From NCBI GenBank assembly GCA_029253285.1, contig JAQWZU010000018.1, forward strand, positions 1-59,162: a stretch of 59,162 nt of DNA, given 5' to 3'. The position numbers and the translations under genes are program-made. This document shows, in pieces, positions 1 to 59,162 of this stretch. Source of the DNA: Akkermansiaceae bacterium. GTDB taxonomy: Bacteria; Verrucomicrobiota; Verrucomicrobiia; Verrucomicrobiales; Akkermansiaceae. How positions within the stretch are numbered: the stretch's first letter is position 1; each line of letters starts with the position of its first letter. Under the pieces are notes generated by a model that was not told where the DNA came from, did not search any database, and worked only from the letters and a program-made list of their open reading frames with translations.

Positions 1-1832
1 CAATTCTCGGAACTCTCGCCTTTTTCCTGCTCAAATCCCGTCAAGAGAGCAAGAAAACGGATACTTTGGTCAGCAAAGTGGTCGGCAGCGAGGAGCTCAT
101 TCTCAAGCTGACTCCCAAATTGGGCCGGATTTCGGATAAGCTCTTGAACCTAAGTCCTCCCGAGTCAAGTGGACTCTTCACCGATTCCGTCACGGTAAGA
201 GACCTCTCGGGAGAAGTTCGCTTTGAAGCAAAGCCACCTGCGGGTCAACTTATTGCGGGAAAGCAACTTGGCTTGGCAGAGTCATCCCAACAAATTCCCG
301 GGGCAGAACTTGCTCTCTGGAGCCCTTTACTCGATAAAGTGGACTATTTTGAGCAAGCCAAACTCAAGATCATCAGGGGATCATTCACCTCGGATGAACA
401 CAACGAATTTGAATGCCTCGTTAAATTCAGCGGATTAGCCCGAAATAATCTGGGATCATGGTCCAGCCTCTTGGGAAAGCAGTCCCTGACCTGGAACAAA
501 CAAGCCGGGGGGGATTGGAAAATTTCAAAATGGGAGACCAAGAGCTTTTCCACCGCGACCAGCTCCCACCGGTTTTTTGCAGACCGACTTGATGAAGCAC
601 TTCCAAATTTCACCGATCGCGCGAAAGCCCGGTTCTCGATTCACGAGGAAGAACTCATTAAATATTACAAAAGCGGGAAAACCCGCGCTCGCTCTTACGA
701 TTTCGCGCCAATCGCAATGAGCCAAAAACCCGGTATCTCGGTTGTCGATATCGATCAAGACGGATACGACGATCTCTACATCATGGTCCGCATGGGACAG
801 AATCTTCTCCTTCGGAACCGGGGAGATGGCACTTTCGAAGAAATCGCCGAATCCCGGGAATTGGCCATCAAAGGAAACTCGACCTGCGGCATCTTCGCTG
901 ATTTTGACAACGACGGTGACTCCGATCTCATTCTGGGACGAAGTACTGAAAACAGCGCCTATTTCAAAAATACCGGTTCCTGGTTTGAAGAGGTTGAACA
1001 AGACACTGCACTCCCCGCACTCGTCATTTCCATCTCTGCAGCGGACTACAATCGCGACGGGCTTCTCGATCTCTACTTCTCAACCTACCGATTAAGCCAA
1101 CTGGGAAGTGGAAATTCCGGCCTCGCTCCGGAAGACGATAGTTCGAAATGGCCGGAACGATTTCTCTCTGCCGAAGATGCCTCCGAATTCCGGGAAAGGT
1201 ATCGCACCGAAACAAAAAAAGACGGCGACATTGATTTCCTCAATCAGGTGGGTCCACCCAATGTCCTCATGATCAACCAAGGTGGTGGAAAATTCGCACC
1301 CGCACCTGAAGGGCCTCAAATTAATCTCTGGAAGAACACCGTTCAAGCGACTTGGGCTGATATTGATGAAGATGGCGATCCCGATCTCTATCTCTCCAAC
1401 GATTTTTCATCCGACAACCTTTATCGCAATGACGGGAAGAACGGCTTTGTTGATATCACCAGCGAATACGGACTCACCACCTATGGATTTGGAATGGGAG
1501 CCTGCTTCGGCGACTATGACAACAACGGGCATCAGGATCTCTACGTCTCCAATATGTTTAGTAAGGCGGGCCGCCGTATTCTCTCGAGCTTCGACGGAAT
1601 CGATCCCAACTATCTCCATTCGGTCAACGGAAACGTCCTCTACAAAAGACCCGATTCCAAAAACTTCGAGCGTGTTTCCGGATTAGAGCCACCCTCTCTC
1701 CTCGTCGCCGAAGCCGGATGGTCCTGGGGTGGGCAGTTCGTCGATTTCGACAATGATGGCGATCTCGATATCCATGCTCTGAGCGGATACTTTACGGCCC
1801 CCAAGGAATTAGCCTCCGAGGTCGACTTGTGA
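1..1832 (+). CDS. FG-GAP/VCBS repeat protein, upstream part (5' partial, ends at in-frame TGA)
   Basis: The reading frame is open from base 3, so the gene begins outside the window. The first residues in view (ILGTLAFFLLKSRQ) look like the end of a signal anchor or membrane helix; the TTG at 66 is therefore not needed as a start. After about 200 residues without a recognised fold come FG-GAP/VCBS-type calcium-binding repeats with D-x-D-x-D-G loops (DIDQDGYDDL, DFDNDGDSDL, DIDEDGDPDL, DYDNNGHQDL, DFDNDGDLDI), expected to fold as a beta-propeller outside the cytoplasm. The frame stops at TGA 1830-1832, and the same frame continues without another stop to 2984 with sequence that clearly belongs to the same protein (CRTAC1-like FG-GAP plus ASPIC/UnbV). 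It is one gene split by one codon: a nonsense mutation, a sequencing error, or a recoded TGA. Function unknown; such proteins are common secreted or anchored proteins in Planctomycetota and Verrucomicrobiota. Confidence 0.8.
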   Translation, partial: ILGTLAFFLLKSRQESKKTDTLVSKVVGSEELILKLTPKLGRISDKLLNLSPPESSGLFTDSVTVRDLSGEVRFEAKPPAGQLIAGKQLGLAESSQQIPGAELALWSPLLDKVDYFEQAKLKIIRGSFTSDEHNEFECLVKFSGLARNNLGSWSSLLGKQSLTWNKQAGGDWKISKWETKSFSTATSSHRFFADRLDEALPNFTDRAKARFSIHEEELIKYYKSGKTRARSYDFAPIAMSQKPGISVVDIDQDGYDDLYIMVRMGQNLLLRNRGDGTFEEIAESRELAIKGNSTCGIFADFDNDGDSDLILGRSTENSAYFKNTGSWFEEVEQDTALPALVISISAADYNRDGLLDLYFSTYRLSQLGSGNSGLAPEDDSSKWPERFLSAEDASEFRERYRTETKKDGDIDFLNQVGPPNVLMINQGGGKFAPAPEGPQINLWKNTVQATWADIDEDGDPDLYLSNDFSSDNLYRNDGKNGFVDITSEYGLTTYGFGMGACFGDYDNNGHQDLYVSNMFSKAGRRILSSFDGIDPNYLHSVNGNVLYKRPDSKNFERVSGLEPPSLLVAEAGWSWGGQFVDFDNDGDLDIHALSGYFTAPKELASEVDL

Positions 1833-1859
1833 AGTAATCTCTGGCGTACGGTCGTGCGC
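1830..1859 (+). promoter_or_regulatory. In-frame TGA followed by a SECIS-like hairpin
   Basis: TGA is at 1830-1832. At 1844-1859 is a 6-bp stem GCGTAC / GTGCGC (one G-U pair) closed by the tetraloop GGTC at 1850-1853. The loop G residues lie 18 and 19 nt past the TGA. Bacterial SECIS elements are short stem-loops just after the UGA with G at the start of the apical loop, about 16-37 nt downstream; the E. coli fdhF loop contains GGUC at nearly this distance. I see no clear bulged U in the stem, and a hairpin this size could occur by chance. Candidate only. Confidence 0.35.
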
Positions 1860-2984
1860 ACTGACAATGATCTGGCCGACGGTGCCGTAAGAGAATCCAA
1901 GAAATGGAAAAACGACGAAATTGGGGGTGAAGGCAGTTCCGGAATCGATTCCAGGCTGCAAGCCGGTGATGAAATCATCAACGGGAAACTGGTCGTTCAC
2001 TCGCTCTCCGGGAACGAGCGAAATCGCCTCTTCCTGAATGAAAATGCCGGGGAACATTTCAGTGATCATTCCGCTCTCGCTGGATTGGATAGTGACTCCG
2101 ACAGCCGGGGCTTTGCCCTCTTGGACTACGATCGCGATGGCTGGCAGGACATTGCCCTGGTTAATGCAAACAATCCTCTAAGCCAGCTCTTCCACAACGA
2201 GCTGGGGAAATTTTCTGCAAATAAAGGCGGGATGATTGCGATCCGCTTTAGAGGAGGCAGCACTTCGGATACTCCTTCGGATCTCAGCAATCGAGACGGC
2301 TACGGTGCCATCGTCGAGGCCACCCTTGCCGATGGCACTCGTCTAAAAAGAGAACACCGCTGCGGGGATGGCTATGCCTCTCAAAATAGCGCCACCATGA
2401 TCATCGGTATCGGAGAACACGCAAGTGTCTCCAAAGTGATTGTCCGTTGGCCTTCAGGAAAATCCTTCACTTATGAAAATGTTTCCGAGGGAACACTTCT
2501 CACCGCCTACGAAAAACGGGAAGACGGAGCCTTCACCCGAGAACCCTACCGAAGCACCCGGAAATCAGCTGCGCCTCTGGCCCGTCCAAAGTATCAACTT
2601 CCCTTCGCGAAACCCACCCCGGGCAAAATCCAAGTCTATACCACCACCGCGACCTGGTGCGCGGCCTGTATCGGACACCTTCCTTCCCTGAAATATCTAC
2701 AGACCGACGATATCGCTTTGTTTGGAGTGCCCACCGATCCCAATGACACTCCCGCGATGCTGAAGGAGTATGTCGCGGAAAAAAATCCTCCTTACCAAAT
2801 GCTCACCGAGCTTGGCTCCGCAGAAAAAGAGCGCCTCTCCAGCTTCCTTGCCAAAAATATGCGCACCGAGAACCCCGTTCTGCCCTCAACCATCATCACG
2901 GATGAAGAGGGCAACGTTCTCGAAATCATGAAAGGCATCCCCAACCTTTCCCAGGTTCGGCGATGGAAGTATGAGAGGAAGTAA
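1833..2984 (+). CDS. Downstream part of the same gene: last FG-GAP repeat, ASPIC/UnbV domain, thioredoxin-like domain
   Basis: Continues in the same frame straight after TGA 1830-1832. The first residues (SNLWRTVVRTDNDLADG) extend the upstream protein. A GTG at 1854 could be an independent start but has no obvious ribosome binding site. Further on are an FG-GAP-like repeat (DYDRDGWQDI), an ASPIC/UnbV-type segment (CGDGYASQNS ... VIVRWPSGKS), then a linker and a thioredoxin-like C-terminal domain with a WCAAC motif (CxxC) and a late segment LPSTIITDEEGNVL resembling the cis-Pro region of TlpA/AhpC-type folds. The domain suggests thiol-disulfide chemistry outside the cytoplasm. All 383 codons after the TGA are intact, so decay, if any, is recent. 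It ends 3 bp from the convergent gene at 2988. Confidence 0.75.
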   Translation, partial: SNLWRTVVRTDNDLADGAVRESKKWKNDEIGGEGSSGIDSRLQAGDEIINGKLVVHSLSGNERNRLFLNENAGEHFSDHSALAGLDSDSDSRGFALLDYDRDGWQDIALVNANNPLSQLFHNELGKFSANKGGMIAIRFRGGSTSDTPSDLSNRDGYGAIVEATLADGTRLKREHRCGDGYASQNSATMIIGIGEHASVSKVIVRWPSGKSFTYENVSEGTLLTAYEKREDGAFTREPYRSTRKSAAPLARPKYQLPFAKPTPGKIQVYTTTATWCAACIGHLPSLKYLQTDDIALFGVPTDPNDTPAMLKEYVAEKNPPYQMLTELGSAEKERLSSFLAKNMRTENPVLPSTIITDEEGNVLEIMKGIPNLSQVRRWKYERK

Positions 2985-2987
2985 GGT

Positions 2988-5900
2988 TTAGTTCTCCTCA
3001 ATTCTCAAGCGAAGAAATTGCTTCTCGCTTGCTCCGATCGGCGGGGTGAAGCGCACCGTCATGATCTTGCGGCCATCGCCTTGATTCACTTCGCTGACTA
3101 CTTCGGAATTCGCCGCGGCATTCTGCCAATTGGCGAGATCAGTCGAGGCATCAACTCCCACCGTCACACCATCCGCACCAATACTCACTGGATAGCTCAT
3201 CGTCAGCATGCTCTGCGGACTTCCACCGATATCGTAGGTTTGCCAACTCACACTCGAAGCCATGGGGGCGCTGCCGAGACCATTCCCCAGTGCGTAGTCG
3301 ACCAAATCTGCAATGCCATTTCCGTCCGAGTCTCCCGTGGGACTCGCTGGTACGGGGATGGCATCAGAGGCATTCGGACTGCCGCCCGGTAAGACACTCG
3401 AACGCCAGTTCGCAGCCACATCAGGATCTGGATTCGCGTTTGGATTAACCAGGACCAAGCTATAACCGGCATCCGCCGCCACCGGCCAAGGCGCGACATC
3501 GTTGTAAATGAACTCACGGATCGTACCATTGAGCGCATCCTCCAACTTAAGGGTCTCACCGTCATTATTAAGTCGACTCAAATTGGCAAACTCTCCCGCC
3601 ACCGGATTTCCCCCGCCATGAACGGCATTGAAAGCAGCTGAATCACGAACAAGCAGCACCCGCGCTCCCGGCGCAAGGCTGGTCACGGCGGATCCAGTGA
3701 AATCAAATTCAACGCCCTGCACAAACTTCACGCCAGTGAGATCCAAGGTCACGGCATCGCTGATATTGGTGAGCTCGATAAACTCCGCCAAGCCATCGCC
3801 GTCCGGATGATACATGATTTCCGACACCACGAGATAAAGCTGCGCGTCGGAAGGATCCCCGAGATAAGTCGTCGTCGTGAGGAGATTCCCATCAACATCG
3901 AGCAAGTTCAATGTTTCAGGAAAGCTCGATAAATGTCCGCTGTATTTGCCTTGGATAAACCGGCCCTCACCTCCCGTCGGACTTACTGAGCGGGCGCGGA
4001 AAGTATTCACGTCAGGAGAGACATAGAGGCTGCCACCCGACGCAATCACCGTGCCTGGAGCGAAGGTATGTTCAATTCCTCCGGTAATCTCCCACTCGGA
4101 AATATCCACCGCGAAACTAAACGGGTTCGTGATTTCAACAAACTCCTCATCCTGATTTCCAGATGCCGGGCTGAATTCGATCGTCCCGAACGAAAGAGCG
4201 GGATGCCCGCCGCCGGGAGCGCTTGTCGCTCCGCCATAGAGCTCGGGCCTGATGATGAAATCACTACTCCCGGTCGATTGGTTCAAGCCGTGAATCGCAA
4301 GAATGTTTTGCCCTGCTTGCAAGGAACCCAACTTTGAGGTGACGTCATAAATATTGAAGCTTCCGGCGTTTGCTTCCGGTCCGTTCCCGTTCGAAGCCGA
4401 CAGGTAATCCACGGATGCGGGATTGTTAGCCGCGAATAGGAAATCACCATTGAGATAAGCGACAAAGCCATCGTCCCATTGCATGCGGAGTTCCAAACTA
4501 TCGAAATCGGCCGGGTCGGTGACGTTGAAAGGGACACGAATATAAATTGTGGTACTCGACGCCATTGCCGCTTCCACATCCGTCCCGATCAACGATTCAT
4601 AGCCACTCCCCCTGTCGTAGCCAAAGCCTGTCGGACCACTGAACCAACCGGCAGTGCTAAAGGGTTCATTGGCTGGCGCGCCCTGCCACGTCGTCCCCAG
4701 ACTATCATCGGTGGGAACAAACGCGTATCCGGTATCGCCTGCTTGCACTAATGGCGTCAAGGTGACCGAGGCCTGACCGATTTGCTCATCAGGAATTTCC
4801 CCGCCGTTGCCAACCGTTTGGTTGTTGTAAATCTCATTGCGCCGTCCGGGGAGATACTCGTTCTTCCATCGCACAATTGCCTCCGCCATCGATTCCACGG
4901 CCACATTATTCGTGGTATAAGGCACCGAGCTTCCATTCCCCTGCAACCACGATCCCCACTTTTCAAAGTCGCGCTGGGCGTCTGATTTCGCCATCAAGGG
5001 ATCGTCGATCAAGGCCGCCTGTTCATCCAGTCGCCGTTCATACCAACGATCCACCAAGGGAGTGCTCTCTGGCTGCAGAAACTCATCCGCCAAAGTCCTG
5101 ATGCGACGATGAATCATCGCACGCGTCTCGGAATTATTAAAAAGATGGGAAACAAGCCGAATGGAATTGCCGGTGACTACCAACCCGTTGGTATAAACGT
5201 TATTGTCGAAATAAGTGTTCTGGGAATTCCAAACCCGGCCTTGCGACAAATCCAGATCCCAGGGCAGAATCGCCCACTCATCAGTCTTCCCGGTATCGCG
5301 GTAAATATACCAGTTCTTACTGTGCATATCGATGTTTCGGATCACCGAATTGGCCGCCAACATATTGATGGTCTTCGGAATATCAATATTGTCGCGCATG
5401 TAGTTTTCCAAGGCCGCGCCCGTCAAATCGAGCCCGTCAATGAGTGCCTGCAAATCATCGTTGTTTTCCGACTTACGATTCTTTTTCTCGACGCCGGAAT
5501 AACCGGTGTTCCCCTGATCCTTGTTCAAGCGATTGCCGTAGACCTTGTACATCGCGCCATTCGGATTCAGGCCGGCCCGCTCCAAATAGATGTCATCCCC
5601 GTCTTCTACGAAGTCCGCCGTACTAAAAAACTGGCCATTCTGCTCCACCCGGATGGTAAAGGCAAAGTGCGCGTTAACCCCAGACTCCCGCATGATCTCC
5701 CAAGCCAAAGGATGGCGCACCTTTGACTTGTCAGCCCAGTTCGTCAGCAGATCAATATCGGCCACTCGTGGGGCTTCGTCGCTCCAGAGAAATCGCTGGG
5801 TCTTGTTGAAATCGAGATTGTAACTTTTCTTGATGAAGCCCCCGGTCGATTGCCCGTGACGGTTGAAATGCACGTTGTCGTAAAACTCGCCCTTGTAATA

Positions 5901-7463
5901 AACCGCTCCGGTCGTTCCGGTAGTATTAGTAGCGCCGGACGGGTTCTGGATAAACCAATCCAGCACATTGAGATTCGTCGTGATCGTGGGATCAGCCTGC
6001 ACCGTCCCGAAGTATTGATGGGAATCCACCGGATCCCGAAAAGCCGGTTCCTTGGTCTGGGCACCACTGGTATCTGTCGCGGCAAAGCGCCAGCGCGTCA
6101 TTTCGCCATTCTGCAAAGCCGAAGCCGGAATGTTCGCGGTATAAACTCCGTCACCCGCGGCAGCATCAGGAGCAACTCCATCATCTGCCATCGCCAGCTG
6201 GGTCTCTCCACCAAAGGCCAGGCGATAATAGACTGCCACCGTCGAGACTGGATCAGCCGATCCTGAAATCTGCGCCGTCACGGTGAGATCGCCGCCCGTT
6301 GGCTGGGGAGGATTTTCAGTCACTGTCCCAAAAACAGGACCGGCGGCCTGACCTCCGGTATTGGCGGCGTTCGGAGTTGGCGTATCAAAGTAGACCAGTG
6401 GCGCGGGCGCATTGGGATCAGAAGAAACATTGACCACCGCGTTCAGAGTCGGTGCGCCCCCGCTGTTGTCCCAATCCATGAACATGGGATGCGCGCTATT
6501 GATAATCATCAACTGCCCGCGCTGGGGATCTCCGGGATTATCGCGCCAATCCTCCACGAAGCTCTTAATATTCCACGTCGCCGTGGGAGTCTGCCCCGGC
6601 ACCGCGGTGTAGGAATCAACCGGCGTGTTGGCGGCATAATAATTTACCAAGGTATTGTCGTTGTAAGTCGTCGCTACGGTATCGATCCCGTAATTGGCAT
6701 CGGGAACCGGAAACACGCCCAGCTCCGAGGTCACCCCGCTGGACCCAAAAATCGAGGCTGTCGCGACCCCACTCCAGGTCATCGTTGCCGAATCAATGAC
6801 GTCGCCCGCCGTGATCGCTCCCAGCTGCGACGAAAAATCGAACCACATGTAATAGAGCAGTTGGCTTCCGGCAAGATCCGCATCGATGTTGTCAAAGCTC
6901 GACCCCAGCGTTGCCGACTGCACTCCATTCAACTTCACATTATTGAAATTCGCCGGCGAACTCCAAGTTGGGGTGATATTCACCTGGGTGCTGCTCCCCG
7001 GCGTCCCAAATCCAAAGGATTGATCAGGAAACTGTGGTGGATAGCTCGGAAAGAATCCACTCTCAATGGTCGTGCCATCCGGGTTGACCAAGGCCAGATA
7101 CTCACCCCCCGCCGACAGCTTGAAGTTGGTATGCAGCTCCCCGGCAGGAAGTGCCCGGTCTTTGTTCGAAGCAAATACCACCAAAGTCGCCCCGGCATTC
7201 AAATTCACCGCTGGAAAAGTCCACTTGGTAAGATCCCCGACATCATCAGTCAAATGATACCCAGCCAGAGAAATCGCGGAGGCGTCTGGGTTTCGGATCT
7301 CAATCCAATCACTGAAATCTCCGTCTTCATCCGCCAAAACAGAATTATTGACCGCCATAAATTCCGAAATAATGGGGCCCGCCAAAGCTCCGGGAATCGA
7401 GAATATTGCGATGTGGGCAAGCAGATACTTAAAATTAATCAATAGTTTCCAGTTCATGGACAT
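2988..7463 (-). CDS. Giant secreted CotH-kinase / lamin-tail-domain protein (1491 aa)
   Basis: The N-terminus (MSMNWKLLINFKYLLAHIAI ... ALAGP) is a signal peptide. A lamin-tail domain follows (about residues 28-150: ISEFMAVNNS, DWIEIRNPDA). A CotH-like kinase domain sits at about 510-850, with NWYIYRDTG and the acidic PWDLDLSQG motif near residue 730, which matches the metal-binding segment of spore-coat kinase CotH. A galactose-binding-like beta-sandwich and two more lamin-tail domains (about 1095-1180 and 1205-1300; SEIMYHPDGDG, EFIELTN) follow. The C-terminus has a DSDGNGIADLVDYALG segment and the end FLRLRIEEN, a module shared with the other giant proteins here. The order suggests a surface or matrix protein; kinase activity is inference from the fold. 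No PEP-CTERM signal is seen. The 185-bp gap to the next gene upstream must hold its promoter. Confidence 0.85.
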   Translation of the reverse strand: MSMNWKLLINFKYLLAHIAIFSIPGALAGPIISEFMAVNNSVLADEDGDFSDWIEIRNPDASAISLAGYHLTDDVGDLTKWTFPAVNLNAGATLVVFASNKDRALPAGELHTNFKLSAGGEYLALVNPDGTTIESGFFPSYPPQFPDQSFGFGTPGSSTQVNITPTWSSPANFNNVKLNGVQSATLGSSFDNIDADLAGSQLLYYMWFDFSSQLGAITAGDVIDSATMTWSGVATASIFGSSGVTSELGVFPVPDANYGIDTVATTYNDNTLVNYYAANTPVDSYTAVPGQTPTATWNIKSFVEDWRDNPGDPQRGQLMIINSAHPMFMDWDNSGGAPTLNAVVNVSSDPNAPAPLVYFDTPTPNAANTGGQAAGPVFGTVTENPPQPTGGDLTVTAQISGSADPVSTVAVYYRLAFGGETQLAMADDGVAPDAAAGDGVYTANIPASALQNGEMTRWRFAATDTSGAQTKEPAFRDPVDSHQYFGTVQADPTITTNLNVLDWFIQNPSGATNTTGTTGAVYYKGEFYDNVHFNRHGQSTGGFIKKSYNLDFNKTQRFLWSDEAPRVADIDLLTNWADKSKVRHPLAWEIMRESGVNAHFAFTIRVEQNGQFFSTADFVEDGDDIYLERAGLNPNGAMYKVYGNRLNKDQGNTGYSGVEKKNRKSENNDDLQALIDGLDLTGAALENYMRDNIDIPKTINMLAANSVIRNIDMHSKNWYIYRDTGKTDEWAILPWDLDLSQGRVWNSQNTYFDNNVYTNGLVVTGNSIRLVSHLFNNSETRAMIHRRIRTLADEFLQPESTPLVDRWYERRLDEQAALIDDPLMAKSDAQRDFEKWGSWLQGNGSSVPYTTNNVAVESMAEAIVRWKNEYLPGRRNEIYNNQTVGNGGEIPDEQIGQASVTLTPLVQAGDTGYAFVPTDDSLGTTWQGAPANEPFSTAGWFSGPTGFGYDRGSGYESLIGTDVEAAMASSTTIYIRVPFNVTDPADFDSLELRMQWDDGFVAYLNGDFLFAANNPASVDYLSASNGNGPEANAGSFNIYDVTSKLGSLQAGQNILAIHGLNQSTGSSDFIIRPELYGGATSAPGGGHPALSFGTIEFSPASGNQDEEFVEITNPFSFAVDISEWEITGGIEHTFAPGTVIASGGSLYVSPDVNTFRARSVSPTGGEGRFIQGKYSGHLSSFPETLNLLDVDGNLLTTTTYLGDPSDAQLYLVVSEIMYHPDGDGLAEFIELTNISDAVTLDLTGVKFVQGVEFDFTGSAVTSLAPGARVLLVRDSAAFNAVHGGGNPVAGEFANLSRLNNDGETLKLEDALNGTIREFIYNDVAPWPVAADAGYSLVLVNPNANPDPDVAANWRSSVLPGGSPNASDAIPVPASPTGDSDGNGIADLVDYALGNGLGSAPMASSVSWQTYDIGGSPQSMLTMSYPVSIGADGVTVGVDASTDLANWQNAAANSEVVSEVNQGDGRKIMTVRFTPPIGASEKQFLRLRIEEN

Positions 7464-7648
7464 TGTTGTTGTGTGATCGAGAAAGAAATACAGCTGTACT
7501 GCTTATTCCGCCACAAAAACACCAAAAATTCGCCTCCCGGACGATCTCCCGCGAATCCCGCCCACTAATCGTTGGGCAGATGTGACCGCTCCGGGTCGCA
7601 CCGGAATCCTTCGATAAAAATCGAAAAATATTTCCAGCAAGCTCCAGC

Positions 7649-10600
7649 CTATCTGAGTTCCGCCGCCAGTCGGTAAAACCACGAGGAAGGACTGGAAATA
7701 TTGTAAGGGTTGGCGGCGCGATATTTCACGGACGATAGACCATTTCCGTTGTTAATCTGTGATACCAGAACGGAATGGGCCTCACCGGTATTCCACCCCT
7801 CCAAATCACTGCCTGTTTCGACCCACACGTCCACGTCATCTGCGGCGATATTTCGTTGGAAGGTAATGGTGACATACGAATTTGCCACATCATCAACTGT
7901 GAGTGTTTCGATGGCGACGGTGAGATTCGACTGCCCTTCACCGCTATCCGAATCGCTCGTTCCCAGAGCGTGTTCCATCAACTTGCTCAATTGATCGCCG
8001 TCATCGTCGCCCAGTGGATCGCCGACGAAGGCAACCCGGTCCGAGGTCGTTGGATTTCCACCGGTCAAAGTGCTACTCCGCCAGTTACTTGCGTCGCCAT
8101 GAACAGGCACACTTCCTCCATCCGAAATCAACACGAGACTATATCCCGGGAAGCCGGATTCAGAAGGCCAAGGCAGTTGGTCACCATAAGTGAAGTCTTG
8201 AATCGTGTTCCCTAGCGCGTCGATCAGATGAATCCTCTCGCCTGCATTATCCAGTCGCGAAGGAGTAAACTCCCCGGCGATGCTCGCATTCAGCGACGAG
8301 CCATAACGCGCCTCGAAGGCCGCTTGATTCCGCACAATCAATACCCGCGCTCCCGGTGGCAAAGTCGTGATGGCTGATCCCGTGAAAGTGAATTCGATTC
8401 CCGCCTCGAAATGCACATCGGTCAGGTCAATTGTCGCCGTGTCGATATTGGTCAGCTCCATCCATTCGTAATCGGCTGGATCTGCGGAAACCGCCTGCTC
8501 GGCCGGGCTGGGGTTTGCCGGAGCATATTGAATTTCCGTAATCAACAGGTTCGTGGCGTTCGCTATGGTCCCAACGAGGAAGGTCCCCTGAATTTCACCC
8601 GACCATGAAGTTAGTCCCGTTCCACTCCGGGCACGCGCCCTGATGTTGGTCGTCGAGTTGACATTCGCAAGAGAACCGGTAGATGCCGAGCCGGAAACTC
8701 CGCCACCGGAAAGTCGTGGATCACTGCCATCGGTGGTCCAGTAGACGGTGCCACCCCCTCCGCTGAATCCCACATTGGTCCCCGCCGATACCAGTCCCGG
8801 CGCCACCGTATACGACGGAGGTGAAGTGTACTGGCTATCGATCCAACCAGCGCGATCCTCCATCCAATCTTTGAGAACATTGACCTGATTGGTATAGCCA
8901 CCCGATGGTCTTACCGCAGTCCATTTGTTGAAGTTCCGAGCCTGGGGGGAGCTTCCCAATCCGGAATTGACGCCACCCGGGTCCTGGAAATCCAGTTCCG
9001 CAACAAAGCCATCGATCACCGAGTGAATATTACTTGTCGAGAAGGTCGTTTGACGAAGCTCCTGCCAAAGGTCGGTATGCTCTTGTCGAAAATCGGGATT
9101 CTCCAAGGCGCGTCCCCACCATGGGAATCGAGAGTCCCCGTAGGTTCTACTCGAGTCACCCGTACCGTCCCAAGCGGAAGGATTATTATCCCGCGAGTCC
9201 GTCGAGCCCATCGTGCGGTCGAAGTCCCAAATCGGACCCGCACCGACTTTGCCGCCATTCGTTTCGTCGTGGTGCTTATAATAATACCCGCTCAACCGGA
9301 AACCATCGACATTCATCGCCAAAGTGTTCAGCCAATGGTGACGCAACCACGAAAAATTATCGATATACTCCATGAAGTTCTTGCCCGTTGTTGGATTGGT
9401 CCAGCTCCCATTGTAGAGCGCGGTATCGAACTCATTAAGGTGATTTCTCAACCAACTCGATTGCGCGGAAACGACATTTTCCTCCTTGGGGTAAACCCAA
9501 CCGAAAGTTCCCATCGAATTCACCGAGAATCCGCCGTCGCCGGGATCAAGTCGGTCCTTCTTCCACAAGTATCCACCTGTGACATCCGGCTCCGTGACAT
9601 CACTCGGGCTGATTTTTTTGACATCCACCCGATCACCGTCCCTCTTGATTTTTTCCATCAAGGTATACACGCCAAAGTAATCACCGCTGTAGGAGAGATT
9701 TCCTCCTCCGGTATTCAAAAACACCTCAACAAACCGGGTCCGCACGGCATACTCGCCGGTCTCGTTACTCAGTTGGTAAATCAAGGGATTTCTCATCAAG
9801 GCCCGGTCAAACGTATAGCGGCCACTGAGAACCCAATCGGATTCCTCCGGCAGTCCCAGGGGAGAGATCGCCTGGTCTCCTTTATTTTCATCCTGTGCTT
9901 CCAGCGAGAGGGAATACTTGGCAAATCCCGAGGAAGACGATCCGCGCACCTTCATGTTACAACGCGTCGCAACGGCCATCGCATCACTCATATGGCTTCG
10001 TTGATCTCCTCCCGTATTCGGCTCGATGATGCTCCAAAACCCATCCGTGTCGCTGTTTGGCTTTCCGCCACTCCAGTTCTCCAAAATAACAATCGGAAGA
10101 TTAGAGCTGAATCCCGAGACGTCGCTGCTCAAAAAGAGATAGCTCGCCATGGCGATCGGGCCCTCCGCATTTCCCGCGCCGATCACCCGTGCCCGCAGTT
10201 GGGTGCTTTGCGAAATGGTAAAAGGGCCGGAATAAAGAGTAGACGAAGAGGTCGGCACGGATCCATCCGTGGTATAGCGAATATTTTGTCCGGTACCCGC
10301 CCCACTCAAGCTTACTTGAAAACTACTGGTGAAGGTCTGGCTCGGAACAGAAATGGCCGCCTCACTCGCGGGCAATCCTTGATCCGTTCCGTTGACCGAA
10401 CCCGGTGTCGGCGTGAGAAAATATCCGGGGCCTCCCAAGGAGGGATTCGAAAGCCTTGTCGCAATCAACCTTGGACGGAACAACAAATCCGAACTCGTTG
10501 TATTTCTATTTAAGCCGTGAATTGCGAGCACGTTGTTCCCTTCCACCAAGGCACTTGTAAACGCGCTAATATTAAAAGGAGTAAATTGCGAAGCCAAGGA

Positions 10601-11443
10601 ATCAGTGTGATCCGAGCTTGCCGTGGAACTCCAATCCACCGGTAAATTCACACGATCGTACGTAACCTGAACACCATTCAAATAAGCGACAAAACCGTCA
10701 TCATACTGGAGCTCTAATTCCAGTGCTGAAATCTCCCCGACATTGGTGACGGAAAACGGAACGCGGAGATACACCCCCGTCCGCTGGTTATACATCTGCC
10801 CTTCCACATCGATGTTGAAATAGCTGTCGTAACCACTGCTTCGCTCATAGCCCACTCCGGTCGTTCCGCTGGTCCACGAGGTGTCGTTGAAGCCAGTGGC
10901 CGTCCAGGACGTTCCAAGCGTGCCATTTGTCGGCACCAGGACGGTGCAATTGGCCGCAACATCAATGAAGGTCTCGTCGTTTGTATTTCCCAATTGCGCC
11001 AAGCCATAGGAGGCATCTTCAAATTGAACCGGATAGGGCGCAACATACTCGTAGAGAACCGTCGTGCCATCAGCCGCCACCAAAGCGAGGTACTCTCCTC
11101 CCGAAGAGATTTTGAAATTGGTATGCAGCTCGGAACCCGCCGTCGCCCGGTCTTTATCGGACGCAAAGACCAACAGAAACTTCGAGGCCTCCAAATTGGT
11201 TCCCACCGGAAACTGCCACTTCGTGAGCAAGGCCGGGTCGTCGGTCAGGTAACACCCGCTCAAATCGTAATCCGAACCATCTGGATTAAAAATCTCAATC
11301 CAATCGCTATTGTTGCCATCTTCGTCATTCAAGATGGACGAGTTGTCTGCCTGAAACTCCGTAATCACCGGAGCGGCGACCCCTAAAAAGGAGCTCATCA
11401 AAAAAACACAAAGAGGAAAAAGGAGCAGGTGAAAGGGTCTCAT
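7649..11443 (-). CDS. Giant secreted CotH-kinase / lamin-tail / chitobiase-C-like protein (1264 aa)
   Basis: The start is set at the ATG at 11443 because the protein then begins MRPFHLLLFPLCVFLM, a normal signal peptide; the frame is open 26 codons further up but that segment is not signal-like. Order: lamin-tail domain (about 20-130, DWIEIFNPDGSDYDLSG), galactose-binding-like sandwich (160-330, YDDGFVAYLNG), chitobiase/hexosaminidase C-terminal-like repeat (355-435, IRYTTDGSVPTSSS), CotH-like kinase (480-830, with GPIWDFDRTMGS near 739), second chitobiase-like repeat (870-950, VYWTTDGSDPRLSG), second lamin-tail domain (960-1080), and the shared C-terminal module (DDDGDQLSKLMEHALG ... FYRLAAELR). 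Predicted secreted or surface-attached; substrate unknown. It is divergent from the hydrolase at 11584, with 140 bp between the starts. Confidence 0.85.
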   Translation of the reverse strand: MRPFHLLLFPLCVFLMSSFLGVAAPVITEFQADNSSILNDEDGNNSDWIEIFNPDGSDYDLSGCYLTDDPALLTKWQFPVGTNLEASKFLLVFASDKDRATAGSELHTNFKISSGGEYLALVAADGTTVLYEYVAPYPVQFEDASYGLAQLGNTNDETFIDVAANCTVLVPTNGTLGTSWTATGFNDTSWTSGTTGVGYERSSGYDSYFNIDVEGQMYNQRTGVYLRVPFSVTNVGEISALELELQYDDGFVAYLNGVQVTYDRVNLPVDWSSTASSDHTDSLASQFTPFNISAFTSALVEGNNVLAIHGLNRNTTSSDLLFRPRLIATRLSNPSLGGPGYFLTPTPGSVNGTDQGLPASEAAISVPSQTFTSSFQVSLSGAGTGQNIRYTTDGSVPTSSSTLYSGPFTISQSTQLRARVIGAGNAEGPIAMASYLFLSSDVSGFSSNLPIVILENWSGGKPNSDTDGFWSIIEPNTGGDQRSHMSDAMAVATRCNMKVRGSSSSGFAKYSLSLEAQDENKGDQAISPLGLPEESDWVLSGRYTFDRALMRNPLIYQLSNETGEYAVRTRFVEVFLNTGGGNLSYSGDYFGVYTLMEKIKRDGDRVDVKKISPSDVTEPDVTGGYLWKKDRLDPGDGGFSVNSMGTFGWVYPKEENVVSAQSSWLRNHLNEFDTALYNGSWTNPTTGKNFMEYIDNFSWLRHHWLNTLAMNVDGFRLSGYYYKHHDETNGGKVGAGPIWDFDRTMGSTDSRDNNPSAWDGTGDSSRTYGDSRFPWWGRALENPDFRQEHTDLWQELRQTTFSTSNIHSVIDGFVAELDFQDPGGVNSGLGSSPQARNFNKWTAVRPSGGYTNQVNVLKDWMEDRAGWIDSQYTSPPSYTVAPGLVSAGTNVGFSGGGGTVYWTTDGSDPRLSGGGVSGSASTGSLANVNSTTNIRARARSGTGLTSWSGEIQGTFLVGTIANATNLLITEIQYAPANPSPAEQAVSADPADYEWMELTNIDTATIDLTDVHFEAGIEFTFTGSAITTLPPGARVLIVRNQAAFEARYGSSLNASIAGEFTPSRLDNAGERIHLIDALGNTIQDFTYGDQLPWPSESGFPGYSLVLISDGGSVPVHGDASNWRSSTLTGGNPTTSDRVAFVGDPLGDDDGDQLSKLMEHALGTSDSDSGEGQSNLTVAIETLTVDDVANSYVTITFQRNIAADDVDVWVETGSDLEGWNTGEAHSVLVSQINNGNGLSSVKYRAANPYNISSPSSWFYRLAAELR

Positions 11444-11528
11444 GGGCAATACTGGTTTTGCGAGCCTCGGAAGATGGTGCGCAAAGCACTCCACCGCAAG
11501 CATGGAAACCCCGCGGGGCATCCCAATG

Positions 11529-11563
11529 GAATGACTTTGCCAATTTTGTCATTCTGCTAATCT
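11529..11563 (+). promoter_or_regulatory. Candidate promoter overlapped by a 7-bp dyad
   Basis: A perfect inverted repeat GAATGAC (11529-11535) / GTCATTC (11548-11554), 12 bp apart, lies in the divergent intergenic region. It overlaps a possible promoter for the + strand gene: -35 TTGCCA at 11537-11542 and an extended -10 TGC-TAATCT (hexamer 11558-11563), spacer 15 bp, 20 bp before the ATG at 11584. Such a dyad over a -35 box is typical of a repressor site. The promoter match is modest. Confidence 0.35.
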
Positions 11564-11583
11564 GGCGCCCTCAAGAGTCAAGC

Positions 11584-12471
11584 ATGCCCTTTTCAACTCT
11601 CAAATCAATGGCTCTGGTGATCGTCTCACTGACTTTCCCTCAACAGGTCTCTGCCGACATGGATCTCACCTCCCCAGTGACGACCGATGAAAAACCAGCG
11701 GCCGGAAAACGCGTTCGCCAAACCGCTCCAGAATACCAGGGCACCAAGGTGCACCATGTTCTCTATCTTCCCACCGACTGGAATCCCGGGAAGAAATACC
11801 CCGTCATCGTTGAATACGCCGGAAACAAATGGCTGGCCTGCAATTCCACCGGAAAAGCCGAAGACGTCAACCTCGGCTACGGCATGAGCGGCGGAAAGAA
11901 CTTCATCTGGGTTTCGATGCCCTACGTCGAAAAAGGCAGCCAGGAAAACGCCGTGACCTGGTGGGGCGACCGACAGGCCACCATCGAATATTGTAAAGCC
12001 AACGTCCCGCGCATCTGCCAACAGTTTGGTGGCGACCCGAAGAACGTCTTCTTTTGCGGATTCTCCCGCGGAGCGATTGCCGCCGGCTATCTCGGCCTCG
12101 CCGATGACGAAATCGCAACACTCTGGAAGGGTTTCTTCACCCACGACCATTTCGATGGCGAGCGAAAATGGAACTACCCCCACAGCGATCGTCCTTCTGC
12201 CCTGAAACGCCTCGCCCGCCTCAAAGGACGTCCATTTCTCGTCTGCAGCACCAATGCCACCGCCATAAGAACAAACTATCTCGGCTCACATCTTGATCTC
12301 GCTCGCTTCACTTTTCTCGACGTCCCGACCCAAAAGCTTTTCAATATCCCTGAAGGCAGGGTCATCCACCCGCACACCGACCTCTGGATGCACAAGAAAA
12401 GCCCCTACCGCCAACAAGCCCGCACCTGGCTGCAAAAAGTGATCGGAGAACCATCTCCCGACCCCAGATAA
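11584..12471 (+). CDS. Secreted alpha/beta-hydrolase (esterase-like)
   Basis: The start is at ATG 11584 (MPFSTLKSMALVIVSLTFPQ), giving a signal peptide; the open frame reaches further up but carries no signal there. 295 residues. The segment VLYLPTDWNPGKKYPVIVEY is the entry strand region of an alpha/beta-hydrolase. FCGFSRGAIAAGY holds the nucleophile elbow G-F-S-R-G with Ser about residue 161, and HPHTDLW near the C-terminus probably supplies the catalytic His. It resembles the poorly characterised esterase/PHB-depolymerase-like hydrolases of this phylum. Substrate unknown. Possible regulation through the dyad at 11529-11554. Confidence 0.75.
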   Translation: MPFSTLKSMALVIVSLTFPQQVSADMDLTSPVTTDEKPAAGKRVRQTAPEYQGTKVHHVLYLPTDWNPGKKYPVIVEYAGNKWLACNSTGKAEDVNLGYGMSGGKNFIWVSMPYVEKGSQENAVTWWGDRQATIEYCKANVPRICQQFGGDPKNVFFCGFSRGAIAAGYLGLADDEIATLWKGFFTHDHFDGERKWNYPHSDRPSALKRLARLKGRPFLVCSTNATAIRTNYLGSHLDLARFTFLDVPTQKLFNIPEGRVIHPHTDLWMHKKSPYRQQARTWLQKVIGEPSPDPR

Positions 12472-12601
12472 TCACGAAAACTTTTTGGACCTCCGTTCTC
12501 TTGAAATATATTGTTCGGCCTTCCTGATTGATGGCGATGTACCTAAAATTTCCACGGAACAAGAGCGTATGAAATGTGGCGCTCAAGAGTCCAAGACAAC
12601 C

Positions 12602-14149
12602 ATGATCAAAAGACAGACCCAATTGCTCATCCAACTGTTCGCTTTGATTTCCTTTCTCATTCCCCCGGCGATGGCTGAACAAAGCGCTGAGTGGAATCGT
12701 TTCCGCGGCCCGCATGGTTCGGGAGTTGCTGCTGGCTGTCAGCCTCCCATACAAGTTGGGGAAGATTGCGAAGCGTGGCGTGTTCCGGTCCCGCAGGGAC
12801 TCTCGTCCCCCGTGTTGTCCCAAAGTCGTATTTTCCTCACCGCAACGAATAGCGGAGAGTTGATGACGCTCGCCTTCGACAAGAAAAGCGGGAAGGAACT
12901 TTGGCGACGAACCGCCCCGGTGAAAGCGTCTGAGAAAGTTCACCAGGCCGGGAGCCAGGCGGCATCAACCGCGCTGGTCGATGAGCAATCCGTCATCGTC
13001 TACTTTGGATCGTACGGGCTGCTCTGCTACGACCACGATGGAAACGAGCTCTGGAACAAGGAGATTCCAACGCCCAAGACCTTGTATGGAATGGCCACTT
13101 CTCCCATCGGGTTTGAGAAGCTGGTGATCATGGTTTTCGATGATGATCGAAACTTACCCGACAGCAAATTAAGTTGTTCCAAGGTCGTTGCTTTCGACAA
13201 GGAAACTGGAAAGGAAGTATGGCAGACCGTCCGTCCCTTCTCTCGCAGCGGGTGGTCGACACCCATCATTTGGAACCACAAGGATGGAGCTGATCTCGTC
13301 GTTCTGGGAGACGGGCGGCTCAATGCCTATGATCCCTCGACTGGCGAGGGTAAATGGTTCGCTACCGGATTTTCACGCGAGACGATTGCGGTGCCGATAG
13401 CCAACCGGGATCATGTCTTTGCCTCTTCATCACGGCGAGGTGGCGATGGTGATGAAGACACCAACCCCAAACCGTTCTGGGATTCGATCTTACCCTTCGA
13501 CGAGAACAAGAATGGAAGGATCGAACGATCGGAGATGAAGCCGCCCTTCACCTTTCCCTTCCGCCCGGAGCTTCCCCTCGGTCATCCCGGCTTTGGCTTT
13601 CCCATGCCTGATAATCCTAAAAAGCGAGAAGAGCGGGTGGACTGGATTTTAAGTTGGTTCGACAAAGACAAGGACCGCGCCTGGAGTGAAGAGGAGTTTA
13701 TCAAAGGCTTCAAAAACAAGCCTGGCAAACCACTCCTCATGGCCGTGCGCCCGGGCGGCTCCGGCGACGTGACCGGCACTCACTCAACTTGGTCTGCAAA
13801 TAAAAACATTCCCGAGATTCCTTCTCCGCTTCTGCACGAAGACATCATCTACCTGATTCGTGCCGGAGGTGTGCTAGCGGCAACCAACGCGAAAGACGGG
13901 AAGCTCATTTATCGGTATAGAATTTCCAGCCTTGGCGGTCAGTGCACGGCCTCTCCAGTCGGCGCCAACGGACATATTTACCTCGTTGCCAGTCATGGAG
14001 TGATCTCGGTTGTTGCGACCGGCAAGGAATTCAAAGAAATCCATTCTTACGATCTCGGCGAGGAATCAGAGACCACTCCCGCCATTGATCAAAATTCACT
14101 CTACATTCGAACACAGAAGCACTTGATCGCCTTCCGCAAGCCGAAGTGA
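12602..14149 (+). CDS. Secreted PQQ-binding-like beta-propeller protein with EF-hand pair
   Basis: The start is at ATG 12602 (MIKRQTQLLIQLFALISFLI), a signal peptide; the frame is open from 12485 but that part is not signal-like. 515 residues. RFRGPHGSGVA followed by repeats such as LAFDKKSGKELWRR and VAFDKETGKEVWQT marks the PQQ-like (WD-like) propeller family common in Planctomycetota and Verrucomicrobiota. Between propeller halves are two EF-hand loops: DENKNGRIERSE starting near residue 300 and DKDKDRAWSEEE near 354. The propeller resumes after about 410 and ends HLIAFRKPK. This suggests a calcium-responsive extracytoplasmic binding protein. PQQ binding itself is not shown, and many relatives lack the cofactor. 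Confidence 0.8.
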   Translation: MIKRQTQLLIQLFALISFLIPPAMAEQSAEWNRFRGPHGSGVAAGCQPPIQVGEDCEAWRVPVPQGLSSPVLSQSRIFLTATNSGELMTLAFDKKSGKELWRRTAPVKASEKVHQAGSQAASTALVDEQSVIVYFGSYGLLCYDHDGNELWNKEIPTPKTLYGMATSPIGFEKLVIMVFDDDRNLPDSKLSCSKVVAFDKETGKEVWQTVRPFSRSGWSTPIIWNHKDGADLVVLGDGRLNAYDPSTGEGKWFATGFSRETIAVPIANRDHVFASSSRRGGDGDEDTNPKPFWDSILPFDENKNGRIERSEMKPPFTFPFRPELPLGHPGFGFPMPDNPKKREERVDWILSWFDKDKDRAWSEEEFIKGFKNKPGKPLLMAVRPGGSGDVTGTHSTWSANKNIPEIPSPLLHEDIIYLIRAGGVLAATNAKDGKLIYRYRISSLGGQCTASPVGANGHIYLVASHGVISVVATGKEFKEIHSYDLGEESETTPAIDQNSLYIRTQKHLIAFRKPK

Positions 14150-14209
14150 TGTTTTTGATCGAAGGCAAAGGAATGCCGAATATTATCCTCACAGCGAAAA
14201 CTACGGCAA

Positions 14210-14536
14210 ATGTCAGAACCAACTGAATCCCAAACCAGTCCAAGCGAGGCAAATCATGTCGTCGTCACCGCAAGGATTTTACGTGTGATTTTGCCAGTCA
14301 TTGTTCTGGCCGCCGGTTGGTTTTTTTCAATCACTGGATAAAACCGGAAGCACGCGAGCCCCCAACTTGCTCTCTGTGTTTGGAATGCTTGCCCTCGCCG
14401 GAGTGGTCGTGAATGACTCGCTCGTCATGGCCGATTTTTAAACCGCAAGCGCTCTGCCGGCATGCCCCTCCTCGTCGCCGGCGATATCGGACGCCCGTTA
14501 AGAAAGATGCTTGGCTTCAGTCCAGAGAACTCCTGA
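14210..14536 (+). pseudogene. Decayed RND efflux remnant (fusion-protein N-terminus and permease fragment)
   Basis: ATG 14210 opens a 43-codon frame (stop 14339-14341) with a polar start and one hydrophobic helix (VILPVIVLAAGWFFSITG), like the start of a membrane-fusion protein. From about 14361, another frame reads NLLSVFGMLALAGVVVNDSL then VMADF. This is the GVVVN(D)S(L/I)V motif of an RND/AcrB-type permease, normally about 450 or 950 residues into a ~1000-residue protein. At 14436-14443 one base is missing, and the permease reading resumes one frame over as NRKRSAGMPLLVA, as expected after D-F-I in that helix, before running into unrelated sequence that stops at 14534-14536. So two ends of a fusion-protein/RND operon appear joined by a large deletion. 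The permease part is the firmer call. Confidence 0.6.
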
Positions 14537-14598
14537 GAAGTGGCCATCCTCAAATTCGGCACCTTGCCATTTCATTTTCATTTTGTCATCGTCCCGAC

Positions 14599-16101
14599 AT
14601 GAGTCACGTCCGCTCCTTGCTCCTCTTCCTCGCCGCCCTTCTTCCGCTCTCCGCCGCTGCTCGGCCCAATATTCTTTGGATTTTCTCGGAAGATCTCTCG
14701 CCCTACATGGGCTGCTATGATGACCCGATCAACACGGGCTTCACTCCGGCCATCGATAAGTTCGCGAAGGATGGTGTGCTTTTCAAACGTGCCTTCGTTC
14801 CCGCTCCGGTTTGTTCGGCTTGCCGCTCCGCCATGATCACAGGTGTGATGCAAACCACCACCGGCACGCACCAGCACCGTTCCAGTCGTTGGACCGATGG
14901 CAAGATCGTTCCCAAGGACACCCGCATTCATCTTCCCAAAGGGATCAAGACCATTCCCGAGCTCATGCGCGACGCGGGATACTTCACCTTCAACAGCGGC
15001 AAGGACGACTATAACTTCCACTACGATCGCACCAAACTCTACACCGTCGGGAGCAGGAAAGATTACCAGCCAGGCCAAAACGGTTGGCAGGGAAATCGTG
15101 CCGAGCACAACATGTCGATCACCAAGGACACCTGGAATGCGCGCCCCGACAAAAAGCAACCTTGGTTTGGTCAAATCGAAATCAAAGGCGGAAAGGCAGG
15201 CAAGCGCTACACCCGCAAGGGCCAGGTTCTCAAGCCGACCGAAGTTCCTCTCCCACCTTATTTCCCTGACACTCCGGCTCTCCGTAGTGCCTGGACCACT
15301 CATTACAATGCCGCCCGCGGTGCCGACGTTCGCGTTGAGACCATCCTCAAGCAACTCGAAGCCGACGGCGAACTGGAAAACACCATTGTCTTTTTCTTCT
15401 CAGACCACGGCAACAACCAGTCGCTACGCCACAAGCAATTCTGCTACGAGGGTGGCGTCCATGTTCCCTTCATGATCAAAGGGAATCATCCCGCAATCAA
15501 CGCAGGCACCGTGCGTAATGAACTCGTCAATGCCCTCGACATCCCTGCCACGACGCTCGCCTTGGGCAAAGCTCCCCTGCCCGACTATCTCGACGGCCAA
15601 AATCTCTTCGGCGAAAATTACAAGCCCGTCGACTACGTCGTCAGCGCCCGTGATCGCTGCGACTACACCATCGACCGCATCCGCACCGTGCGCACCGACA
15701 AGTTCCGCTACCTCCGCAACTACTACCTCGACCGCCCTCTCTTGCAGGCGCAATACCGCGACAATCGCAAGGAGGTCATCGAATTCAAAGCTGCCCGCGA
15801 CGCCGGCAAGCTCACCCCTTATCAAAAAACCCATTGGTTTGGCCTCCGACCCGAGGAAGAGCTCTACGACCTCGCCGCCGACCCACACCAGATTGACAAC
15901 CTCGCCGCCGACCCCAAATTTGGCACCGAGTTAAAACGCCATCGCGAGATCCTCGAATCCTGGATCAAGAGAACCGACGACAAAGGGCAATACCCCGAGT
16001 CCGCAGTGCAACTCAAAGCCACCTACGGCCTCTGGAAAGACAAGCCCATTTTTTCAAAGGCCAAGGTCAATCCGGAATACGACCAGTTTAAGAAGAAATA
16101 A
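14599..16101 (+). CDS. Secreted formylglycine sulfatase (CSACR type)
   Basis: The start is at ATG 14599 (MSHVRSLLLFLAALLPLSAA), a clean signal peptide; the frame extends upstream to 14413 through the RND relic, which is not part of the protein. 500 residues. RPNILWIFSEDLSPYMGCY is the sulfatase N-terminal metal site, with Glu-Asp where Asp-Asp is common. CSACR at residues 72-76 is the formylglycine motif C-x-A-x-R, and FFFSDHGNNQS is the second metal segment. The C-terminus (ELYDLAADPHQIDNLAADP) is the usual sulfatase tail. It needs a formylglycine-generating enzyme, which is not in this window. Likely substrate is a sulfated glycan; the specificity cannot be read from sequence. Confidence 0.9.
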   Translation: MSHVRSLLLFLAALLPLSAAARPNILWIFSEDLSPYMGCYDDPINTGFTPAIDKFAKDGVLFKRAFVPAPVCSACRSAMITGVMQTTTGTHQHRSSRWTDGKIVPKDTRIHLPKGIKTIPELMRDAGYFTFNSGKDDYNFHYDRTKLYTVGSRKDYQPGQNGWQGNRAEHNMSITKDTWNARPDKKQPWFGQIEIKGGKAGKRYTRKGQVLKPTEVPLPPYFPDTPALRSAWTTHYNAARGADVRVETILKQLEADGELENTIVFFFSDHGNNQSLRHKQFCYEGGVHVPFMIKGNHPAINAGTVRNELVNALDIPATTLALGKAPLPDYLDGQNLFGENYKPVDYVVSARDRCDYTIDRIRTVRTDKFRYLRNYYLDRPLLQAQYRDNRKEVIEFKAARDAGKLTPYQKTHWFGLRPEEELYDLAADPHQIDNLAADPKFGTELKRHREILESWIKRTDDKGQYPESAVQLKATYGLWKDKPIFSKAKVNPEYDQFKKK

Positions 16102-16210
16102 CTCCTTCTCCAACTGATCTGAGAAATAAAATATTTGGATCGCCACAACTTCTAAGACGAAACGGATTATCGTCGCCTTGGTGCTTACCCAAAATCCACC
16201 TCCCCAAAAT

Positions 16211-16253
16211 TCAGGCAGAATTATGGCCTGACCTCAAATTTTACCTTTTGAGG
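16211..16253 (+). other. Two adjacent small hairpins in the intergenic region
   Basis: The 223-bp gap between the sulfatase and the next giant gene contains TCAGGC / GCCTGA (16211-16231) and CCTCAAA / TTTGAGG (16232-16253) back to back. A run of CA repeats (about 16309-16319) lies just before the ATG at 16325. They could be a weak terminator for the sulfatase or a structured leader of the next gene. Confidence 0.25.
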
Positions 16254-16324
16254 AGGACGATTCGAATGCTATTGTAAATACTCAGGCTTAAACCGTCTGA
16301 ATTACTCACACACACACGCATTTC

Positions 16325-19300
16325 ATGTTTTCTCTAAAGAAATCCTGCCTCAACACCTGTCCCTCCGTGCTTTCAGCCGGTTTTGCCGTCTTGCTCTCCC
16401 TGACCTCTGCGCAGGCCGAACAGGTGATTTTCACGGAAATCAACTACAACCCCGCCGGTGACGATCCCGAATTCATCGAGATTACCAACAATACCGCCAC
16501 GCCTTTCGACATCGGCACCTGGTATTTCTCCGATGGCGTGGATTACACCTTCCCCGATTTTAGCGCCGGCGACACCGGCGCACATATCCTCAAACACTGG
16601 GAGCGGATCCTCGTCACCAACGTCGATGAAGCCACCTTCCGGACCGCCTATCCAAGCACCCCGGTCGGCGTTCGTATTTTCGGGCCCTTCACCGGATCTC
16701 TGAGCAACTCGGGAGAAAATCTGGAACTCAGCAACAAGAATGGCGTCATCATGGCCCAAATCAACTACAATGATGGCGGCAAGTGGCCTGCTTCCGCCGA
16801 CGGTGCCGGGCATACCATCACCCGCATCAACCCAAACCGCGCCCGCGGTGAGTGGCGCAACTGGATGAGCAGCGCCGCGCCGGGGGGCACGCCGGGAAGA
16901 CCTCCTGCCAGCGAAGACGATCTGCCGACCACCACCACACCGATCGCAGAAACCACCTCGGAGTGGAAATACGACCAAAACACGGGCAACATCGACCGCG
17001 GGACCGCCTGGCGTGAGCCTGATTTTGATGACACCGGTTGGCTTGAAGGCCCGGGGCTTTTCGGTAGAAATTCTCAGGACCCATTTGGCACACCATGGAC
17101 TACCGGTGGCCGGATCACCTACTACTTGCGCCAGGAATTCCAATTCAACGATTCCTTTTCCAGTGCTACCATCAACGTCGATGCCTACGTGGACGACGGC
17201 CTCGTCGTTTATCTCAACGGTCAGGAGATTACCCGCTTCAACATGCCCGCCGGTGAAATCAACTACGATACCCCGGCAGCAGGAAACCGGGAATGGGACG
17301 ATGAACTGGTCGCAATCGCTTCCGGCACCGACATCAGTTCCTCTCTTCAGTTGGGAAGGAATGTCCTCGCCGTTGAGGTCCACAACCAGAACGCCGGCAG
17401 CTCTGATATTGCTTTCGGGGCGGATATCAGCATCACCGCGACCACGCCACCTCCCGGCGCCCTGCCAAATCTCATCTTCAGTGAAGTCCACTTTGGAGAA
17501 GACGAAAATATCGATTGGATCGAGCTCCATGCTCCCGGAAATTCTCCCGTCTCTACCGCAGGCCTAAAAATCTCCCCCACCCGCTCACTCACTAACACGA
17601 TTGATCTTTCCGGAAGCATTCCCGCTGGAGGATACCTCAGCTTCCCTGCCACTTTTGCCACTGATGAAAATGGAGACGTCGACCTCTTCCTCATTCAAGG
17701 CAGCACTGTCATCGACGCCATCAAGCTGGACCGCGATCTCGACGAAGAAAGCTTCCAGCTTTTCCCCATCGGCAGTGGAGAATTCTATGGCGGGCCCGGT
17801 CATACCCAGGACGCCCCCAACGATCCCACCAATCGCAACGAGGACATCATCATCAATGAAATCATGTTTGATGCCCCCTCCGATCATCTCAACGGCGAAT
17901 ACATCGAACTCTACAACCGCAGTGGCGATGCCATCAATCTGTCCGGATGGAGATTCACCGAAGGCATCAGCTTTGATTTCCCCGACACCATCATCGGAGG
18001 AAATTCCTATCTCGTGATCGCGGCCGACTCCGACTGCCTTCTCGCCGCCCACGGAGCGATCAATGTTCTCGGAAACTGGAAAGGCACTCTCCGCGACTCA
18101 GGCGAACTCATCCGCCTCGTCGACAACAATGGCAACATGGCCGACGAGGTCGACTACCTCCCAAGCGGCGACTGGCCAAACCTCGCTGACGGAAACGGCA
18201 GCAGCATGGAGCTCCGCCACCCCGACATGAACAACAATGTCGCGACAGCATGGACCGATAGTGACGAAGCCAACAAGTCCCCGATGGAGACCTATTCCTA
18301 TACCGCGGACTTCATTCGCTCCTCTTGGCTTCCCTTGACGAGTGGGCAGGAACTTCAAGCTCACCTCGTCGGTGACTCCCATGTTATCCTCGAAAACATC
18401 AGTGTCCGCCTCAACAACAGCGGTTCCAATTTACTGCGAAATCCCGAAGTGATGTCGCCCACACAATCAAGCGCCTCCGGATGGGTTTGTCAGGGCACAC
18501 ACTGGGCCAGCTTCATGGATGCAGGGAAACTCAATCTCATTGCCGACGGCCACGGCGATAACAAAGCCAACCGGGCAGAGGTCGATTTCCAGACCTCTCC
18601 GGTCGTGGGAAACAGCTATACTCTCAGCTTCGACGGACGCTGGGTCAGCGGAAAACCACGAGTCGTAATGCAAACCCTCGACCACGGCTTTGGGACAAGC
18701 TTCCTTCTTCCCATCCCGGAAGACCTCGGCACACCCGGAGCCCCCAACTCCGCGCTTCTGCCCTCCGCCGCACCCACGGTCTCGGAGGTCATTCACAGCC
18801 CGGCCGTGCCAAAAACAGGCGAACCAGTTACCGTGAGTGCTCGCATCGATTCCGCCGAACCTCTCACTTCGGTTGAGGCCGTTTATCGTCTCGACAACAA
18901 CAATGGCAACGGAACCTGGCAGCGCCAGACCATGAGTGACGACGGCACCGGGCTCTACAGTGCCAACCTCAATCAATACACCACCAACGGAAACCTTATT
19001 CAGTTTTACGTCGAAGCCATCGCCGGAGGAGAGTCCACCTTCCAGCCCACCAAAGGGCCCGACCGCCCTGCCATGTGGGTGGTCGATAACCGCACCATGC
19101 CCAGTGTTCTTCTTCGCGAGCGGTTCGTTGTTTCAGCTTATGACCGTCAGGCATTGAATGCCAACGTCGGGGGAGGAGCCACTTTTGACTACAACTTCCC
19201 GCGCATGTCGAATCACTTCTTCAATGCCACCTTCATCGCCAACGAAAGCGAGATCTACTACAACGCCGAGATTCGGAAAAGTGGCAGCCCTTTTACTCGG

Positions 19301-22300
19301 GCAACCGACTCGAATCTCGCACACGGAAAATGGAAGCTCCCGGGCGACCGGCTTTTCCGCAATCGCCGGCGCAGTGTCATCGATGCCTCCGGGACCTCGG
19401 AAGGAAGTGGCACCCCTCGTTTCTACGACGACCGTACCGCTCGCTACTTCCTCTACCAACTTGGTCACCCCACTAACGAAATGGAATTTGTCCATTCCGT
19501 GATCAATACCGACGCGTTTAAACTCCGGGAAAACCACGAGCCCATCTCCAACGATTTCCTGAACCGTAACTTCAAAGATGGCACCGACGGCACCCTCTTC
19601 CGAATCGATGACGAATGGCGCTTCACCAGCGACGATGGTAACGCCCGGCAAAATCGCAACGCCGACTGGTCCTACAAAGACACCGACAATCCCACCAGCT
19701 ATCAAAGCGAATGGATCATGCGGACCCGAGAATCCGATCACGACTTCAGCACCTTTGTTGAATTTGTCCGCACTCTGGACGGGACCTTTGATGAAGACGA
19801 AGTCAACCGTATGGCCAACGCCCGCATGCTCGGTCTCAACGCTGCCGTGCGAGGCTACGATGCCGATTGGGACACCATCACCGTCAACCGGGGAAAAAAC
19901 GCCTACATGTATCGCCCAGCCGATAACAGTGGATTCATGCTCCTTCACTGGGACGGCGACCGGGTCTTCGAACGCAGCACCCAAGCCATCCTCGGAGGAC
20001 GGGCTGGCGTCTCAAAATACTTTGCCCAACCATACGTCCGCCGCTACGTGAACTACTATCTCACCAAGCTTCTCGACGAACACACCCAGGGCTCCGCTCG
20101 CACCATCGCCTGGATGGATGCTGAAATAGCCTCAATCTCCGGAACCGGTATAGTGATGCCAAAATCACACTACACCAACTGGTTCAATATCCGCGAAACG
20201 TTCTCTCGCAACTTTGTCACCAGCGCGGTCAACAATGCGACGTTTAATATCACCACCAGCAACGCCAACACCACCGCCGACATTCTTGCCCTCGCTGGTA
20301 CTTCCCCGCCTACCGTTCTCGATATCCGCGTCGCCGGACACCCCGATGTGACCGCTCAGTGGACCGACAAAACCAACTGGATGATTGATGGCCTGGCTCT
20401 TGTCGAAGGAAGCAACGTTTTTGATCTCGAAGGAATCGATCACGATGGAAACGTCATCGAGACTGATCAATTCATCATCATCAAAACAAACAACGCTCCG
20501 CCGATCATTCTCCTCGAGACCGATCCAAAATCGTTGAATGTCGACATCGGCGAATCGATCACCTTCGACGTCTCGACAAGCTTCGATCCCGAAGGCGACC
20601 TCCTCACCTTCGACTGGGCGGTCAGCCCGGCCTACGGGGCAAATCTCATTCCAAGCGGCGGCATAGCCGAAGCCACTTTTGCCATTCCGGGCCTCTATAC
20701 CTTCACCGTCTCTGCGACCGATGGAGAACCTCAAACCACTGACCGGGAAATCATGGTCTCCGTTCATGGCGACGGCTCCTTCTCAACCTTCGGTAACACC
20801 TTACTCGATGCTCCCTGGACCCTCGCCGATATCGAAAAGCACGGAAACGCCTCAAGCGGACCCCACTACTCCCTGCAGGACAATGACGGCCGCCTGACCA
20901 TCAACATCCCACTCGGCCTGACTCCACTTGGCTTACCGCCAGTGGAAGTTCCCGCACCCGTGCAATACCTCGACTTCGGCGATGTCTGGAAATACAACGA
21001 TGATGGTGACGAGCTCACAATCGGCGGGGTCTTCGCCCAGCCTGGATTTGACGACAGCGCATGGCTGTCCGGACCCGGCTTCCTCGGTCGTGGTGAATCG
21101 GGCCTTCCCGCCCCGGGCCTGCAAACCGATACCTTGGTGAGAGGCAACTCGACAAATGGACTCATCACCTACTACTTCCGCAAGGAATTCGAATTTACCG
21201 GTGACCCGGTCGGGGCCCAACTCTTCATCGATCACATCGTCGATGATGGCGTTCGTTACTACCTCAATGGTCAGGTGATCGGCAATATCCGACTCCCAAG
21301 TGGAGCCATCGATTCAAACACCCTCGGAACCAAACTCTCGGTAGAAGATGAGATCGAAGAAGATGTCCTCATCGCCGATGTCTCGGGCTCGATCATTAAC
21401 GGAACTAATGTCCTCGCTGCCGAAGTTCACAACGAGAGCACCGGAAGTTCTGATCTTGTCTTCGGCGTTCGCGTCGATATCTCCGCCAATGAAGAAGTCG
21501 GTGGGGGCATCAATCTTGACGATGCCATTCATCCGTGGATCAGGCGCCAACTTCCCGCCGGTGACTGGACCCTCCAAACCGAAGTGAAGCTCGAAAAAGC
21601 CCAGTTCGGAGAGTTCTACGCCGGGCTTCTGGTCGAAGCCAACCAGGGAGGCAACACCTTCCGCTACGGTGTCGGATACGAAAACGGAACTCACGTCGCC
21701 TCGATGCGGGTCAACCCGTCCGGAAGCTCCGAGACCATGGTCCAGGGACCGGAGATCGATTCGAACATCCTCACCGTCCGACTGCAACGCACCGGAAACG
21801 ACCTCATCTTTTCCTGGCGCGATGGCACCGCCTTCAGCCCCTTCCACACCATCAGCCTTCCTGCCGGGACGACCTTCAGTGTCGGCGGCGTTTTCGCCTC
21901 CACCGAGATGACCCAGTCACTCGAAGCGAGCTTCGACTACGCCATGCTCGTTGAGGGAAGCACTGACTTCACCGCCTGGATGGAGGCCAACGGGTTCTCC
22001 GATGCCAATGCCGAATATGGGGACACCGGACTGAGCAATCTCATGACCTACGCCCTCGGTCGCGATCTCAGTGACATTGTAGAACCCACATTCAACGCCA
22101 ATGGCGACTCGGTGAGCTTCACCCACCGCCAGCGTATCCCGGTCAGTAATCTTGATTACAGCGTGGAATCCTCCACCAACTTAATCGACTGGGCTCCTGC
22201 CGGTGATCTCGCTCCCGACGGAGCACCAACTCTTAATCCCGATGGGACTTACACCGTCAATCTCCTGAGCAACCTCACCCCGGTTGAGCAACCCAAGATC

Positions 22301-22333
22301 TTCTACCGTCTTGTGGTGAGACTTCCCCAATAG
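16325..22333 (+). CDS. Giant secreted lamin-tail / CotH-kinase / PKD-like protein (2002 aa)
   Basis: Signal peptide at the N-terminus (MFSLKKSCLNTCPSVLSAGF ... AQAEQ). Domains: lamin-tail (about 33-190, FTEINYNPAGDD, EFIEITNNT); galactose-binding-like sandwich (210-370, YVDDGLVVYLNG); second and third lamin-tail domains (385-640, INEIMFDAPSDH, EYIELYNRSG); a CotH-like kinase region (about 890-1270; LLHWDGDRVFE near 1208, a variant acidic motif); a PKD-like domain (about 1398-1480, DVSTSFDPEGDLLTFDW); a second galactose-binding-like sandwich (1545-1720); a LamG-like stretch; and the shared C-terminal module (LSNLMTYALG ... FYRLVVRLPQ). No PEP-CTERM signal. Followed by a strong terminator, so probably monocistronic. 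Likely a surface or matrix protein; partner unknown. Confidence 0.85.
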   Translation: MFSLKKSCLNTCPSVLSAGFAVLLSLTSAQAEQVIFTEINYNPAGDDPEFIEITNNTATPFDIGTWYFSDGVDYTFPDFSAGDTGAHILKHWERILVTNVDEATFRTAYPSTPVGVRIFGPFTGSLSNSGENLELSNKNGVIMAQINYNDGGKWPASADGAGHTITRINPNRARGEWRNWMSSAAPGGTPGRPPASEDDLPTTTTPIAETTSEWKYDQNTGNIDRGTAWREPDFDDTGWLEGPGLFGRNSQDPFGTPWTTGGRITYYLRQEFQFNDSFSSATINVDAYVDDGLVVYLNGQEITRFNMPAGEINYDTPAAGNREWDDELVAIASGTDISSSLQLGRNVLAVEVHNQNAGSSDIAFGADISITATTPPPGALPNLIFSEVHFGEDENIDWIELHAPGNSPVSTAGLKISPTRSLTNTIDLSGSIPAGGYLSFPATFATDENGDVDLFLIQGSTVIDAIKLDRDLDEESFQLFPIGSGEFYGGPGHTQDAPNDPTNRNEDIIINEIMFDAPSDHLNGEYIELYNRSGDAINLSGWRFTEGISFDFPDTIIGGNSYLVIAADSDCLLAAHGAINVLGNWKGTLRDSGELIRLVDNNGNMADEVDYLPSGDWPNLADGNGSSMELRHPDMNNNVATAWTDSDEANKSPMETYSYTADFIRSSWLPLTSGQELQAHLVGDSHVILENISVRLNNSGSNLLRNPEVMSPTQSSASGWVCQGTHWASFMDAGKLNLIADGHGDNKANRAEVDFQTSPVVGNSYTLSFDGRWVSGKPRVVMQTLDHGFGTSFLLPIPEDLGTPGAPNSALLPSAAPTVSEVIHSPAVPKTGEPVTVSARIDSAEPLTSVEAVYRLDNNNGNGTWQRQTMSDDGTGLYSANLNQYTTNGNLIQFYVEAIAGGESTFQPTKGPDRPAMWVVDNRTMPSVLLRERFVVSAYDRQALNANVGGGATFDYNFPRMSNHFFNATFIANESEIYYNAEIRKSGSPFTRATDSNLAHGKWKLPGDRLFRNRRRSVIDASGTSEGSGTPRFYDDRTARYFLYQLGHPTNEMEFVHSVINTDAFKLRENHEPISNDFLNRNFKDGTDGTLFRIDDEWRFTSDDGNARQNRNADWSYKDTDNPTSYQSEWIMRTRESDHDFSTFVEFVRTLDGTFDEDEVNRMANARMLGLNAAVRGYDADWDTITVNRGKNAYMYRPADNSGFMLLHWDGDRVFERSTQAILGGRAGVSKYFAQPYVRRYVNYYLTKLLDEHTQGSARTIAWMDAEIASISGTGIVMPKSHYTNWFNIRETFSRNFVTSAVNNATFNITTSNANTTADILALAGTSPPTVLDIRVAGHPDVTAQWTDKTNWMIDGLALVEGSNVFDLEGIDHDGNVIETDQFIIIKTNNAPPIILLETDPKSLNVDIGESITFDVSTSFDPEGDLLTFDWAVSPAYGANLIPSGGIAEATFAIPGLYTFTVSATDGEPQTTDREIMVSVHGDGSFSTFGNTLLDAPWTLADIEKHGNASSGPHYSLQDNDGRLTINIPLGLTPLGLPPVEVPAPVQYLDFGDVWKYNDDGDELTIGGVFAQPGFDDSAWLSGPGFLGRGESGLPAPGLQTDTLVRGNSTNGLITYYFRKEFEFTGDPVGAQLFIDHIVDDGVRYYLNGQVIGNIRLPSGAIDSNTLGTKLSVEDEIEEDVLIADVSGSIINGTNVLAAEVHNESTGSSDLVFGVRVDISANEEVGGGINLDDAIHPWIRRQLPAGDWTLQTEVKLEKAQFGEFYAGLLVEANQGGNTFRYGVGYENGTHVASMRVNPSGSSETMVQGPEIDSNILTVRLQRTGNDLIFSWRDGTAFSPFHTISLPAGTTFSVGGVFASTEMTQSLEASFDYAMLVEGSTDFTAWMEANGFSDANAEYGDTGLSNLMTYALGRDLSDIVEPTFNANGDSVSFTHRQRIPVSNLDYSVESSTNLIDWAPAGDLAPDGAPTLNPDGTYTVNLLSNLTPVEQPKIFYRLVVRLPQ

Positions 22334-22360
22334 AGAATTTTACCAACTCAAAAATCAACA

Positions 22361-22400
22361 GGTCTATCGGGATCCGAGTGCGCGATCCCGGTAGACTTTT
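22361..22400 (+). terminator. Strong rho-independent terminator
   Basis: A 13-bp stem (22362-22374 with 22384-22396, one G-U pair), GC-rich, with a 9-nt loop, starts 28 bp after the stop of the 2002-residue protein gene and runs into TTTT at 22397-22400. The T tract is short. Confidence 0.7.
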
Positions 22401-22563
22401 GGTGTCATCCCCGCCCTCGTCGTCACTCCCCAAGGAAATCCTTCGCTTCATCGAACTCTGCAGATCCGCCGCTGCCGGGAAGCAACAAGGCCGCCGCTGG
22501 GCCCTTGAACTTTCCGAAGCCCTCACCGTGCTTTCCAGCATCGACGAAAATTCCGACTTGGTC

Positions 22564-22665
22564 CTATTCTTTAATGAGCTCATGATTCTCGAAGGCCACT
22601 CCGCTCATAGACACCAGACCAACAAGAACGATCAACGCAGCCCAAGCCAACGCTAATTCCTTCAT
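22564..22665 (-). CDS. Possible 33-aa single-pass membrane peptide
   Basis: In the 389-bp stretch between the terminator and the racemase gene, the minus strand has an ATG frame of 33 codons. Charged start (MKEL), one hydrophobic helix (ALAWAALIVLVGLVSMSGVA) and a charged tail (FENHELIKE) are what a small membrane protein would show. A purine-rich GGAAGAG lies about 14 nt before the ATG, a little far for a ribosome site. On the plus strand the same stretch has a 92-codon frame (22378-22656) that starts inside the terminator hairpin and looks unlikely. Nothing else is recognisable in the gap. Confidence 0.3.
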   Translation of the reverse strand: MKELALAWAALIVLVGLVSMSGVAFENHELIKE

Positions 22666-22722
22666 TCCCAAGAGCAGCTCTTCCGTAACGGGTGGGCCAA
22701 TTGGGACGGCAAATAAAATACC

Positions 22723-23679
22723 ATGTCTGATCCTATTTCCATTCGTGTCATCGACTCCCACACCGGAGGCGAACCCACCCGCGTCGTCATCGATGGCGCA
22801 CCCATCTGCCCCACTCCGGGAGCCCTCGCCGCGCGGGACTTCCTCGCCGCCGAAGCCGACTGGCTCCGCCGTGCCCTCATTCTCGAACCCCGGGGATTCG
22901 AGGCCATCGTGGGAGCCTACCTCTGTGAACCCACTGACTCCGACTGCGTCACCGGTGTTGTTTTCTTCAACAACGTAGCCTGTCTCAACAGCTGTCTCCA
23001 CGGCACCATCGGACTGGTCAAAACCCTCGAACACCTCGGGAGGATCACCCCCGGCGTTCACAAAATCGAAACTCCGGTCGGTGTCATCAAGGCCACTCTC
23101 TCACCCGACGGTAACGTCACTGTTTCCAATGTTCCTTGCTATCGTTTGGTTGCAGAACAGCAAGTTGAAGTCCCCAATTACGGCCCCATCACCGGCGAGA
23201 TCGCCTGGGGAGGTAATTGGTTTTTCCTCATCCAGGACCAGGGACCACCTGTCCGCTTCGACCACCTCGACGAACTCACCGCCTTCACCTCCGCTGTCAG
23301 CCAGGCTCTTCAAGATCAAGGGATCACTGGCGAGAACAACGAACTCATCGATCACATCGAATCCTTCGGACCTCCCGCACCCGGCCTCGACGCCGACAGC
23401 CAAAACTTCGTCCTCTGCCCTGGCAAAGCTTACGACCGATCACCCTGCGGCACCGGCACCAGCGCCAAACTCGCCTGCCTCGCCGCCTCCGGAAAACTCG
23501 CCGAAGGGGACACTTGGCGACAAGCCAGCATCATCGGCACGTGCTTCAGCGGGCAATTCACCCGCCTCCCAGACTCTCAAAAAGTCACGCCCGTCATCAC
23601 TGGATCCGCCCACGTCACCGGAGAATCCACTTTCATTCTCGATCCCCGCGATCCATTCCAATACGGCATCAATCCATGA
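22723..23679 (+). CDS. Proline racemase family, probably 4-hydroxyproline 2-epimerase
   Basis: 318 residues, the normal family length. IRVIDSHTGGEPTRVV is the family start. The two catalytic cysteines are present: Cys91 in SCLHGTIG and Cys242 in SPCGTGTSAKLA. The downstream FAD dehydrogenase overlaps this gene by 4 bp (ATGA), the usual pairing for trans-4-L-hydroxyproline use: the epimerase forms cis-4-D-hydroxyproline, which the dehydrogenase oxidises. Cytoplasmic, no signal. A proline racemase or trans-3-hydroxyproline dehydratase is possible, but the second Cys argues against the dehydratase (which has Thr). Confidence 0.85.
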   Translation: MSDPISIRVIDSHTGGEPTRVVIDGAPICPTPGALAARDFLAAEADWLRRALILEPRGFEAIVGAYLCEPTDSDCVTGVVFFNNVACLNSCLHGTIGLVKTLEHLGRITPGVHKIETPVGVIKATLSPDGNVTVSNVPCYRLVAEQQVEVPNYGPITGEIAWGGNWFFLIQDQGPPVRFDHLDELTAFTSAVSQALQDQGITGENNELIDHIESFGPPAPGLDADSQNFVLCPGKAYDRSPCGTGTSAKLACLAASGKLAEGDTWRQASIIGTCFSGQFTRLPDSQKVTPVITGSAHVTGESTFILDPRDPFQYGINP

Positions 23680-24908
23680 AAGAGATCCTCATCGTCGGAG
23701 GTGGAGTCATCGGCCTCTCTATCGGATATGCCCTTACCAAACGAGGTCACGCCGTTCGTATTATCGAGCAAGACCCCGAATTAAAAAACTCATGCTCCAG
23801 CGGAAACGCCGGCATGATTGTCCCCAGCCACTTCATTCCTCTCGCCGCGCCCGGCGTCATTTCCCAGGGCCTCAAATGGATGCTCAATCCCAAGAGCCCA
23901 TTCTTTCTCCGTCCCCGACTCGACCCCGCTCTCGCCCGCTGGATCTGGCTCTTCATGCGCCACTCCAACCAACAGCACGTCAGCAATAGCGAGACCCTCC
24001 TCCGCGATCTTTCCCTCGCCAGCCGACAACTCCACGTCGAACTCTCTGAAGAAGAAGATTTTCCCCTTGTCCAAAAAGGGCTCCTCATGCTCTGCCAATC
24101 GCAGAAAGGCCTCGACGAAGAAGCCGAAGTCGCCGAAGCAGCGCATCGTCTCGGACTCGAGGCCGAAGTCTGTAACTCCGCCCGCCTGCAAGAACTCGAA
24201 CCCAACGCCAACATCAAGGCCCAAGGCGGCGTGTGGTTTCCCCAGGACTGCCACCTCAATCCTCACGATTTCCTCGAAGCCCTCCGCAGCGGAATCAAAA
24301 AAAACGGCGGAGAAATCATCCACACCCAGGTGAAATCTCTTATCGATGACAAAGGAGTCGTGACCAACACCGGAGAAAAAATTACCGCCGAGACCACCAT
24401 CCTCGCGGGTGGAATTGATACCCTCAATCTCACCAAGCAACTCGGTCTCAAGCTCCCGATGCAAGGCGGTAAAGGCTACTCGCTGACCCTTCCTTCCCCG
24501 CCTCGAAATCCACATCTCTGTTCCCTTCTCAAAGAAGGCCGTGTCGCCGTCACGCCCATGGGCGAGCAACTCCGCGTCGCCGGCACCATGGAAATCTGTG
24601 GTAGCAACACCTCCGTCAGTAAAGCCCGGCTCAGTGGCATCATCGAATCCTTCTGCGCCTTCTATCCGGAATTTAATCCCTCCCAATTTTCCGAATTAGA
24701 ACCCTGGGTCGGCCTGCGACCCTGCTCTCCCGACGGACTGCCCTACCTTGGTCGAATTCCTTCCCACAAAAACCTCATCGTGGCCACCGGCCACTCCATG
24801 ATGGGGCTCTCCCTCGCTCCCATCACCGGCAAACTCGTCGCCCAACTCGTCGATAGCGAAACTTGCTCCCTCGATATTTCCTCTCTCAGCCCGACCCGCT
24901 TCAACTAG
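23676..24908 (+). CDS. FAD-dependent D-amino-acid dehydrogenase (DadA-like), probably D-hydroxyproline dehydrogenase
   Basis: The start is at ATG 23676, overlapping the TGA of the racemase gene; 410 residues. ILIVGGGVIGLSIGYALTKR is a Rossmann FAD-binding start, followed by RIIEQ, where the Glu binds the ribose. The C-terminal part WVGLRPCSPDGLPYLGRIP and VATGHSMMGLSLAPITGKLV is the DAO/DadA signature. Translational coupling to the epimerase suggests cis-4-D-hydroxyproline (or D-proline) as substrate. The frame continues upstream through the racemase gene but only this start gives the FAD motif at the N-terminus. Confidence 0.85.
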   Translation: MKEILIVGGGVIGLSIGYALTKRGHAVRIIEQDPELKNSCSSGNAGMIVPSHFIPLAAPGVISQGLKWMLNPKSPFFLRPRLDPALARWIWLFMRHSNQQHVSNSETLLRDLSLASRQLHVELSEEEDFPLVQKGLLMLCQSQKGLDEEAEVAEAAHRLGLEAEVCNSARLQELEPNANIKAQGGVWFPQDCHLNPHDFLEALRSGIKKNGGEIIHTQVKSLIDDKGVVTNTGEKITAETTILAGGIDTLNLTKQLGLKLPMQGGKGYSLTLPSPPRNPHLCSLLKEGRVAVTPMGEQLRVAGTMEICGSNTSVSKARLSGIIESFCAFYPEFNPSQFSELEPWVGLRPCSPDGLPYLGRIPSHKNLIVATGHSMMGLSLAPITGKLVAQLVDSETCSLDISSLSPTRFN

Positions 24909-24910
24909 CC

Positions 24911-25786
24911 ATGAAATACCTCTTCCCCACTCTGCCTATTGCTCTCGTCGCTCTCGCAGCCGCAGTCCAATCACCCATCCCAGCCGAAGTCCGCGAAAAA
25001 TTCGACCTCAAGGAACACTACCAGCAAGTCCTCCTTGTCGAAGGCTTCCCCATCGTCGCTTCAGACAAAGTCCACCCCGCCGCCCTCAAGGAAGCTGAAC
25101 ACACCATGCGCTCAATGCTCAAAAAACGGCCCGACATTTTCAAACAACTCGCCAAAAACAAAGTGCGCTATTCCATCATGGCCACCAGCGAGCGCACCTG
25201 CGACATCCCGGAGCACTCCGACCTCACGCCACCCGAATTCTGGAACCGCCGCGCCCGTGGGCTTGGAGCCACCCGCCAGCGCCCCTCCGTTTCCTGCGGC
25301 GAGGAAAACCTCCTCCACAACCCCGGCGACCCCTACAATGCCGAATCGATCTGCGTCCACGAATTCGCACACGCCATTCACCAAATGGCCCTCGAAGACC
25401 TCGACCCCACCTTCGACGAGCGCCTCAAAAAAACCTACCAATCCGCAATCGCCCGCAGCCTTTGGGTCGGCAAATATGCCGGCTCCAATCACCACGAATA
25501 CTGGGCCGAAGCCGTGCAATCTTGGTTCGGCACCAACCGGGTCAATGATCACGATCATAATCACGTCAACACACGCGCCGGGCTTATCGACTACGATCCC
25601 GCCGTCGCCAAGCTCTGCCAGGAAGTGTTCGGCGACAATAACTGGCGCTACATCCGCGCCGACCATCCTTCACGCGCTCACGAACCCCATCTGAAAAATC
25701 TCGACCGCACCAAGCTCAGCTCCTTCGGCTGGACCAAGAAAGAGCAAGCAGCTTACGAGGAGCACACGCGGAAGAAAAAAAAGTAA
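24911..25786 (+). CDS. Secreted zinc metallopeptidase-like protein (HEFAH)
   Basis: ATG 24911 lies 2 bp after the dehydrogenase stop. 291 residues with a signal peptide (MKYLFPTLPIALVALAAAVQ). HEFAH at residues 150-154 is a zinc HExxH motif. About 45 residues later HHEYWAEAVQSWF offers Glu200 (or Glu196) as third ligand, as in gluzincin-type peptidases related to anthrax lethal-factor-like domains. Family not identified with certainty, and peptidase activity is inferred. Its position in a hydroxyproline operon suggests a role in releasing peptides from a hydroxyproline-containing protein. The C-terminus is lysine-rich (THTRKKKK-like). Confidence 0.65.
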   Translation: MKYLFPTLPIALVALAAAVQSPIPAEVREKFDLKEHYQQVLLVEGFPIVASDKVHPAALKEAEHTMRSMLKKRPDIFKQLAKNKVRYSIMATSERTCDIPEHSDLTPPEFWNRRARGLGATRQRPSVSCGEENLLHNPGDPYNAESICVHEFAHAIHQMALEDLDPTFDERLKKTYQSAIARSLWVGKYAGSNHHEYWAEAVQSWFGTNRVNDHDHNHVNTRAGLIDYDPAVAKLCQEVFGDNNWRYIRADHPSRAHEPHLKNLDRTKLSSFGWTKKEQAAYEEHTRKKKK

Positions 25787-25823
25787 CTCGCAATCATAGG
25801 GGGGCCTTTCCCATACTCCCGCC

Positions 25824-27155
25824 ATGATTCGAAGCATCCTCGTTCTTCTTGCCAGCCTTCTTCTCGCTCAGGCCAAAAAGCCCAACATCCTTGTCATCAT
25901 TGTCGATGACTTGGGCTACGGCGATCTCTCCTCATACGGAGCTATAGACCTCAAGAGCCCCCACATCGACAAGCTCATCTCCCAGGGCCTTCGCTTCAAC
26001 AATTGCTATGCGAACTGCCCGGTCTGCTCACCCACCCGCGCTGCGCTCCTGACGGGACGCTACCAGGAACTCGTCGGCGTTCCCGGGGTCATCCGCACCA
26101 ACCCCGAGGACAACTGGGGCTATCTTGCCCCTTCCGCCACTACGCTTCCCCAAGCGCTTAAGCCTCTCGGATACCACACCGCCGCCATCGGAAAATGGCA
26201 CCTCGGGCTCGATGACGAAGCCCACCCCAATACCCGCGGTTTCGATCACTTCCATGGCTTCCTTGGCGACATGATGGACGACTACTACCAACACCGCCGT
26301 CACGGACAACACTACATGCGCCTCAATAAAGAAAAGGTGAATCCCAAAGGCCACGCCACTGACATCTTCACCGACTGGACCAAGGACTACCTCGCCTCCC
26401 GCAAGGACGCCAAAGACCCTTTCTTCCTCTACCTGGCCTACAACGCGCCCCACACCCCGATCCAACCTCCCAAAGATTGGTTTGAAAAAGTGAAAGCCCG
26501 TGAAAATGGCATCACTGCCAAACGCGCTAAACTCGTCGCGCTCATCGAGCACCTCGACCACGGTATCGGACAGGTCATCGATTCCCTCAAGGCCAACGAT
26601 CAATGGGAAAACACCCTCACCATCTTCGTCTCCGACAACGGCGGCCAACTCAACGTCGGCGGCAACTGCGGGAACCTTCGCGGCGGCAAACAAGACATGT
26701 ACGAAGGCGGCCTCAAAGTCCCCGCCTGTGCCGTCTGGCCCGGCGTCATCGAAGCGGGAAAAGCGAGTGAATTTCCCTTCCTCACCATGGACCTTTTCCC
26801 CACCGCCCTCGAAGCCGCCGGTGGGAAATCACCCGGTGGCATCGAAGGAAAATCCATTCTCCCTCTCCTCAATACCGGAACGCAAAAAGCCTTCGAACGC
26901 GACGTCTTCTTCACCCGGCGCGAAGGCAATCAAAAATACATGGGCGACTCTTCTTGGGCCATGCGCCGCGGGCCCTGGAAGCTCCTCAAGAACGTCCCCG
27001 ACGGACCATGGGAACTTTATAATCTCGACGACGATCCGCTTGAGGCCACCGACCTTCGCAAAAAGAATCCCCAAAAATTCAACGAACTCTCCAAGGCGAT
27101 GCGCGCCCAAATCCAACGCGGCGGCTCTGTCCCCTGGCAGCGCCCTGAAGAATAA
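25824..27155 (+). CDS. Secreted formylglycine sulfatase (CSPTR type)
   Basis: 443 residues with a short signal peptide (MIRSILVLLASLLLAQA). KPNILVIIVDDLGYGDLSSY has both metal Asp residues, CSPTR at 68-72 is the formylglycine motif, GKWHLG and the ISDNGG-equivalent FVSDNGGQLN are sulfatase signatures, and the tail ELYNLDDDPLEATDL is typical. Only 37 bp from the metallopeptidase, so probably in the same operon. Resembles arylsulfatase A / N-acetylgalactosamine-6-sulfatase relatives; the actual substrate is unknown. Confidence 0.92.
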   Translation: MIRSILVLLASLLLAQAKKPNILVIIVDDLGYGDLSSYGAIDLKSPHIDKLISQGLRFNNCYANCPVCSPTRAALLTGRYQELVGVPGVIRTNPEDNWGYLAPSATTLPQALKPLGYHTAAIGKWHLGLDDEAHPNTRGFDHFHGFLGDMMDDYYQHRRHGQHYMRLNKEKVNPKGHATDIFTDWTKDYLASRKDAKDPFFLYLAYNAPHTPIQPPKDWFEKVKARENGITAKRAKLVALIEHLDHGIGQVIDSLKANDQWENTLTIFVSDNGGQLNVGGNCGNLRGGKQDMYEGGLKVPACAVWPGVIEAGKASEFPFLTMDLFPTALEAAGGKSPGGIEGKSILPLLNTGTQKAFERDVFFTRREGNQKYMGDSSWAMRRGPWKLLKNVPDGPWELYNLDDDPLEATDLRKKNPQKFNELSKAMRAQIQRGGSVPWQRPEE

Positions 27156-27188
27156 AAAAAGCATGTGGCTGAATCAACCACATGCTCT
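27156..27188 (-). terminator. Rho-independent terminator, likely bidirectional
   Basis: A perfect 9-bp stem AGCATGTGG / CCACATGCT (27160-27168 with 27178-27186), loop 9 nt. On the minus strand it is followed by seven T, so it ends the PEP-CTERM gene; the sulfatase also stops just before it. Confidence 0.8.
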
Positions 27189-27208
27189 TGAAATAAAGAT
27201 CGGGAGGT

Positions 27209-28297
27209 CTAGCGACGGCGTCTGAAGACCGGTAAAAGGCCCAGCATTGCCAGCATCGCAGAACTTGGCTCCGGAATGAACGTGCCATCGAATTGGATCT
27301 CCGCAAACTGCATGAGATTGTCGCCGCCATTTCCAACCACATCAAAGCGATACGAAGTGAAGGCTGTTGAGCCTGTGACCGCCTCAGAGCCATACGCAAC
27401 TCCCCGGCCCGGAGGCGGGTTAAGCGTTCCGCTCTGGATCTGGACCCAATTCTCAGCGTTACCATCACTGTTCTCAGCACTCGTAATGGCATCGTTTGTG
27501 CCGTAGAGAACGTAAGCGTTTGGGTCTCTTCCCGCCGCATCGTTTCCTGTCGTCATGGTGAACCCGGAAATAACCGAAGCTCCTCCGCCAGGCGTCACAA
27601 TGAAGCCGGTGTTTATTCCACCGAAATTCAGGTACTTTGTTCCGCTATTCCCATCAATCGCGAAACTAGGACCCTCTGGTCCCGGAAAGTTACTCGAAGC
27701 AGACCCATCGGTATCAAAGGCAATAATCGAATCAGCAGCTCCCAAAATCGAACCCCCTGCTCCCCCTGCTCCCGAGAAGAGTTGAAACTCGTCAAGTTGG
27801 GCTACATCGTTGTTATTTTTGAGAGTATCAAAGCTAACGCGGTAAGAAGAGTACGATGTCCCATTCGTAAAATCAATAGGTGAACTTGTCGTCAAACGGG
27901 CTCCCGGCAAGTTAGCGTCGAAGCTGGAAATTAACGACCAGTTCTCATTATTTCCCGTACCGTTATCGATGCTCGTGATGGGATCATTGGTCCCATAAAT
28001 CGAGACCTGCTTGGGATCCCGCCCCTCCGCATCATTGGCAGTCCTAAAAACTGCACTCTGGGCGACTGAACTTCCTGATGGTGTCACGATGAACCCCGAA
28101 TTGGCTTTACCGAAGTTGAGATATTTCGTGTTTGTGTTTCCATCGATCACAGCCGATGGGGCTTCTGCTCCAGGATAACTACTTTCGGAGCCGAATGCGC
28201 CAATCGCGATGATAGCATCACCAGGTGTCAGTAGGTTCGCTCCATGCACGGCCCCACAGGAGACAAGGAGTGCTGTTAAGGAATACTTTAGTTTCAT
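27209..28297 (-). CDS. PEP-CTERM protein with two discoidin-like modules
   Basis: 362 residues. Signal peptide (MKLKYSLTALLVSCGAVHG), then two copies (about 25-165 and 175-335) of a module with the pattern PG-x-E-x-P-S-x-x-I-D-G-N-(T/S)-x-T-KYLNF, later GFIVTP and RDP-x-x-x-x-x-YGTND. This looks like an F5/8-type (discoidin/galactose-binding) fold. The C-terminus EPSSAMLAMLGLLPVFRRRR is a PEP-CTERM signal (Pro-Glu-Pro, one helix, Arg cluster) for exosortase processing. No exosortase is in the window. Probably a surface- or matrix-directed glycan-binding protein. The promoter and dyad at 28397-28444 and the terminator at 27156-27188 frame it as a single-gene unit. Confidence 0.85.
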   Translation of the reverse strand: MKLKYSLTALLVSCGAVHGANLLTPGDAIIAIGAFGSESSYPGAEAPSAVIDGNTNTKYLNFGKANSGFIVTPSGSSVAQSAVFRTANDAEGRDPKQVSIYGTNDPITSIDNGTGNNENWSLISSFDANLPGARLTTSSPIDFTNGTSYSSYRVSFDTLKNNNDVAQLDEFQLFSGAGGAGGSILGAADSIIAFDTDGSASSNFPGPEGPSFAIDGNSGTKYLNFGGINTGFIVTPGGGASVISGFTMTTGNDAAGRDPNAYVLYGTNDAITSAENSDGNAENWVQIQSGTLNPPPGRGVAYGSEAVTGSTAFTSYRFDVVGNGGDNLMQFAEIQFDGTFIPEPSSAMLAMLGLLPVFRRRR

Positions 28298-28396
28298 AGT
28301 GTTCTTCAGGGATTTCAGGGTCTTGGGGGGTAGAGAATGGGGATTGGGAAGTAGGGAGAAAACTCGATCCAGATCGAAAAAACAACCTAAAAATGA

Positions 28397-28444
28397 AATA
28401 TTTCTCTCTACGGTTTTATCTTCAAGGTCTTTACGAGATAAAAC
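28397..28444 (-). promoter_or_regulatory. Candidate promoter with 9-bp dyad at its -35
   Basis: On the minus strand, TTGAAG (28425-28420), a 17-bp spacer and AATATT (28402-28397) form a possible promoter about 95 nt before the ATG at 28297. A perfect inverted repeat GTTTTATCT (28413-28421) / AGATAAAAC (28436-28444), 14 bp apart, overlaps the -35. This lies in the 339-bp gap between the two genes; apart from this and the terminator near 28600 I see nothing in that gap. Confidence 0.35.
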
Positions 28445-28579
28445 TCGGATGATTCTGCGTCTTGATCCACCAAATCCGACTCATTTCATGAGATCTTTCA
28501 AATTACCCATTCCGGTCTTCCCACTCGGCAACACCCACCTTAAAAATATCACTCAAAAGACTGATGGATAATTTATTAA

Positions 28580-28610
28580 GATTAAAAACAGGCAACGATC
28601 CGCAGGATCG
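28580..28610 (-). terminator. Probable rho-independent terminator of the 1325-aa protein gene
   Basis: Minus strand hairpin CGATCC / GGATCG (28605-28610 with 28596-28601), 3-nt loop, followed by TTGCCTGTTTTT. It lies 27 bp past the stop of the gene at 28637. The T tract is interrupted, so strength is uncertain. Confidence 0.5.
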
Positions 28611-28636
28611 AGATTCTGTCTCTTGTTTTTTCTGGG

Positions 28637-31600
28637 TTAGTTGAGTGTCACTTGGACTCTCAAAAGTCTCCGTAGTGAAGTGGCTGCTTGAGTATCACGG
28701 TAGGTCACGATTTCCGTACCATCGCCCTGATCGATCACTGTCAGGGCCACACCGGAATCCGACCAGTCAACGAGATCACCTGAGAACTGTGCCAGCGCCG
28801 TGAGCCCGCCAAGATCACGACGGCGATGGAAGGTAGTCGTTAAATAGTCACCCGGCACGGGCACGCCGGAAGAGTAATTTGTCAGCGTAGCGCTGGGAAG
28901 AATCTCCAATGACGGCACCAACGGGTCCCCTACGAGAGCCAGTTCGATGGCGTTCTCAATCCCGTCTCCATCCGGGTCAGCATTGGGTCCGGAGACCTGA
29001 TCGTCAGCCAACTGAGCCGGAGAAAAGTGAAGCAGGGTCCATTCCTGATAAGCGTCCTCGGTAACAACTCCGGGTGTTCCCTGCCCTGCGACACTTGATC
29101 GCCAGGAGAGCGGAAGACCATTATCCGGCGAACTTAACGGATCCCGTAACACAAGCGACTGCCCCGAACCATCGGCCAGCGAAGGCCAACCTAGCGCGGT
29201 ATCGTCATCATAATCAAACGATTGAATCACCCCTCCCCCAACCTCCGTGATCGTGATTGTTTCCCCACCATTCGAAAGCTTGCTCCCTCCATCGGGGTCA
29301 TTGACATCTCCCCACTCTCCCACAATCGGCAAACCAGTTCCGAACCTCTCTTCAAAGGCCGCGATATTTCGCACGACGAGCGCTGCCTCTCCTACGGCCA
29401 GGGTGAAGACGGGGAAGACAAAATCGAAGGCGTCGGAAATCACTACCCCTGAAAGATCAATCGCTTGATTCGAAATATTCTGCACTTCGATGAACTCGAA
29501 GTTACTCTCACCGGTAATGCCCGCAGCCTGTTCACTCGCCGTGACATCAGCCGGATGATACATGATCTCAGACACCACCAGATTGACCGCGCTTGCAGGG
29601 ACTCCTACGACAAAAGTCGATTGCATCGGTCCACTCCAGTCACTGCCCAAACGAGCCCGCGCGATGATTGTTCTCGTTTGAGGAATGGCAATACCACCCG
29701 CGGTGGTCGTGGCCGATCCGCTGACCGCCCCACCCGGAAGCCTCGGGTCACTTCCATCGATGGTATAATAAATCGTCCCTTCCTGAGGCTGCGCCACCAC
29801 GGTGGCATTGGCCGCCACCGTTCCACTCACCTGCAAGATCGGAGGATTGGTGAACTGGGTATCCATCCAGTCTGCCCGTTGCGTCACCCAGTTTTTCAAG
29901 TGATCCACCTCTCCAGCCCAACCACCAAGACCCGTCAATGCCCCGCCGTTCGGAGCGACTGCCTGCCACTTCGCGGCGTTGCGCGGCTGGGATTCCGTAA
30001 CCTGCGCCGCCAGACCATCGAGGCGACCGGTCAACGCGGAATTGGCAAATTGCCCCGTTCGCAGATCCTGCCAGCGGTCAATCCACTGCTGCAGGAAATC
30101 CTCATCATCAAACAAACGCCCCCAATAATCGTAATCAAAAAACTCAGCTCGATCCGGGGTAGGATTCCAGCCAACCGGATTCGACGAGCGGTTATCGGAG
30201 TCGCATCCCATCGTCCGATCAAAGTCCCAAATCGGACCAAAGCCCAACTTACCATTCCTTGGCTTGGTCAAATAAGTGCTCAAGCGCAAGGCATCAGGAT
30301 CTTTGGACAAGACGTTGAGAATATGAAAATCAATCGTCGCTTCCACATCAAGCCAGGCCCGGTAGCCCACCGTCGGATCTTTATAATTCGCGCCATACAA
30401 GGCCGCCTCCATGTCGTCGATGTAGCCCTTGATGTAGTTCGTCTGCTCGGGAAGAAGATTCTGCTCCTTGGGATAGACATGAGTATACCATGGTTGGGGA
30501 GATCCGTTCGGCGGATCAAAGGGATGACCTAGCGCACTTCGAAATCCCTGATCTCCGGAATCCCGCCTGTCGATACTGAGAATGTAGCCACCCGTCACGT
30601 CCTCACCGGAAGTGTCATTCTTATCAAGCCGATCAATCTCGACGCGATCCTTGCCTCGCGAAATCCGCTCCTGCAACACATAGACTCCCTGATAATCACC
30701 CGTCCCCACACTCCCGCCGGTATTGAGATAAACCTCCACCAGCTTTCCCCTCGGAGCATAAGCCCCGATGTCATTACTGAGATCATGAATGAAGGGAATA
30801 CGAATTAGAGAGCGATCGAAACGATACGGCGCAAAAAGAATCCACTCGTCGTGATCAGACATCCCGAGCAAGTTCAAGCTCTTGTCCTCCTCACTGTCAT
30901 CCCGCCAAAACTCGACACGATAATTCCCCTTGGGGTCGTTGAGGGTCGAAGATCCACGGCGCTTGATTCCAGCCCGATTCGCTTTTGTTGGCAAATCCGC
31001 CAGGCTTGTCCGCCCGGTAATTTCATCGGGCTCGTAAAGGGTCAAGTAGGCGCTCTGTAACTCCGAGCCATTCGGCACACTACCGCCTCCAAAGTTCTCC
31101 AGCACCACAATCGGCAAATCTGAAGTTTGATTGATCACCGTGGAAGTGAATTTCACATAAGCCTCCGCCTTCACCTTTCCCGGCGCAAATCCGGACTCAT
31201 AACTCCGTGCACGAACCAAAGTCGAAGCACTCAAACTAAGCGCAGAACTGTACAAAGGAGAGCTCGGCCCGGGAAGAGAACCATTCGTGGTGTAACGAAT
31301 ATCAGCTGACGGCGAGGAAGTCGACAGGCTCACTGAAATGGAACCTGTAAATGATTGCGGCGGAGTATCGAAAACCACGTCCGGCCCCAGCGCTCCGGGT
31401 GAGGTGTCATTCACCGCCCCGGGAGTCGGTCCGACAAAGAAATCGTATCCTCCGCCCACCTGACCATACGAAACATCTTCAGTCTGGGCTGGATAAGCCG
31501 GACCAAATTCCTCCACGATTGTTGTGCCATCGCTTTCCAACAGCGCCAAATACTCTCCCTCGCGCGCCAAACTAAAATTGGCATGAAAGGGCTCCACCGA

Positions 31601-32614
31601 ACGGTTTTTTCCCGAAGCAAAAACCACCAAATATCCATCCGGTCCGATGATGCTACCGGCCGGAATCTGCCACTTCGCGGCCTTCGTCACATCGTCGGTC
31701 AAAAAATATCCGCCCGGATTAATCGCGAAGGGATTGGGGTTAAACAACTCAATCCAATCCGAGGCGTCGCCATCTTCATCGCAAAGCACTCCGTCCCGCG
31801 TTGGGTCGGCCGCAAATTCGTTGATCTCCGGCGGAAGAACCGAGCTCCCCACATACACCGTGATCAGGGCCGAAGCCGGGCCAAAGCCATTGCTCCCGAT
31901 GATTTCATAAGTCGTCGTGACCGCCGGTGAAACACTCAGCGTATTCGTGGCCGATACCGGTGAACCATTCAGGGTCACCGAACTCGCTCCCGTTATTTCC
32001 CAATCCAGCAAAGCGCTCTGGCCATTCTGCAATCCGACCGCTTCATCCGAAGTCACGCCACCAGCTGACACCGAAAATGTGACTACCGGAGTATCGGGAA
32101 TTTGATTGAGATCCATATTGGCCAAATAGGCCTCACGATTAGTCGTCACCGATTGGTCCGCATCACTGCGGTCATCGATCAAGGTCCACGTCGTACCATT
32201 TGCGCTTCCCTCCAAAGTCCAGCGAATCGGATCCCGCTCCGTGGCATCATTCGCAGTGGCCCATCGATAGTTATCAATTGTGATCGCTGAACCATAGTTC
32301 AACACGAGAGGGTTTTGATTGAAGTCCAACCACTTGGTTGACCTCGACCCGTCGACCGCCCTCTCCGGCCCTTCATTTCCCGGATTGTTTCCTCCGGGAT
32401 TGCTCGCGGTCGCCCCACTAATTCTGGTGCCACCACTATACAACTGTAATTCCGACAACTGCACACTATTAGCCGACGCTCCGTTTCGGAGCTTCGTCGG
32501 CGTATACCGAAAATACTGGTAAGTGGCACTTCCAGCCACCGCGACCTCCAAGCACACAACCATCGTAGCCAATACACCAAAACACCTTACAAGTCTGTCC
32601 CCAACTCTCATCAC
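28637..32614 (-). CDS. Giant secreted discoidin-like / lamin-tail / CotH-kinase protein (1325 aa)
   Basis: Signal peptide (MMRVGDRLVRCFGVLATMVV ... AVAG; the second Met is an equal start). Residues 25-170 are a discoidin-like module (GNEGPERAVDGSRSTKWLDF, ATANDATERDPIRWTLEGS) related to the repeats in both neighbours. Then come an Ig-like stretch (about 185-250), a lamin-tail domain (260-400, DWIELFNPNP), a chitobiase-C-like repeat (415-495, IRYTTNGSLPGPSS), a CotH-like kinase region (500-870, FGPIWDFDRTMGCDS near 798), a second chitobiase-like repeat (920-1000, IYYTIDGSDPRLPG), a second lamin-tail domain (1005-1170, SEIMYHPAD) and the shared C-terminal module (DPDGDGIENAIELAL). Upstream stop of the 435-aa gene is only 23 bp away, so the two probably form an operon. 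Confidence 0.85.
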   Translation of the reverse strand: MMRVGDRLVRCFGVLATMVVCLEVAVAGSATYQYFRYTPTKLRNGASANSVQLSELQLYSGGTRISGATASNPGGNNPGNEGPERAVDGSRSTKWLDFNQNPLVLNYGSAITIDNYRWATANDATERDPIRWTLEGSANGTTWTLIDDRSDADQSVTTNREAYLANMDLNQIPDTPVVTFSVSAGGVTSDEAVGLQNGQSALLDWEITGASSVTLNGSPVSATNTLSVSPAVTTTYEIIGSNGFGPASALITVYVGSSVLPPEINEFAADPTRDGVLCDEDGDASDWIELFNPNPFAINPGGYFLTDDVTKAAKWQIPAGSIIGPDGYLVVFASGKNRSVEPFHANFSLAREGEYLALLESDGTTIVEEFGPAYPAQTEDVSYGQVGGGYDFFVGPTPGAVNDTSPGALGPDVVFDTPPQSFTGSISVSLSTSSPSADIRYTTNGSLPGPSSPLYSSALSLSASTLVRARSYESGFAPGKVKAEAYVKFTSTVINQTSDLPIVVLENFGGGSVPNGSELQSAYLTLYEPDEITGRTSLADLPTKANRAGIKRRGSSTLNDPKGNYRVEFWRDDSEEDKSLNLLGMSDHDEWILFAPYRFDRSLIRIPFIHDLSNDIGAYAPRGKLVEVYLNTGGSVGTGDYQGVYVLQERISRGKDRVEIDRLDKNDTSGEDVTGGYILSIDRRDSGDQGFRSALGHPFDPPNGSPQPWYTHVYPKEQNLLPEQTNYIKGYIDDMEAALYGANYKDPTVGYRAWLDVEATIDFHILNVLSKDPDALRLSTYLTKPRNGKLGFGPIWDFDRTMGCDSDNRSSNPVGWNPTPDRAEFFDYDYWGRLFDDEDFLQQWIDRWQDLRTGQFANSALTGRLDGLAAQVTESQPRNAAKWQAVAPNGGALTGLGGWAGEVDHLKNWVTQRADWMDTQFTNPPILQVSGTVAANATVVAQPQEGTIYYTIDGSDPRLPGGAVSGSATTTAGGIAIPQTRTIIARARLGSDWSGPMQSTFVVGVPASAVNLVVSEIMYHPADVTASEQAAGITGESNFEFIEVQNISNQAIDLSGVVISDAFDFVFPVFTLAVGEAALVVRNIAAFEERFGTGLPIVGEWGDVNDPDGGSKLSNGGETITITEVGGGVIQSFDYDDDTALGWPSLADGSGQSLVLRDPLSSPDNGLPLSWRSSVAGQGTPGVVTEDAYQEWTLLHFSPAQLADDQVSGPNADPDGDGIENAIELALVGDPLVPSLEILPSATLTNYSSGVPVPGDYLTTTFHRRRDLGGLTALAQFSGDLVDWSDSGVALTVIDQGDGTEIVTYRDTQAATSLRRLLRVQVTLN

Positions 32615-32637
32615 CTAATTTTAATGAACCTAATCTA

Positions 32638-33945
32638 CTAATCAGGCTTCACAAATCGAAAAAAGCCTTTCGCACTTACCGGTAAGTCCACAATATTCAC
32701 GAGATAAGGATTATCCTCATCGGGATCAAGTGAATCATCCACTTCATACGACCAATCAACCAGATCAGTGGAAAACTGGAGAAGGTGAGTCGATCCCCCA
32801 GCCCCGGTCCAATCCAATTGAATCTGTGTCCCGTTGGGAAGAAACGTCAGTTTCTGAACCTCCAATGGTAGTTGATTAAGCGTCGGGTCACAATCAAACT
32901 GAAACTCGGAAAATTGCACTGAATTTACTTCGGCGCCCGCGGTAGCCTTGAGCGTGCGGCAGATCCATTTATAGGAAGTAAACGCATCATTATTGTTAAA
33001 AATCACCTGACTTCCGGCGGTATCACGATCAGCAGGCAGCGCCAGGGTTCCGGTGGCAATTAAAGTCCACGCCTCTCTCCCCAAGCCGGTTTGATGAGCC
33101 TCTGTCGTCACCGCTTCATTGGTTCCGAAAAGCTCCCAGTTTACCGGGTCCCGCTCCTCCGCATCATTTGCCGTAGATAAAGTAAACGCTCTCACTACTG
33201 ATGATCCTGCCGAGGGAGTCACAATGAATCCGCTATTCTCTGCTCCAAAGTTCAAATACTTTGTCGCAGTCGAGCCATCTAGGAGATTCTCTACTCCTTC
33301 AGATTCAGGCGACGAACTTTCCGGGGCCGCTTCCTGAATTGCCAAAATTGGAGAACCGGGAACCAGAAAGGAAATCCCCGAGGCATCGAGGGATTGATAA
33401 AAATTCACATCGGCAATCTGCATCGAATTCCCCACCCCTTTGGTGCCCCCAAAAATCACTTTATAGGAAGTATAGGCGACCGAAATATTTAGCGAAATAA
33501 CCTCGCTTACGGTCAACCGGTTATCTGAAAGAGCTAAATTTTCGGAAGCCAAAGGCGTCCAGGATTCAGCCTGTCCCGCACTATTATCCAAACTGAGAAT
33601 GGGCTCATTTGTTCCGTATACTTCAATTGTTGTTGGATCTCTCTCGAACGAGTCATTGGCCGTTGTCAGATTCAGACTTCCCAACGTCGAGGCTCCCCCG
33701 GTTGGCGTCACAATGAATCCCGCCCTCAATCTTCCAAAGTTCAGATATTTGGTATTAGAATTTCCATCGAGGACATTCCCCGGTCCTTCGTTACCTGGGT
33801 AGCTGCTGTTCAAAGCTATATCCTCATCGACGGGAATGATGGGATCTCCAGCCACCAGTAAAGGCTCGGCGGCTCCGGCAGAATAGATGAAGGAGCATGC
33901 CAGAAACTTTAAGACTGCCAGATGAACAAATGGTTTTCTAAACAT
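32638..33945 (-). CDS. Secreted protein with two discoidin-like modules (435 aa)
   Basis: Signal peptide (MFRKPFVHLAVLKFLACSFI ... AGAAE). Two copies (about 30-190 and 200-345) of the module found in the PEP-CTERM protein at 27209: GNEGPGNVLDGNSNTKYLNF and SEGVENLLDGSTATKYLNF, each followed by GFIVTP, TANDS/TANDA-x-ERDP and FGTN/YGTN. The C-terminal 80 residues (IQLDWTGAGGSTHLLQFSTDLVDW ... GFFRFVKPD) match the fibronectin-like tail seen on the giant proteins here and replace a PEP-CTERM signal. Probably transcribed together with the 1325-aa gene 23 bp downstream. Role inferred: carbohydrate or matrix binding. Confidence 0.75.
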   Translation of the reverse strand: MFRKPFVHLAVLKFLACSFIYSAGAAEPLLVAGDPIIPVDEDIALNSSYPGNEGPGNVLDGNSNTKYLNFGRLRAGFIVTPTGGASTLGSLNLTTANDSFERDPTTIEVYGTNEPILSLDNSAGQAESWTPLASENLALSDNRLTVSEVISLNISVAYTSYKVIFGGTKGVGNSMQIADVNFYQSLDASGISFLVPGSPILAIQEAAPESSSPESEGVENLLDGSTATKYLNFGAENSGFIVTPSAGSSVVRAFTLSTANDAEERDPVNWELFGTNEAVTTEAHQTGLGREAWTLIATGTLALPADRDTAGSQVIFNNNDAFTSYKWICRTLKATAGAEVNSVQFSEFQFDCDPTLNQLPLEVQKLTFLPNGTQIQLDWTGAGGSTHLLQFSTDLVDWSYEVDDSLDPDEDNPYLVNIVDLPVSAKGFFRFVKPD

Positions 33946-33997
33946 GGTAAAAAGAGGAAAAGGAGAGGGTTTTATAAACTAAAGTTTCCTTTCCAAA

Positions 33998-34022
33998 AGG
34001 ATAAATTTCAAGGAGTTATCCT
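33998..34022 (-). promoter_or_regulatory. 7-bp dyad upstream of the 435-aa gene
   Basis: Inverted repeat AGGATAA (33998-34004) / TTATCCT (34016-34022), 11 bp apart, 53 bp before the start of the gene at 33945. On the minus strand the loop contains CCTTGAA, a string also present in the dyad before the related gene at 27209. The rest of the 276-bp gap to engB has an imperfect hairpin near 34125-34152 and an alternating GC run (about 34082-34092); no gene is visible. Confidence 0.3.
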
Positions 34023-34221
34023 GCCAAAACTTAAGACTAATTCCTCATGAGCACCTTACGATAGAATACTGGTGAATCCCCCGCGCGCGCGCTCATCTAT
34101 CTGCTCATGTTGTTCATAGAGCTTCCCGCTTGCCGCGCAAGGAGCTACTAAGCAGGCGGCTAGAGACTTTCATCGGGAGGCTCGACCAATTCGTATGACC
34201 TCCTATGCTCCCCAGCGGTCC

Positions 34222-34827
34222 ATGAGAATACACTCAACAAGTTTTTCAAAATCAGCGGTTAGCCTCGAAACCGCCCCGCGCTCTTCGCTCCCTGAGTTCG
34301 CTTTCATTGGTCGCTCCAATGTCGGAAAATCCTCGCTGATTAACATGCTCACCAACAAATCCGGTCTCGCCCGGGTTTCCAAAACGCCCGGCCGCACCCG
34401 CGAGATCAACTTCTTTAAAATCAACGAGGCCTGGGGACTCGTCGATCTTCCCGGCTACGGCTACGCCAAGGTGTCCAAGGAGTTGCGGGATCAGTTCAAC
34501 GAATTCGTTTCCGAATACCTTCTCGAACGCGAAAACCTCTGTGGCACTTTCGTCCTCATCGACTCCCGCCACACTCCGCAAAAAATCGACCTCCAATTCG
34601 TCGGCTGGCTCATTGAGAACCAGGTCCCCTTCGCCCTCATCTTCACCAAGGCCGACAAGATCAAACCCCGTATCGTTGAAAAACACATCAAGCTCTTTAA
34701 GGAAGCCCTCGCCGAATTCAGCGACGGTGAACCTACCGTCTTTACGACCTCCGACAAAACCCGCGAGGGCCGAAAAGAAGTCCTCGGCTTCATCGAAACC
34801 GCCATGGAGCAATCCCAAAAATTCTAA
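34222..34827 (+). CDS. engB: Ribosome biogenesis GTPase EngB (YihA/YsxC)
   Basis: The start is at ATG 34222 ([12 protein letters not shown]), which matches where EngB proteins normally begin; an ATG at 34195 would add nine residues. 201 residues, standard length. G1 [13 protein letters not shown]2/switch [13 protein letters not shown]3 DLPGYGYAK and G4 TKADK are all intact. EngB acts in 50S ribosomal subunit assembly in the cytoplasm and is essential in many bacteria. It is the one housekeeping gene in the window and a useful phylogenetic marker. The next gene (sulfatase) starts 13 bp after its stop. Confidence 0.95.
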
Positions 34828-34840
34828 CCAGTCGAATATC

Positions 34841-36220
34841 ATGATTAAATTCCTCACCTCCCTCTTCCTCATCGGCGTCGCTACTGCCGAGACGCCCAAT
34901 GTCCTACTCATTTGCATCGACGACCTCCGTCCCGAACTCAACTGCTACGGCGTCGACTACATCAAGTCACCCCACATCGATATCCTCGCCGCGAAAGGCC
35001 GCATCTTTTCCCGTCACTATGTCCAAGCCCCAACCTGTGGAGCTTCCCGCTATACTCTCCTCACCGGCCAATATGGCCCCGGCGGAAATGGTGCCCTTTT
35101 CGCACGTTCCAAAAACATCAAGCACCCTTCGCTTCCGGCCCACTTCCGCAAGAACGGTTACACCACCGTCTCCGTCGGAAAAGTTTCCCACCACCCCGGC
35201 GGACGCGGCGGATCGAATTGGGACGACAACACCAAAATCGAAATGCCCGAATCCTGGGACCGCCACCTCCTCCCCGCCGGCAAGTGGCAACACCCACGCG
35301 GCTGGATGCACGGACTCGCCAATGGCGAGATCCGCAAGAACGCCAAAGACATGGATCTCTTTCAGGCCCTCGAAGGAGGTGACGAAATTTATCCTGACGG
35401 CATCGCCGTTGACGAAACCCTGAAGCAACTCGACCTCGTTGCCGCTGACAAAAAACCCTTCTTCCTCGCCACCGGAATCCTTCGTCCTCATCTCCCCTTC
35501 GGTGCTCCCGCGAAATACCTCGAGCCCTACAAAAACGCCAAGCTTCCCAAAACTCCCCACCCTAAAAAGCCGGAAGGCAAGACCACCTGGCACGGTTCCG
35601 GTGAGTTCATGAAGTATAACCGCTGGGGAAAAAACCCCAACACTGACGCCGCCTTCGCGCTCGAGGTTCGCAAGCACTACGCCGCTTGCGTGACTTATGC
35701 GGACGCCCAGGTCGGACGCATCATCAAAAAGCTCCACGACCTCAATCTTGCCAAAGACACCATCATCGTTGTCTGGGGTGATCATGGCTGGCACCTCGGC
35801 GAACACGCCATCTGGGGCAAGCATGCCCTCTTCGAAGAATCCCTTCGCTCTCCCCTCATCATCGTCGCACCCGAAGTCGAGAAGCCCGGCGACATCAGCC
35901 CCTCCATTGTCGAAACCATCGACCTCTTCCCCACCCTCTGTGACCTTTCGGGCCTCGAAAAACCCGACTACCTTCACGGAGCCTCCCTCCTTCCCCAACT
36001 CAAAGATCCCTCCGCCGAATCCAAAGGCTACGCCATTTCCTATCACGGCAAAGGAAGAACCATCCGCACCAAAACCCATCGCCTAATTGCCCACACCAAG
36101 GGCCACCTCGAACTCTACAGCCATCTCTCCGCCGCAGGCGAAACCAAGAACGTCGCCGAAACCGACAAGAAAACCGCTCAGGCCCTCCTCGCAAAACTTC
36201 GCTCCAAGAACACGAAGTAA
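34841..36220 (+). CDS. Secreted formylglycine sulfatase, iduronate-2-sulfatase-like (CGASR)
   Basis: ATG 34841 gives [16 protein letters not shown], a signal peptide; 459 residues. [18 protein letters not shown] is the N-terminal metal site style of iduronate-2-sulfatases. CGASR at 66-70 is the formylglycine motif (C-x-A-x-R), and [18 protein letters not shown] is the hallmark second metal segment of that group. Probably a sulfated glycan hydrolase. Its position behind engB is fortuitous rather than functional, though a shared transcript is likely given the 13-bp gap. Confidence 0.9.
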
Positions 36221-36288
36221 TCAAAAAATTAAGCCTCGAGCATGGTAGAAAAGGATTCCAAAACTTGTTTTCTTTTTTGAAAAGCCCG

Positions 36289-36308
36289 GAGATCCTTTCT
36301 AGGATCTC
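36289..36308 (+). promoter_or_regulatory. Hairpin covering the ribosome binding site of the glycerophosphodiesterase gene
   Basis: A perfect 8-bp stem GAGATCCT (36289-36296) / AGGATCTC (36301-36308), loop TTCT, ends 4 nt before the GTG start at 36313. The only Shine-Dalgarno-like string, AGGA (36301-36304), lies in the stem, so translation may depend on its opening. Confidence 0.4.
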
Positions 36309-36312
36309 GGAA

Positions 36313-37116
36313 GTGAAATTTCTTTCTTTCCTCCTTCCGGCGATCTGCCTTCTGCCTTTGCTTTCATCCGGGACTATCATCGTGGCCCACCGGGGAGCTT
36401 CAGCCGATGCCCCGGAAAACACCATGGCCGCCTTCAACGAGGCCTGGCGTCAGGGGGCCGATGCCATCGAAGGCGATTTTCGACTGACCAAAGATGGCCA
36501 GATCATCGCAATGCACGATGGCGACACCGGGCGGACAAGCGGGCAGAAACTCGTCGTATCGAAAACCGATTGGTCCACGCTCAAAAAACTCGATGCCGGA
36601 TCATGGAAGGGGGCGAAGTGGAAAGGTGAAAAGATCCCACTCCTCTCTGAGATCCTCGCCAGCATGCCTCAGGGGAAAGGGATTTTCATCGAAATCAAAT
36701 GTGGTCCGGAGATTGTTCAAAAGCTTTCCGAGGTAATCACTCAATCAAAGATTCCCCGGAAACTCATCACCATCATTTCCTTTAACAAAGAAGTCGTTCG
36801 GGCCATCAAGAAGCACGACCCGAAGCTCACCGCGAATTGGCTCTCAGATCTTAAACCAAAGAAAGGCGAGGACATTTCATCAAAGCTCGCCAAAGCCATT
36901 CAGACCTTGAAGGACATCAAAGCCGATGGCCTTGGAGCCAAAGCTGTCGATTCGCTCGCCGCCAAATTAGGGAGCACTTTGAAACAACACGGATTCGGCT
37001 TCCATGTCTGGACCGTCGATGCCGCGGCCCAGGGACGACACTTTGTCAAAGCCGGGGTGCATTCTGTCACCACAAACAAGCCCGCCAAGATGCGGGAGTT
37101 TCTGAAGGGCCAATAA
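36313..37116 (+). CDS. Secreted glycerophosphodiester phosphodiesterase
   Basis: The start is taken as GTG 36313 because it gives MKFLSFLLPAICLLPLLSSG, a signal peptide directly before the enzyme; a TTG at 36265 in the same frame would bury it. 267 residues. IVAHRGASADAPENT carries the catalytic His-Arg and Glu-Asn, AIEGDFRLTKDGQIIAMHD carries the Glu/Asp metal ligands and second His, and HVWTVDAAAQG is the conserved C-terminal strand. It hydrolyses glycerophosphodiesters to glycerol-3-phosphate and an alcohol; a periplasmic site is likely. Possibly controlled by the hairpin at 36289-36308. Confidence 0.85.
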   Translation: MKFLSFLLPAICLLPLLSSGTIIVAHRGASADAPENTMAAFNEAWRQGADAIEGDFRLTKDGQIIAMHDGDTGRTSGQKLVVSKTDWSTLKKLDAGSWKGAKWKGEKIPLLSEILASMPQGKGIFIEIKCGPEIVQKLSEVITQSKIPRKLITIISFNKEVVRAIKKHDPKLTANWLSDLKPKKGEDISSKLAKAIQTLKDIKADGLGAKAVDSLAAKLGSTLKQHGFGFHVWTVDAAAQGRHFVKAGVHSVTTNKPAKMREFLKGQ

Positions 37117-37125
37117 ATTCTCCGG

Positions 37126-37153
37126 TTGACGGGACGAAATCGTGTTCTAAATT
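37126..37153 (+). promoter_or_regulatory. Sigma-70-type promoter of the sulfurtransferase gene
   Basis: TTGACG (37126-37131), 16-bp spacer, TAAATT (37148-37153), 38 bp before the ATG at 37192. The -35 matches five of six consensus bases. Confidence 0.5.
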
Positions 37154-37191
37154 TTCGCTTCAATGATTGATTACGTTTACAAACCAAAGCG

Positions 37192-38211
37192 ATGCGCCCG
37201 GTGACAGTTTCCCCGGACGGCGGTCGCCGTTCAATAACGTCACTCAAAGCATCAATCCCCCGACTCAGCGATTTCCAGCTGATCGACGCTCGTGCACTCG
37301 AGCAACTCCTCGGGAACCCCCATGAGCCGTGCCAACTCATCGAAGCACACTTCAGCTCCGCCGATCACCCTCTCGCGGGAATCGACCAGCAATCTCCCCA
37401 CCTTCCGGACGCACTTCAAATGCACCCCTCCTATTTGGAAGCAGGCACTGATCGCTCGAAATACTATCCCAACTACGATCACCCGTCGGACGGAAACCTC
37501 CTCCCCGACCACGAGCTCACTCTTGCTCTGGAGAACGTCGGTATTTTTCCCGACACCCTCGTCATCGTTTACGGAACCGATCCCGATGGCTCGATGGCTG
37601 CCGCCAGACTGACCTGGGCTTTGCTTTATGCCGGAGTCCAACGAGTCCGGTTTCTCGATGGCGGGATTCGTTCCTGGATCACTCAAGGTAATGAAACTTC
37701 CCCGCTCATCGAGATCGCCGGAATGGCTCCCAATCCCCTCCAAAGCCCGTCTGCCGAATGGCAGGTTCGATCCGAATTCCTCGCCACGACAGACGAATTT
37801 TCCCGACTCAATTCCTCCCATGGCAAACTGATTGATGTTCGGCGAAGAGACGAATGGGATGGCACCAATCCCAATCAATATTCCTTCTTCTCGAAAGCAG
37901 GTCACATTCCCAGCGCCGAGTATCAGGGCGACTGGAAAAACCTCGTCGATCAAAACTCGGACAAGATCGGTCCACTACTGGATTCGATTGCGCAACGATG
38001 GCGCGATCAAGGAATTCTCGATGCTGATGTTGTAAGCGGAAAGAGATCCCTGATTTTCTACTGCGGCACCGGATGGCGATCCAGCATCGCCTTCCTCGTC
38101 GCGCTCTCACTCGGGCTCCGCGCGAAGAACTACGACGACGGATTCTACGGCTGGTCCTGGGATGAAGAAAACGAGATCGTCTACGGCGAAACGACTCCAG
38201 CCTTACGCTAA
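37192..38211 (+). CDS. Two-domain rhodanese-type sulfurtransferase
   Basis: 339 residues, somewhat longer than typical two-domain thiosulfate/mercaptopyruvate sulfurtransferases because of an N-terminal extension. The N-terminal rhodanese domain (VIVYGTDPDGSMAAARLTWAL ... RFLDGGIRSW) lacks the active-site Cys, as usual. The C-terminal domain has LIDVRRRDEWDG and the catalytic loop YCGTGWRSS with Cys291. No signal peptide, so cytoplasmic. It transfers sulfane sulfur from thiosulfate or 3-mercaptopyruvate to acceptors such as cyanide or thiols. Its last 9 bp overlap the convergent DUF1501 gene. Confidence 0.85.
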   Translation: MRPVTVSPDGGRRSITSLKASIPRLSDFQLIDARALEQLLGNPHEPCQLIEAHFSSADHPLAGIDQQSPHLPDALQMHPSYLEAGTDRSKYYPNYDHPSDGNLLPDHELTLALENVGIFPDTLVIVYGTDPDGSMAAARLTWALLYAGVQRVRFLDGGIRSWITQGNETSPLIEIAGMAPNPLQSPSAEWQVRSEFLATTDEFSRLNSSHGKLIDVRRRDEWDGTNPNQYSFFSKAGHIPSAEYQGDWKNLVDQNSDKIGPLLDSIAQRWRDQGILDADVVSGKRSLIFYCGTGWRSSIAFLVALSLGLRAKNYDDGFYGWSWDEENEIVYGETTPALR

Positions 38212-39645
38212 AAGATCCTCGATCACCTCGCCATGGACGTCGGTGAGGCGGAAGTCCCGACCGCTATAACGGTAGGTCAGGGCCTCGTGATCGAAGCCCA
38301 GCAAATGAAGCATCGTGGCATGGAGGTCGTGCACGTGAACTTTATCCGTCGCTGCCGCAAAGCCAAAATCGTCGGTCGAACCATGCACATGGCCACCCTT
38401 CACCCCGCCGCCTGCCATCCAGGTGGTAAAGCCGTAGTGATTGTGGTCGCGGCCGTTGATTTTCCCGGCATTCGTTCCCTTCTTGGGCATCTCGACCACG
38501 GGCGTCCGGCCAAATTCCCCGCCCCAGAGGACGAGGGTTTCATCGAGCATCCCGCGCATTTTTAAATCCGTAATGAGCGCCGCGATGGCCTGGTCACATT
38601 GCCCGGCCAACTTACGGTGGTTTACTTCCAGATCGTCATGGTTGTCCCACGGCTGACCCGCGCCATGCCAGACTTGCACGAAACGCACGCCGCGCTCGAC
38701 AAGACGCCGCGTGATCAACATCTGCCGACCTTGCAAGGTATCACCGTACATCTCGCGAATGTATTTAGGCTCTTTTGAAACATCAAAGGCGTCGGTCGCT
38801 TCGAGTTGCATGCGGTAGGCCAATTCGAAACTCTCCAGCCGTGCTTCCAGCTCCTGATCGCGACCACGTTCTTCGGCATGCTTCTCATTGAGCTGGCGGA
38901 GAAAATCCAACTGCTCGCGCTGCTTGCTGCGCTCAAGATGCTTCGGCACGATGTGCTCGATCAACTTCTTCGGATCCTTGTTCTTGGAGTCAACATAGTT
39001 CCCTTGATAAGCCGCCGGAAGAAAACCCGACTGCCAGTTTTGAGTCCGAGAAATTGGATAACCTCCCGGACACATTGAGACGAAGCCGGGCAGATTTTGG
39101 TTCTCTGTTCCGAGACCATAAGTCACCCACGATCCCACGCTCGGACGCGGTAAGCGCGAGTCTCCGCAATTCATCAAAAGCAACGAGGGTTCGTGATTGG
39201 GAACTTCGGCACGCATCGAACGAATGACACACAACTCATCGGCACAGGCTTCACCAACTTTGGAAAAGATCTCCGAGACTTCGAGGCCGCTTTCACCGTA
39301 TTTCTTGAAGGAGAAGGGAGACTTCATTGCCATCCCGGTAGGACGCTCGGTCTTCAATTCCAGGGGGATTTTCTTCCCGTCATACTTCGTCAGCTCCGGT
39401 TTGGGATCGAAAGTATCCACCTGAGATGGTCCCCCGTTCATGAAGAGATGAATCACGGCCTTCGCCTTTCCTCGCTTCTGCGGCATTTTGGGAGAAAGCG
39501 GACTAGTGGCCCCTGACGCCACCGCACTGGGAAGTCCGCCCATCGCGAGCGCTCCCATGCCCATCCCATAGCGGGAAAGAAATTCGCGCCGGGTGCCAAT
39601 GTAGCCTCCGTGGCCTTGTTCGTGATGCTTCATCTCAATCGACAA
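38203..39645 (-). CDS. Tat-exported DUF1501 protein
   Basis: 480 residues. TRREFLSRYGMGMGALAM near residue 18 is a twin-arginine signal. Then come HLFMNGGPSQVDTFDPKPELTKYDG, VIRSMRAEVPNHEPSLLLMNCG, ERGVRFVQVWHGAGQPWDNH and LWGGEFGRTPVVE, the hallmarks of DUF1501, a sulfatase-fold (alkaline-phosphatase-superfamily) family of Planctomycetota and Verrucomicrobiota. It overlaps the upstream DUF1549/1553 gene by 11 bp, the standard pairing of these families, so the two are translationally coupled and probably act together outside the cytoplasm. Biochemical role unknown. Confidence 0.9.
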   Translation of the reverse strand: MSIEMKHHEQGHGGYIGTRREFLSRYGMGMGALAMGGLPSAVASGATSPLSPKMPQKRGKAKAVIHLFMNGGPSQVDTFDPKPELTKYDGKKIPLELKTERPTGMAMKSPFSFKKYGESGLEVSEIFSKVGEACADELCVIRSMRAEVPNHEPSLLLMNCGDSRLPRPSVGSWVTYGLGTENQNLPGFVSMCPGGYPISRTQNWQSGFLPAAYQGNYVDSKNKDPKKLIEHIVPKHLERSKQREQLDFLRQLNEKHAEERGRDQELEARLESFELAYRMQLEATDAFDVSKEPKYIREMYGDTLQGRQMLITRRLVERGVRFVQVWHGAGQPWDNHDDLEVNHRKLAGQCDQAIAALITDLKMRGMLDETLVLWGGEFGRTPVVEMPKKGTNAGKINGRDHNHYGFTTWMAGGGVKGGHVHGSTDDFGFAAATDKVHVHDLHATMLHLLGFDHEALTYRYSGRDFRLTDVHGEVIEDLLA

Positions 39646-42121
39646 AAAAGAATTCGTTGCTCAACAATAACACTTGGGCGAGTTGTGCCAACGGCTTAAG
39701 TCCCAAGCCGCCAAATTCATCCTTCGCATTGGCCACTTCCCCGCGCACGTCAGAAAGCCGGGGAGCCCAGTAGAAGGAATCGTGGCTTTGCTCACCCCGA
39801 CTATCGACGGCGAACCAAAGGTGCTCGCCTGCTTTCACCTTCACTCCGGTGAGCCTTGTCGCCGACTCCTTGCCCTGGTCAACGGGCCATTCACCGAGCA
39901 CGGTGCCATCCGAACGCATCACGCGTCCTCTCACTCCGTTGCCATTGGGGGTGGGAACTTTCAACACTCCCTCAATCGTAAGCTCGCCATCTTCCATTGC
40001 CTTCCAGCTCAAGACAGCTGACTTATCGAGCTCCGGATGCCCTCCGGCGGCGTTCCACATCAGCCAACCCAGTTTGGGATCGGGCATCTCAGGCCCTCCG
40101 GTCCATCGTCCGTCCTTATATCGTGGCAGGCTTTTAAGCTCCAAAGAATCCTTGGTGAGATATCCATAATCCCACGCACCAGCGGTGCGATGAGTCGCAG
40201 CACTTTTCAACCAAGTCATCGTGGCGGATAGTTCTTCTACACTCGCTGGACGGTGGAAAATTCGTTGGTAGATTTGTTGCACACTTTCCGGAGAAACGGT
40301 GAGGCCTTTCACCAGAGAGCGGGCTTTCACATGCAGCGAAGGACTATTCATGAGATACAGCGCCTGCATTGGCGTCGTTGTTTCGGAACGCCGCATGAGT
40401 GCTTCTTCGGAACCTGGAAAATCAAAGGCCCGCATCACCGCCGGAAGGTATCCTCGACGAACCCGGCCATAAACGGTGCGACGATCACTGAAGGGAGCCT
40501 TGTCTAGTGTCACCGGTTTACCGCCCAGATTCCCATCAAGCCGACCACTCACTTGTAAGGCGGAGTCACGCCATGCTTCGAGGTCTTTACGCACCCGATT
40601 CGATCTCGCGAAGTAGCGGTTCTCAGGGTCGCGCTCGATCAATCCCGCCGGCGCCTTGCTCTCACGATTCCAACTCTGCGAACTCGTGATGTGAGTGATG
40701 AGCGCTTTGGTGGACCATTTGTTTTCCACCAGAAAAAGGGCTAAATGATCGAGCAGCTCGAGCTGCTTGGGCTTGGCTGTTTCGACGCCAAAGTCACCCG
40801 GCGTATCGACTAAAGGAGTGCCCACGACATGCATCCAAACACGATTGGCCCAGACCCGGGCGGTGAGCGGATTACGATCATCGGTTAGCCGCATCGCGAG
40901 CTCCAATCGCCCGCTACCATTCTTAAAGACCTCTCCCTCCTCGCGAAAGATCTTGAGAAACTGACGCGGCACCTTCTCTCCCCGCGCCCCGGGATTTCCC
41001 CTCGTGAAGATGTAGGGGTTGTTCACCTTCCCTTCCCTTACGATCATCGCGCGGTCGGGGGAATAGAGCGATTTCGCTTCCAGCTCCGTCACCTTACTCG
41101 AGAGCTTTCGAAACTTATCCCGCTGCGTTTGATTCAGCTTATGTGGGGTTTTTCGCATCGAGAAATCAAAGAGATCCTTCGGCGTTTCATACTCGGGAAT
41201 GGCGGACTTGATGAACTTGTGCACCTCCATCGCCAGCTTGCGATGCTCCTCCTTGAACTCTCGATAACCCGGCGAGTCTTCTGGCTCGGAGAGTTTGGGC
41301 AGATTCTTGGGCATGCTCGCACTCGCAAAGACACCGTAGAGGCTGTAAAAATCCGCAGTAGGAATCGGATCGCTCTTGTGATCGTGGCAACGCGCGCAGG
41401 TCACGGTCAGCCCCATCACCCCGCGCGTGGTGACATCAATCTGATCAGCGACCAAGAGATGACGCTGCCCGCCTTGATAAGCCCGACCCACCGTCAGAAA
41501 ACCCAAAGCCGCTTGATCCTCGAGAGGAGCCTTCATCAAATCCGCAGCCACCTGCAGATGCACAAAGCGATCATAGGGCAGGTCTTTGTTAAAGGCTCCG
41601 ATCACCCAATCACGATAGGTGTAGGCGTAGGGATAATCTTCGTTCTGAGTGACCGCCGCTCCCCGCGTATCGGCATAGCGGGCGACATCCAGCCAGTGCC
41701 GCGACCAACGTTCGCCGAAAGTCTTGCTCGCCAGCGCCGCTTGCGTTGCGGCCTTGGTCCATTCGACTCCGGCCCGCTTGTCGGCCATCCACTGCTTACG
41801 CTCGGCTTTATTGGGAAGGAGCCCCGTCGCGACATGCCAAAGACGACGGAAGCGCGTGGCGCGTGAAGCTTCACCCACCGCTTCAAATCCACCCTCTTTC
41901 TGCTTCCGGGCCAGCAATTCATCGATCGGATGCAGCTTTCCCTCAAGGGTCGGTTTGACCGGATGCTGAAAGGCCCAGTGAGCTTTCGACGTTCCTTCTT
42001 TTTTGGGCGCAGGGCTATTCGGAAACCCAAAAAGATTTCCGGTTCCTAAAAAAATAATGAAGCCCAAAAAGCGCACGTGATTGGATACGGAAGCGCGCTT
42101 TGTATCTTTCCATTTTCGCAT
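39635..42121 (-). CDS. DUF1549/DUF1553 protein (PSD1 family), secreted
   Basis: The start is placed at ATG 42121 (MRKWKDTKRASVSNHVRFLG), followed by a hydrophobic stretch; the frame can begin at 42163 but would then overlap the divergent gene. 828 residues. ERWSRHWLDVARYADTRG and TCARCHDHKSDPI (a CxxCH motif near residue 241) mark DUF1549; RVWANRVWMHVVG and SGRLDGNLGG mark DUF1553. The separate N-terminal cytochrome domain common in larger relatives is absent. A C-terminal carbohydrate-binding-like region is embedded (about 600-800). Operon partner of the DUF1501 gene. Function unknown; heme binding at CxxCH is possible. Confidence 0.85.
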   Translation of the reverse strand: MRKWKDTKRASVSNHVRFLGFIIFLGTGNLFGFPNSPAPKKEGTSKAHWAFQHPVKPTLEGKLHPIDELLARKQKEGGFEAVGEASRATRFRRLWHVATGLLPNKAERKQWMADKRAGVEWTKAATQAALASKTFGERWSRHWLDVARYADTRGAAVTQNEDYPYAYTYRDWVIGAFNKDLPYDRFVHLQVAADLMKAPLEDQAALGFLTVGRAYQGGQRHLLVADQIDVTTRGVMGLTVTCARCHDHKSDPIPTADFYSLYGVFASASMPKNLPKLSEPEDSPGYREFKEEHRKLAMEVHKFIKSAIPEYETPKDLFDFSMRKTPHKLNQTQRDKFRKLSSKVTELEAKSLYSPDRAMIVREGKVNNPYIFTRGNPGARGEKVPRQFLKIFREEGEVFKNGSGRLELAMRLTDDRNPLTARVWANRVWMHVVGTPLVDTPGDFGVETAKPKQLELLDHLALFLVENKWSTKALITHITSSQSWNRESKAPAGLIERDPENRYFARSNRVRKDLEAWRDSALQVSGRLDGNLGGKPVTLDKAPFSDRRTVYGRVRRGYLPAVMRAFDFPGSEEALMRRSETTTPMQALYLMNSPSLHVKARSLVKGLTVSPESVQQIYQRIFHRPASVEELSATMTWLKSAATHRTAGAWDYGYLTKDSLELKSLPRYKDGRWTGGPEMPDPKLGWLMWNAAGGHPELDKSAVLSWKAMEDGELTIEGVLKVPTPNGNGVRGRVMRSDGTVLGEWPVDQGKESATRLTGVKVKAGEHLWFAVDSRGEQSHDSFYWAPRLSDVRGEVANAKDEFGGLGLKPLAQLAQVLLLSNEFFFVD

Positions 42122-42146
42122 GAGCTTATAGAACTCAAAAGCACCC

Positions 42147-42986
42147 ATGATCACTCGAGCCATTTTTCTTTCACTCGCCGTTGTCCTCTTGAGCAGCTGC
42201 GGATCAAAATACGGTAAAGTTTCCTACCGTGAAGCGCCCAAGTTCATCAATGTCTCGGCCTACGACCCCAAGGAACGCCAGCGCAGTGGACGCGGCTACA
42301 CCCCGCTCAATCAAACCGCGCTCAAAGTCAACGGCTCGCGGGCTCTCATCGCGCGCTGTGCCAAAGGCTACGAACTGGACTCCAAATGCGCCGACTTCCT
42401 CCAGGGAGCGGAACGCCAGGGGATGAAACTCGGAGCCTATTGCTTCATCCTGGCCCACATCAGCCCAACGGTGCAGGCTGACCGCTTCATCCAACGTCTC
42501 CGCGTGATCAAGTCGTCCAAGGGCCTGCAAACCCGCGAAATCCTCCTCGTCTGCGATGCCGACACCAAAAGCTCCGCTGCTCAGATTGCGGAATTTATCC
42601 AGCGTATCGAAACACTCACCGGCACCACCCCCATCGTCTATCTCGAAAACAGCGACCGCCTTCGTGCTACGCTCTCCTCGGCCAGCTCCAAATACAAGCG
42701 CATCATCCGCCGCGCGCCCTATTGGATCGCGCTCTACTCAAACAAATACTACGACAGCCCGCACGACCTCATGAAAGCCTACGACATCTGGAATACCTGG
42801 GCCATCTGGCAGTTTGGCGGTGTTCTCTGGGAAAACGGCCGCTCCGCACCCAAGGTCTTCCGTAGCCTCGGTTGGCGCGCACCCAAATACTTCGGAAACA
42901 TGGACCGACCCATGGAACGCAATGCCTTCAACGGCACCGCCGAGGAATTCGAAAAGTTCTGGAGTCGCAATTCCTGGAAATGGTAG
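42147..42986 (+). CDS. Lipoprotein with degenerate GH25 (lysozyme-like) domain
   Basis: 279 residues. Lipobox LSSC with Cys18 after MITRAIFLSLAVVL. The fold order matches GH25: INVSAY (normally IDVS), ALIARCAKGYELDSKCADF, GMKLGAYCF, LVCDADTKSSAAQIAEFI, TGTTPIVYLEN, WIALYSNKY and WAIWQFGG. In GH25 lysozymes the first motif has Asp and the later one is D-x-E; here the residues are Asn35 and D137-A-D139. Two catalytic positions are therefore changed and lysozyme activity is doubtful; it may bind glycan or have another specificity. Only 25 bp separate its ATG from the divergent PSD1 start, and it overlaps the MATE gene by 7 bp. Confidence 0.7.
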   Translation: MITRAIFLSLAVVLLSSCGSKYGKVSYREAPKFINVSAYDPKERQRSGRGYTPLNQTALKVNGSRALIARCAKGYELDSKCADFLQGAERQGMKLGAYCFILAHISPTVQADRFIQRLRVIKSSKGLQTREILLVCDADTKSSAAQIAEFIQRIETLTGTTPIVYLENSDRLRATLSSASSKYKRIIRRAPYWIALYSNKYYDSPHDLMKAYDIWNTWAIWQFGGVLWENGRSAPKVFRSLGWRAPKYFGNMDRPMERNAFNGTAEEFEKFWSRNSWKW

Positions 42987-44341
42987 GTGGACTTTCCATT
43001 CCTGCCCTTCTCAAAGAGGGTAAAAAGACGGCCATCCTGTCGATCCCCATCATCATCGGGCAAATCAGCCAGATGCTCATGGTCATCACCGACACCGTGA
43101 TGGTCGGGGACGTCGGCGTGACCGAGCTCGCGGCCCTGACTTTCGCCAGCTCTATTTTCGCCATTCCCTTCATCTTCGGAATCGGACTCATCACCAGCGT
43201 TTCCATCCTAACCTCCGGCGCGATTGGCCGGGAAGACGACGCTGAAGCGCGCTCCGTTTGCCGCAATGGATTCTTCCTTGCTCTGGGAGCGGGTTGTCTT
43301 CTGGCAGCTCTGGGGTGCTTCATCATCCCCTTTCTCTCCATCTTCAATCAACCGGAAGACGTCACCGCCCTCGCTCCCCCCTACCTCGCTCTGGTCCTCA
43401 TCTCGATCATTCCCATCCTGAGTTCCATTGCATTGAAAAATCACAGCGACTCGCTCGACCGCACCTGGGAGGGATTCTTTATCTTCCTTGGCGGAGTCCT
43501 TCTCAATGTAGTCCTCAACAAGGTCTTCATTTTCGATTTGGGCTACGGACTTACCGGAGCCGGATGGGCCACCCTGATTTCACGAACGGCTATTCTCGTC
43601 GCGATGCTTCTTTGGTTCAATAACACCATTCGCGTCGTCCACCTCGTTCCCCGTCGCTGGCTTCAAAAACCCGATCCGAAGACCGTCCGAAAACTCCTCA
43701 CGCTGGGCATCCCCGCGAGCCTCCACCTCCTTGCCGAAGTCGGAGCCTTCTCGACCGCCGCCATTCTTGTGGGCTATTGGGGTGAAATCGCCCTCGCCGC
43801 CCATCAAGTCGCACTTACTACCGCCGGCACCGTCTTCATGGTGCCGCTCGGCCTCGGCATTGCCCTCACCATGCGCATGGGCAAAGCCTTCGGCGCCAAT
43901 GACACCTCCCGCTATCTCCCCATCATTGTCTCCGGCTGGCTACTCACCATTTCCTTCATTTCCATCACCGCCACCGCCTGCTGGTTAGGAAACGAATTCA
44001 TCGCCCGCCTCTACGTCGACAACGAAGCCGTCATTTCTCTGGCGGCGAAATTCCTCATCATCGTGGCCTTCTTCCAGCTCTTCGACGGCTTGCAAGTCGT
44101 CTCCGCCGGGTATCTTCGCGGACTGGAGGACGTCAAAGTCCCCGCCTGGACCGCCTTCGTCTCTTACTGGATTTTCGGTATCCCCATCGGCTGGCTCCTC
44201 GCCACCACCGGCGGCCTTGAAGCCAATGGTATTTGGTGGGGCCTCGCAATCGGGCTCGGGCTGGCTGCCATCTTCCTGAGCACCCGCGTCCTTCAGATGG
44301 AACGACGTTTGGGCCAGATAAATTTTTCGAACCGCGAATGA
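42980..44341 (+). CDS. MATE-family multidrug/sodium efflux transporter
   Basis: The start is at ATG 42980 (MVGGLSIPALLKEGKKTAIL), overlapping the lipoprotein stop; the frame is open further up but inside that gene. 453 residues, normal for MATE. Typical features: SIPIIIGQISQMLMVITDTV and MVGDVG at the first helix, GIGLITSVSILTSGAIGRED, and the repeated second half ALAAHQVALTTAGTVFMVPL. About 12 membrane helices. Cation-driven export of cationic compounds is the family role. Translationally coupled to the GH25-like lipoprotein, which may point to a joint envelope function. Confidence 0.9.
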   Translation: MVGGLSIPALLKEGKKTAILSIPIIIGQISQMLMVITDTVMVGDVGVTELAALTFASSIFAIPFIFGIGLITSVSILTSGAIGREDDAEARSVCRNGFFLALGAGCLLAALGCFIIPFLSIFNQPEDVTALAPPYLALVLISIIPILSSIALKNHSDSLDRTWEGFFIFLGGVLLNVVLNKVFIFDLGYGLTGAGWATLISRTAILVAMLLWFNNTIRVVHLVPRRWLQKPDPKTVRKLLTLGIPASLHLLAEVGAFSTAAILVGYWGEIALAAHQVALTTAGTVFMVPLGLGIALTMRMGKAFGANDTSRYLPIIVSGWLLTISFISITATACWLGNEFIARLYVDNEAVISLAAKFLIIVAFFQLFDGLQVVSAGYLRGLEDVKVPAWTAFVSYWIFGIPIGWLLATTGGLEANGIWWGLAIGLGLAAIFLSTRVLQMERRLGQINFSNRE

Positions 44342-44595
44342 TCGCGAATCTTTTCGGGGAAATTCCACCGACCAAAGCCCTGCCAAACGATCCCCCACTG
44401 GCAGCCTTACCTGCGGCCTACTGACCCATCGCGGAGCCCGGTTCTTCGAGGGCCGCGGTACCCGCATTCAAGGCATTCCCCAACATGGAACGAAGATCGT
44501 CATTTGGATAGCCAGTGAACGCTCAACAAACTCACAGGCTAAAAAGATTGTTGTTCCAATAGCACGATAGAACTACATGGTTACCTTCCTGTTTC

Positions 44596-47298
44596 ATGTC
44601 GAATCCTGCCACACCTGTAAAGCGCGTCCTCCTCGTCGGATGGGATTCGGCCGACTGGAAAATCATCAACGCCCTTCTCAAAGAAGGCGGCATGGATGGC
44701 ATCCGCTCCCTCATGAACGGTGGAAATCACGGTAACCTCGCCACCCTGGAGCCCCAGCTTTCGCCCATGCTCTGGACCTCCATTGCCACCGGGAAAATGG
44801 CCTACCACCACGGCGTCGAAGGCTTCACCGAAGTCGATCCCGTCTCCGGCCAAATCGTCCCCGTCTCCGCCGCCAGCCGCAAATGCAAAACCCTCTGGGA
44901 AATGCTCGGCGAACACGGCAAGCGCAGCCACGTCGTCTCCTGGTTCGCCACCCAGGGCGAGCAGGACCTCGACGGAAAAATGGTCTCCAACATGTTCGGG
45001 CACCTCAAAGGCACCACCAAGGACATGGACCCCGCCGACTTCCCCCCGCCCATGCCTGGCACCTATTGGCCCGAGGACCTCGCCGAAACGATGAACGGGA
45101 TGCGCGTCTCGCCCCATGAGATCGACGAAGACATCCTCCAGCCCTTTCTTCCCAAAGGCCACAAAATCGATCAATCCCGCGACAGGCGCCTCAACAATCT
45201 CCGCGAGCATCTCGCCGAAGCCTACTCCGTCCACTCCGCTGCGACCCATCTCATGGACAGCGATCCCGAATGGGACTTCATGGCCGTCTACTACCGCGCC
45301 ATCGACGAAATTTCCCACCACTTCATGCACTATCATCCCCCCCAGATGGCAGGTATCCCCGATGGCAATTTCGAGATCTACCAACACATCATCAACGCCA
45401 CCTACCGCGCCCACGACATGATGCTCCAGGTCCTCCTGCAGAAGGCCGGACCCGACACCACCGTCATCCTCGTCTCCGACCACGGCTTCCACTCCGATCA
45501 CCTCCGCCCAAAATTCACCCCGCGCGTCCCCGCCGGCATCACCGTCTGGCACCGCAACCAGGGCGTCCTCCTCGCCAAAGGCCCCGGCATTAAACCCGAC
45601 TCCCAAGTCTACGGCTCACGTTTATTAGACATCACCCCCACCATCCTCCACGCCTTCGGCCTCCCCGTTGGCAACGATATGGAAGGCCGCGTCCTCACCG
45701 AACTTTTTCAAGAAAGCCTCCCCATCCAAACCATCCCCACCTGGGAAAACCCCGGCGGCTCATCCCGGAACCGAGGCTCTCTCACCGAAGAAGAAAGTCA
45801 GACCCTCCTCGAACAATTCGTCGCCCTCGGCTACATCGACGAAGTCTCCGACGATCCCAACCAAGCTGCCGACGAAACCAAGCGCGAGAACAAATGGAAC
45901 CTCGCCCGCGCCTACCTCTACACCGGCAAAAACGACGGAGCCCTTCCCTTACTCGAAGACTGCTTCAACGCCTACCCCGAACGCACCGATTACGCCCAGG
46001 CCCTCGCCAAAACCCAATTCGCTCTCGGCCTCACCGACGAAGCCGAAGAAACCCTCGAGATCTGTCTCGAAACCTTCGGTGAATCCATCTCCGCCCACGT
46101 CCTTAAGGCCCAGATCTCGATTGAAAAAGGCAACCACGCCAAAGCCCTCGAGCACCTCGACACCATCCGCGAACAAGCCGGCGAAGAAGTCCCCGTCCTC
46201 GAACTCTCCTGTCGTGCCTACGCCACCCTCGGCATGTGGGACGAAGCCCGCGCCACTGCCGAAAAACTCCTCACCATCGATCCCACCAGCATCCAGGCCC
46301 ACAACACCCGCACCCGGTGTCATCTGAATGACAAAGATCCCCAAGCCGCCGTCGACACCGCCCTCGCCGCCATCAGTTTTCAATTCGCGAGCCCCCGCGC
46401 CCACCACCTCCTCGGCAATGCGCTCATCCAACTCGAGCAATTTAAAGAAGCCGAGCACGCCTTGAAAAATTGCCTCCAACTCGACCGCGAAAACACCTCC
46501 GCTCTGGCCACCCTCAAGCAAGTCTATCAGGTCACCGAGCAAACCAAAAAAGCCGAAGCTCTCGAAACCGACCTCGTCCGCCAAAAAGTCATTCGCACCG
46601 CCGAACGCGAAAAGCGCCTCACCTCCCTGCGCCACGGCATCGCCGCCCGCGCCAAAGCCCGCCACGCCGGACGCAAGGCCAAGCGCGAAGCCGCCGCCAA
46701 GAAAGCCGCCGAAGAAGCCGCCATCAAACCCTGCTCCTTCACCATCGTCTCCGGCCTCCCGCGCAGTGGCACCTCTCTGATGATGCAAATGCTCCGCGCC
46801 GCCGGCATGGACCTCATGCACGACGGCAAACGCGAGGCCGATGAAGACAACCTTGAAGGCTACTGGGAATGGGAAGAGGTCAAATCCCTTAAAAAGAACC
46901 CCCACCTCATCGAGCAGGCCGACGGAAATGTCATCAAAGTCATCTCCGCCCTCCTGCCCCAACTTCCACCCCGTCACCAATACCGCGTCATCTTCATGAA
47001 GCGCCCCGTCGTAGAAGTCGTCGACTCCCAGTGGAAAATGATCGAGCGCCGCGGACAAAACCCCGTCTCCGAAAAACAGCACCTCATCCAAACCCAGCAA
47101 ACCCACGCCGAACAAACCCTCGCCCAACTGAGACAATGTAAAAACGTCGATCTCATCGAAATCGACTACCCCGAAATGGTCGCCAACCCCGGGTCCCAAC
47201 TCGACGCCCTAAAAACCTTCCTCGGCGAAACAGCCCCCGAGCCTGAAAAGCTCACTCAAGCAATTCGTCCCGACCTCCATCGAAACAAGGCCTCGTAA
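44596..47298 (+). CDS. Phosphodiesterase (AP superfamily) - TPR - sulfotransferase fusion (900 aa)
   Basis: Three parts. (1) Residues about 8-400, type-I phosphodiesterase/alkaline-phosphatase superfamily: GWDSADW with Asp17, SPMLWTSIATGKM with probable nucleophile Thr61, YYRAIDEISHHFMHY and VSDHGFHSDH as metal sites. (2) About 430-660, TPR-like repeats (ARAYLYTGKNDGALPLLEDC, RAYATLGMWDEARATAEKLL), then a basic Ala/Lys/Arg linker (about 671-712). (3) About 715-900, a sulfotransferase with the PAPS 5'-phosphosulfate loop GLPRSGTS at 720-727 and VIFMKRPVVEVVDSQ (the 3'-phosphate region). No signal peptide, so cytoplasmic. It would combine phospho/sulfoester hydrolysis with sulfonate transfer in one chain; substrates unknown. 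The 254-bp gap before it holds no recognisable gene. Confidence 0.85.
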   Translation: MSNPATPVKRVLLVGWDSADWKIINALLKEGGMDGIRSLMNGGNHGNLATLEPQLSPMLWTSIATGKMAYHHGVEGFTEVDPVSGQIVPVSAASRKCKTLWEMLGEHGKRSHVVSWFATQGEQDLDGKMVSNMFGHLKGTTKDMDPADFPPPMPGTYWPEDLAETMNGMRVSPHEIDEDILQPFLPKGHKIDQSRDRRLNNLREHLAEAYSVHSAATHLMDSDPEWDFMAVYYRAIDEISHHFMHYHPPQMAGIPDGNFEIYQHIINATYRAHDMMLQVLLQKAGPDTTVILVSDHGFHSDHLRPKFTPRVPAGITVWHRNQGVLLAKGPGIKPDSQVYGSRLLDITPTILHAFGLPVGNDMEGRVLTELFQESLPIQTIPTWENPGGSSRNRGSLTEEESQTLLEQFVALGYIDEVSDDPNQAADETKRENKWNLARAYLYTGKNDGALPLLEDCFNAYPERTDYAQALAKTQFALGLTDEAEETLEICLETFGESISAHVLKAQISIEKGNHAKALEHLDTIREQAGEEVPVLELSCRAYATLGMWDEARATAEKLLTIDPTSIQAHNTRTRCHLNDKDPQAAVDTALAAISFQFASPRAHHLLGNALIQLEQFKEAEHALKNCLQLDRENTSALATLKQVYQVTEQTKKAEALETDLVRQKVIRTAEREKRLTSLRHGIAARAKARHAGRKAKREAAAKKAAEEAAIKPCSFTIVSGLPRSGTSLMMQMLRAAGMDLMHDGKREADEDNLEGYWEWEEVKSLKKNPHLIEQADGNVIKVISALLPQLPPRHQYRVIFMKRPVVEVVDSQWKMIERRGQNPVSEKQHLIQTQQTHAEQTLAQLRQCKNVDLIEIDYPEMVANPGSQLDALKTFLGETAPEPEKLTQAIRPDLHRNKAS

Positions 47299-47301
47299 TC
47301 C

Positions 47302-47562
47302 ATGCTCATCAGACCAGCATATCTCGACGAAATTGGCCGCGCCCAGTCTCTCCTCAACGGCCATCCCGTGCTGCAGGAAGCCCGTTCCCTCGGCGGAGTA
47401 GAGGAGCAACCCGTCGAGCGCATCATTGCCCTTCATCAAGCCGCATTCCAAAACTCTCCCGAGAACTTTCCCAAATTCATCTCCCGCCTTGCAATTACCA
47501 GCATGTCGGTGTTATGTTCTCTCCTCCCCCGCGATGGTGCTTCGTGCGCTCGGACCCCCTAA
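47302..47562 (+). CDS. Small hypothetical protein, possibly a truncated acetyltransferase
   Basis: 86 codons starting 3 bp after the fusion-gene stop, so probably co-transcribed. The first part (MLIRPAYLDEIGRAQSLLN) resembles the N-terminus of GNAT acetyltransferases (I-R-P-A-x-x-x-E-I), followed by EEQPVERIIALHQAAFQ. From about residue 55 the sequence loses resemblance and ends TPRDG-like just before the PEP-CTERM gene. No acetyl-CoA loop is present. I read it as a remnant or an unrelated small protein; weak evidence for either. Confidence 0.35.
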   Translation: MLIRPAYLDEIGRAQSLLNGHPVLQEARSLGGVEEQPVERIIALHQAAFQNSPENFPKFISRLAITSMSVLCSLLPRDGASCARTP

Positions 47563-47579
47563 AAACACCCATATTTATT

Positions 47580-48224
47580 ATGAGTATCAAGCAAAACAAA
47601 TTAGGATCCTACCTCGCCGTAACCGCCGGGGCCGGGTGCAGCGCTTCCATTGCCACTGGGGCCATTCAAGTCATTGATCTCTCGGGATTTTCAACAGTCC
47701 CAGGCGGCCCGTCCGTGGTTATTCCCGGAGGTGATGCCGCTCCCGATTTCTATCTCGATAACTCCGCCAACATTGGCCAGCTCTCTCAAAGCACGGGTGC
47801 CTACTTATTCGCCGCAGATATCTATGGCAACGAATTCTACGTCCCTGACTCCTACTACTACTTCGCCGGTGCTTTTCAGGCAGGACCACAGAATTTCCCG
47901 ATCGATACCGCGAATGCTGCCCGCTGGCACGAAAACGGCCTGACCGGCGGTGATTTTGTGGTTGGCGAAAACTGGCTTCCATTTTGTGACACCGAACTCC
48001 GTTTTGGTTGGATTTCATTCACCCTCAGCAGCCTGGGATCCAACGGCTCCTCTCCCGTAGCTTCATTCAATCACTTCGTCTACGATGATGTCTCCACCCA
48101 GGCCACAAATGCCATTCCTCTGGAAACTGCCATCGGGGCCATTCCCGAAGCCTCCAGTCTGGCTCTTCTCGCTCTCGGCTCAGTAGGCCTCGCAGCACGC
48201 CGCCAGCGTCGGAAAACTGCTTAA
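47580..48224 (+). CDS. PEP-CTERM-type secreted protein (214 aa)
   Basis: The start is at ATG 47580 (MSIKQNKLGSYLAVTAGAGC). A weak hydrophobic N-terminus (SYLAVTAGAGCSASIATGA) acts as signal. The body is beta-rich without a known domain (GWISFTLSSLGSNGS, a fragment common in short PEP-CTERM proteins). The C-terminus IPEASSLALLALGSVGLAAR plus RQRRK is a PEP-CTERM signal in which Pro-Glu-Ala replaces Pro-Glu-Pro. Function unknown; surface export via an exosortase is inferred. After it, 48225-48497 holds only a 39-codon plus-strand frame (48273-48392) and a 7-bp hairpin (48456-48462 / 48474-48480) in the next gene's leader. Confidence 0.75.
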   Translation: MSIKQNKLGSYLAVTAGAGCSASIATGAIQVIDLSGFSTVPGGPSVVIPGGDAAPDFYLDNSANIGQLSQSTGAYLFAADIYGNEFYVPDSYYYFAGAFQAGPQNFPIDTANAARWHENGLTGGDFVVGENWLPFCDTELRFGWISFTLSSLGSNGSSPVASFNHFVYDDVSTQATNAIPLETAIGAIPEASSLALLALGSVGLAARRQRRKTA

Positions 48225-48497
48225 GCTAAAATCTTTCTATTTTCCAAACCAACTTCATCGCCGAACTCGAAAATGGCGAACTCTCCTCCAGCCCGCCGGG
48301 TGGTGGTAGAGATCAAGATTTCTCCCGAGGACATTCAGCACCGCCGGGTCGAAATCACTGGCCTCCGCACCCTCGGCAGGGCCGAACGCTGAAGCCTCCC
48401 GGGCTTGTAATTTCCCGTCTTCACAAACCCTTAACACTAAATCGGGAAACTTTGTTGAAGAGTAGTGGTTCTTCTCTTCAGATTCACTTCACACAAG

Positions 48498-51400
48498 ATG
48501 AAAACCCTCTTCCTCATTCTCTTTTCCACTCTGGTCTTAAAAGCCGATCCTCGCATCAGCTCATGGTTCACAGCCGACTCGGGATCCTATGCCCGGATCT
48601 TTGAAACCACCGCCGACGAAACCGCTGGAAATGCCGTGACCACCTGGGACCGTGGACAGGGAGTGCAGGCGCAATCCACTTACGCCGGGATTCACGAGAT
48701 CTCCTCATCCGCCAATTGGGTCTATCTCCGTTCGACCGGTCTGGCATCGCACCCCATGGGCCCGTGGTATCTCAACGAGGCGAAGACCAATCTTTTCCCC
48801 AACTACCCCGCCAACACCGGAGTCATTTACCGCATTCCCCGCACGCCCATCGTGCCCGCCAACAAATCAGGCACGACTCTCGGTGCCGCCGGTTTTTACG
48901 TGAATGGTGTGGCCATGTTCGACAACCGCGATGCCTTTTCCTACTCCAACTCCAACGGCACCGATTCCAGTCCGAGGAACGGCATCAACGGTGACGACGT
49001 TTGGAATCGTGACGCCTATGTCAACGAGAGCGTTACCTTCGACGCTGGAAACGCCCACCAGGCAGGACGTCAATACCACTACCACGCCAACCCGCCGGGC
49101 CTCCGTCATTCGCTTGGAGACAGCGTGGACTCCGATCCCTCGACAAATACCTACACCGAAAATTTTAATGGCAGCCATTCCCCCATCCTCGCCTGGGCTG
49201 CCGATGGCTTCCCCATCTACGGACCCTACGGATACGATGATCCCAACAATCCTGGCAGTGCCGTTCGTCGCATGATTCCGGGATACGCCAAACGATCCAT
49301 CACCAACCGCACCACCCTTCCGCAATGGGCCGCTGATTTCCAAAACAAATCCGTCTCCCTCCCCGCCAACGAATACGGACCGCCAGTTAACGCCACCTAC
49401 GTCATCGGCCACTACATCGAAGACTACGAATTCCTCGGCACCGGCGACCTTGATCTCTACAACGGACGCACTTGCATCACCCCGGAATTCCCCGCCGGAA
49501 CCTACGCCTATTTCGTCACGATCGAGGCCGATGGCACTCCCGCCTTTCCCTACGCCGTCGGCCGCGAATACTACGGAGACCCCACCGGAGGAACCGTCAA
49601 CAACATCAACGAAGCCGTCACCATTCACTTCGAAGGAGGGCCTGAAAAGAGCATCACTTTTGACCAGTCCGCTCCAAATTCCAATGACCTCACCCTGACA
49701 TGGTCCGCCGTCGAGGGAGGCCAATACGTCATCGAATCATCCACTACCCTCCGGGACGATTCCTGGGTCCGCGAAGTCACCGATGCCGAACCCACCGGAG
49801 ACAAACTCAACCTAACCGACACCGGAGCACTCGTCACCAACTCGCAAAAATTCTACCGCACCCGGCTCACTGATATCGCGGAATTTGACCAAGCCGGATT
49901 CGATTTCAACTTCACCCCGGGCACGGTCTCCCTGTTCTATCTTCCCACCGACCCTCCCCTGCCCGCCTCGGTGACTTCGGCAAGCATTGGCGGAATCACC
50001 GCCACAGTCGTAAACTACGATCCCGCGACTGGAATCATCAAACTCCTCTTCGATGACTCCTCACTCGCTCCCGGAGAATATCCGGCCCTCATCAATGGCT
50101 CGATTACCTCAAGCGACACCTTCTCCATCGCCGGCCCCAACAACGTCCTTCTCCTCATCCTCGATGACTGGGGGATCGATGCCTCCGAGCTCTACAATAC
50201 CGCCGGGCCGGGCATTCAATTGGCCAACATGCCAACCTTAAAAAACCTTGCCGACAACGGCCTCCTCTTCACCCGCGGATACGCCCAACCCATCTGCTCA
50301 CCCACCCGCGCTACTCTGCTTACTGGCCGCCAACCTTACCAACATGGCGTTGGGAATCCCGGGGCAAACTCTACTCTTCCAACTGCTGAACTCACTTTCC
50401 CGGAAATCATCTCCGACGAAGCGCCCAACTACAGCCTCGCTTCCTTCGGAAAATGGCACCTTGGCTCCGGAAATACCGGTGCCTTCGACACCGGCGGCTG
50501 GCCCAACTTCACCGGTACTCTTCAAGGAGGCGTCCCGGATTACAATGACTGGATCCGCGTTAAAATCGAAAACAACGCTCTGACAGATTCCGGAACAGAG
50601 ATCACCGCTCTCGTCACTGCCGGGGACTACTCATCGCCCTACGCTACCAGCGTACAAGTCGATGAGGCCGTTTCCTTCATCACCGGCCAAGGCTCCGATC
50701 CCTGGGTCGTCTGGATGGGCTTCAATGCCCCGCACACTCCCTTCCACAGTCCTCCCGCCAGTCTCGCTCCCTCCGGCGGATACTCCACCAGCGGCAGTAC
50801 TAATATCAACCTCTACATTCGCAGTCTCGAAGCACTCGATACCGAAATCGCCCGTCTTCTCAACTCTGTCGACTTGAGCAAAACCAACATCATTGTCGTC
50901 GGCGACAACGGAACACCCGGACAGGTCGATCAAGCTCCCGCCGGTGGCCTCGCCGGAGCCAAGGGCTCCCTCAATGAAGGAGGAATTCACGTTCCCTTCT
51001 TCGCCATCGGGCCCGACGTTCTGCAAACCGGAACCAGCGACAAACTTGTCCACGTCGTCGATCTTTTTGCCACCGTTCTCGATCTCACCGATGTCGATAT
51101 TCCTACCGGAATCGATCATCATTCCGATTCCCTCGTCCCTATCTTCAACGGCACCGACACTGCCGACCGATGCATCATCGCCGAAGTCTTCGGCCAGAAT
51201 GAAAACGACGGGCGTTCCCTCATCATGGACGACTGGCCGAACTACAAACTCATCTCCACGCAAGATGTCTCCGACCCCAACGACACTCCGGTCTACCAAA
51301 TGTATCTCCTGGGAGCCAACGGCGTCGAAGCCTCAACTCTCACCACCCCGCCCAACCCCGGCGAGGCCCACGAAACGGCCTACCTCGCTCTCGTCGCCAA

Positions 51401-51761
51401 AGACCAATCACTTTCCCCCGACTCCAGTGGTGATGGACAAATCGTGAACATCGATCTGCCCGCGAACGCTCCTCCACTCATCAATACCAACAACGGCAAC
51501 ATCGTCCGCCCCAATGGGATCACCATTGGCGGAGTCGCCGCGACCTGGGACACCGGCAATATCACCGATGGTGGAACGACAACCTCAGCCGCCCGCGTCG
51601 ATGAATCAGGAGACCCCGCCCGATTCTCCGTCGTCGCCGATTTCGATGTCGCCACCTCCGGCCTCACCAGCGGGCAATCCTACGACATCATCGTTTCATT
51701 CCCCGGCGCCGGCGGCACAAGCCGACTCTTCACTGCGACGAATCAATTCCTCGTCCCTTAA
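48498..51761 (+). CDS. YHYH-domain / sulfatase fusion protein (1087 aa)
   Basis: The start is at ATG 48498 (MKTLFLILFSTLVLKADP), a signal peptide. Residues about 30-370 form a YHYH-type domain: QYHYHANPPGLRH, GFPIYGPYGYDDPN, YNGRTCITPEFPAGTYAYF. Residues about 390-460 are a fibronectin-like segment (LTLTWSAVEGGQYVIESST ... KFYRTRL), a version of the tail used on the giant proteins here. From about 549 comes a complete sulfatase: NVLLLILDDWGID, CSPTR at 600-604 (formylglycine), FGKWHLGSG, WMGFNAPHTPFH, VVGDNGTPGQ. The last 100 residues are an IPT-like or beta-rich tail. Exported and predicted to act on sulfated glycans; the YHYH part is of unknown function. Confidence 0.85.
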   Translation: MKTLFLILFSTLVLKADPRISSWFTADSGSYARIFETTADETAGNAVTTWDRGQGVQAQSTYAGIHEISSSANWVYLRSTGLASHPMGPWYLNEAKTNLFPNYPANTGVIYRIPRTPIVPANKSGTTLGAAGFYVNGVAMFDNRDAFSYSNSNGTDSSPRNGINGDDVWNRDAYVNESVTFDAGNAHQAGRQYHYHANPPGLRHSLGDSVDSDPSTNTYTENFNGSHSPILAWAADGFPIYGPYGYDDPNNPGSAVRRMIPGYAKRSITNRTTLPQWAADFQNKSVSLPANEYGPPVNATYVIGHYIEDYEFLGTGDLDLYNGRTCITPEFPAGTYAYFVTIEADGTPAFPYAVGREYYGDPTGGTVNNINEAVTIHFEGGPEKSITFDQSAPNSNDLTLTWSAVEGGQYVIESSTTLRDDSWVREVTDAEPTGDKLNLTDTGALVTNSQKFYRTRLTDIAEFDQAGFDFNFTPGTVSLFYLPTDPPLPASVTSASIGGITATVVNYDPATGIIKLLFDDSSLAPGEYPALINGSITSSDTFSIAGPNNVLLLILDDWGIDASELYNTAGPGIQLANMPTLKNLADNGLLFTRGYAQPICSPTRATLLTGRQPYQHGVGNPGANSTLPTAELTFPEIISDEAPNYSLASFGKWHLGSGNTGAFDTGGWPNFTGTLQGGVPDYNDWIRVKIENNALTDSGTEITALVTAGDYSSPYATSVQVDEAVSFITGQGSDPWVVWMGFNAPHTPFHSPPASLAPSGGYSTSGSTNINLYIRSLEALDTEIARLLNSVDLSKTNIIVVGDNGTPGQVDQAPAGGLAGAKGSLNEGGIHVPFFAIGPDVLQTGTSDKLVHVVDLFATVLDLTDVDIPTGIDHHSDSLVPIFNGTDTADRCIIAEVFGQNENDGRSLIMDDWPNYKLISTQDVSDPNDTPVYQMYLLGANGVEASTLTTPPNPGEAHETAYLALVAKDQSLSPDSSGDGQIVNIDLPANAPPLINTNNGNIVRPNGITIGGVAATWDTGNITDGGTTTSAARVDESGDPARFSVVADFDVATSGLTSGQSYDIIVSFPGAGGTSRLFTATNQFLVP

Positions 51762-51959
51762 AAGATTCCTGACTCACCATGCAGAGCTGACTCAGGGCGA
51801 TCAAGCTAGGGAGAGGACTGATTTACGAATCCGATGATTGGATCATCGTTGATTGGCGCTGAACAATATTCGAGTAATCGTCGACGCGGCGAGACTCATG
51901 CTCCCTCAAAAGAAGCCTTGCCAGGATTGATGATTAATCCGTCACAAGACGACGTATTA

Positions 51960-51978
51960 GAGAGTCTCACAAACTCTC
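51960..51978 (+). promoter_or_regulatory. Hairpin ending at the start codon of the Gfo/Idh gene
   Basis: A perfect 6-bp stem GAGAGT (51960-51965) / ACTCTC (51973-51978), loop 7 nt, ends at the base before ATG 51979. The purine-rich GAGAG, the nearest ribosome-site-like string, is in the stem. The same 217-bp gap contains another dyad, CGATGAT / ATCATCG (51832-51848). Confidence 0.3.
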
Positions 51979-53397
51979 ATGAAACAATCCGACACACCCA
52001 GCAACACATCACGCCGCCAGTTTCTTACCAAGTCCGCCTCTTCGGCATTTGGGTTCACCTTTATCCCGGCCTACCTCACCAGCGCACGGGCGCAAAAAAA
52101 TCCCAAGAAGCCACCTAGCCAGCGGATCAACCTTGGATGTATTGGCGTCGGAGGCCGGGGAGTCTCTGTCGTTGGCGGACATTGTAACAAAGGCAACGCC
52201 ACGCCGATCGCCCTTTGTGATGTCGATTTTAAGCGGGGCGGCCCCACCGTCAAAAAGTATCCCGATGTCAAACAATTCAACGACTTCCGGGAAATGTTCA
52301 ACCAAATGGGCAAGGACATTGACGCCGTTACCGTGGCCACTCCCGACCACACGCACTTCACTGCGGCCATTCAGGCGATGTCACTCGGCAAGCACGTCTA
52401 TGTCGAGAAACCTCTGACGCATACTTTCGAAGAAGCGGAGATCCTCATGCGCGCCGAGAAGAAATTCAAAGTCGTCACCCAGATGGGCAATCAGGGTCAC
52501 ACTTCCGGTGGCTCGGAACAATTCAAGAGCATGGTTGCCGGCGGAGTAGTCGACGACATTGTAAAAATCGAAGCCTGGAAAAGCCCCGGTCTTTGGTTCA
52601 TGGAGGCCGGCAAACGCATCAAAGGGTTTCCCAAAGCCGAGCCCATTCCCGAGTCACTCAAGACCTGGGATCTCTGGTGTGGCCCGCGGGAAGTAAAAGA
52701 CTTCAGCAGCTTATTCCACACCTTTAACTGGCGCGGCTTCCATCTCTATGGCGGCGGCATGTTCGGCGACTGGGGATGCCACATCATCGATTTCCTCCAC
52801 AACTATCTGAAGCTTGGCTACCCGACCGAAATTAATCCCACTGCTCTCGCCGACCACAACCAAATCAGCTTCCCGCTCAGCTCGCACATCAATCTCAAAT
52901 TCCCCGCCCGCGGCGACAAGCTCCCTGCCGTCGATTTGATGTGGAAAGCCGGTGGTGACTACGCTTCGACCGTCGATCAAAAATATCTCGATCCCAAATC
53001 CAGGAAAGCGCCCAACCTCGGAGGCGCTGGAACCCTCGCTCATCGCAAGCAAGGAGACTATCTCGTTCACCGTAATTCACACGGCGGTCGCTCAAAAATC
53101 ATCTCCGCGTCAAAGCGTGATGACCTTAAGGATGCCATGAATTCCCCAGGACCGAAATTCGATCACATGGAAAGTTTCGTGCAGGCTTGTATGGGCAACG
53201 GAAAAACCGACTCACCTTTCAGCGTCGCAGCCCCTCTCACGCAAGTCCTTACTCTCGGTGTCGTCGCGGAGTTCCTCAACGTGAAACTGAAATTCGATCC
53301 CAAGACCAAAAAGTTTATCGGCAACGACGAGGCCAACGCCCTCCTCTCCGGCCCCGCGCCGCGCAAAGATTGGGCCGGGCACTACAAGCTGGCCTAA
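51979..53397 (+). CDS. Tat-exported Gfo/Idh/MocA-family oxidoreductase
   Basis: 472 residues. SRRQFLTKSASSAFGFTFIP is a twin-arginine signal. RINLGCIGVGGRGVSVVGG is the NAD(P)-binding G-x-G-x-x-G strand, VTVATPDHTHFTAAIQAMSL and GKHVYVEKPLTHTFEEAE carry the conserved E-K-P lysine, and FGDWGCHIIDFLHNYLKLG belongs to the substrate domain. Export with bound NAD(P) is common for this subgroup in Planctomycetota, Verrucomicrobiota and Bacteroidota; some relatives are glycosidases (GH109-like). Substrate likely a sugar. Convergent with the DUF1552 gene, 3 bp apart. Confidence 0.9.
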   Translation: MKQSDTPSNTSRRQFLTKSASSAFGFTFIPAYLTSARAQKNPKKPPSQRINLGCIGVGGRGVSVVGGHCNKGNATPIALCDVDFKRGGPTVKKYPDVKQFNDFREMFNQMGKDIDAVTVATPDHTHFTAAIQAMSLGKHVYVEKPLTHTFEEAEILMRAEKKFKVVTQMGNQGHTSGGSEQFKSMVAGGVVDDIVKIEAWKSPGLWFMEAGKRIKGFPKAEPIPESLKTWDLWCGPREVKDFSSLFHTFNWRGFHLYGGGMFGDWGCHIIDFLHNYLKLGYPTEINPTALADHNQISFPLSSHINLKFPARGDKLPAVDLMWKAGGDYASTVDQKYLDPKSRKAPNLGGAGTLAHRKQGDYLVHRNSHGGRSKIISASKRDDLKDAMNSPGPKFDHMESFVQACMGNGKTDSPFSVAAPLTQVLTLGVVAEFLNVKLKFDPKTKKFIGNDEANALLSGPAPRKDWAGHYKLA

Positions 53398-53400
53398 TTC

Positions 53401-54822
53401 CTACACCATCAATTCGGAGAGCAGCCCGGTGAGATCGAAATCTTTAAGATTGGAATCGAGCTGTCCGAAGGTGTCGGTAGCCTGCATCCCCGCCGCCTGC
53501 ATGAGGGAGAGGTAGAGGTTGCCGATGGTTCGGTGTCCTTTTTCACGATACTTGGGAAACTCCAGGTAACGTCCCATCCTCAGCTTATCAGCCATCCCGC
53601 CAAGAAGGAGGAAGGGCCAATCGGCCTGACCTCCGTGGTGGTCTCCGCCGGAACAGGACATATAAACGATCAGCGTATTGTCGAGCATCGTGCCGTCTCC
53701 TTCCGGAATGCGATCGAGTTGCTCCGCCATTCCCGCGATACCTTTGAGGTGCAATTTTTCAACTGCCGCCCGGGCTTCGTGTCCCGTCATGCCATTGGTC
53801 GCTTTGCCATCGTCCAAATGCCCGAGCGAATGAACGGAATTTGAAATTCCCAACTCGGAATACTGTACGCCCAAGGTGTCGGGTCGCAAGGTCACCACAT
53901 TGGTGAGCCCCGTAATCAATGACGAGGTAGCCAATTCAAAATACGATTCGATCCGATGCTTCGGCTTCAGTGAGTCATAATGATCACTTGGCTTCGGAGC
54001 GAACTTCTTGATTCGATCGGTCAGGTCCACCTTCTTTTTTTCGATCTCTTGAAGCGCTTCGAAAGAATTTAGGTAAAGCGCAAAGCGCTCCTTGTCGTCA
54101 CCGGATAGTTGTTTCTCGACCCGCCTGGCATCGCCGGCAAGAAAATCCATCAAGTTGCCATTCAGAGCCAATTCGCGCTCGAGTTGCTCCGGTGGAGCGA
54201 CCGAGGCTCCGAAAAGCTCAATGAAGGCCTTGCGGGGCGACGATTGAAAAGGAACCGGCATGCCTGCCTTGTAAGCCGAAATATTGGGATAGCAGTAGCT
54301 CTCATCAAGACCCGATCCACCTTCCAAAAGTCTCCCGTTTGTCGCCATACCATACATGGGATAAGGACCGGTCGAAAGGTGCTGACCAAGCAGGCAGTCA
54401 ATGGTGGGAGCAATCGCCACCCTCTCCGAATTATGACAGGACAAGGCGCCATAACCTGCGGTGTGATTTCCGCTGAAGCCCTCGCCGGAGAGACTCTGAA
54501 TGATCGTAAGGCGATCCTTGAAGGCCTCCAATCGCGAGAGCTTTTCCGGGAGCTTGTGCTCGGAAAGAGCAACATCAACCAGGGGACCCAATCGCCGGGC
54601 CGTGTTCCCAAGTTTGCGTCCATTGCTCGGACTGACGTAACGGTTTTCGAGCCCATCCGGAACGAGGTTAAATTTATCAATACCCGAAGACTTCACCACG
54701 AAAACAAATCGCTTGGGACGAGATCCGGCCTCACCGGTCGCTTGAGCTTGCAAGGATCGAAGGAAGGGAGCCACCGCGAGCGAAGCTCCTCCTTTAAGAA
54801 ATTGACGGCGTTTTTGAATCAT
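53401..54822 (-). CDS. Tat-exported DUF1552 protein
   Basis: 473 residues. KRRQFLKGGASLAVAPFLRS is a Tat signal. FVFVVKSSGIDKFNLVPDG, LSGEGFSGNHTAGYGALSCH, TIDCLLGQHL and YMSCSGGDHHGGQADWPFLL are DUF1552 features. It lies 37 bp downstream of the DUF1592-type cytochrome gene, the usual partner, forming an operon with it and the sulfatase at 57229. Role unknown; the fold is thought to resemble DUF1501 and other phosphatase-superfamily proteins. Confidence 0.88.
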   Translation of the reverse strand: MIQKRRQFLKGGASLAVAPFLRSLQAQATGEAGSRPKRFVFVVKSSGIDKFNLVPDGLENRYVSPSNGRKLGNTARRLGPLVDVALSEHKLPEKLSRLEAFKDRLTIIQSLSGEGFSGNHTAGYGALSCHNSERVAIAPTIDCLLGQHLSTGPYPMYGMATNGRLLEGGSGLDESYCYPNISAYKAGMPVPFQSSPRKAFIELFGASVAPPEQLERELALNGNLMDFLAGDARRVEKQLSGDDKERFALYLNSFEALQEIEKKKVDLTDRIKKFAPKPSDHYDSLKPKHRIESYFELATSSLITGLTNVVTLRPDTLGVQYSELGISNSVHSLGHLDDGKATNGMTGHEARAAVEKLHLKGIAGMAEQLDRIPEGDGTMLDNTLIVYMSCSGGDHHGGQADWPFLLLGGMADKLRMGRYLEFPKYREKGHRTIGNLYLSLMQAAGMQATDTFGQLDSNLKDFDLTGLLSELMV

Positions 54823-54859
54823 CTGTCTTGGTAGTTGGTGAAATTAGGCAATCCCGGCA

Positions 54860-57181
54860 TCAACGGCGATAAAGAAAAGAATCCGAGCTCAGCAATGAAA
54901 CGACCAGCGCCTTAAAACTGCCCTTGCTTTCAAGATAGGCCCGCTCGGCTTCGATAAGAGTCTGGGAATCACTGAGCATTTCATTTCGCCCCATAAAGTA
55001 GCGAAAAAGGTGACGAATGAACGACTGACGCGCGCGCTCCGAACGGCCAAGGCGGTGAAGCATCTCGACGGCATTTTCGACTTTCCCGTCTACTTTGGGA
55101 TCCCCCGATCCTTGAATGGCACCGGTCGCATTAATCTTCCGAGAAGTGAGTTTTCCTTTTTCGAGCTGTTGTTTGAACTGATGATCGCGACGCGTGAAGA
55201 GCTTACTGTCCTCGCCAAAATAAACGTGAGTCCGAAAGCGCCCCCAGTCATCGAACATCTCGAAGGGCTCGCCCAGCGGATTGATTTTGTGATGACAATT
55301 CCAGCAGCGCTCGGCGCGCAACAATTCCATGCGCTCCCGCAAAGTCTGATGAGGATCGATGGGAACTTTGGCATCCACATCAGGAGGAACATCCTGGAGC
55401 TTCCCGGCCAGAAGCTTTTCAAAAACCCAAATCCCCCGGTGAATGGGATCGTTTCCGTCATTCAACGACCAGGCTGCGAGCCAGGCCGGGTGGGTCAGAA
55501 TCCCGGCCCGCTGTTCGGCTGGCATTTCGAAGGGTTGCTCCACGGGCCAATTCCACTTCTGCATTTCCGCGCGCCCGCTTGGAGGGAGGCTATAGGCCGC
55601 AATATAAATGAGATCCGCAAGTCCACGGGAACGATTCGAAAATGGAAAGTCCGGGTGAGGATTGATCCCTTCCGCAAGAGCCGTGGTAAAGAGTTTCACG
55701 GATTGCTCTGCTTGCTTTCGCTTTTCCTCAATATGCTTTTTGCGGCCTTCTTCCCATTCGGAAGCTGGAACGTGAGCCGGCTTCGTCCGCTTCTTGTATT
55801 CCAATTCGGCCTTCGCCACCTGCTGGCTGACATACTCGGGATGGGTGACCTCCTCCACCTTGGCATCATAAAATTCCCTCGCGTATTCGTTGTCACCCGG
55901 ATGCGCCACAAAGTATTCATTCGTGGTAAGAAGTTCCGCAATCACGTCCTCATCTCTCCGCAGAACATGCTCGATGATCATCTTGGCATCGTGCACAAGA
56001 TACTGGGTATTCCACTGCGGGATCGCCTCAAGCCGACGTCGTTCGTTGTCCTTGAAGACATCCCCGGCTTGATCGAAACCAAAAAACTGCTCGAAGAATC
56101 GCATCACGCGGGGCAATGCCGGTTGCGACCAGCGGCCGCCTCCCAGTTGTTCATCCAATAACTTCCGCACGACCTTGGAGACATCCTTCCGGGTCCTTAA
56201 TTCCCCCTCTTCGTATGCCGACCAAAGGATCCTGTTACGATCAGGAAGTTCGTCGGTGAGGGCATAGGCGAGAGTATTGACGATTTCCATCGACGAGAGA
56301 TGGCGGCGACCATGGGCATCCTTTTCGCCCAGACCGAACTCCATTCGGTAGATCGCCTCAGGATTCAGAAAGATCCCCTTGATGGTCGTCTTCAACCCCT
56401 TCAGGTTGCCCCCGATTTTGATGTTCTCCCGGAGGAAGGTTAAATACTTGGCGCGTTCCGGTTCTGACGGAGCCCGCCCCACAATCCGTCGGAATTCCTG
56501 AGCCACCGTTCGCTGAAGAACCTCCTCCTCCGGCATCGATTTCGTGTTGGTGTATTTCTCAAATTCTCCATTCTTTTCCCGATGCTCCAGAAACTGTTCC
56601 GCATTGATAAGCACCATCTGCACCGTGCTCTGATCCACCTGTGACATCGCGGAGTAATCACGAATGCCCTTCTGCGGCGTGGTGTAGGTGAAAGGACTAC
56701 GGGTCCGCCCAAAGCCCTTGCTCTTAAATATTTCAGGACTCAGGCGCCAAAGTCGCGATGGAGAATAAGGCGGGGTTTTGATCTCACCGGAGAACAGTTT
56801 TTCGTGATTCACCCAGTTCCCGTATTCCGGAGCCAGCAATTTCTTCCGATAAGCATCGCCCTGACTTGACGACTTCAGCTGCCCCTCAATCCACTCGATC
56901 ATTCGGGCGCGTTCCCCCGCTGAAGGATGCTTTTCTTCCTCCTCCGGCGGCATGTCCTCTGCCGTCAGTTGCTCGAGGACATCAACCCAGCGATCCGCCG
57001 TGTCCGGATCGCTAAAGTCCGTCCCCAGATCGTGCAGAGTGACCTCCCCTTTTTGCTTCTCCGAGCCGTGGCATTGGATGCAGTGGGATTCCAGAAAAGG
57101 CGTTTTGGCTAGTGCCGAAAATTCAGTTGCGACGAGAAAACCCACCAGCAATCCAATAAAGCGCAAACAACACATCGGCAT
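54860..57181 (-). CDS. Planctomycete-type cytochrome / DUF1587-DUF1592-DUF1588-DUF1585 protein
   Basis: 773 residues with a signal peptide (MPMCCLRFIGLLVGFLVATE). CIQCH at 34-38 is a heme-c site in a short cytochrome-like domain (LTAEDMPPEEEEKHPS is the distal Met-type segment). FRRIVGRAPSEPERAKYLTF is DUF1592; RAGILTHPAWLAAWS ... PIHRGIWVFEKLL is DUF1588, with a second CxxCH in ERCWNCHHKINPLGEP near residue 627. RYFMGRNEMLSDSQTL at the C-terminus is DUF1585. Extracytoplasmic, with heme attachment likely. Operon order: sulfatase (47 bp), this gene (37 bp), DUF1552. Its function is unknown. Confidence 0.88.
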   Translation of the reverse strand: MPMCCLRFIGLLVGFLVATEFSALAKTPFLESHCIQCHGSEKQKGEVTLHDLGTDFSDPDTADRWVDVLEQLTAEDMPPEEEEKHPSAGERARMIEWIEGQLKSSSQGDAYRKKLLAPEYGNWVNHEKLFSGEIKTPPYSPSRLWRLSPEIFKSKGFGRTRSPFTYTTPQKGIRDYSAMSQVDQSTVQMVLINAEQFLEHREKNGEFEKYTNTKSMPEEEVLQRTVAQEFRRIVGRAPSEPERAKYLTFLRENIKIGGNLKGLKTTIKGIFLNPEAIYRMEFGLGEKDAHGRRHLSSMEIVNTLAYALTDELPDRNRILWSAYEEGELRTRKDVSKVVRKLLDEQLGGGRWSQPALPRVMRFFEQFFGFDQAGDVFKDNERRRLEAIPQWNTQYLVHDAKMIIEHVLRRDEDVIAELLTTNEYFVAHPGDNEYAREFYDAKVEEVTHPEYVSQQVAKAELEYKKRTKPAHVPASEWEEGRKKHIEEKRKQAEQSVKLFTTALAEGINPHPDFPFSNRSRGLADLIYIAAYSLPPSGRAEMQKWNWPVEQPFEMPAEQRAGILTHPAWLAAWSLNDGNDPIHRGIWVFEKLLAGKLQDVPPDVDAKVPIDPHQTLRERMELLRAERCWNCHHKINPLGEPFEMFDDWGRFRTHVYFGEDSKLFTRRDHQFKQQLEKGKLTSRKINATGAIQGSGDPKVDGKVENAVEMLHRLGRSERARQSFIRHLFRYFMGRNEMLSDSQTLIEAERAYLESKGSFKALVVSLLSSDSFLYRR

Positions 57182-57228
57182 AGAAACGGAACACTCCGTC
57201 TCATCCTTCCAAAAGTCTCGCGAAGCAA

Positions 57229-58707
57229 CTACTTCGACTTCTTTTTCCTGGGCAGTTCCTTGTCTTCAATCCGAATCGTCCGGTCAAAGTAGACTCCGTA
57301 GGGCTGGTAATTGTTGTACGGCACCGCCTCGCGCTTCCACTTGTCCAACTCCTTGTCATACCGCTTCCGCATTTGATAAAGCGCAGCAGCCTTCTGAGGG
57401 TTATCCGCTTCATTCTTCAGCTCCAGCGGATCGTTCTTGAGATCATAAAACTCTTCCGTCGGCTTCATATTCTCATCGCCATACCACCAATAGGTATATT
57501 TCTGCGTTTCCGTCACGCAGGTCAAACTATGACTAGCAATCGGACCCCAGACGTTGATGAAAGCGAGTTGCTTGTGCCCTCCCGCTTTCGGATCATCGAG
57601 CGTTTTAACCAAGCTCTTGCCGTCGACATTCTTTGGAATCTTGACCCCAGCCATTTCCAAAATGGTGGGTGCGAAATCAATGTTCCCGGTGAGCTTGCTG
57701 CAACGACGTCCTTTCCCGGCGGTCTTGCTTCGCGGATCGAAAATCATCAGAGGCACACGCGAGGACTCCTCCATCGGCAAGACCTTCGACCCATATCCAT
57801 GTGAGCCACAAATGAAGCCGTTGTCGCTGGTGTAAATAATGACGGTATTGTCCGCGATCCCTTGCGCCTCCACTTCCTTACGAATCATCCCCAGCGCCAT
57901 GTCAATGGCGTGAACCTGCTGATGGTAGGTCGCCATGACATTGTCGTAATCCTTATCGTAATTCCACGATTCAAAACGCTCATACTGTCGAGCGGTCTTG
58001 CTCTGCGGAGCCATGTGTTCGCCAAACTCCCGACCGTAGTTCGCGGGCTTAGTGAATTTCTTGCCGGCATAGACGTGATCAAAACGCGGATCTGGCGTTG
58101 CCGGTTTATGCGGAGCTTTAAAGCTAACCGACAGACAGAAGGGCTTCTTCTGCTTCACCGAATCACGAATGACATCCCGACCAAAAGCTCCGTATGACAA
58201 AGTTGAATGCGGAAACTCCTCGGCGTATTTCTTCATCGATTTATTTTTCGCCGTGGCATAGTTCGTCTGCCCCGGACCTCCGCCCCAATAATCAAAGTCG
58301 TCTTCGCAAAGCCCCTTCCCCTGCACCACAAGACCAAACTTCCCCGCAAAAGCCGTGAGATATCCCGCTGAGCGCAGCAACTTGGGATAGGACTTTTCCC
58401 AGACCTCCGCATGCATATTCCCGTGCTCGAAATTACAACCCGTCTTGTATTCATACATTCCGGTGAAGACATTCGCCCGACTCGCCATGCAAATCGCGGT
58501 TGTATTATAGTGCCGGTCGAAGATCAATCCGTCCGCTGCTAGCTTGTCCATATTCGGAGTCACAACATCCTTATTGCCATAAGCGCCCACCGAGTAGGTG
58601 CTCTGGTCATCGGCGAAGAGGAAAATGATATTGGGCCGTTTCTCCTCCGCCCAAAGCGAGCAGGGAACTAAAAGGCAAAAAAGCAGCAAGCGGAGAAATT
58701 GGGCCAT
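57229..58707 (-). CDS. Secreted formylglycine sulfatase (CMASR type)
   Basis: The start is set at ATG 58707 ([20 protein letters not shown]), a signal peptide; the frame opens 15 codons earlier without one. 492 residues. [21 protein letters not shown] has the metal Asp pair, CMASR at 73-77 is the formylglycine motif, [20 protein letters not shown] the second metal site, and [19 protein letters not shown] the tail. It is the first gene of a minus-strand operon with the cytochrome-like and DUF1552 genes. The C-terminus is lysine-rich. Confidence 0.92.
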
Positions 58708-58748
58708 CGCGACAGTCCATATTTGGATTTCAGAGACAGTGCAAGATT

Positions 58749-58880
58749 TCACTCCTGCTCAACCCGCAACCGGACAAACCAGCGGGAGCCCGCAGCTGGC
58801 GGTGGCGTGAGGCGCACCGTGACCAATTCTGTTCCGTCTCTATTATCAACCTGCCAACTTCCATCCCGCATTCCCCCGAT
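58749..58880 (-). pseudogene. Relic of the C-terminus of a CotH/lamin-tail-type protein
   Basis: In the 240-bp divergent gap, the minus strand reads GSWQVDNRDGTELVTVRLTP followed by [17 protein letters not shown] and a stop at 58751-58749. This aligns with the end of the 1491-aa protein (GDGRKIMTVRFTPPIGASE ... FLRLRIEEN) and with other giant-protein ends here. No start codon or upstream body is present; the preceding codons (up to about 58880) do not match, so this is a stranded tail left by deletion or rearrangement. It may also serve as promoter space for its neighbours. Confidence 0.55.
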
Positions 58881-58947
58881 TCCCCAAAACTTGCATTCTT
58901 CCAAGATTTCAGACAAACAAGCTCCCCATCAACGTATCCATCAACCC

Positions 58948-59162
58948 ATGATTCTAAAATCACTCCTCGCACTCATGACCTCCGCCAGCCTCCTAGCCGC
59001 CGCACCTCTCGTTTACGAAGGCGCCGAAGGCCCCGGCAAAGGCAAGCACATCGTCTTCATTGCCAACGACCACGAATACCGTTCGGAGGAAACCTGCCCC
59101 CTCATCGCCAAGATCCTCGCCAAGCATCACGGCTTCAAATGCACCGTCCTTTTCGGAATGGA
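58948..59162 (+). CDS. ThuA-like (trehalose-utilisation-type) protein, 3' partial
   Basis: ATG 58948 gives a signal peptide (MILKSLLALMTSASLLAAAP) and then LVYEGAEGPGKGKHIVFIAN, DHEYRSEETCPLIAKILAKH and HGFKCTVLFG, the start of a ThuA-like glutamine-amidotransferase-fold domain as found in many Planctomycetota and Verrucomicrobiota proteins. The gene runs off the window end after 71 codons. Role unknown; ThuA-like proteins are often linked to sugar metabolism. Confidence 0.75.
   Translation, partial: MILKSLLALMTSASLLAAAPLVYEGAEGPGKGKHIVFIANDHEYRSEETCPLIAKILAKHHGFKCTVLFGM

Follow-up and report, generated by a model that had tools for sequence, protein, structure and literature searches.

The in-frame TGA at positions 1830-1832 (+) of the window, by which the whole analysed stretch of 59,162 nucleotides is meant, is very probably a selenocysteine (Sec) codon. 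This prediction is drawn from the sequence and its relatives because the genome encodes the Sec machinery, nine gene copies have a TGA at the same alignment column, UGA-bearing members occur in five phyla, Sec and Cys exchange at the position, SECIS-type hairpins are enriched and covary, and the family co-occurs with SelB. The codon would be decoded by the SelB and tRNA-Sec of the cell, aided by a hairpin at 1844-1859. It is somewhat favored that the gene belongs to a widespread and heavily duplicated family in which an integrin-like propeller has been turned into a secreted selenoenzyme with its own reductase domain, and that this family may be the main selenium sink in the Akkermansiaceae of this genus.

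Reading frame and domain layout

The selenoprotein gene (3-2984, +) is an open frame of 993 residues when the TGA is read through, and it ends with a TAA at 2982-2984. Its 5' end is open, as the window starts at a contig edge, and the N-terminal membrane anchor is cut. The original prediction had placed one TGA inside a frame of about 990 codons, with 383 undamaged codons following it, and both statements were borne out. The TGA corresponds to residue 610 of the open frame and lies in the motif EVDL-U-SNLWRTVV.

The encoded protein is composed of an N-terminal domain, an FG-GAP (integrin-alpha-like) beta-propeller that holds the Sec (residues ~240-741; 720-2225, +), an ASPIC/UnbV domain (residues 766-833; 2298-2501, +) and a TlpA/ResA-like thioredoxin domain (residues ~873-993; 2619-2981, +), in this order. 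Pfam cut-offs were exceeded for FG-GAP_3 (141.5 bits) and UnbV_ASPIC (PF07593, 54.9 bits), and Pfam FG-GAP was also assigned. The thioredoxin domain, proposed here as the reductant of the Sec, has the motif WCAAC at 2655-2669. This C-terminal thioredoxin-like region with its WCAAC had been noticed at the outset, and it was supported by weak NCBIfam matches to TlpA/DsbE (E 0.012 in the window copy), by secondary structure, by a modelled domain of high pLDDT at residues 876-991 and by the spacing of the CxxC in 67 homologues. The same part of a paralogue (L024) gave clear matches to ResA (E 4.7e-14) and AhpC-TSA (E 2.6e-14) in NCBIfam and Pfam.

An orthologue from an Akkermansiaceae MAG (L045), which shares 85% identity over the best core segment with its match in the query of the alignment, and 81% over the full alignment, has an N-terminal hydrophobic segment that runs on into the same sequence. 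On direct reading of the paralogues, it was observed that one (L020) starts with a membrane anchor and another (L023) with the lipobox-like LITGC; hence, the family is probably exported. The product would be membrane-anchored and extracytoplasmic, with a location in the envelope.

Selenocysteine machinery

The genome has a size of 4.31 Mb and a completeness of 96.7%. It contains a tRNA-Sec that scores 54 bits, over the Rfam cut-off, and has the anticodon TCA according to ARAGORN, together with selA (490.6 bits), selB (274.6 bits) and selD (373.5 bits), so that each of the four genes for which a search had been suggested was found. The selD gene is itself of the Sec type, and an in-frame TGA lies within its UxxK motif. 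This gene (L156, G000:C135:17623-18552) reads CGG-U-ASK, and a SECIS-type hairpin with a GGTC loop lies ~32 nt 3' of its UGA.

The co-occurrence of the family with SelB was evaluated in 39 genomes with a completeness of 90% or more and a contamination of 5% or less. SelB was over the cut-off in all 17 genomes with a confirmed UGA copy, and a strong family match was present in 0 of the 16 genomes without SelB (Fisher p 2e-6, uncorrected for relatedness). Of 13 genomes from five phyla that have UGA copies and were located via named loci, SelB was found in 12, the lone exception being a fragmented MAG in which SelB is present in partial pieces.

The family and the residue at the selenocysteine column

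Nine copies of the gene, including that of the window, are present in the genome, each with exactly one TGA and all at the same alignment column. In 58 related genomes (the present one included), ~150 matches were listed, nearly all of them with one TGA, and up to 16 UGA copies were counted in one relative. UGA-bearing members were found in Verrucomicrobiota, Planctomycetota, Acidobacteriota, Gemmatimonadota (with the BD2-11 clade) and Chloroflexota (a Dehalococcoidia MAG). The distinct UGA-bearing homologues number 98 and usually have the motif D-[LG]-U-[ST]-x-x-W-R; the context across these genes is U-[S/T]-x-[FYL]-W-R, the tryptophan being retained in 96 of them. The suggestion in the original prediction of a new selenoprotein in an FG-GAP family was therefore supported, with the addition that the family is large and multi-copy and not limited to one gene.

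The homologues had also been proposed for inspection at this column, and the outcome was a TGA in the nine paralogues and in at least five phyla, and a Cys in the nearest UGA-less paralogues. Cys occupies the column in all six UGA-less paralogues readable there (L168-L173) and also in three other UGA-less sequences (L063, L078 and L154). Glu (L049) or Ser (L051) was found in single homologues only, and these few cases indicate that not all lineages strictly require the residue at the column. Over a tree with 113 members, six or more changes of the residue were counted. The six Cys-type paralogues form a group with the motif D-[YH]-C-[ST]-x-[FY]-W-x-[HQ]-D, which occurs together with the UGA-bearing copies in a number of relatives from the same genus and order. 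A UGA-less FG-GAP/UnbV protein is also encoded in the same genome near a UGA copy (L163:11097-13958, -); in this protein, the UnbV domain precedes the last FG-GAP repeats.

No strong member was found in 240 other genomes sampled across the phylum, for each of which the best 7 candidates were scored, and among which many of those from the same taxonomic family belonged to one other genus; hence, the family appears patchy within the phylum. One gene (G026:C268) that had been taken to contain two TGAs was set aside as such, as it has one Sec codon and the second TGA looks like an ordinary terminal stop.

The SECIS-type hairpin

Downstream of the TGA, a bacterial SECIS-type hairpin is predicted at 1844-1859 (+), with 17 nt from the UGA to the loop. 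Its stem of 6 bp is formed by GCGTAC (1844-1849) and GTGCGC (1854-1859) and encloses the loop GGTC (1850-1853), the Gs of which stand at +18/+19 after the TGA, just as they had been described. The minimum free energy (MFE) was calculated to be -9.1 kcal/mol for 40 nt and -7.4 kcal/mol for the isolated hairpin. Bacterial SECIS elements (bSECIS) have been defined by an apical loop of 3-9 nt, a stem of at least 4 bp, a G in the first two loop positions, a distance of 16-37 nt from the UGA and an MFE of at most -7.5 (PMC13188914), and the window hairpin lies within all of these limits (6 bp, GGUC, 17 nt and the 40-nt value). With the SECIS of E. coli fdhF and the bSECIS model (PMC13188914), it shares the small G-first apical loop, the distance of 17 nt within the range of 16-37 nt and a stem of 6-8 bp; it differs from the fdhF element in that it belongs to another protein family and is located very close to the UGA. 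The GGTC apical motif is the same as that of the selD SECIS of this genome.

Taken by itself, the window hairpin is near chance, being matched in 5.5% of the draws when the codons of this peptide are randomised synonymously (p ~0.055), which agrees with an earlier rough estimate of one in 10-20 tries; its significance therefore comes from the comparative evidence. The best hairpin of each UGA gene under the constraints of PMC13188914 was set against sequences that encode the same peptide with randomised synonymous codons, and hairpins at or below -7 kcal/mol were found in 81% of 58 UGA genes, against 9.8% expected and a maximum of 21% in 200 draws. UGA genes that have no good hairpin (e.g. L060, L144 and L046) are a minority, and a SECIS-type hairpin is absent at the corresponding position of the UGA-less homologues.

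Covariation was weak when the nine sequences of this genome were treated as one stem, because two subfamilies use stems that are offset by one base; the subfamilies were then analysed apart. In the D-D-L subfamily (38 sequences), the pair 18-28 links the third, silent position of an Arg codon to the first position of a codon further on and occurs as AU (18), GU (9), CG (3), UA (3) and GC (2), which are compensatory changes. The covariation score of this structure was above those of all shuffles (0/500) and of all slid controls.

Alternative readings of the TGA

The near-chance statistics of the window hairpin would by themselves suit an ordinary nonsense mutation in a pseudogene, or a sequencing error, with a hairpin that arose by chance. 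Such an origin is extremely improbable given a TGA at the same column in 9/9 paralogues of the genome and in 98 distinct homologues across phyla, frames that are intact past the TGA, and the covariation of the SECIS; the nonsense mutation with which the original prediction had left room for a simple explanation was rejected by this conservation. A sequencing error was ruled out, since L045, a close orthologue, and dozens of further genomes have the same TGA. As an in-frame conserved TGA may in principle be used for recoding of any kind, it might also be a programmed regulatory stop or be read as another residue, such as Trp, by suppression or a changed code. However, the UGA homologues pair with Cys paralogues and not with Trp, and the family tracks SelB and bears SECIS hairpins, so that recoding other than to Sec is regarded as very improbable. 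A changed genetic code was ruled out by the fact that TGA also terminates other frames of the window in the normal way, namely the ORFs 39635-42163 and 54860-57181, in which further in-frame stops follow 43 and 21 codons past the terminal TGA, respectively.

Structure and fold relatives

The protein was modelled by AlphaFold with a pLDDT of 88.6 and a pTM of 0.90, and the N-terminal domain, FG-GAP propeller, ASPIC/UnbV domain and thioredoxin-like domain were all recognized in the model. Sec610 opens a helix (610-619) directly after a strand (604-608) and thus takes the N-cap position, which typically favors an ionised, reactive selenol. The residues D608, W614, R615, E672 and R702, which are near the Sec in sequence or in the next blade, are invariant or strongly conserved.

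The closest solved structure by fold is that of CRTAC1 (cartilage acidic protein 1; PDB 9etn), with a Z of 34.2 over 458 residues and an rmsd of 2.4. It was also the sole PDB match by sequence (E 7e-23), in a HMMER alignment that leaves the Sec segment uncovered. CRTAC1 has the same combination of an FG-GAP propeller and an ASPIC/UnbV domain, but it is without the thioredoxin domain and is not known to be a selenoprotein. Another fold neighbor is aldos-2-ulose dehydratase (4a7k, Z 22.7).

Proposed redox mechanism

A thiol-redox mechanism with Sec as the redox center is considered the better-supported option, though with some reserve. Sec610, capping the N-terminus of the propeller helix, would act as the catalytic redox residue, and the oxidised selenol would most likely be recycled by the fused TlpA-like thioredoxin domain through its WCAAC. 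In most members that are without this domain, a Cys stands at Sec+2 (UxC), and it could recycle the selenol instead. A peroxide, or disulfides and oxidised thiols of secreted proteins, would be the leading candidate substrates. Of the 92 UGA genes that could be scored, 67 have the CxxC domain ~260-285 residues after the Sec, and in these 67 a Cys at +2 never occurs, while UxC is found in 19 of the 25 UGA genes that are without a thioredoxin-type CxxC domain (raw Fisher p 8e-15). A tree-corrected sign test of this exclusion was not significant, with about four independent pairs on well-supported branches; the independent contrasts in which both traits differ always run in opposite directions. 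The pattern suggests, as its best explanation, that the Sec needs a resolving thiol, either in cis or from the fused domain.

Two other views of a genuine selenoprotein were weighed. In dehydrogenases and hydrogenases, Sec is a ligand of Mo/W or Ni, and FG-GAP propellers bind metals via DxDxDG loops; the residue could accordingly be a metal ligand, or a structural part of the propeller, and not a thiol-redox center served by the thioredoxin domain. The metal-binding nature of such propellers, the description of aldos-2-ulose dehydratase as a metal enzyme in its entry titles and the conserved D608, E672 and R702, which could surround a site, are in line with this role, whereas the fused TlpA-like CxxC in most members and the usual UxC in the rest are features of thiol redox chemistry, and a metal or structural role is therefore judged unlikely. 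It is about equally doubtful that the thioredoxin domain acts on other proteins and the Sec has an unrelated role, the fused-domain pattern being then a matter of inheritance within subfamilies; the few independent changes on the tree would permit this, but the opposite directions of the contrasts that differ in both traits speak against it. Recycling of the Sec by a thiol thus remains the preferred mechanism.

Relation to known selenoproteins

The family is apparently a new selenoprotein family, with a fold that is absent from earlier lists and with an unusual expansion. Among the 119 families of prokaryotic selenoproteins inventoried in 2026, there is no FG-GAP, VCBS, UnbV or propeller entry, and no NCBIfam model (June 2026) was over the cut-off for the proteins tested. 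In the full-text literature, no prior report of a selenoprotein with ASPIC/UnbV, FG-GAP, CRTAC1 or VCBS was found; this search did not cover the supplement of PMC4807772, which lists selenoprotein candidates of two planctomycetes, and an earlier mention there is possible. The UGC-containing TlpA-type and other thioredoxin-fold selenoproteins (PMC13188914) likewise combine a TlpA-like domain and Sec in one polypeptide in an extracytoplasmic redox setting, but in the present family the Sec is located in the FG-GAP propeller and the thioredoxin domain keeps an ordinary CxxC. The thioredoxin-like selenoprotein Sec.2 (PMC13188914) has the UxC motif, as does the subset of the family that is without the thioredoxin domain, and differs in its fold (PF13192, thioredoxin-like).

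Because genes of this type are truncated at the UGA by standard gene calling, the family, with copy numbers from 9 to at least 16 in a genome, has apparently been missed. The integrin-like propeller is not known to serve in redox chemistry. The placement of Sec in a CRTAC1-type beta-propeller offers a route towards the function of the obscure ASPIC/UnbV proteins, and the family implies that some Verrucomicrobiota and relatives of theirs have a heavy demand for selenium that had not been seen before.

Neighboring genes

No consistent pathway was recognized among the neighbors of the family, which include CotH/lamin-tail, sulfatase, PEP-CTERM and M24 peptidase genes. In the window, the selenoprotein gene is adjoined by two adjacent genes for very large proteins with lamin-tail domain (LTD) and CotH kinase (2988-7463 and 7649-11521, -). 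LTD/CotH genes are also located near selenoprotein copies on contigs C40 and C91, though this proximity may be due to chance, because both families look numerous. Further along the window, an open frame of 2002 residues is present at 16325-22333 (+).
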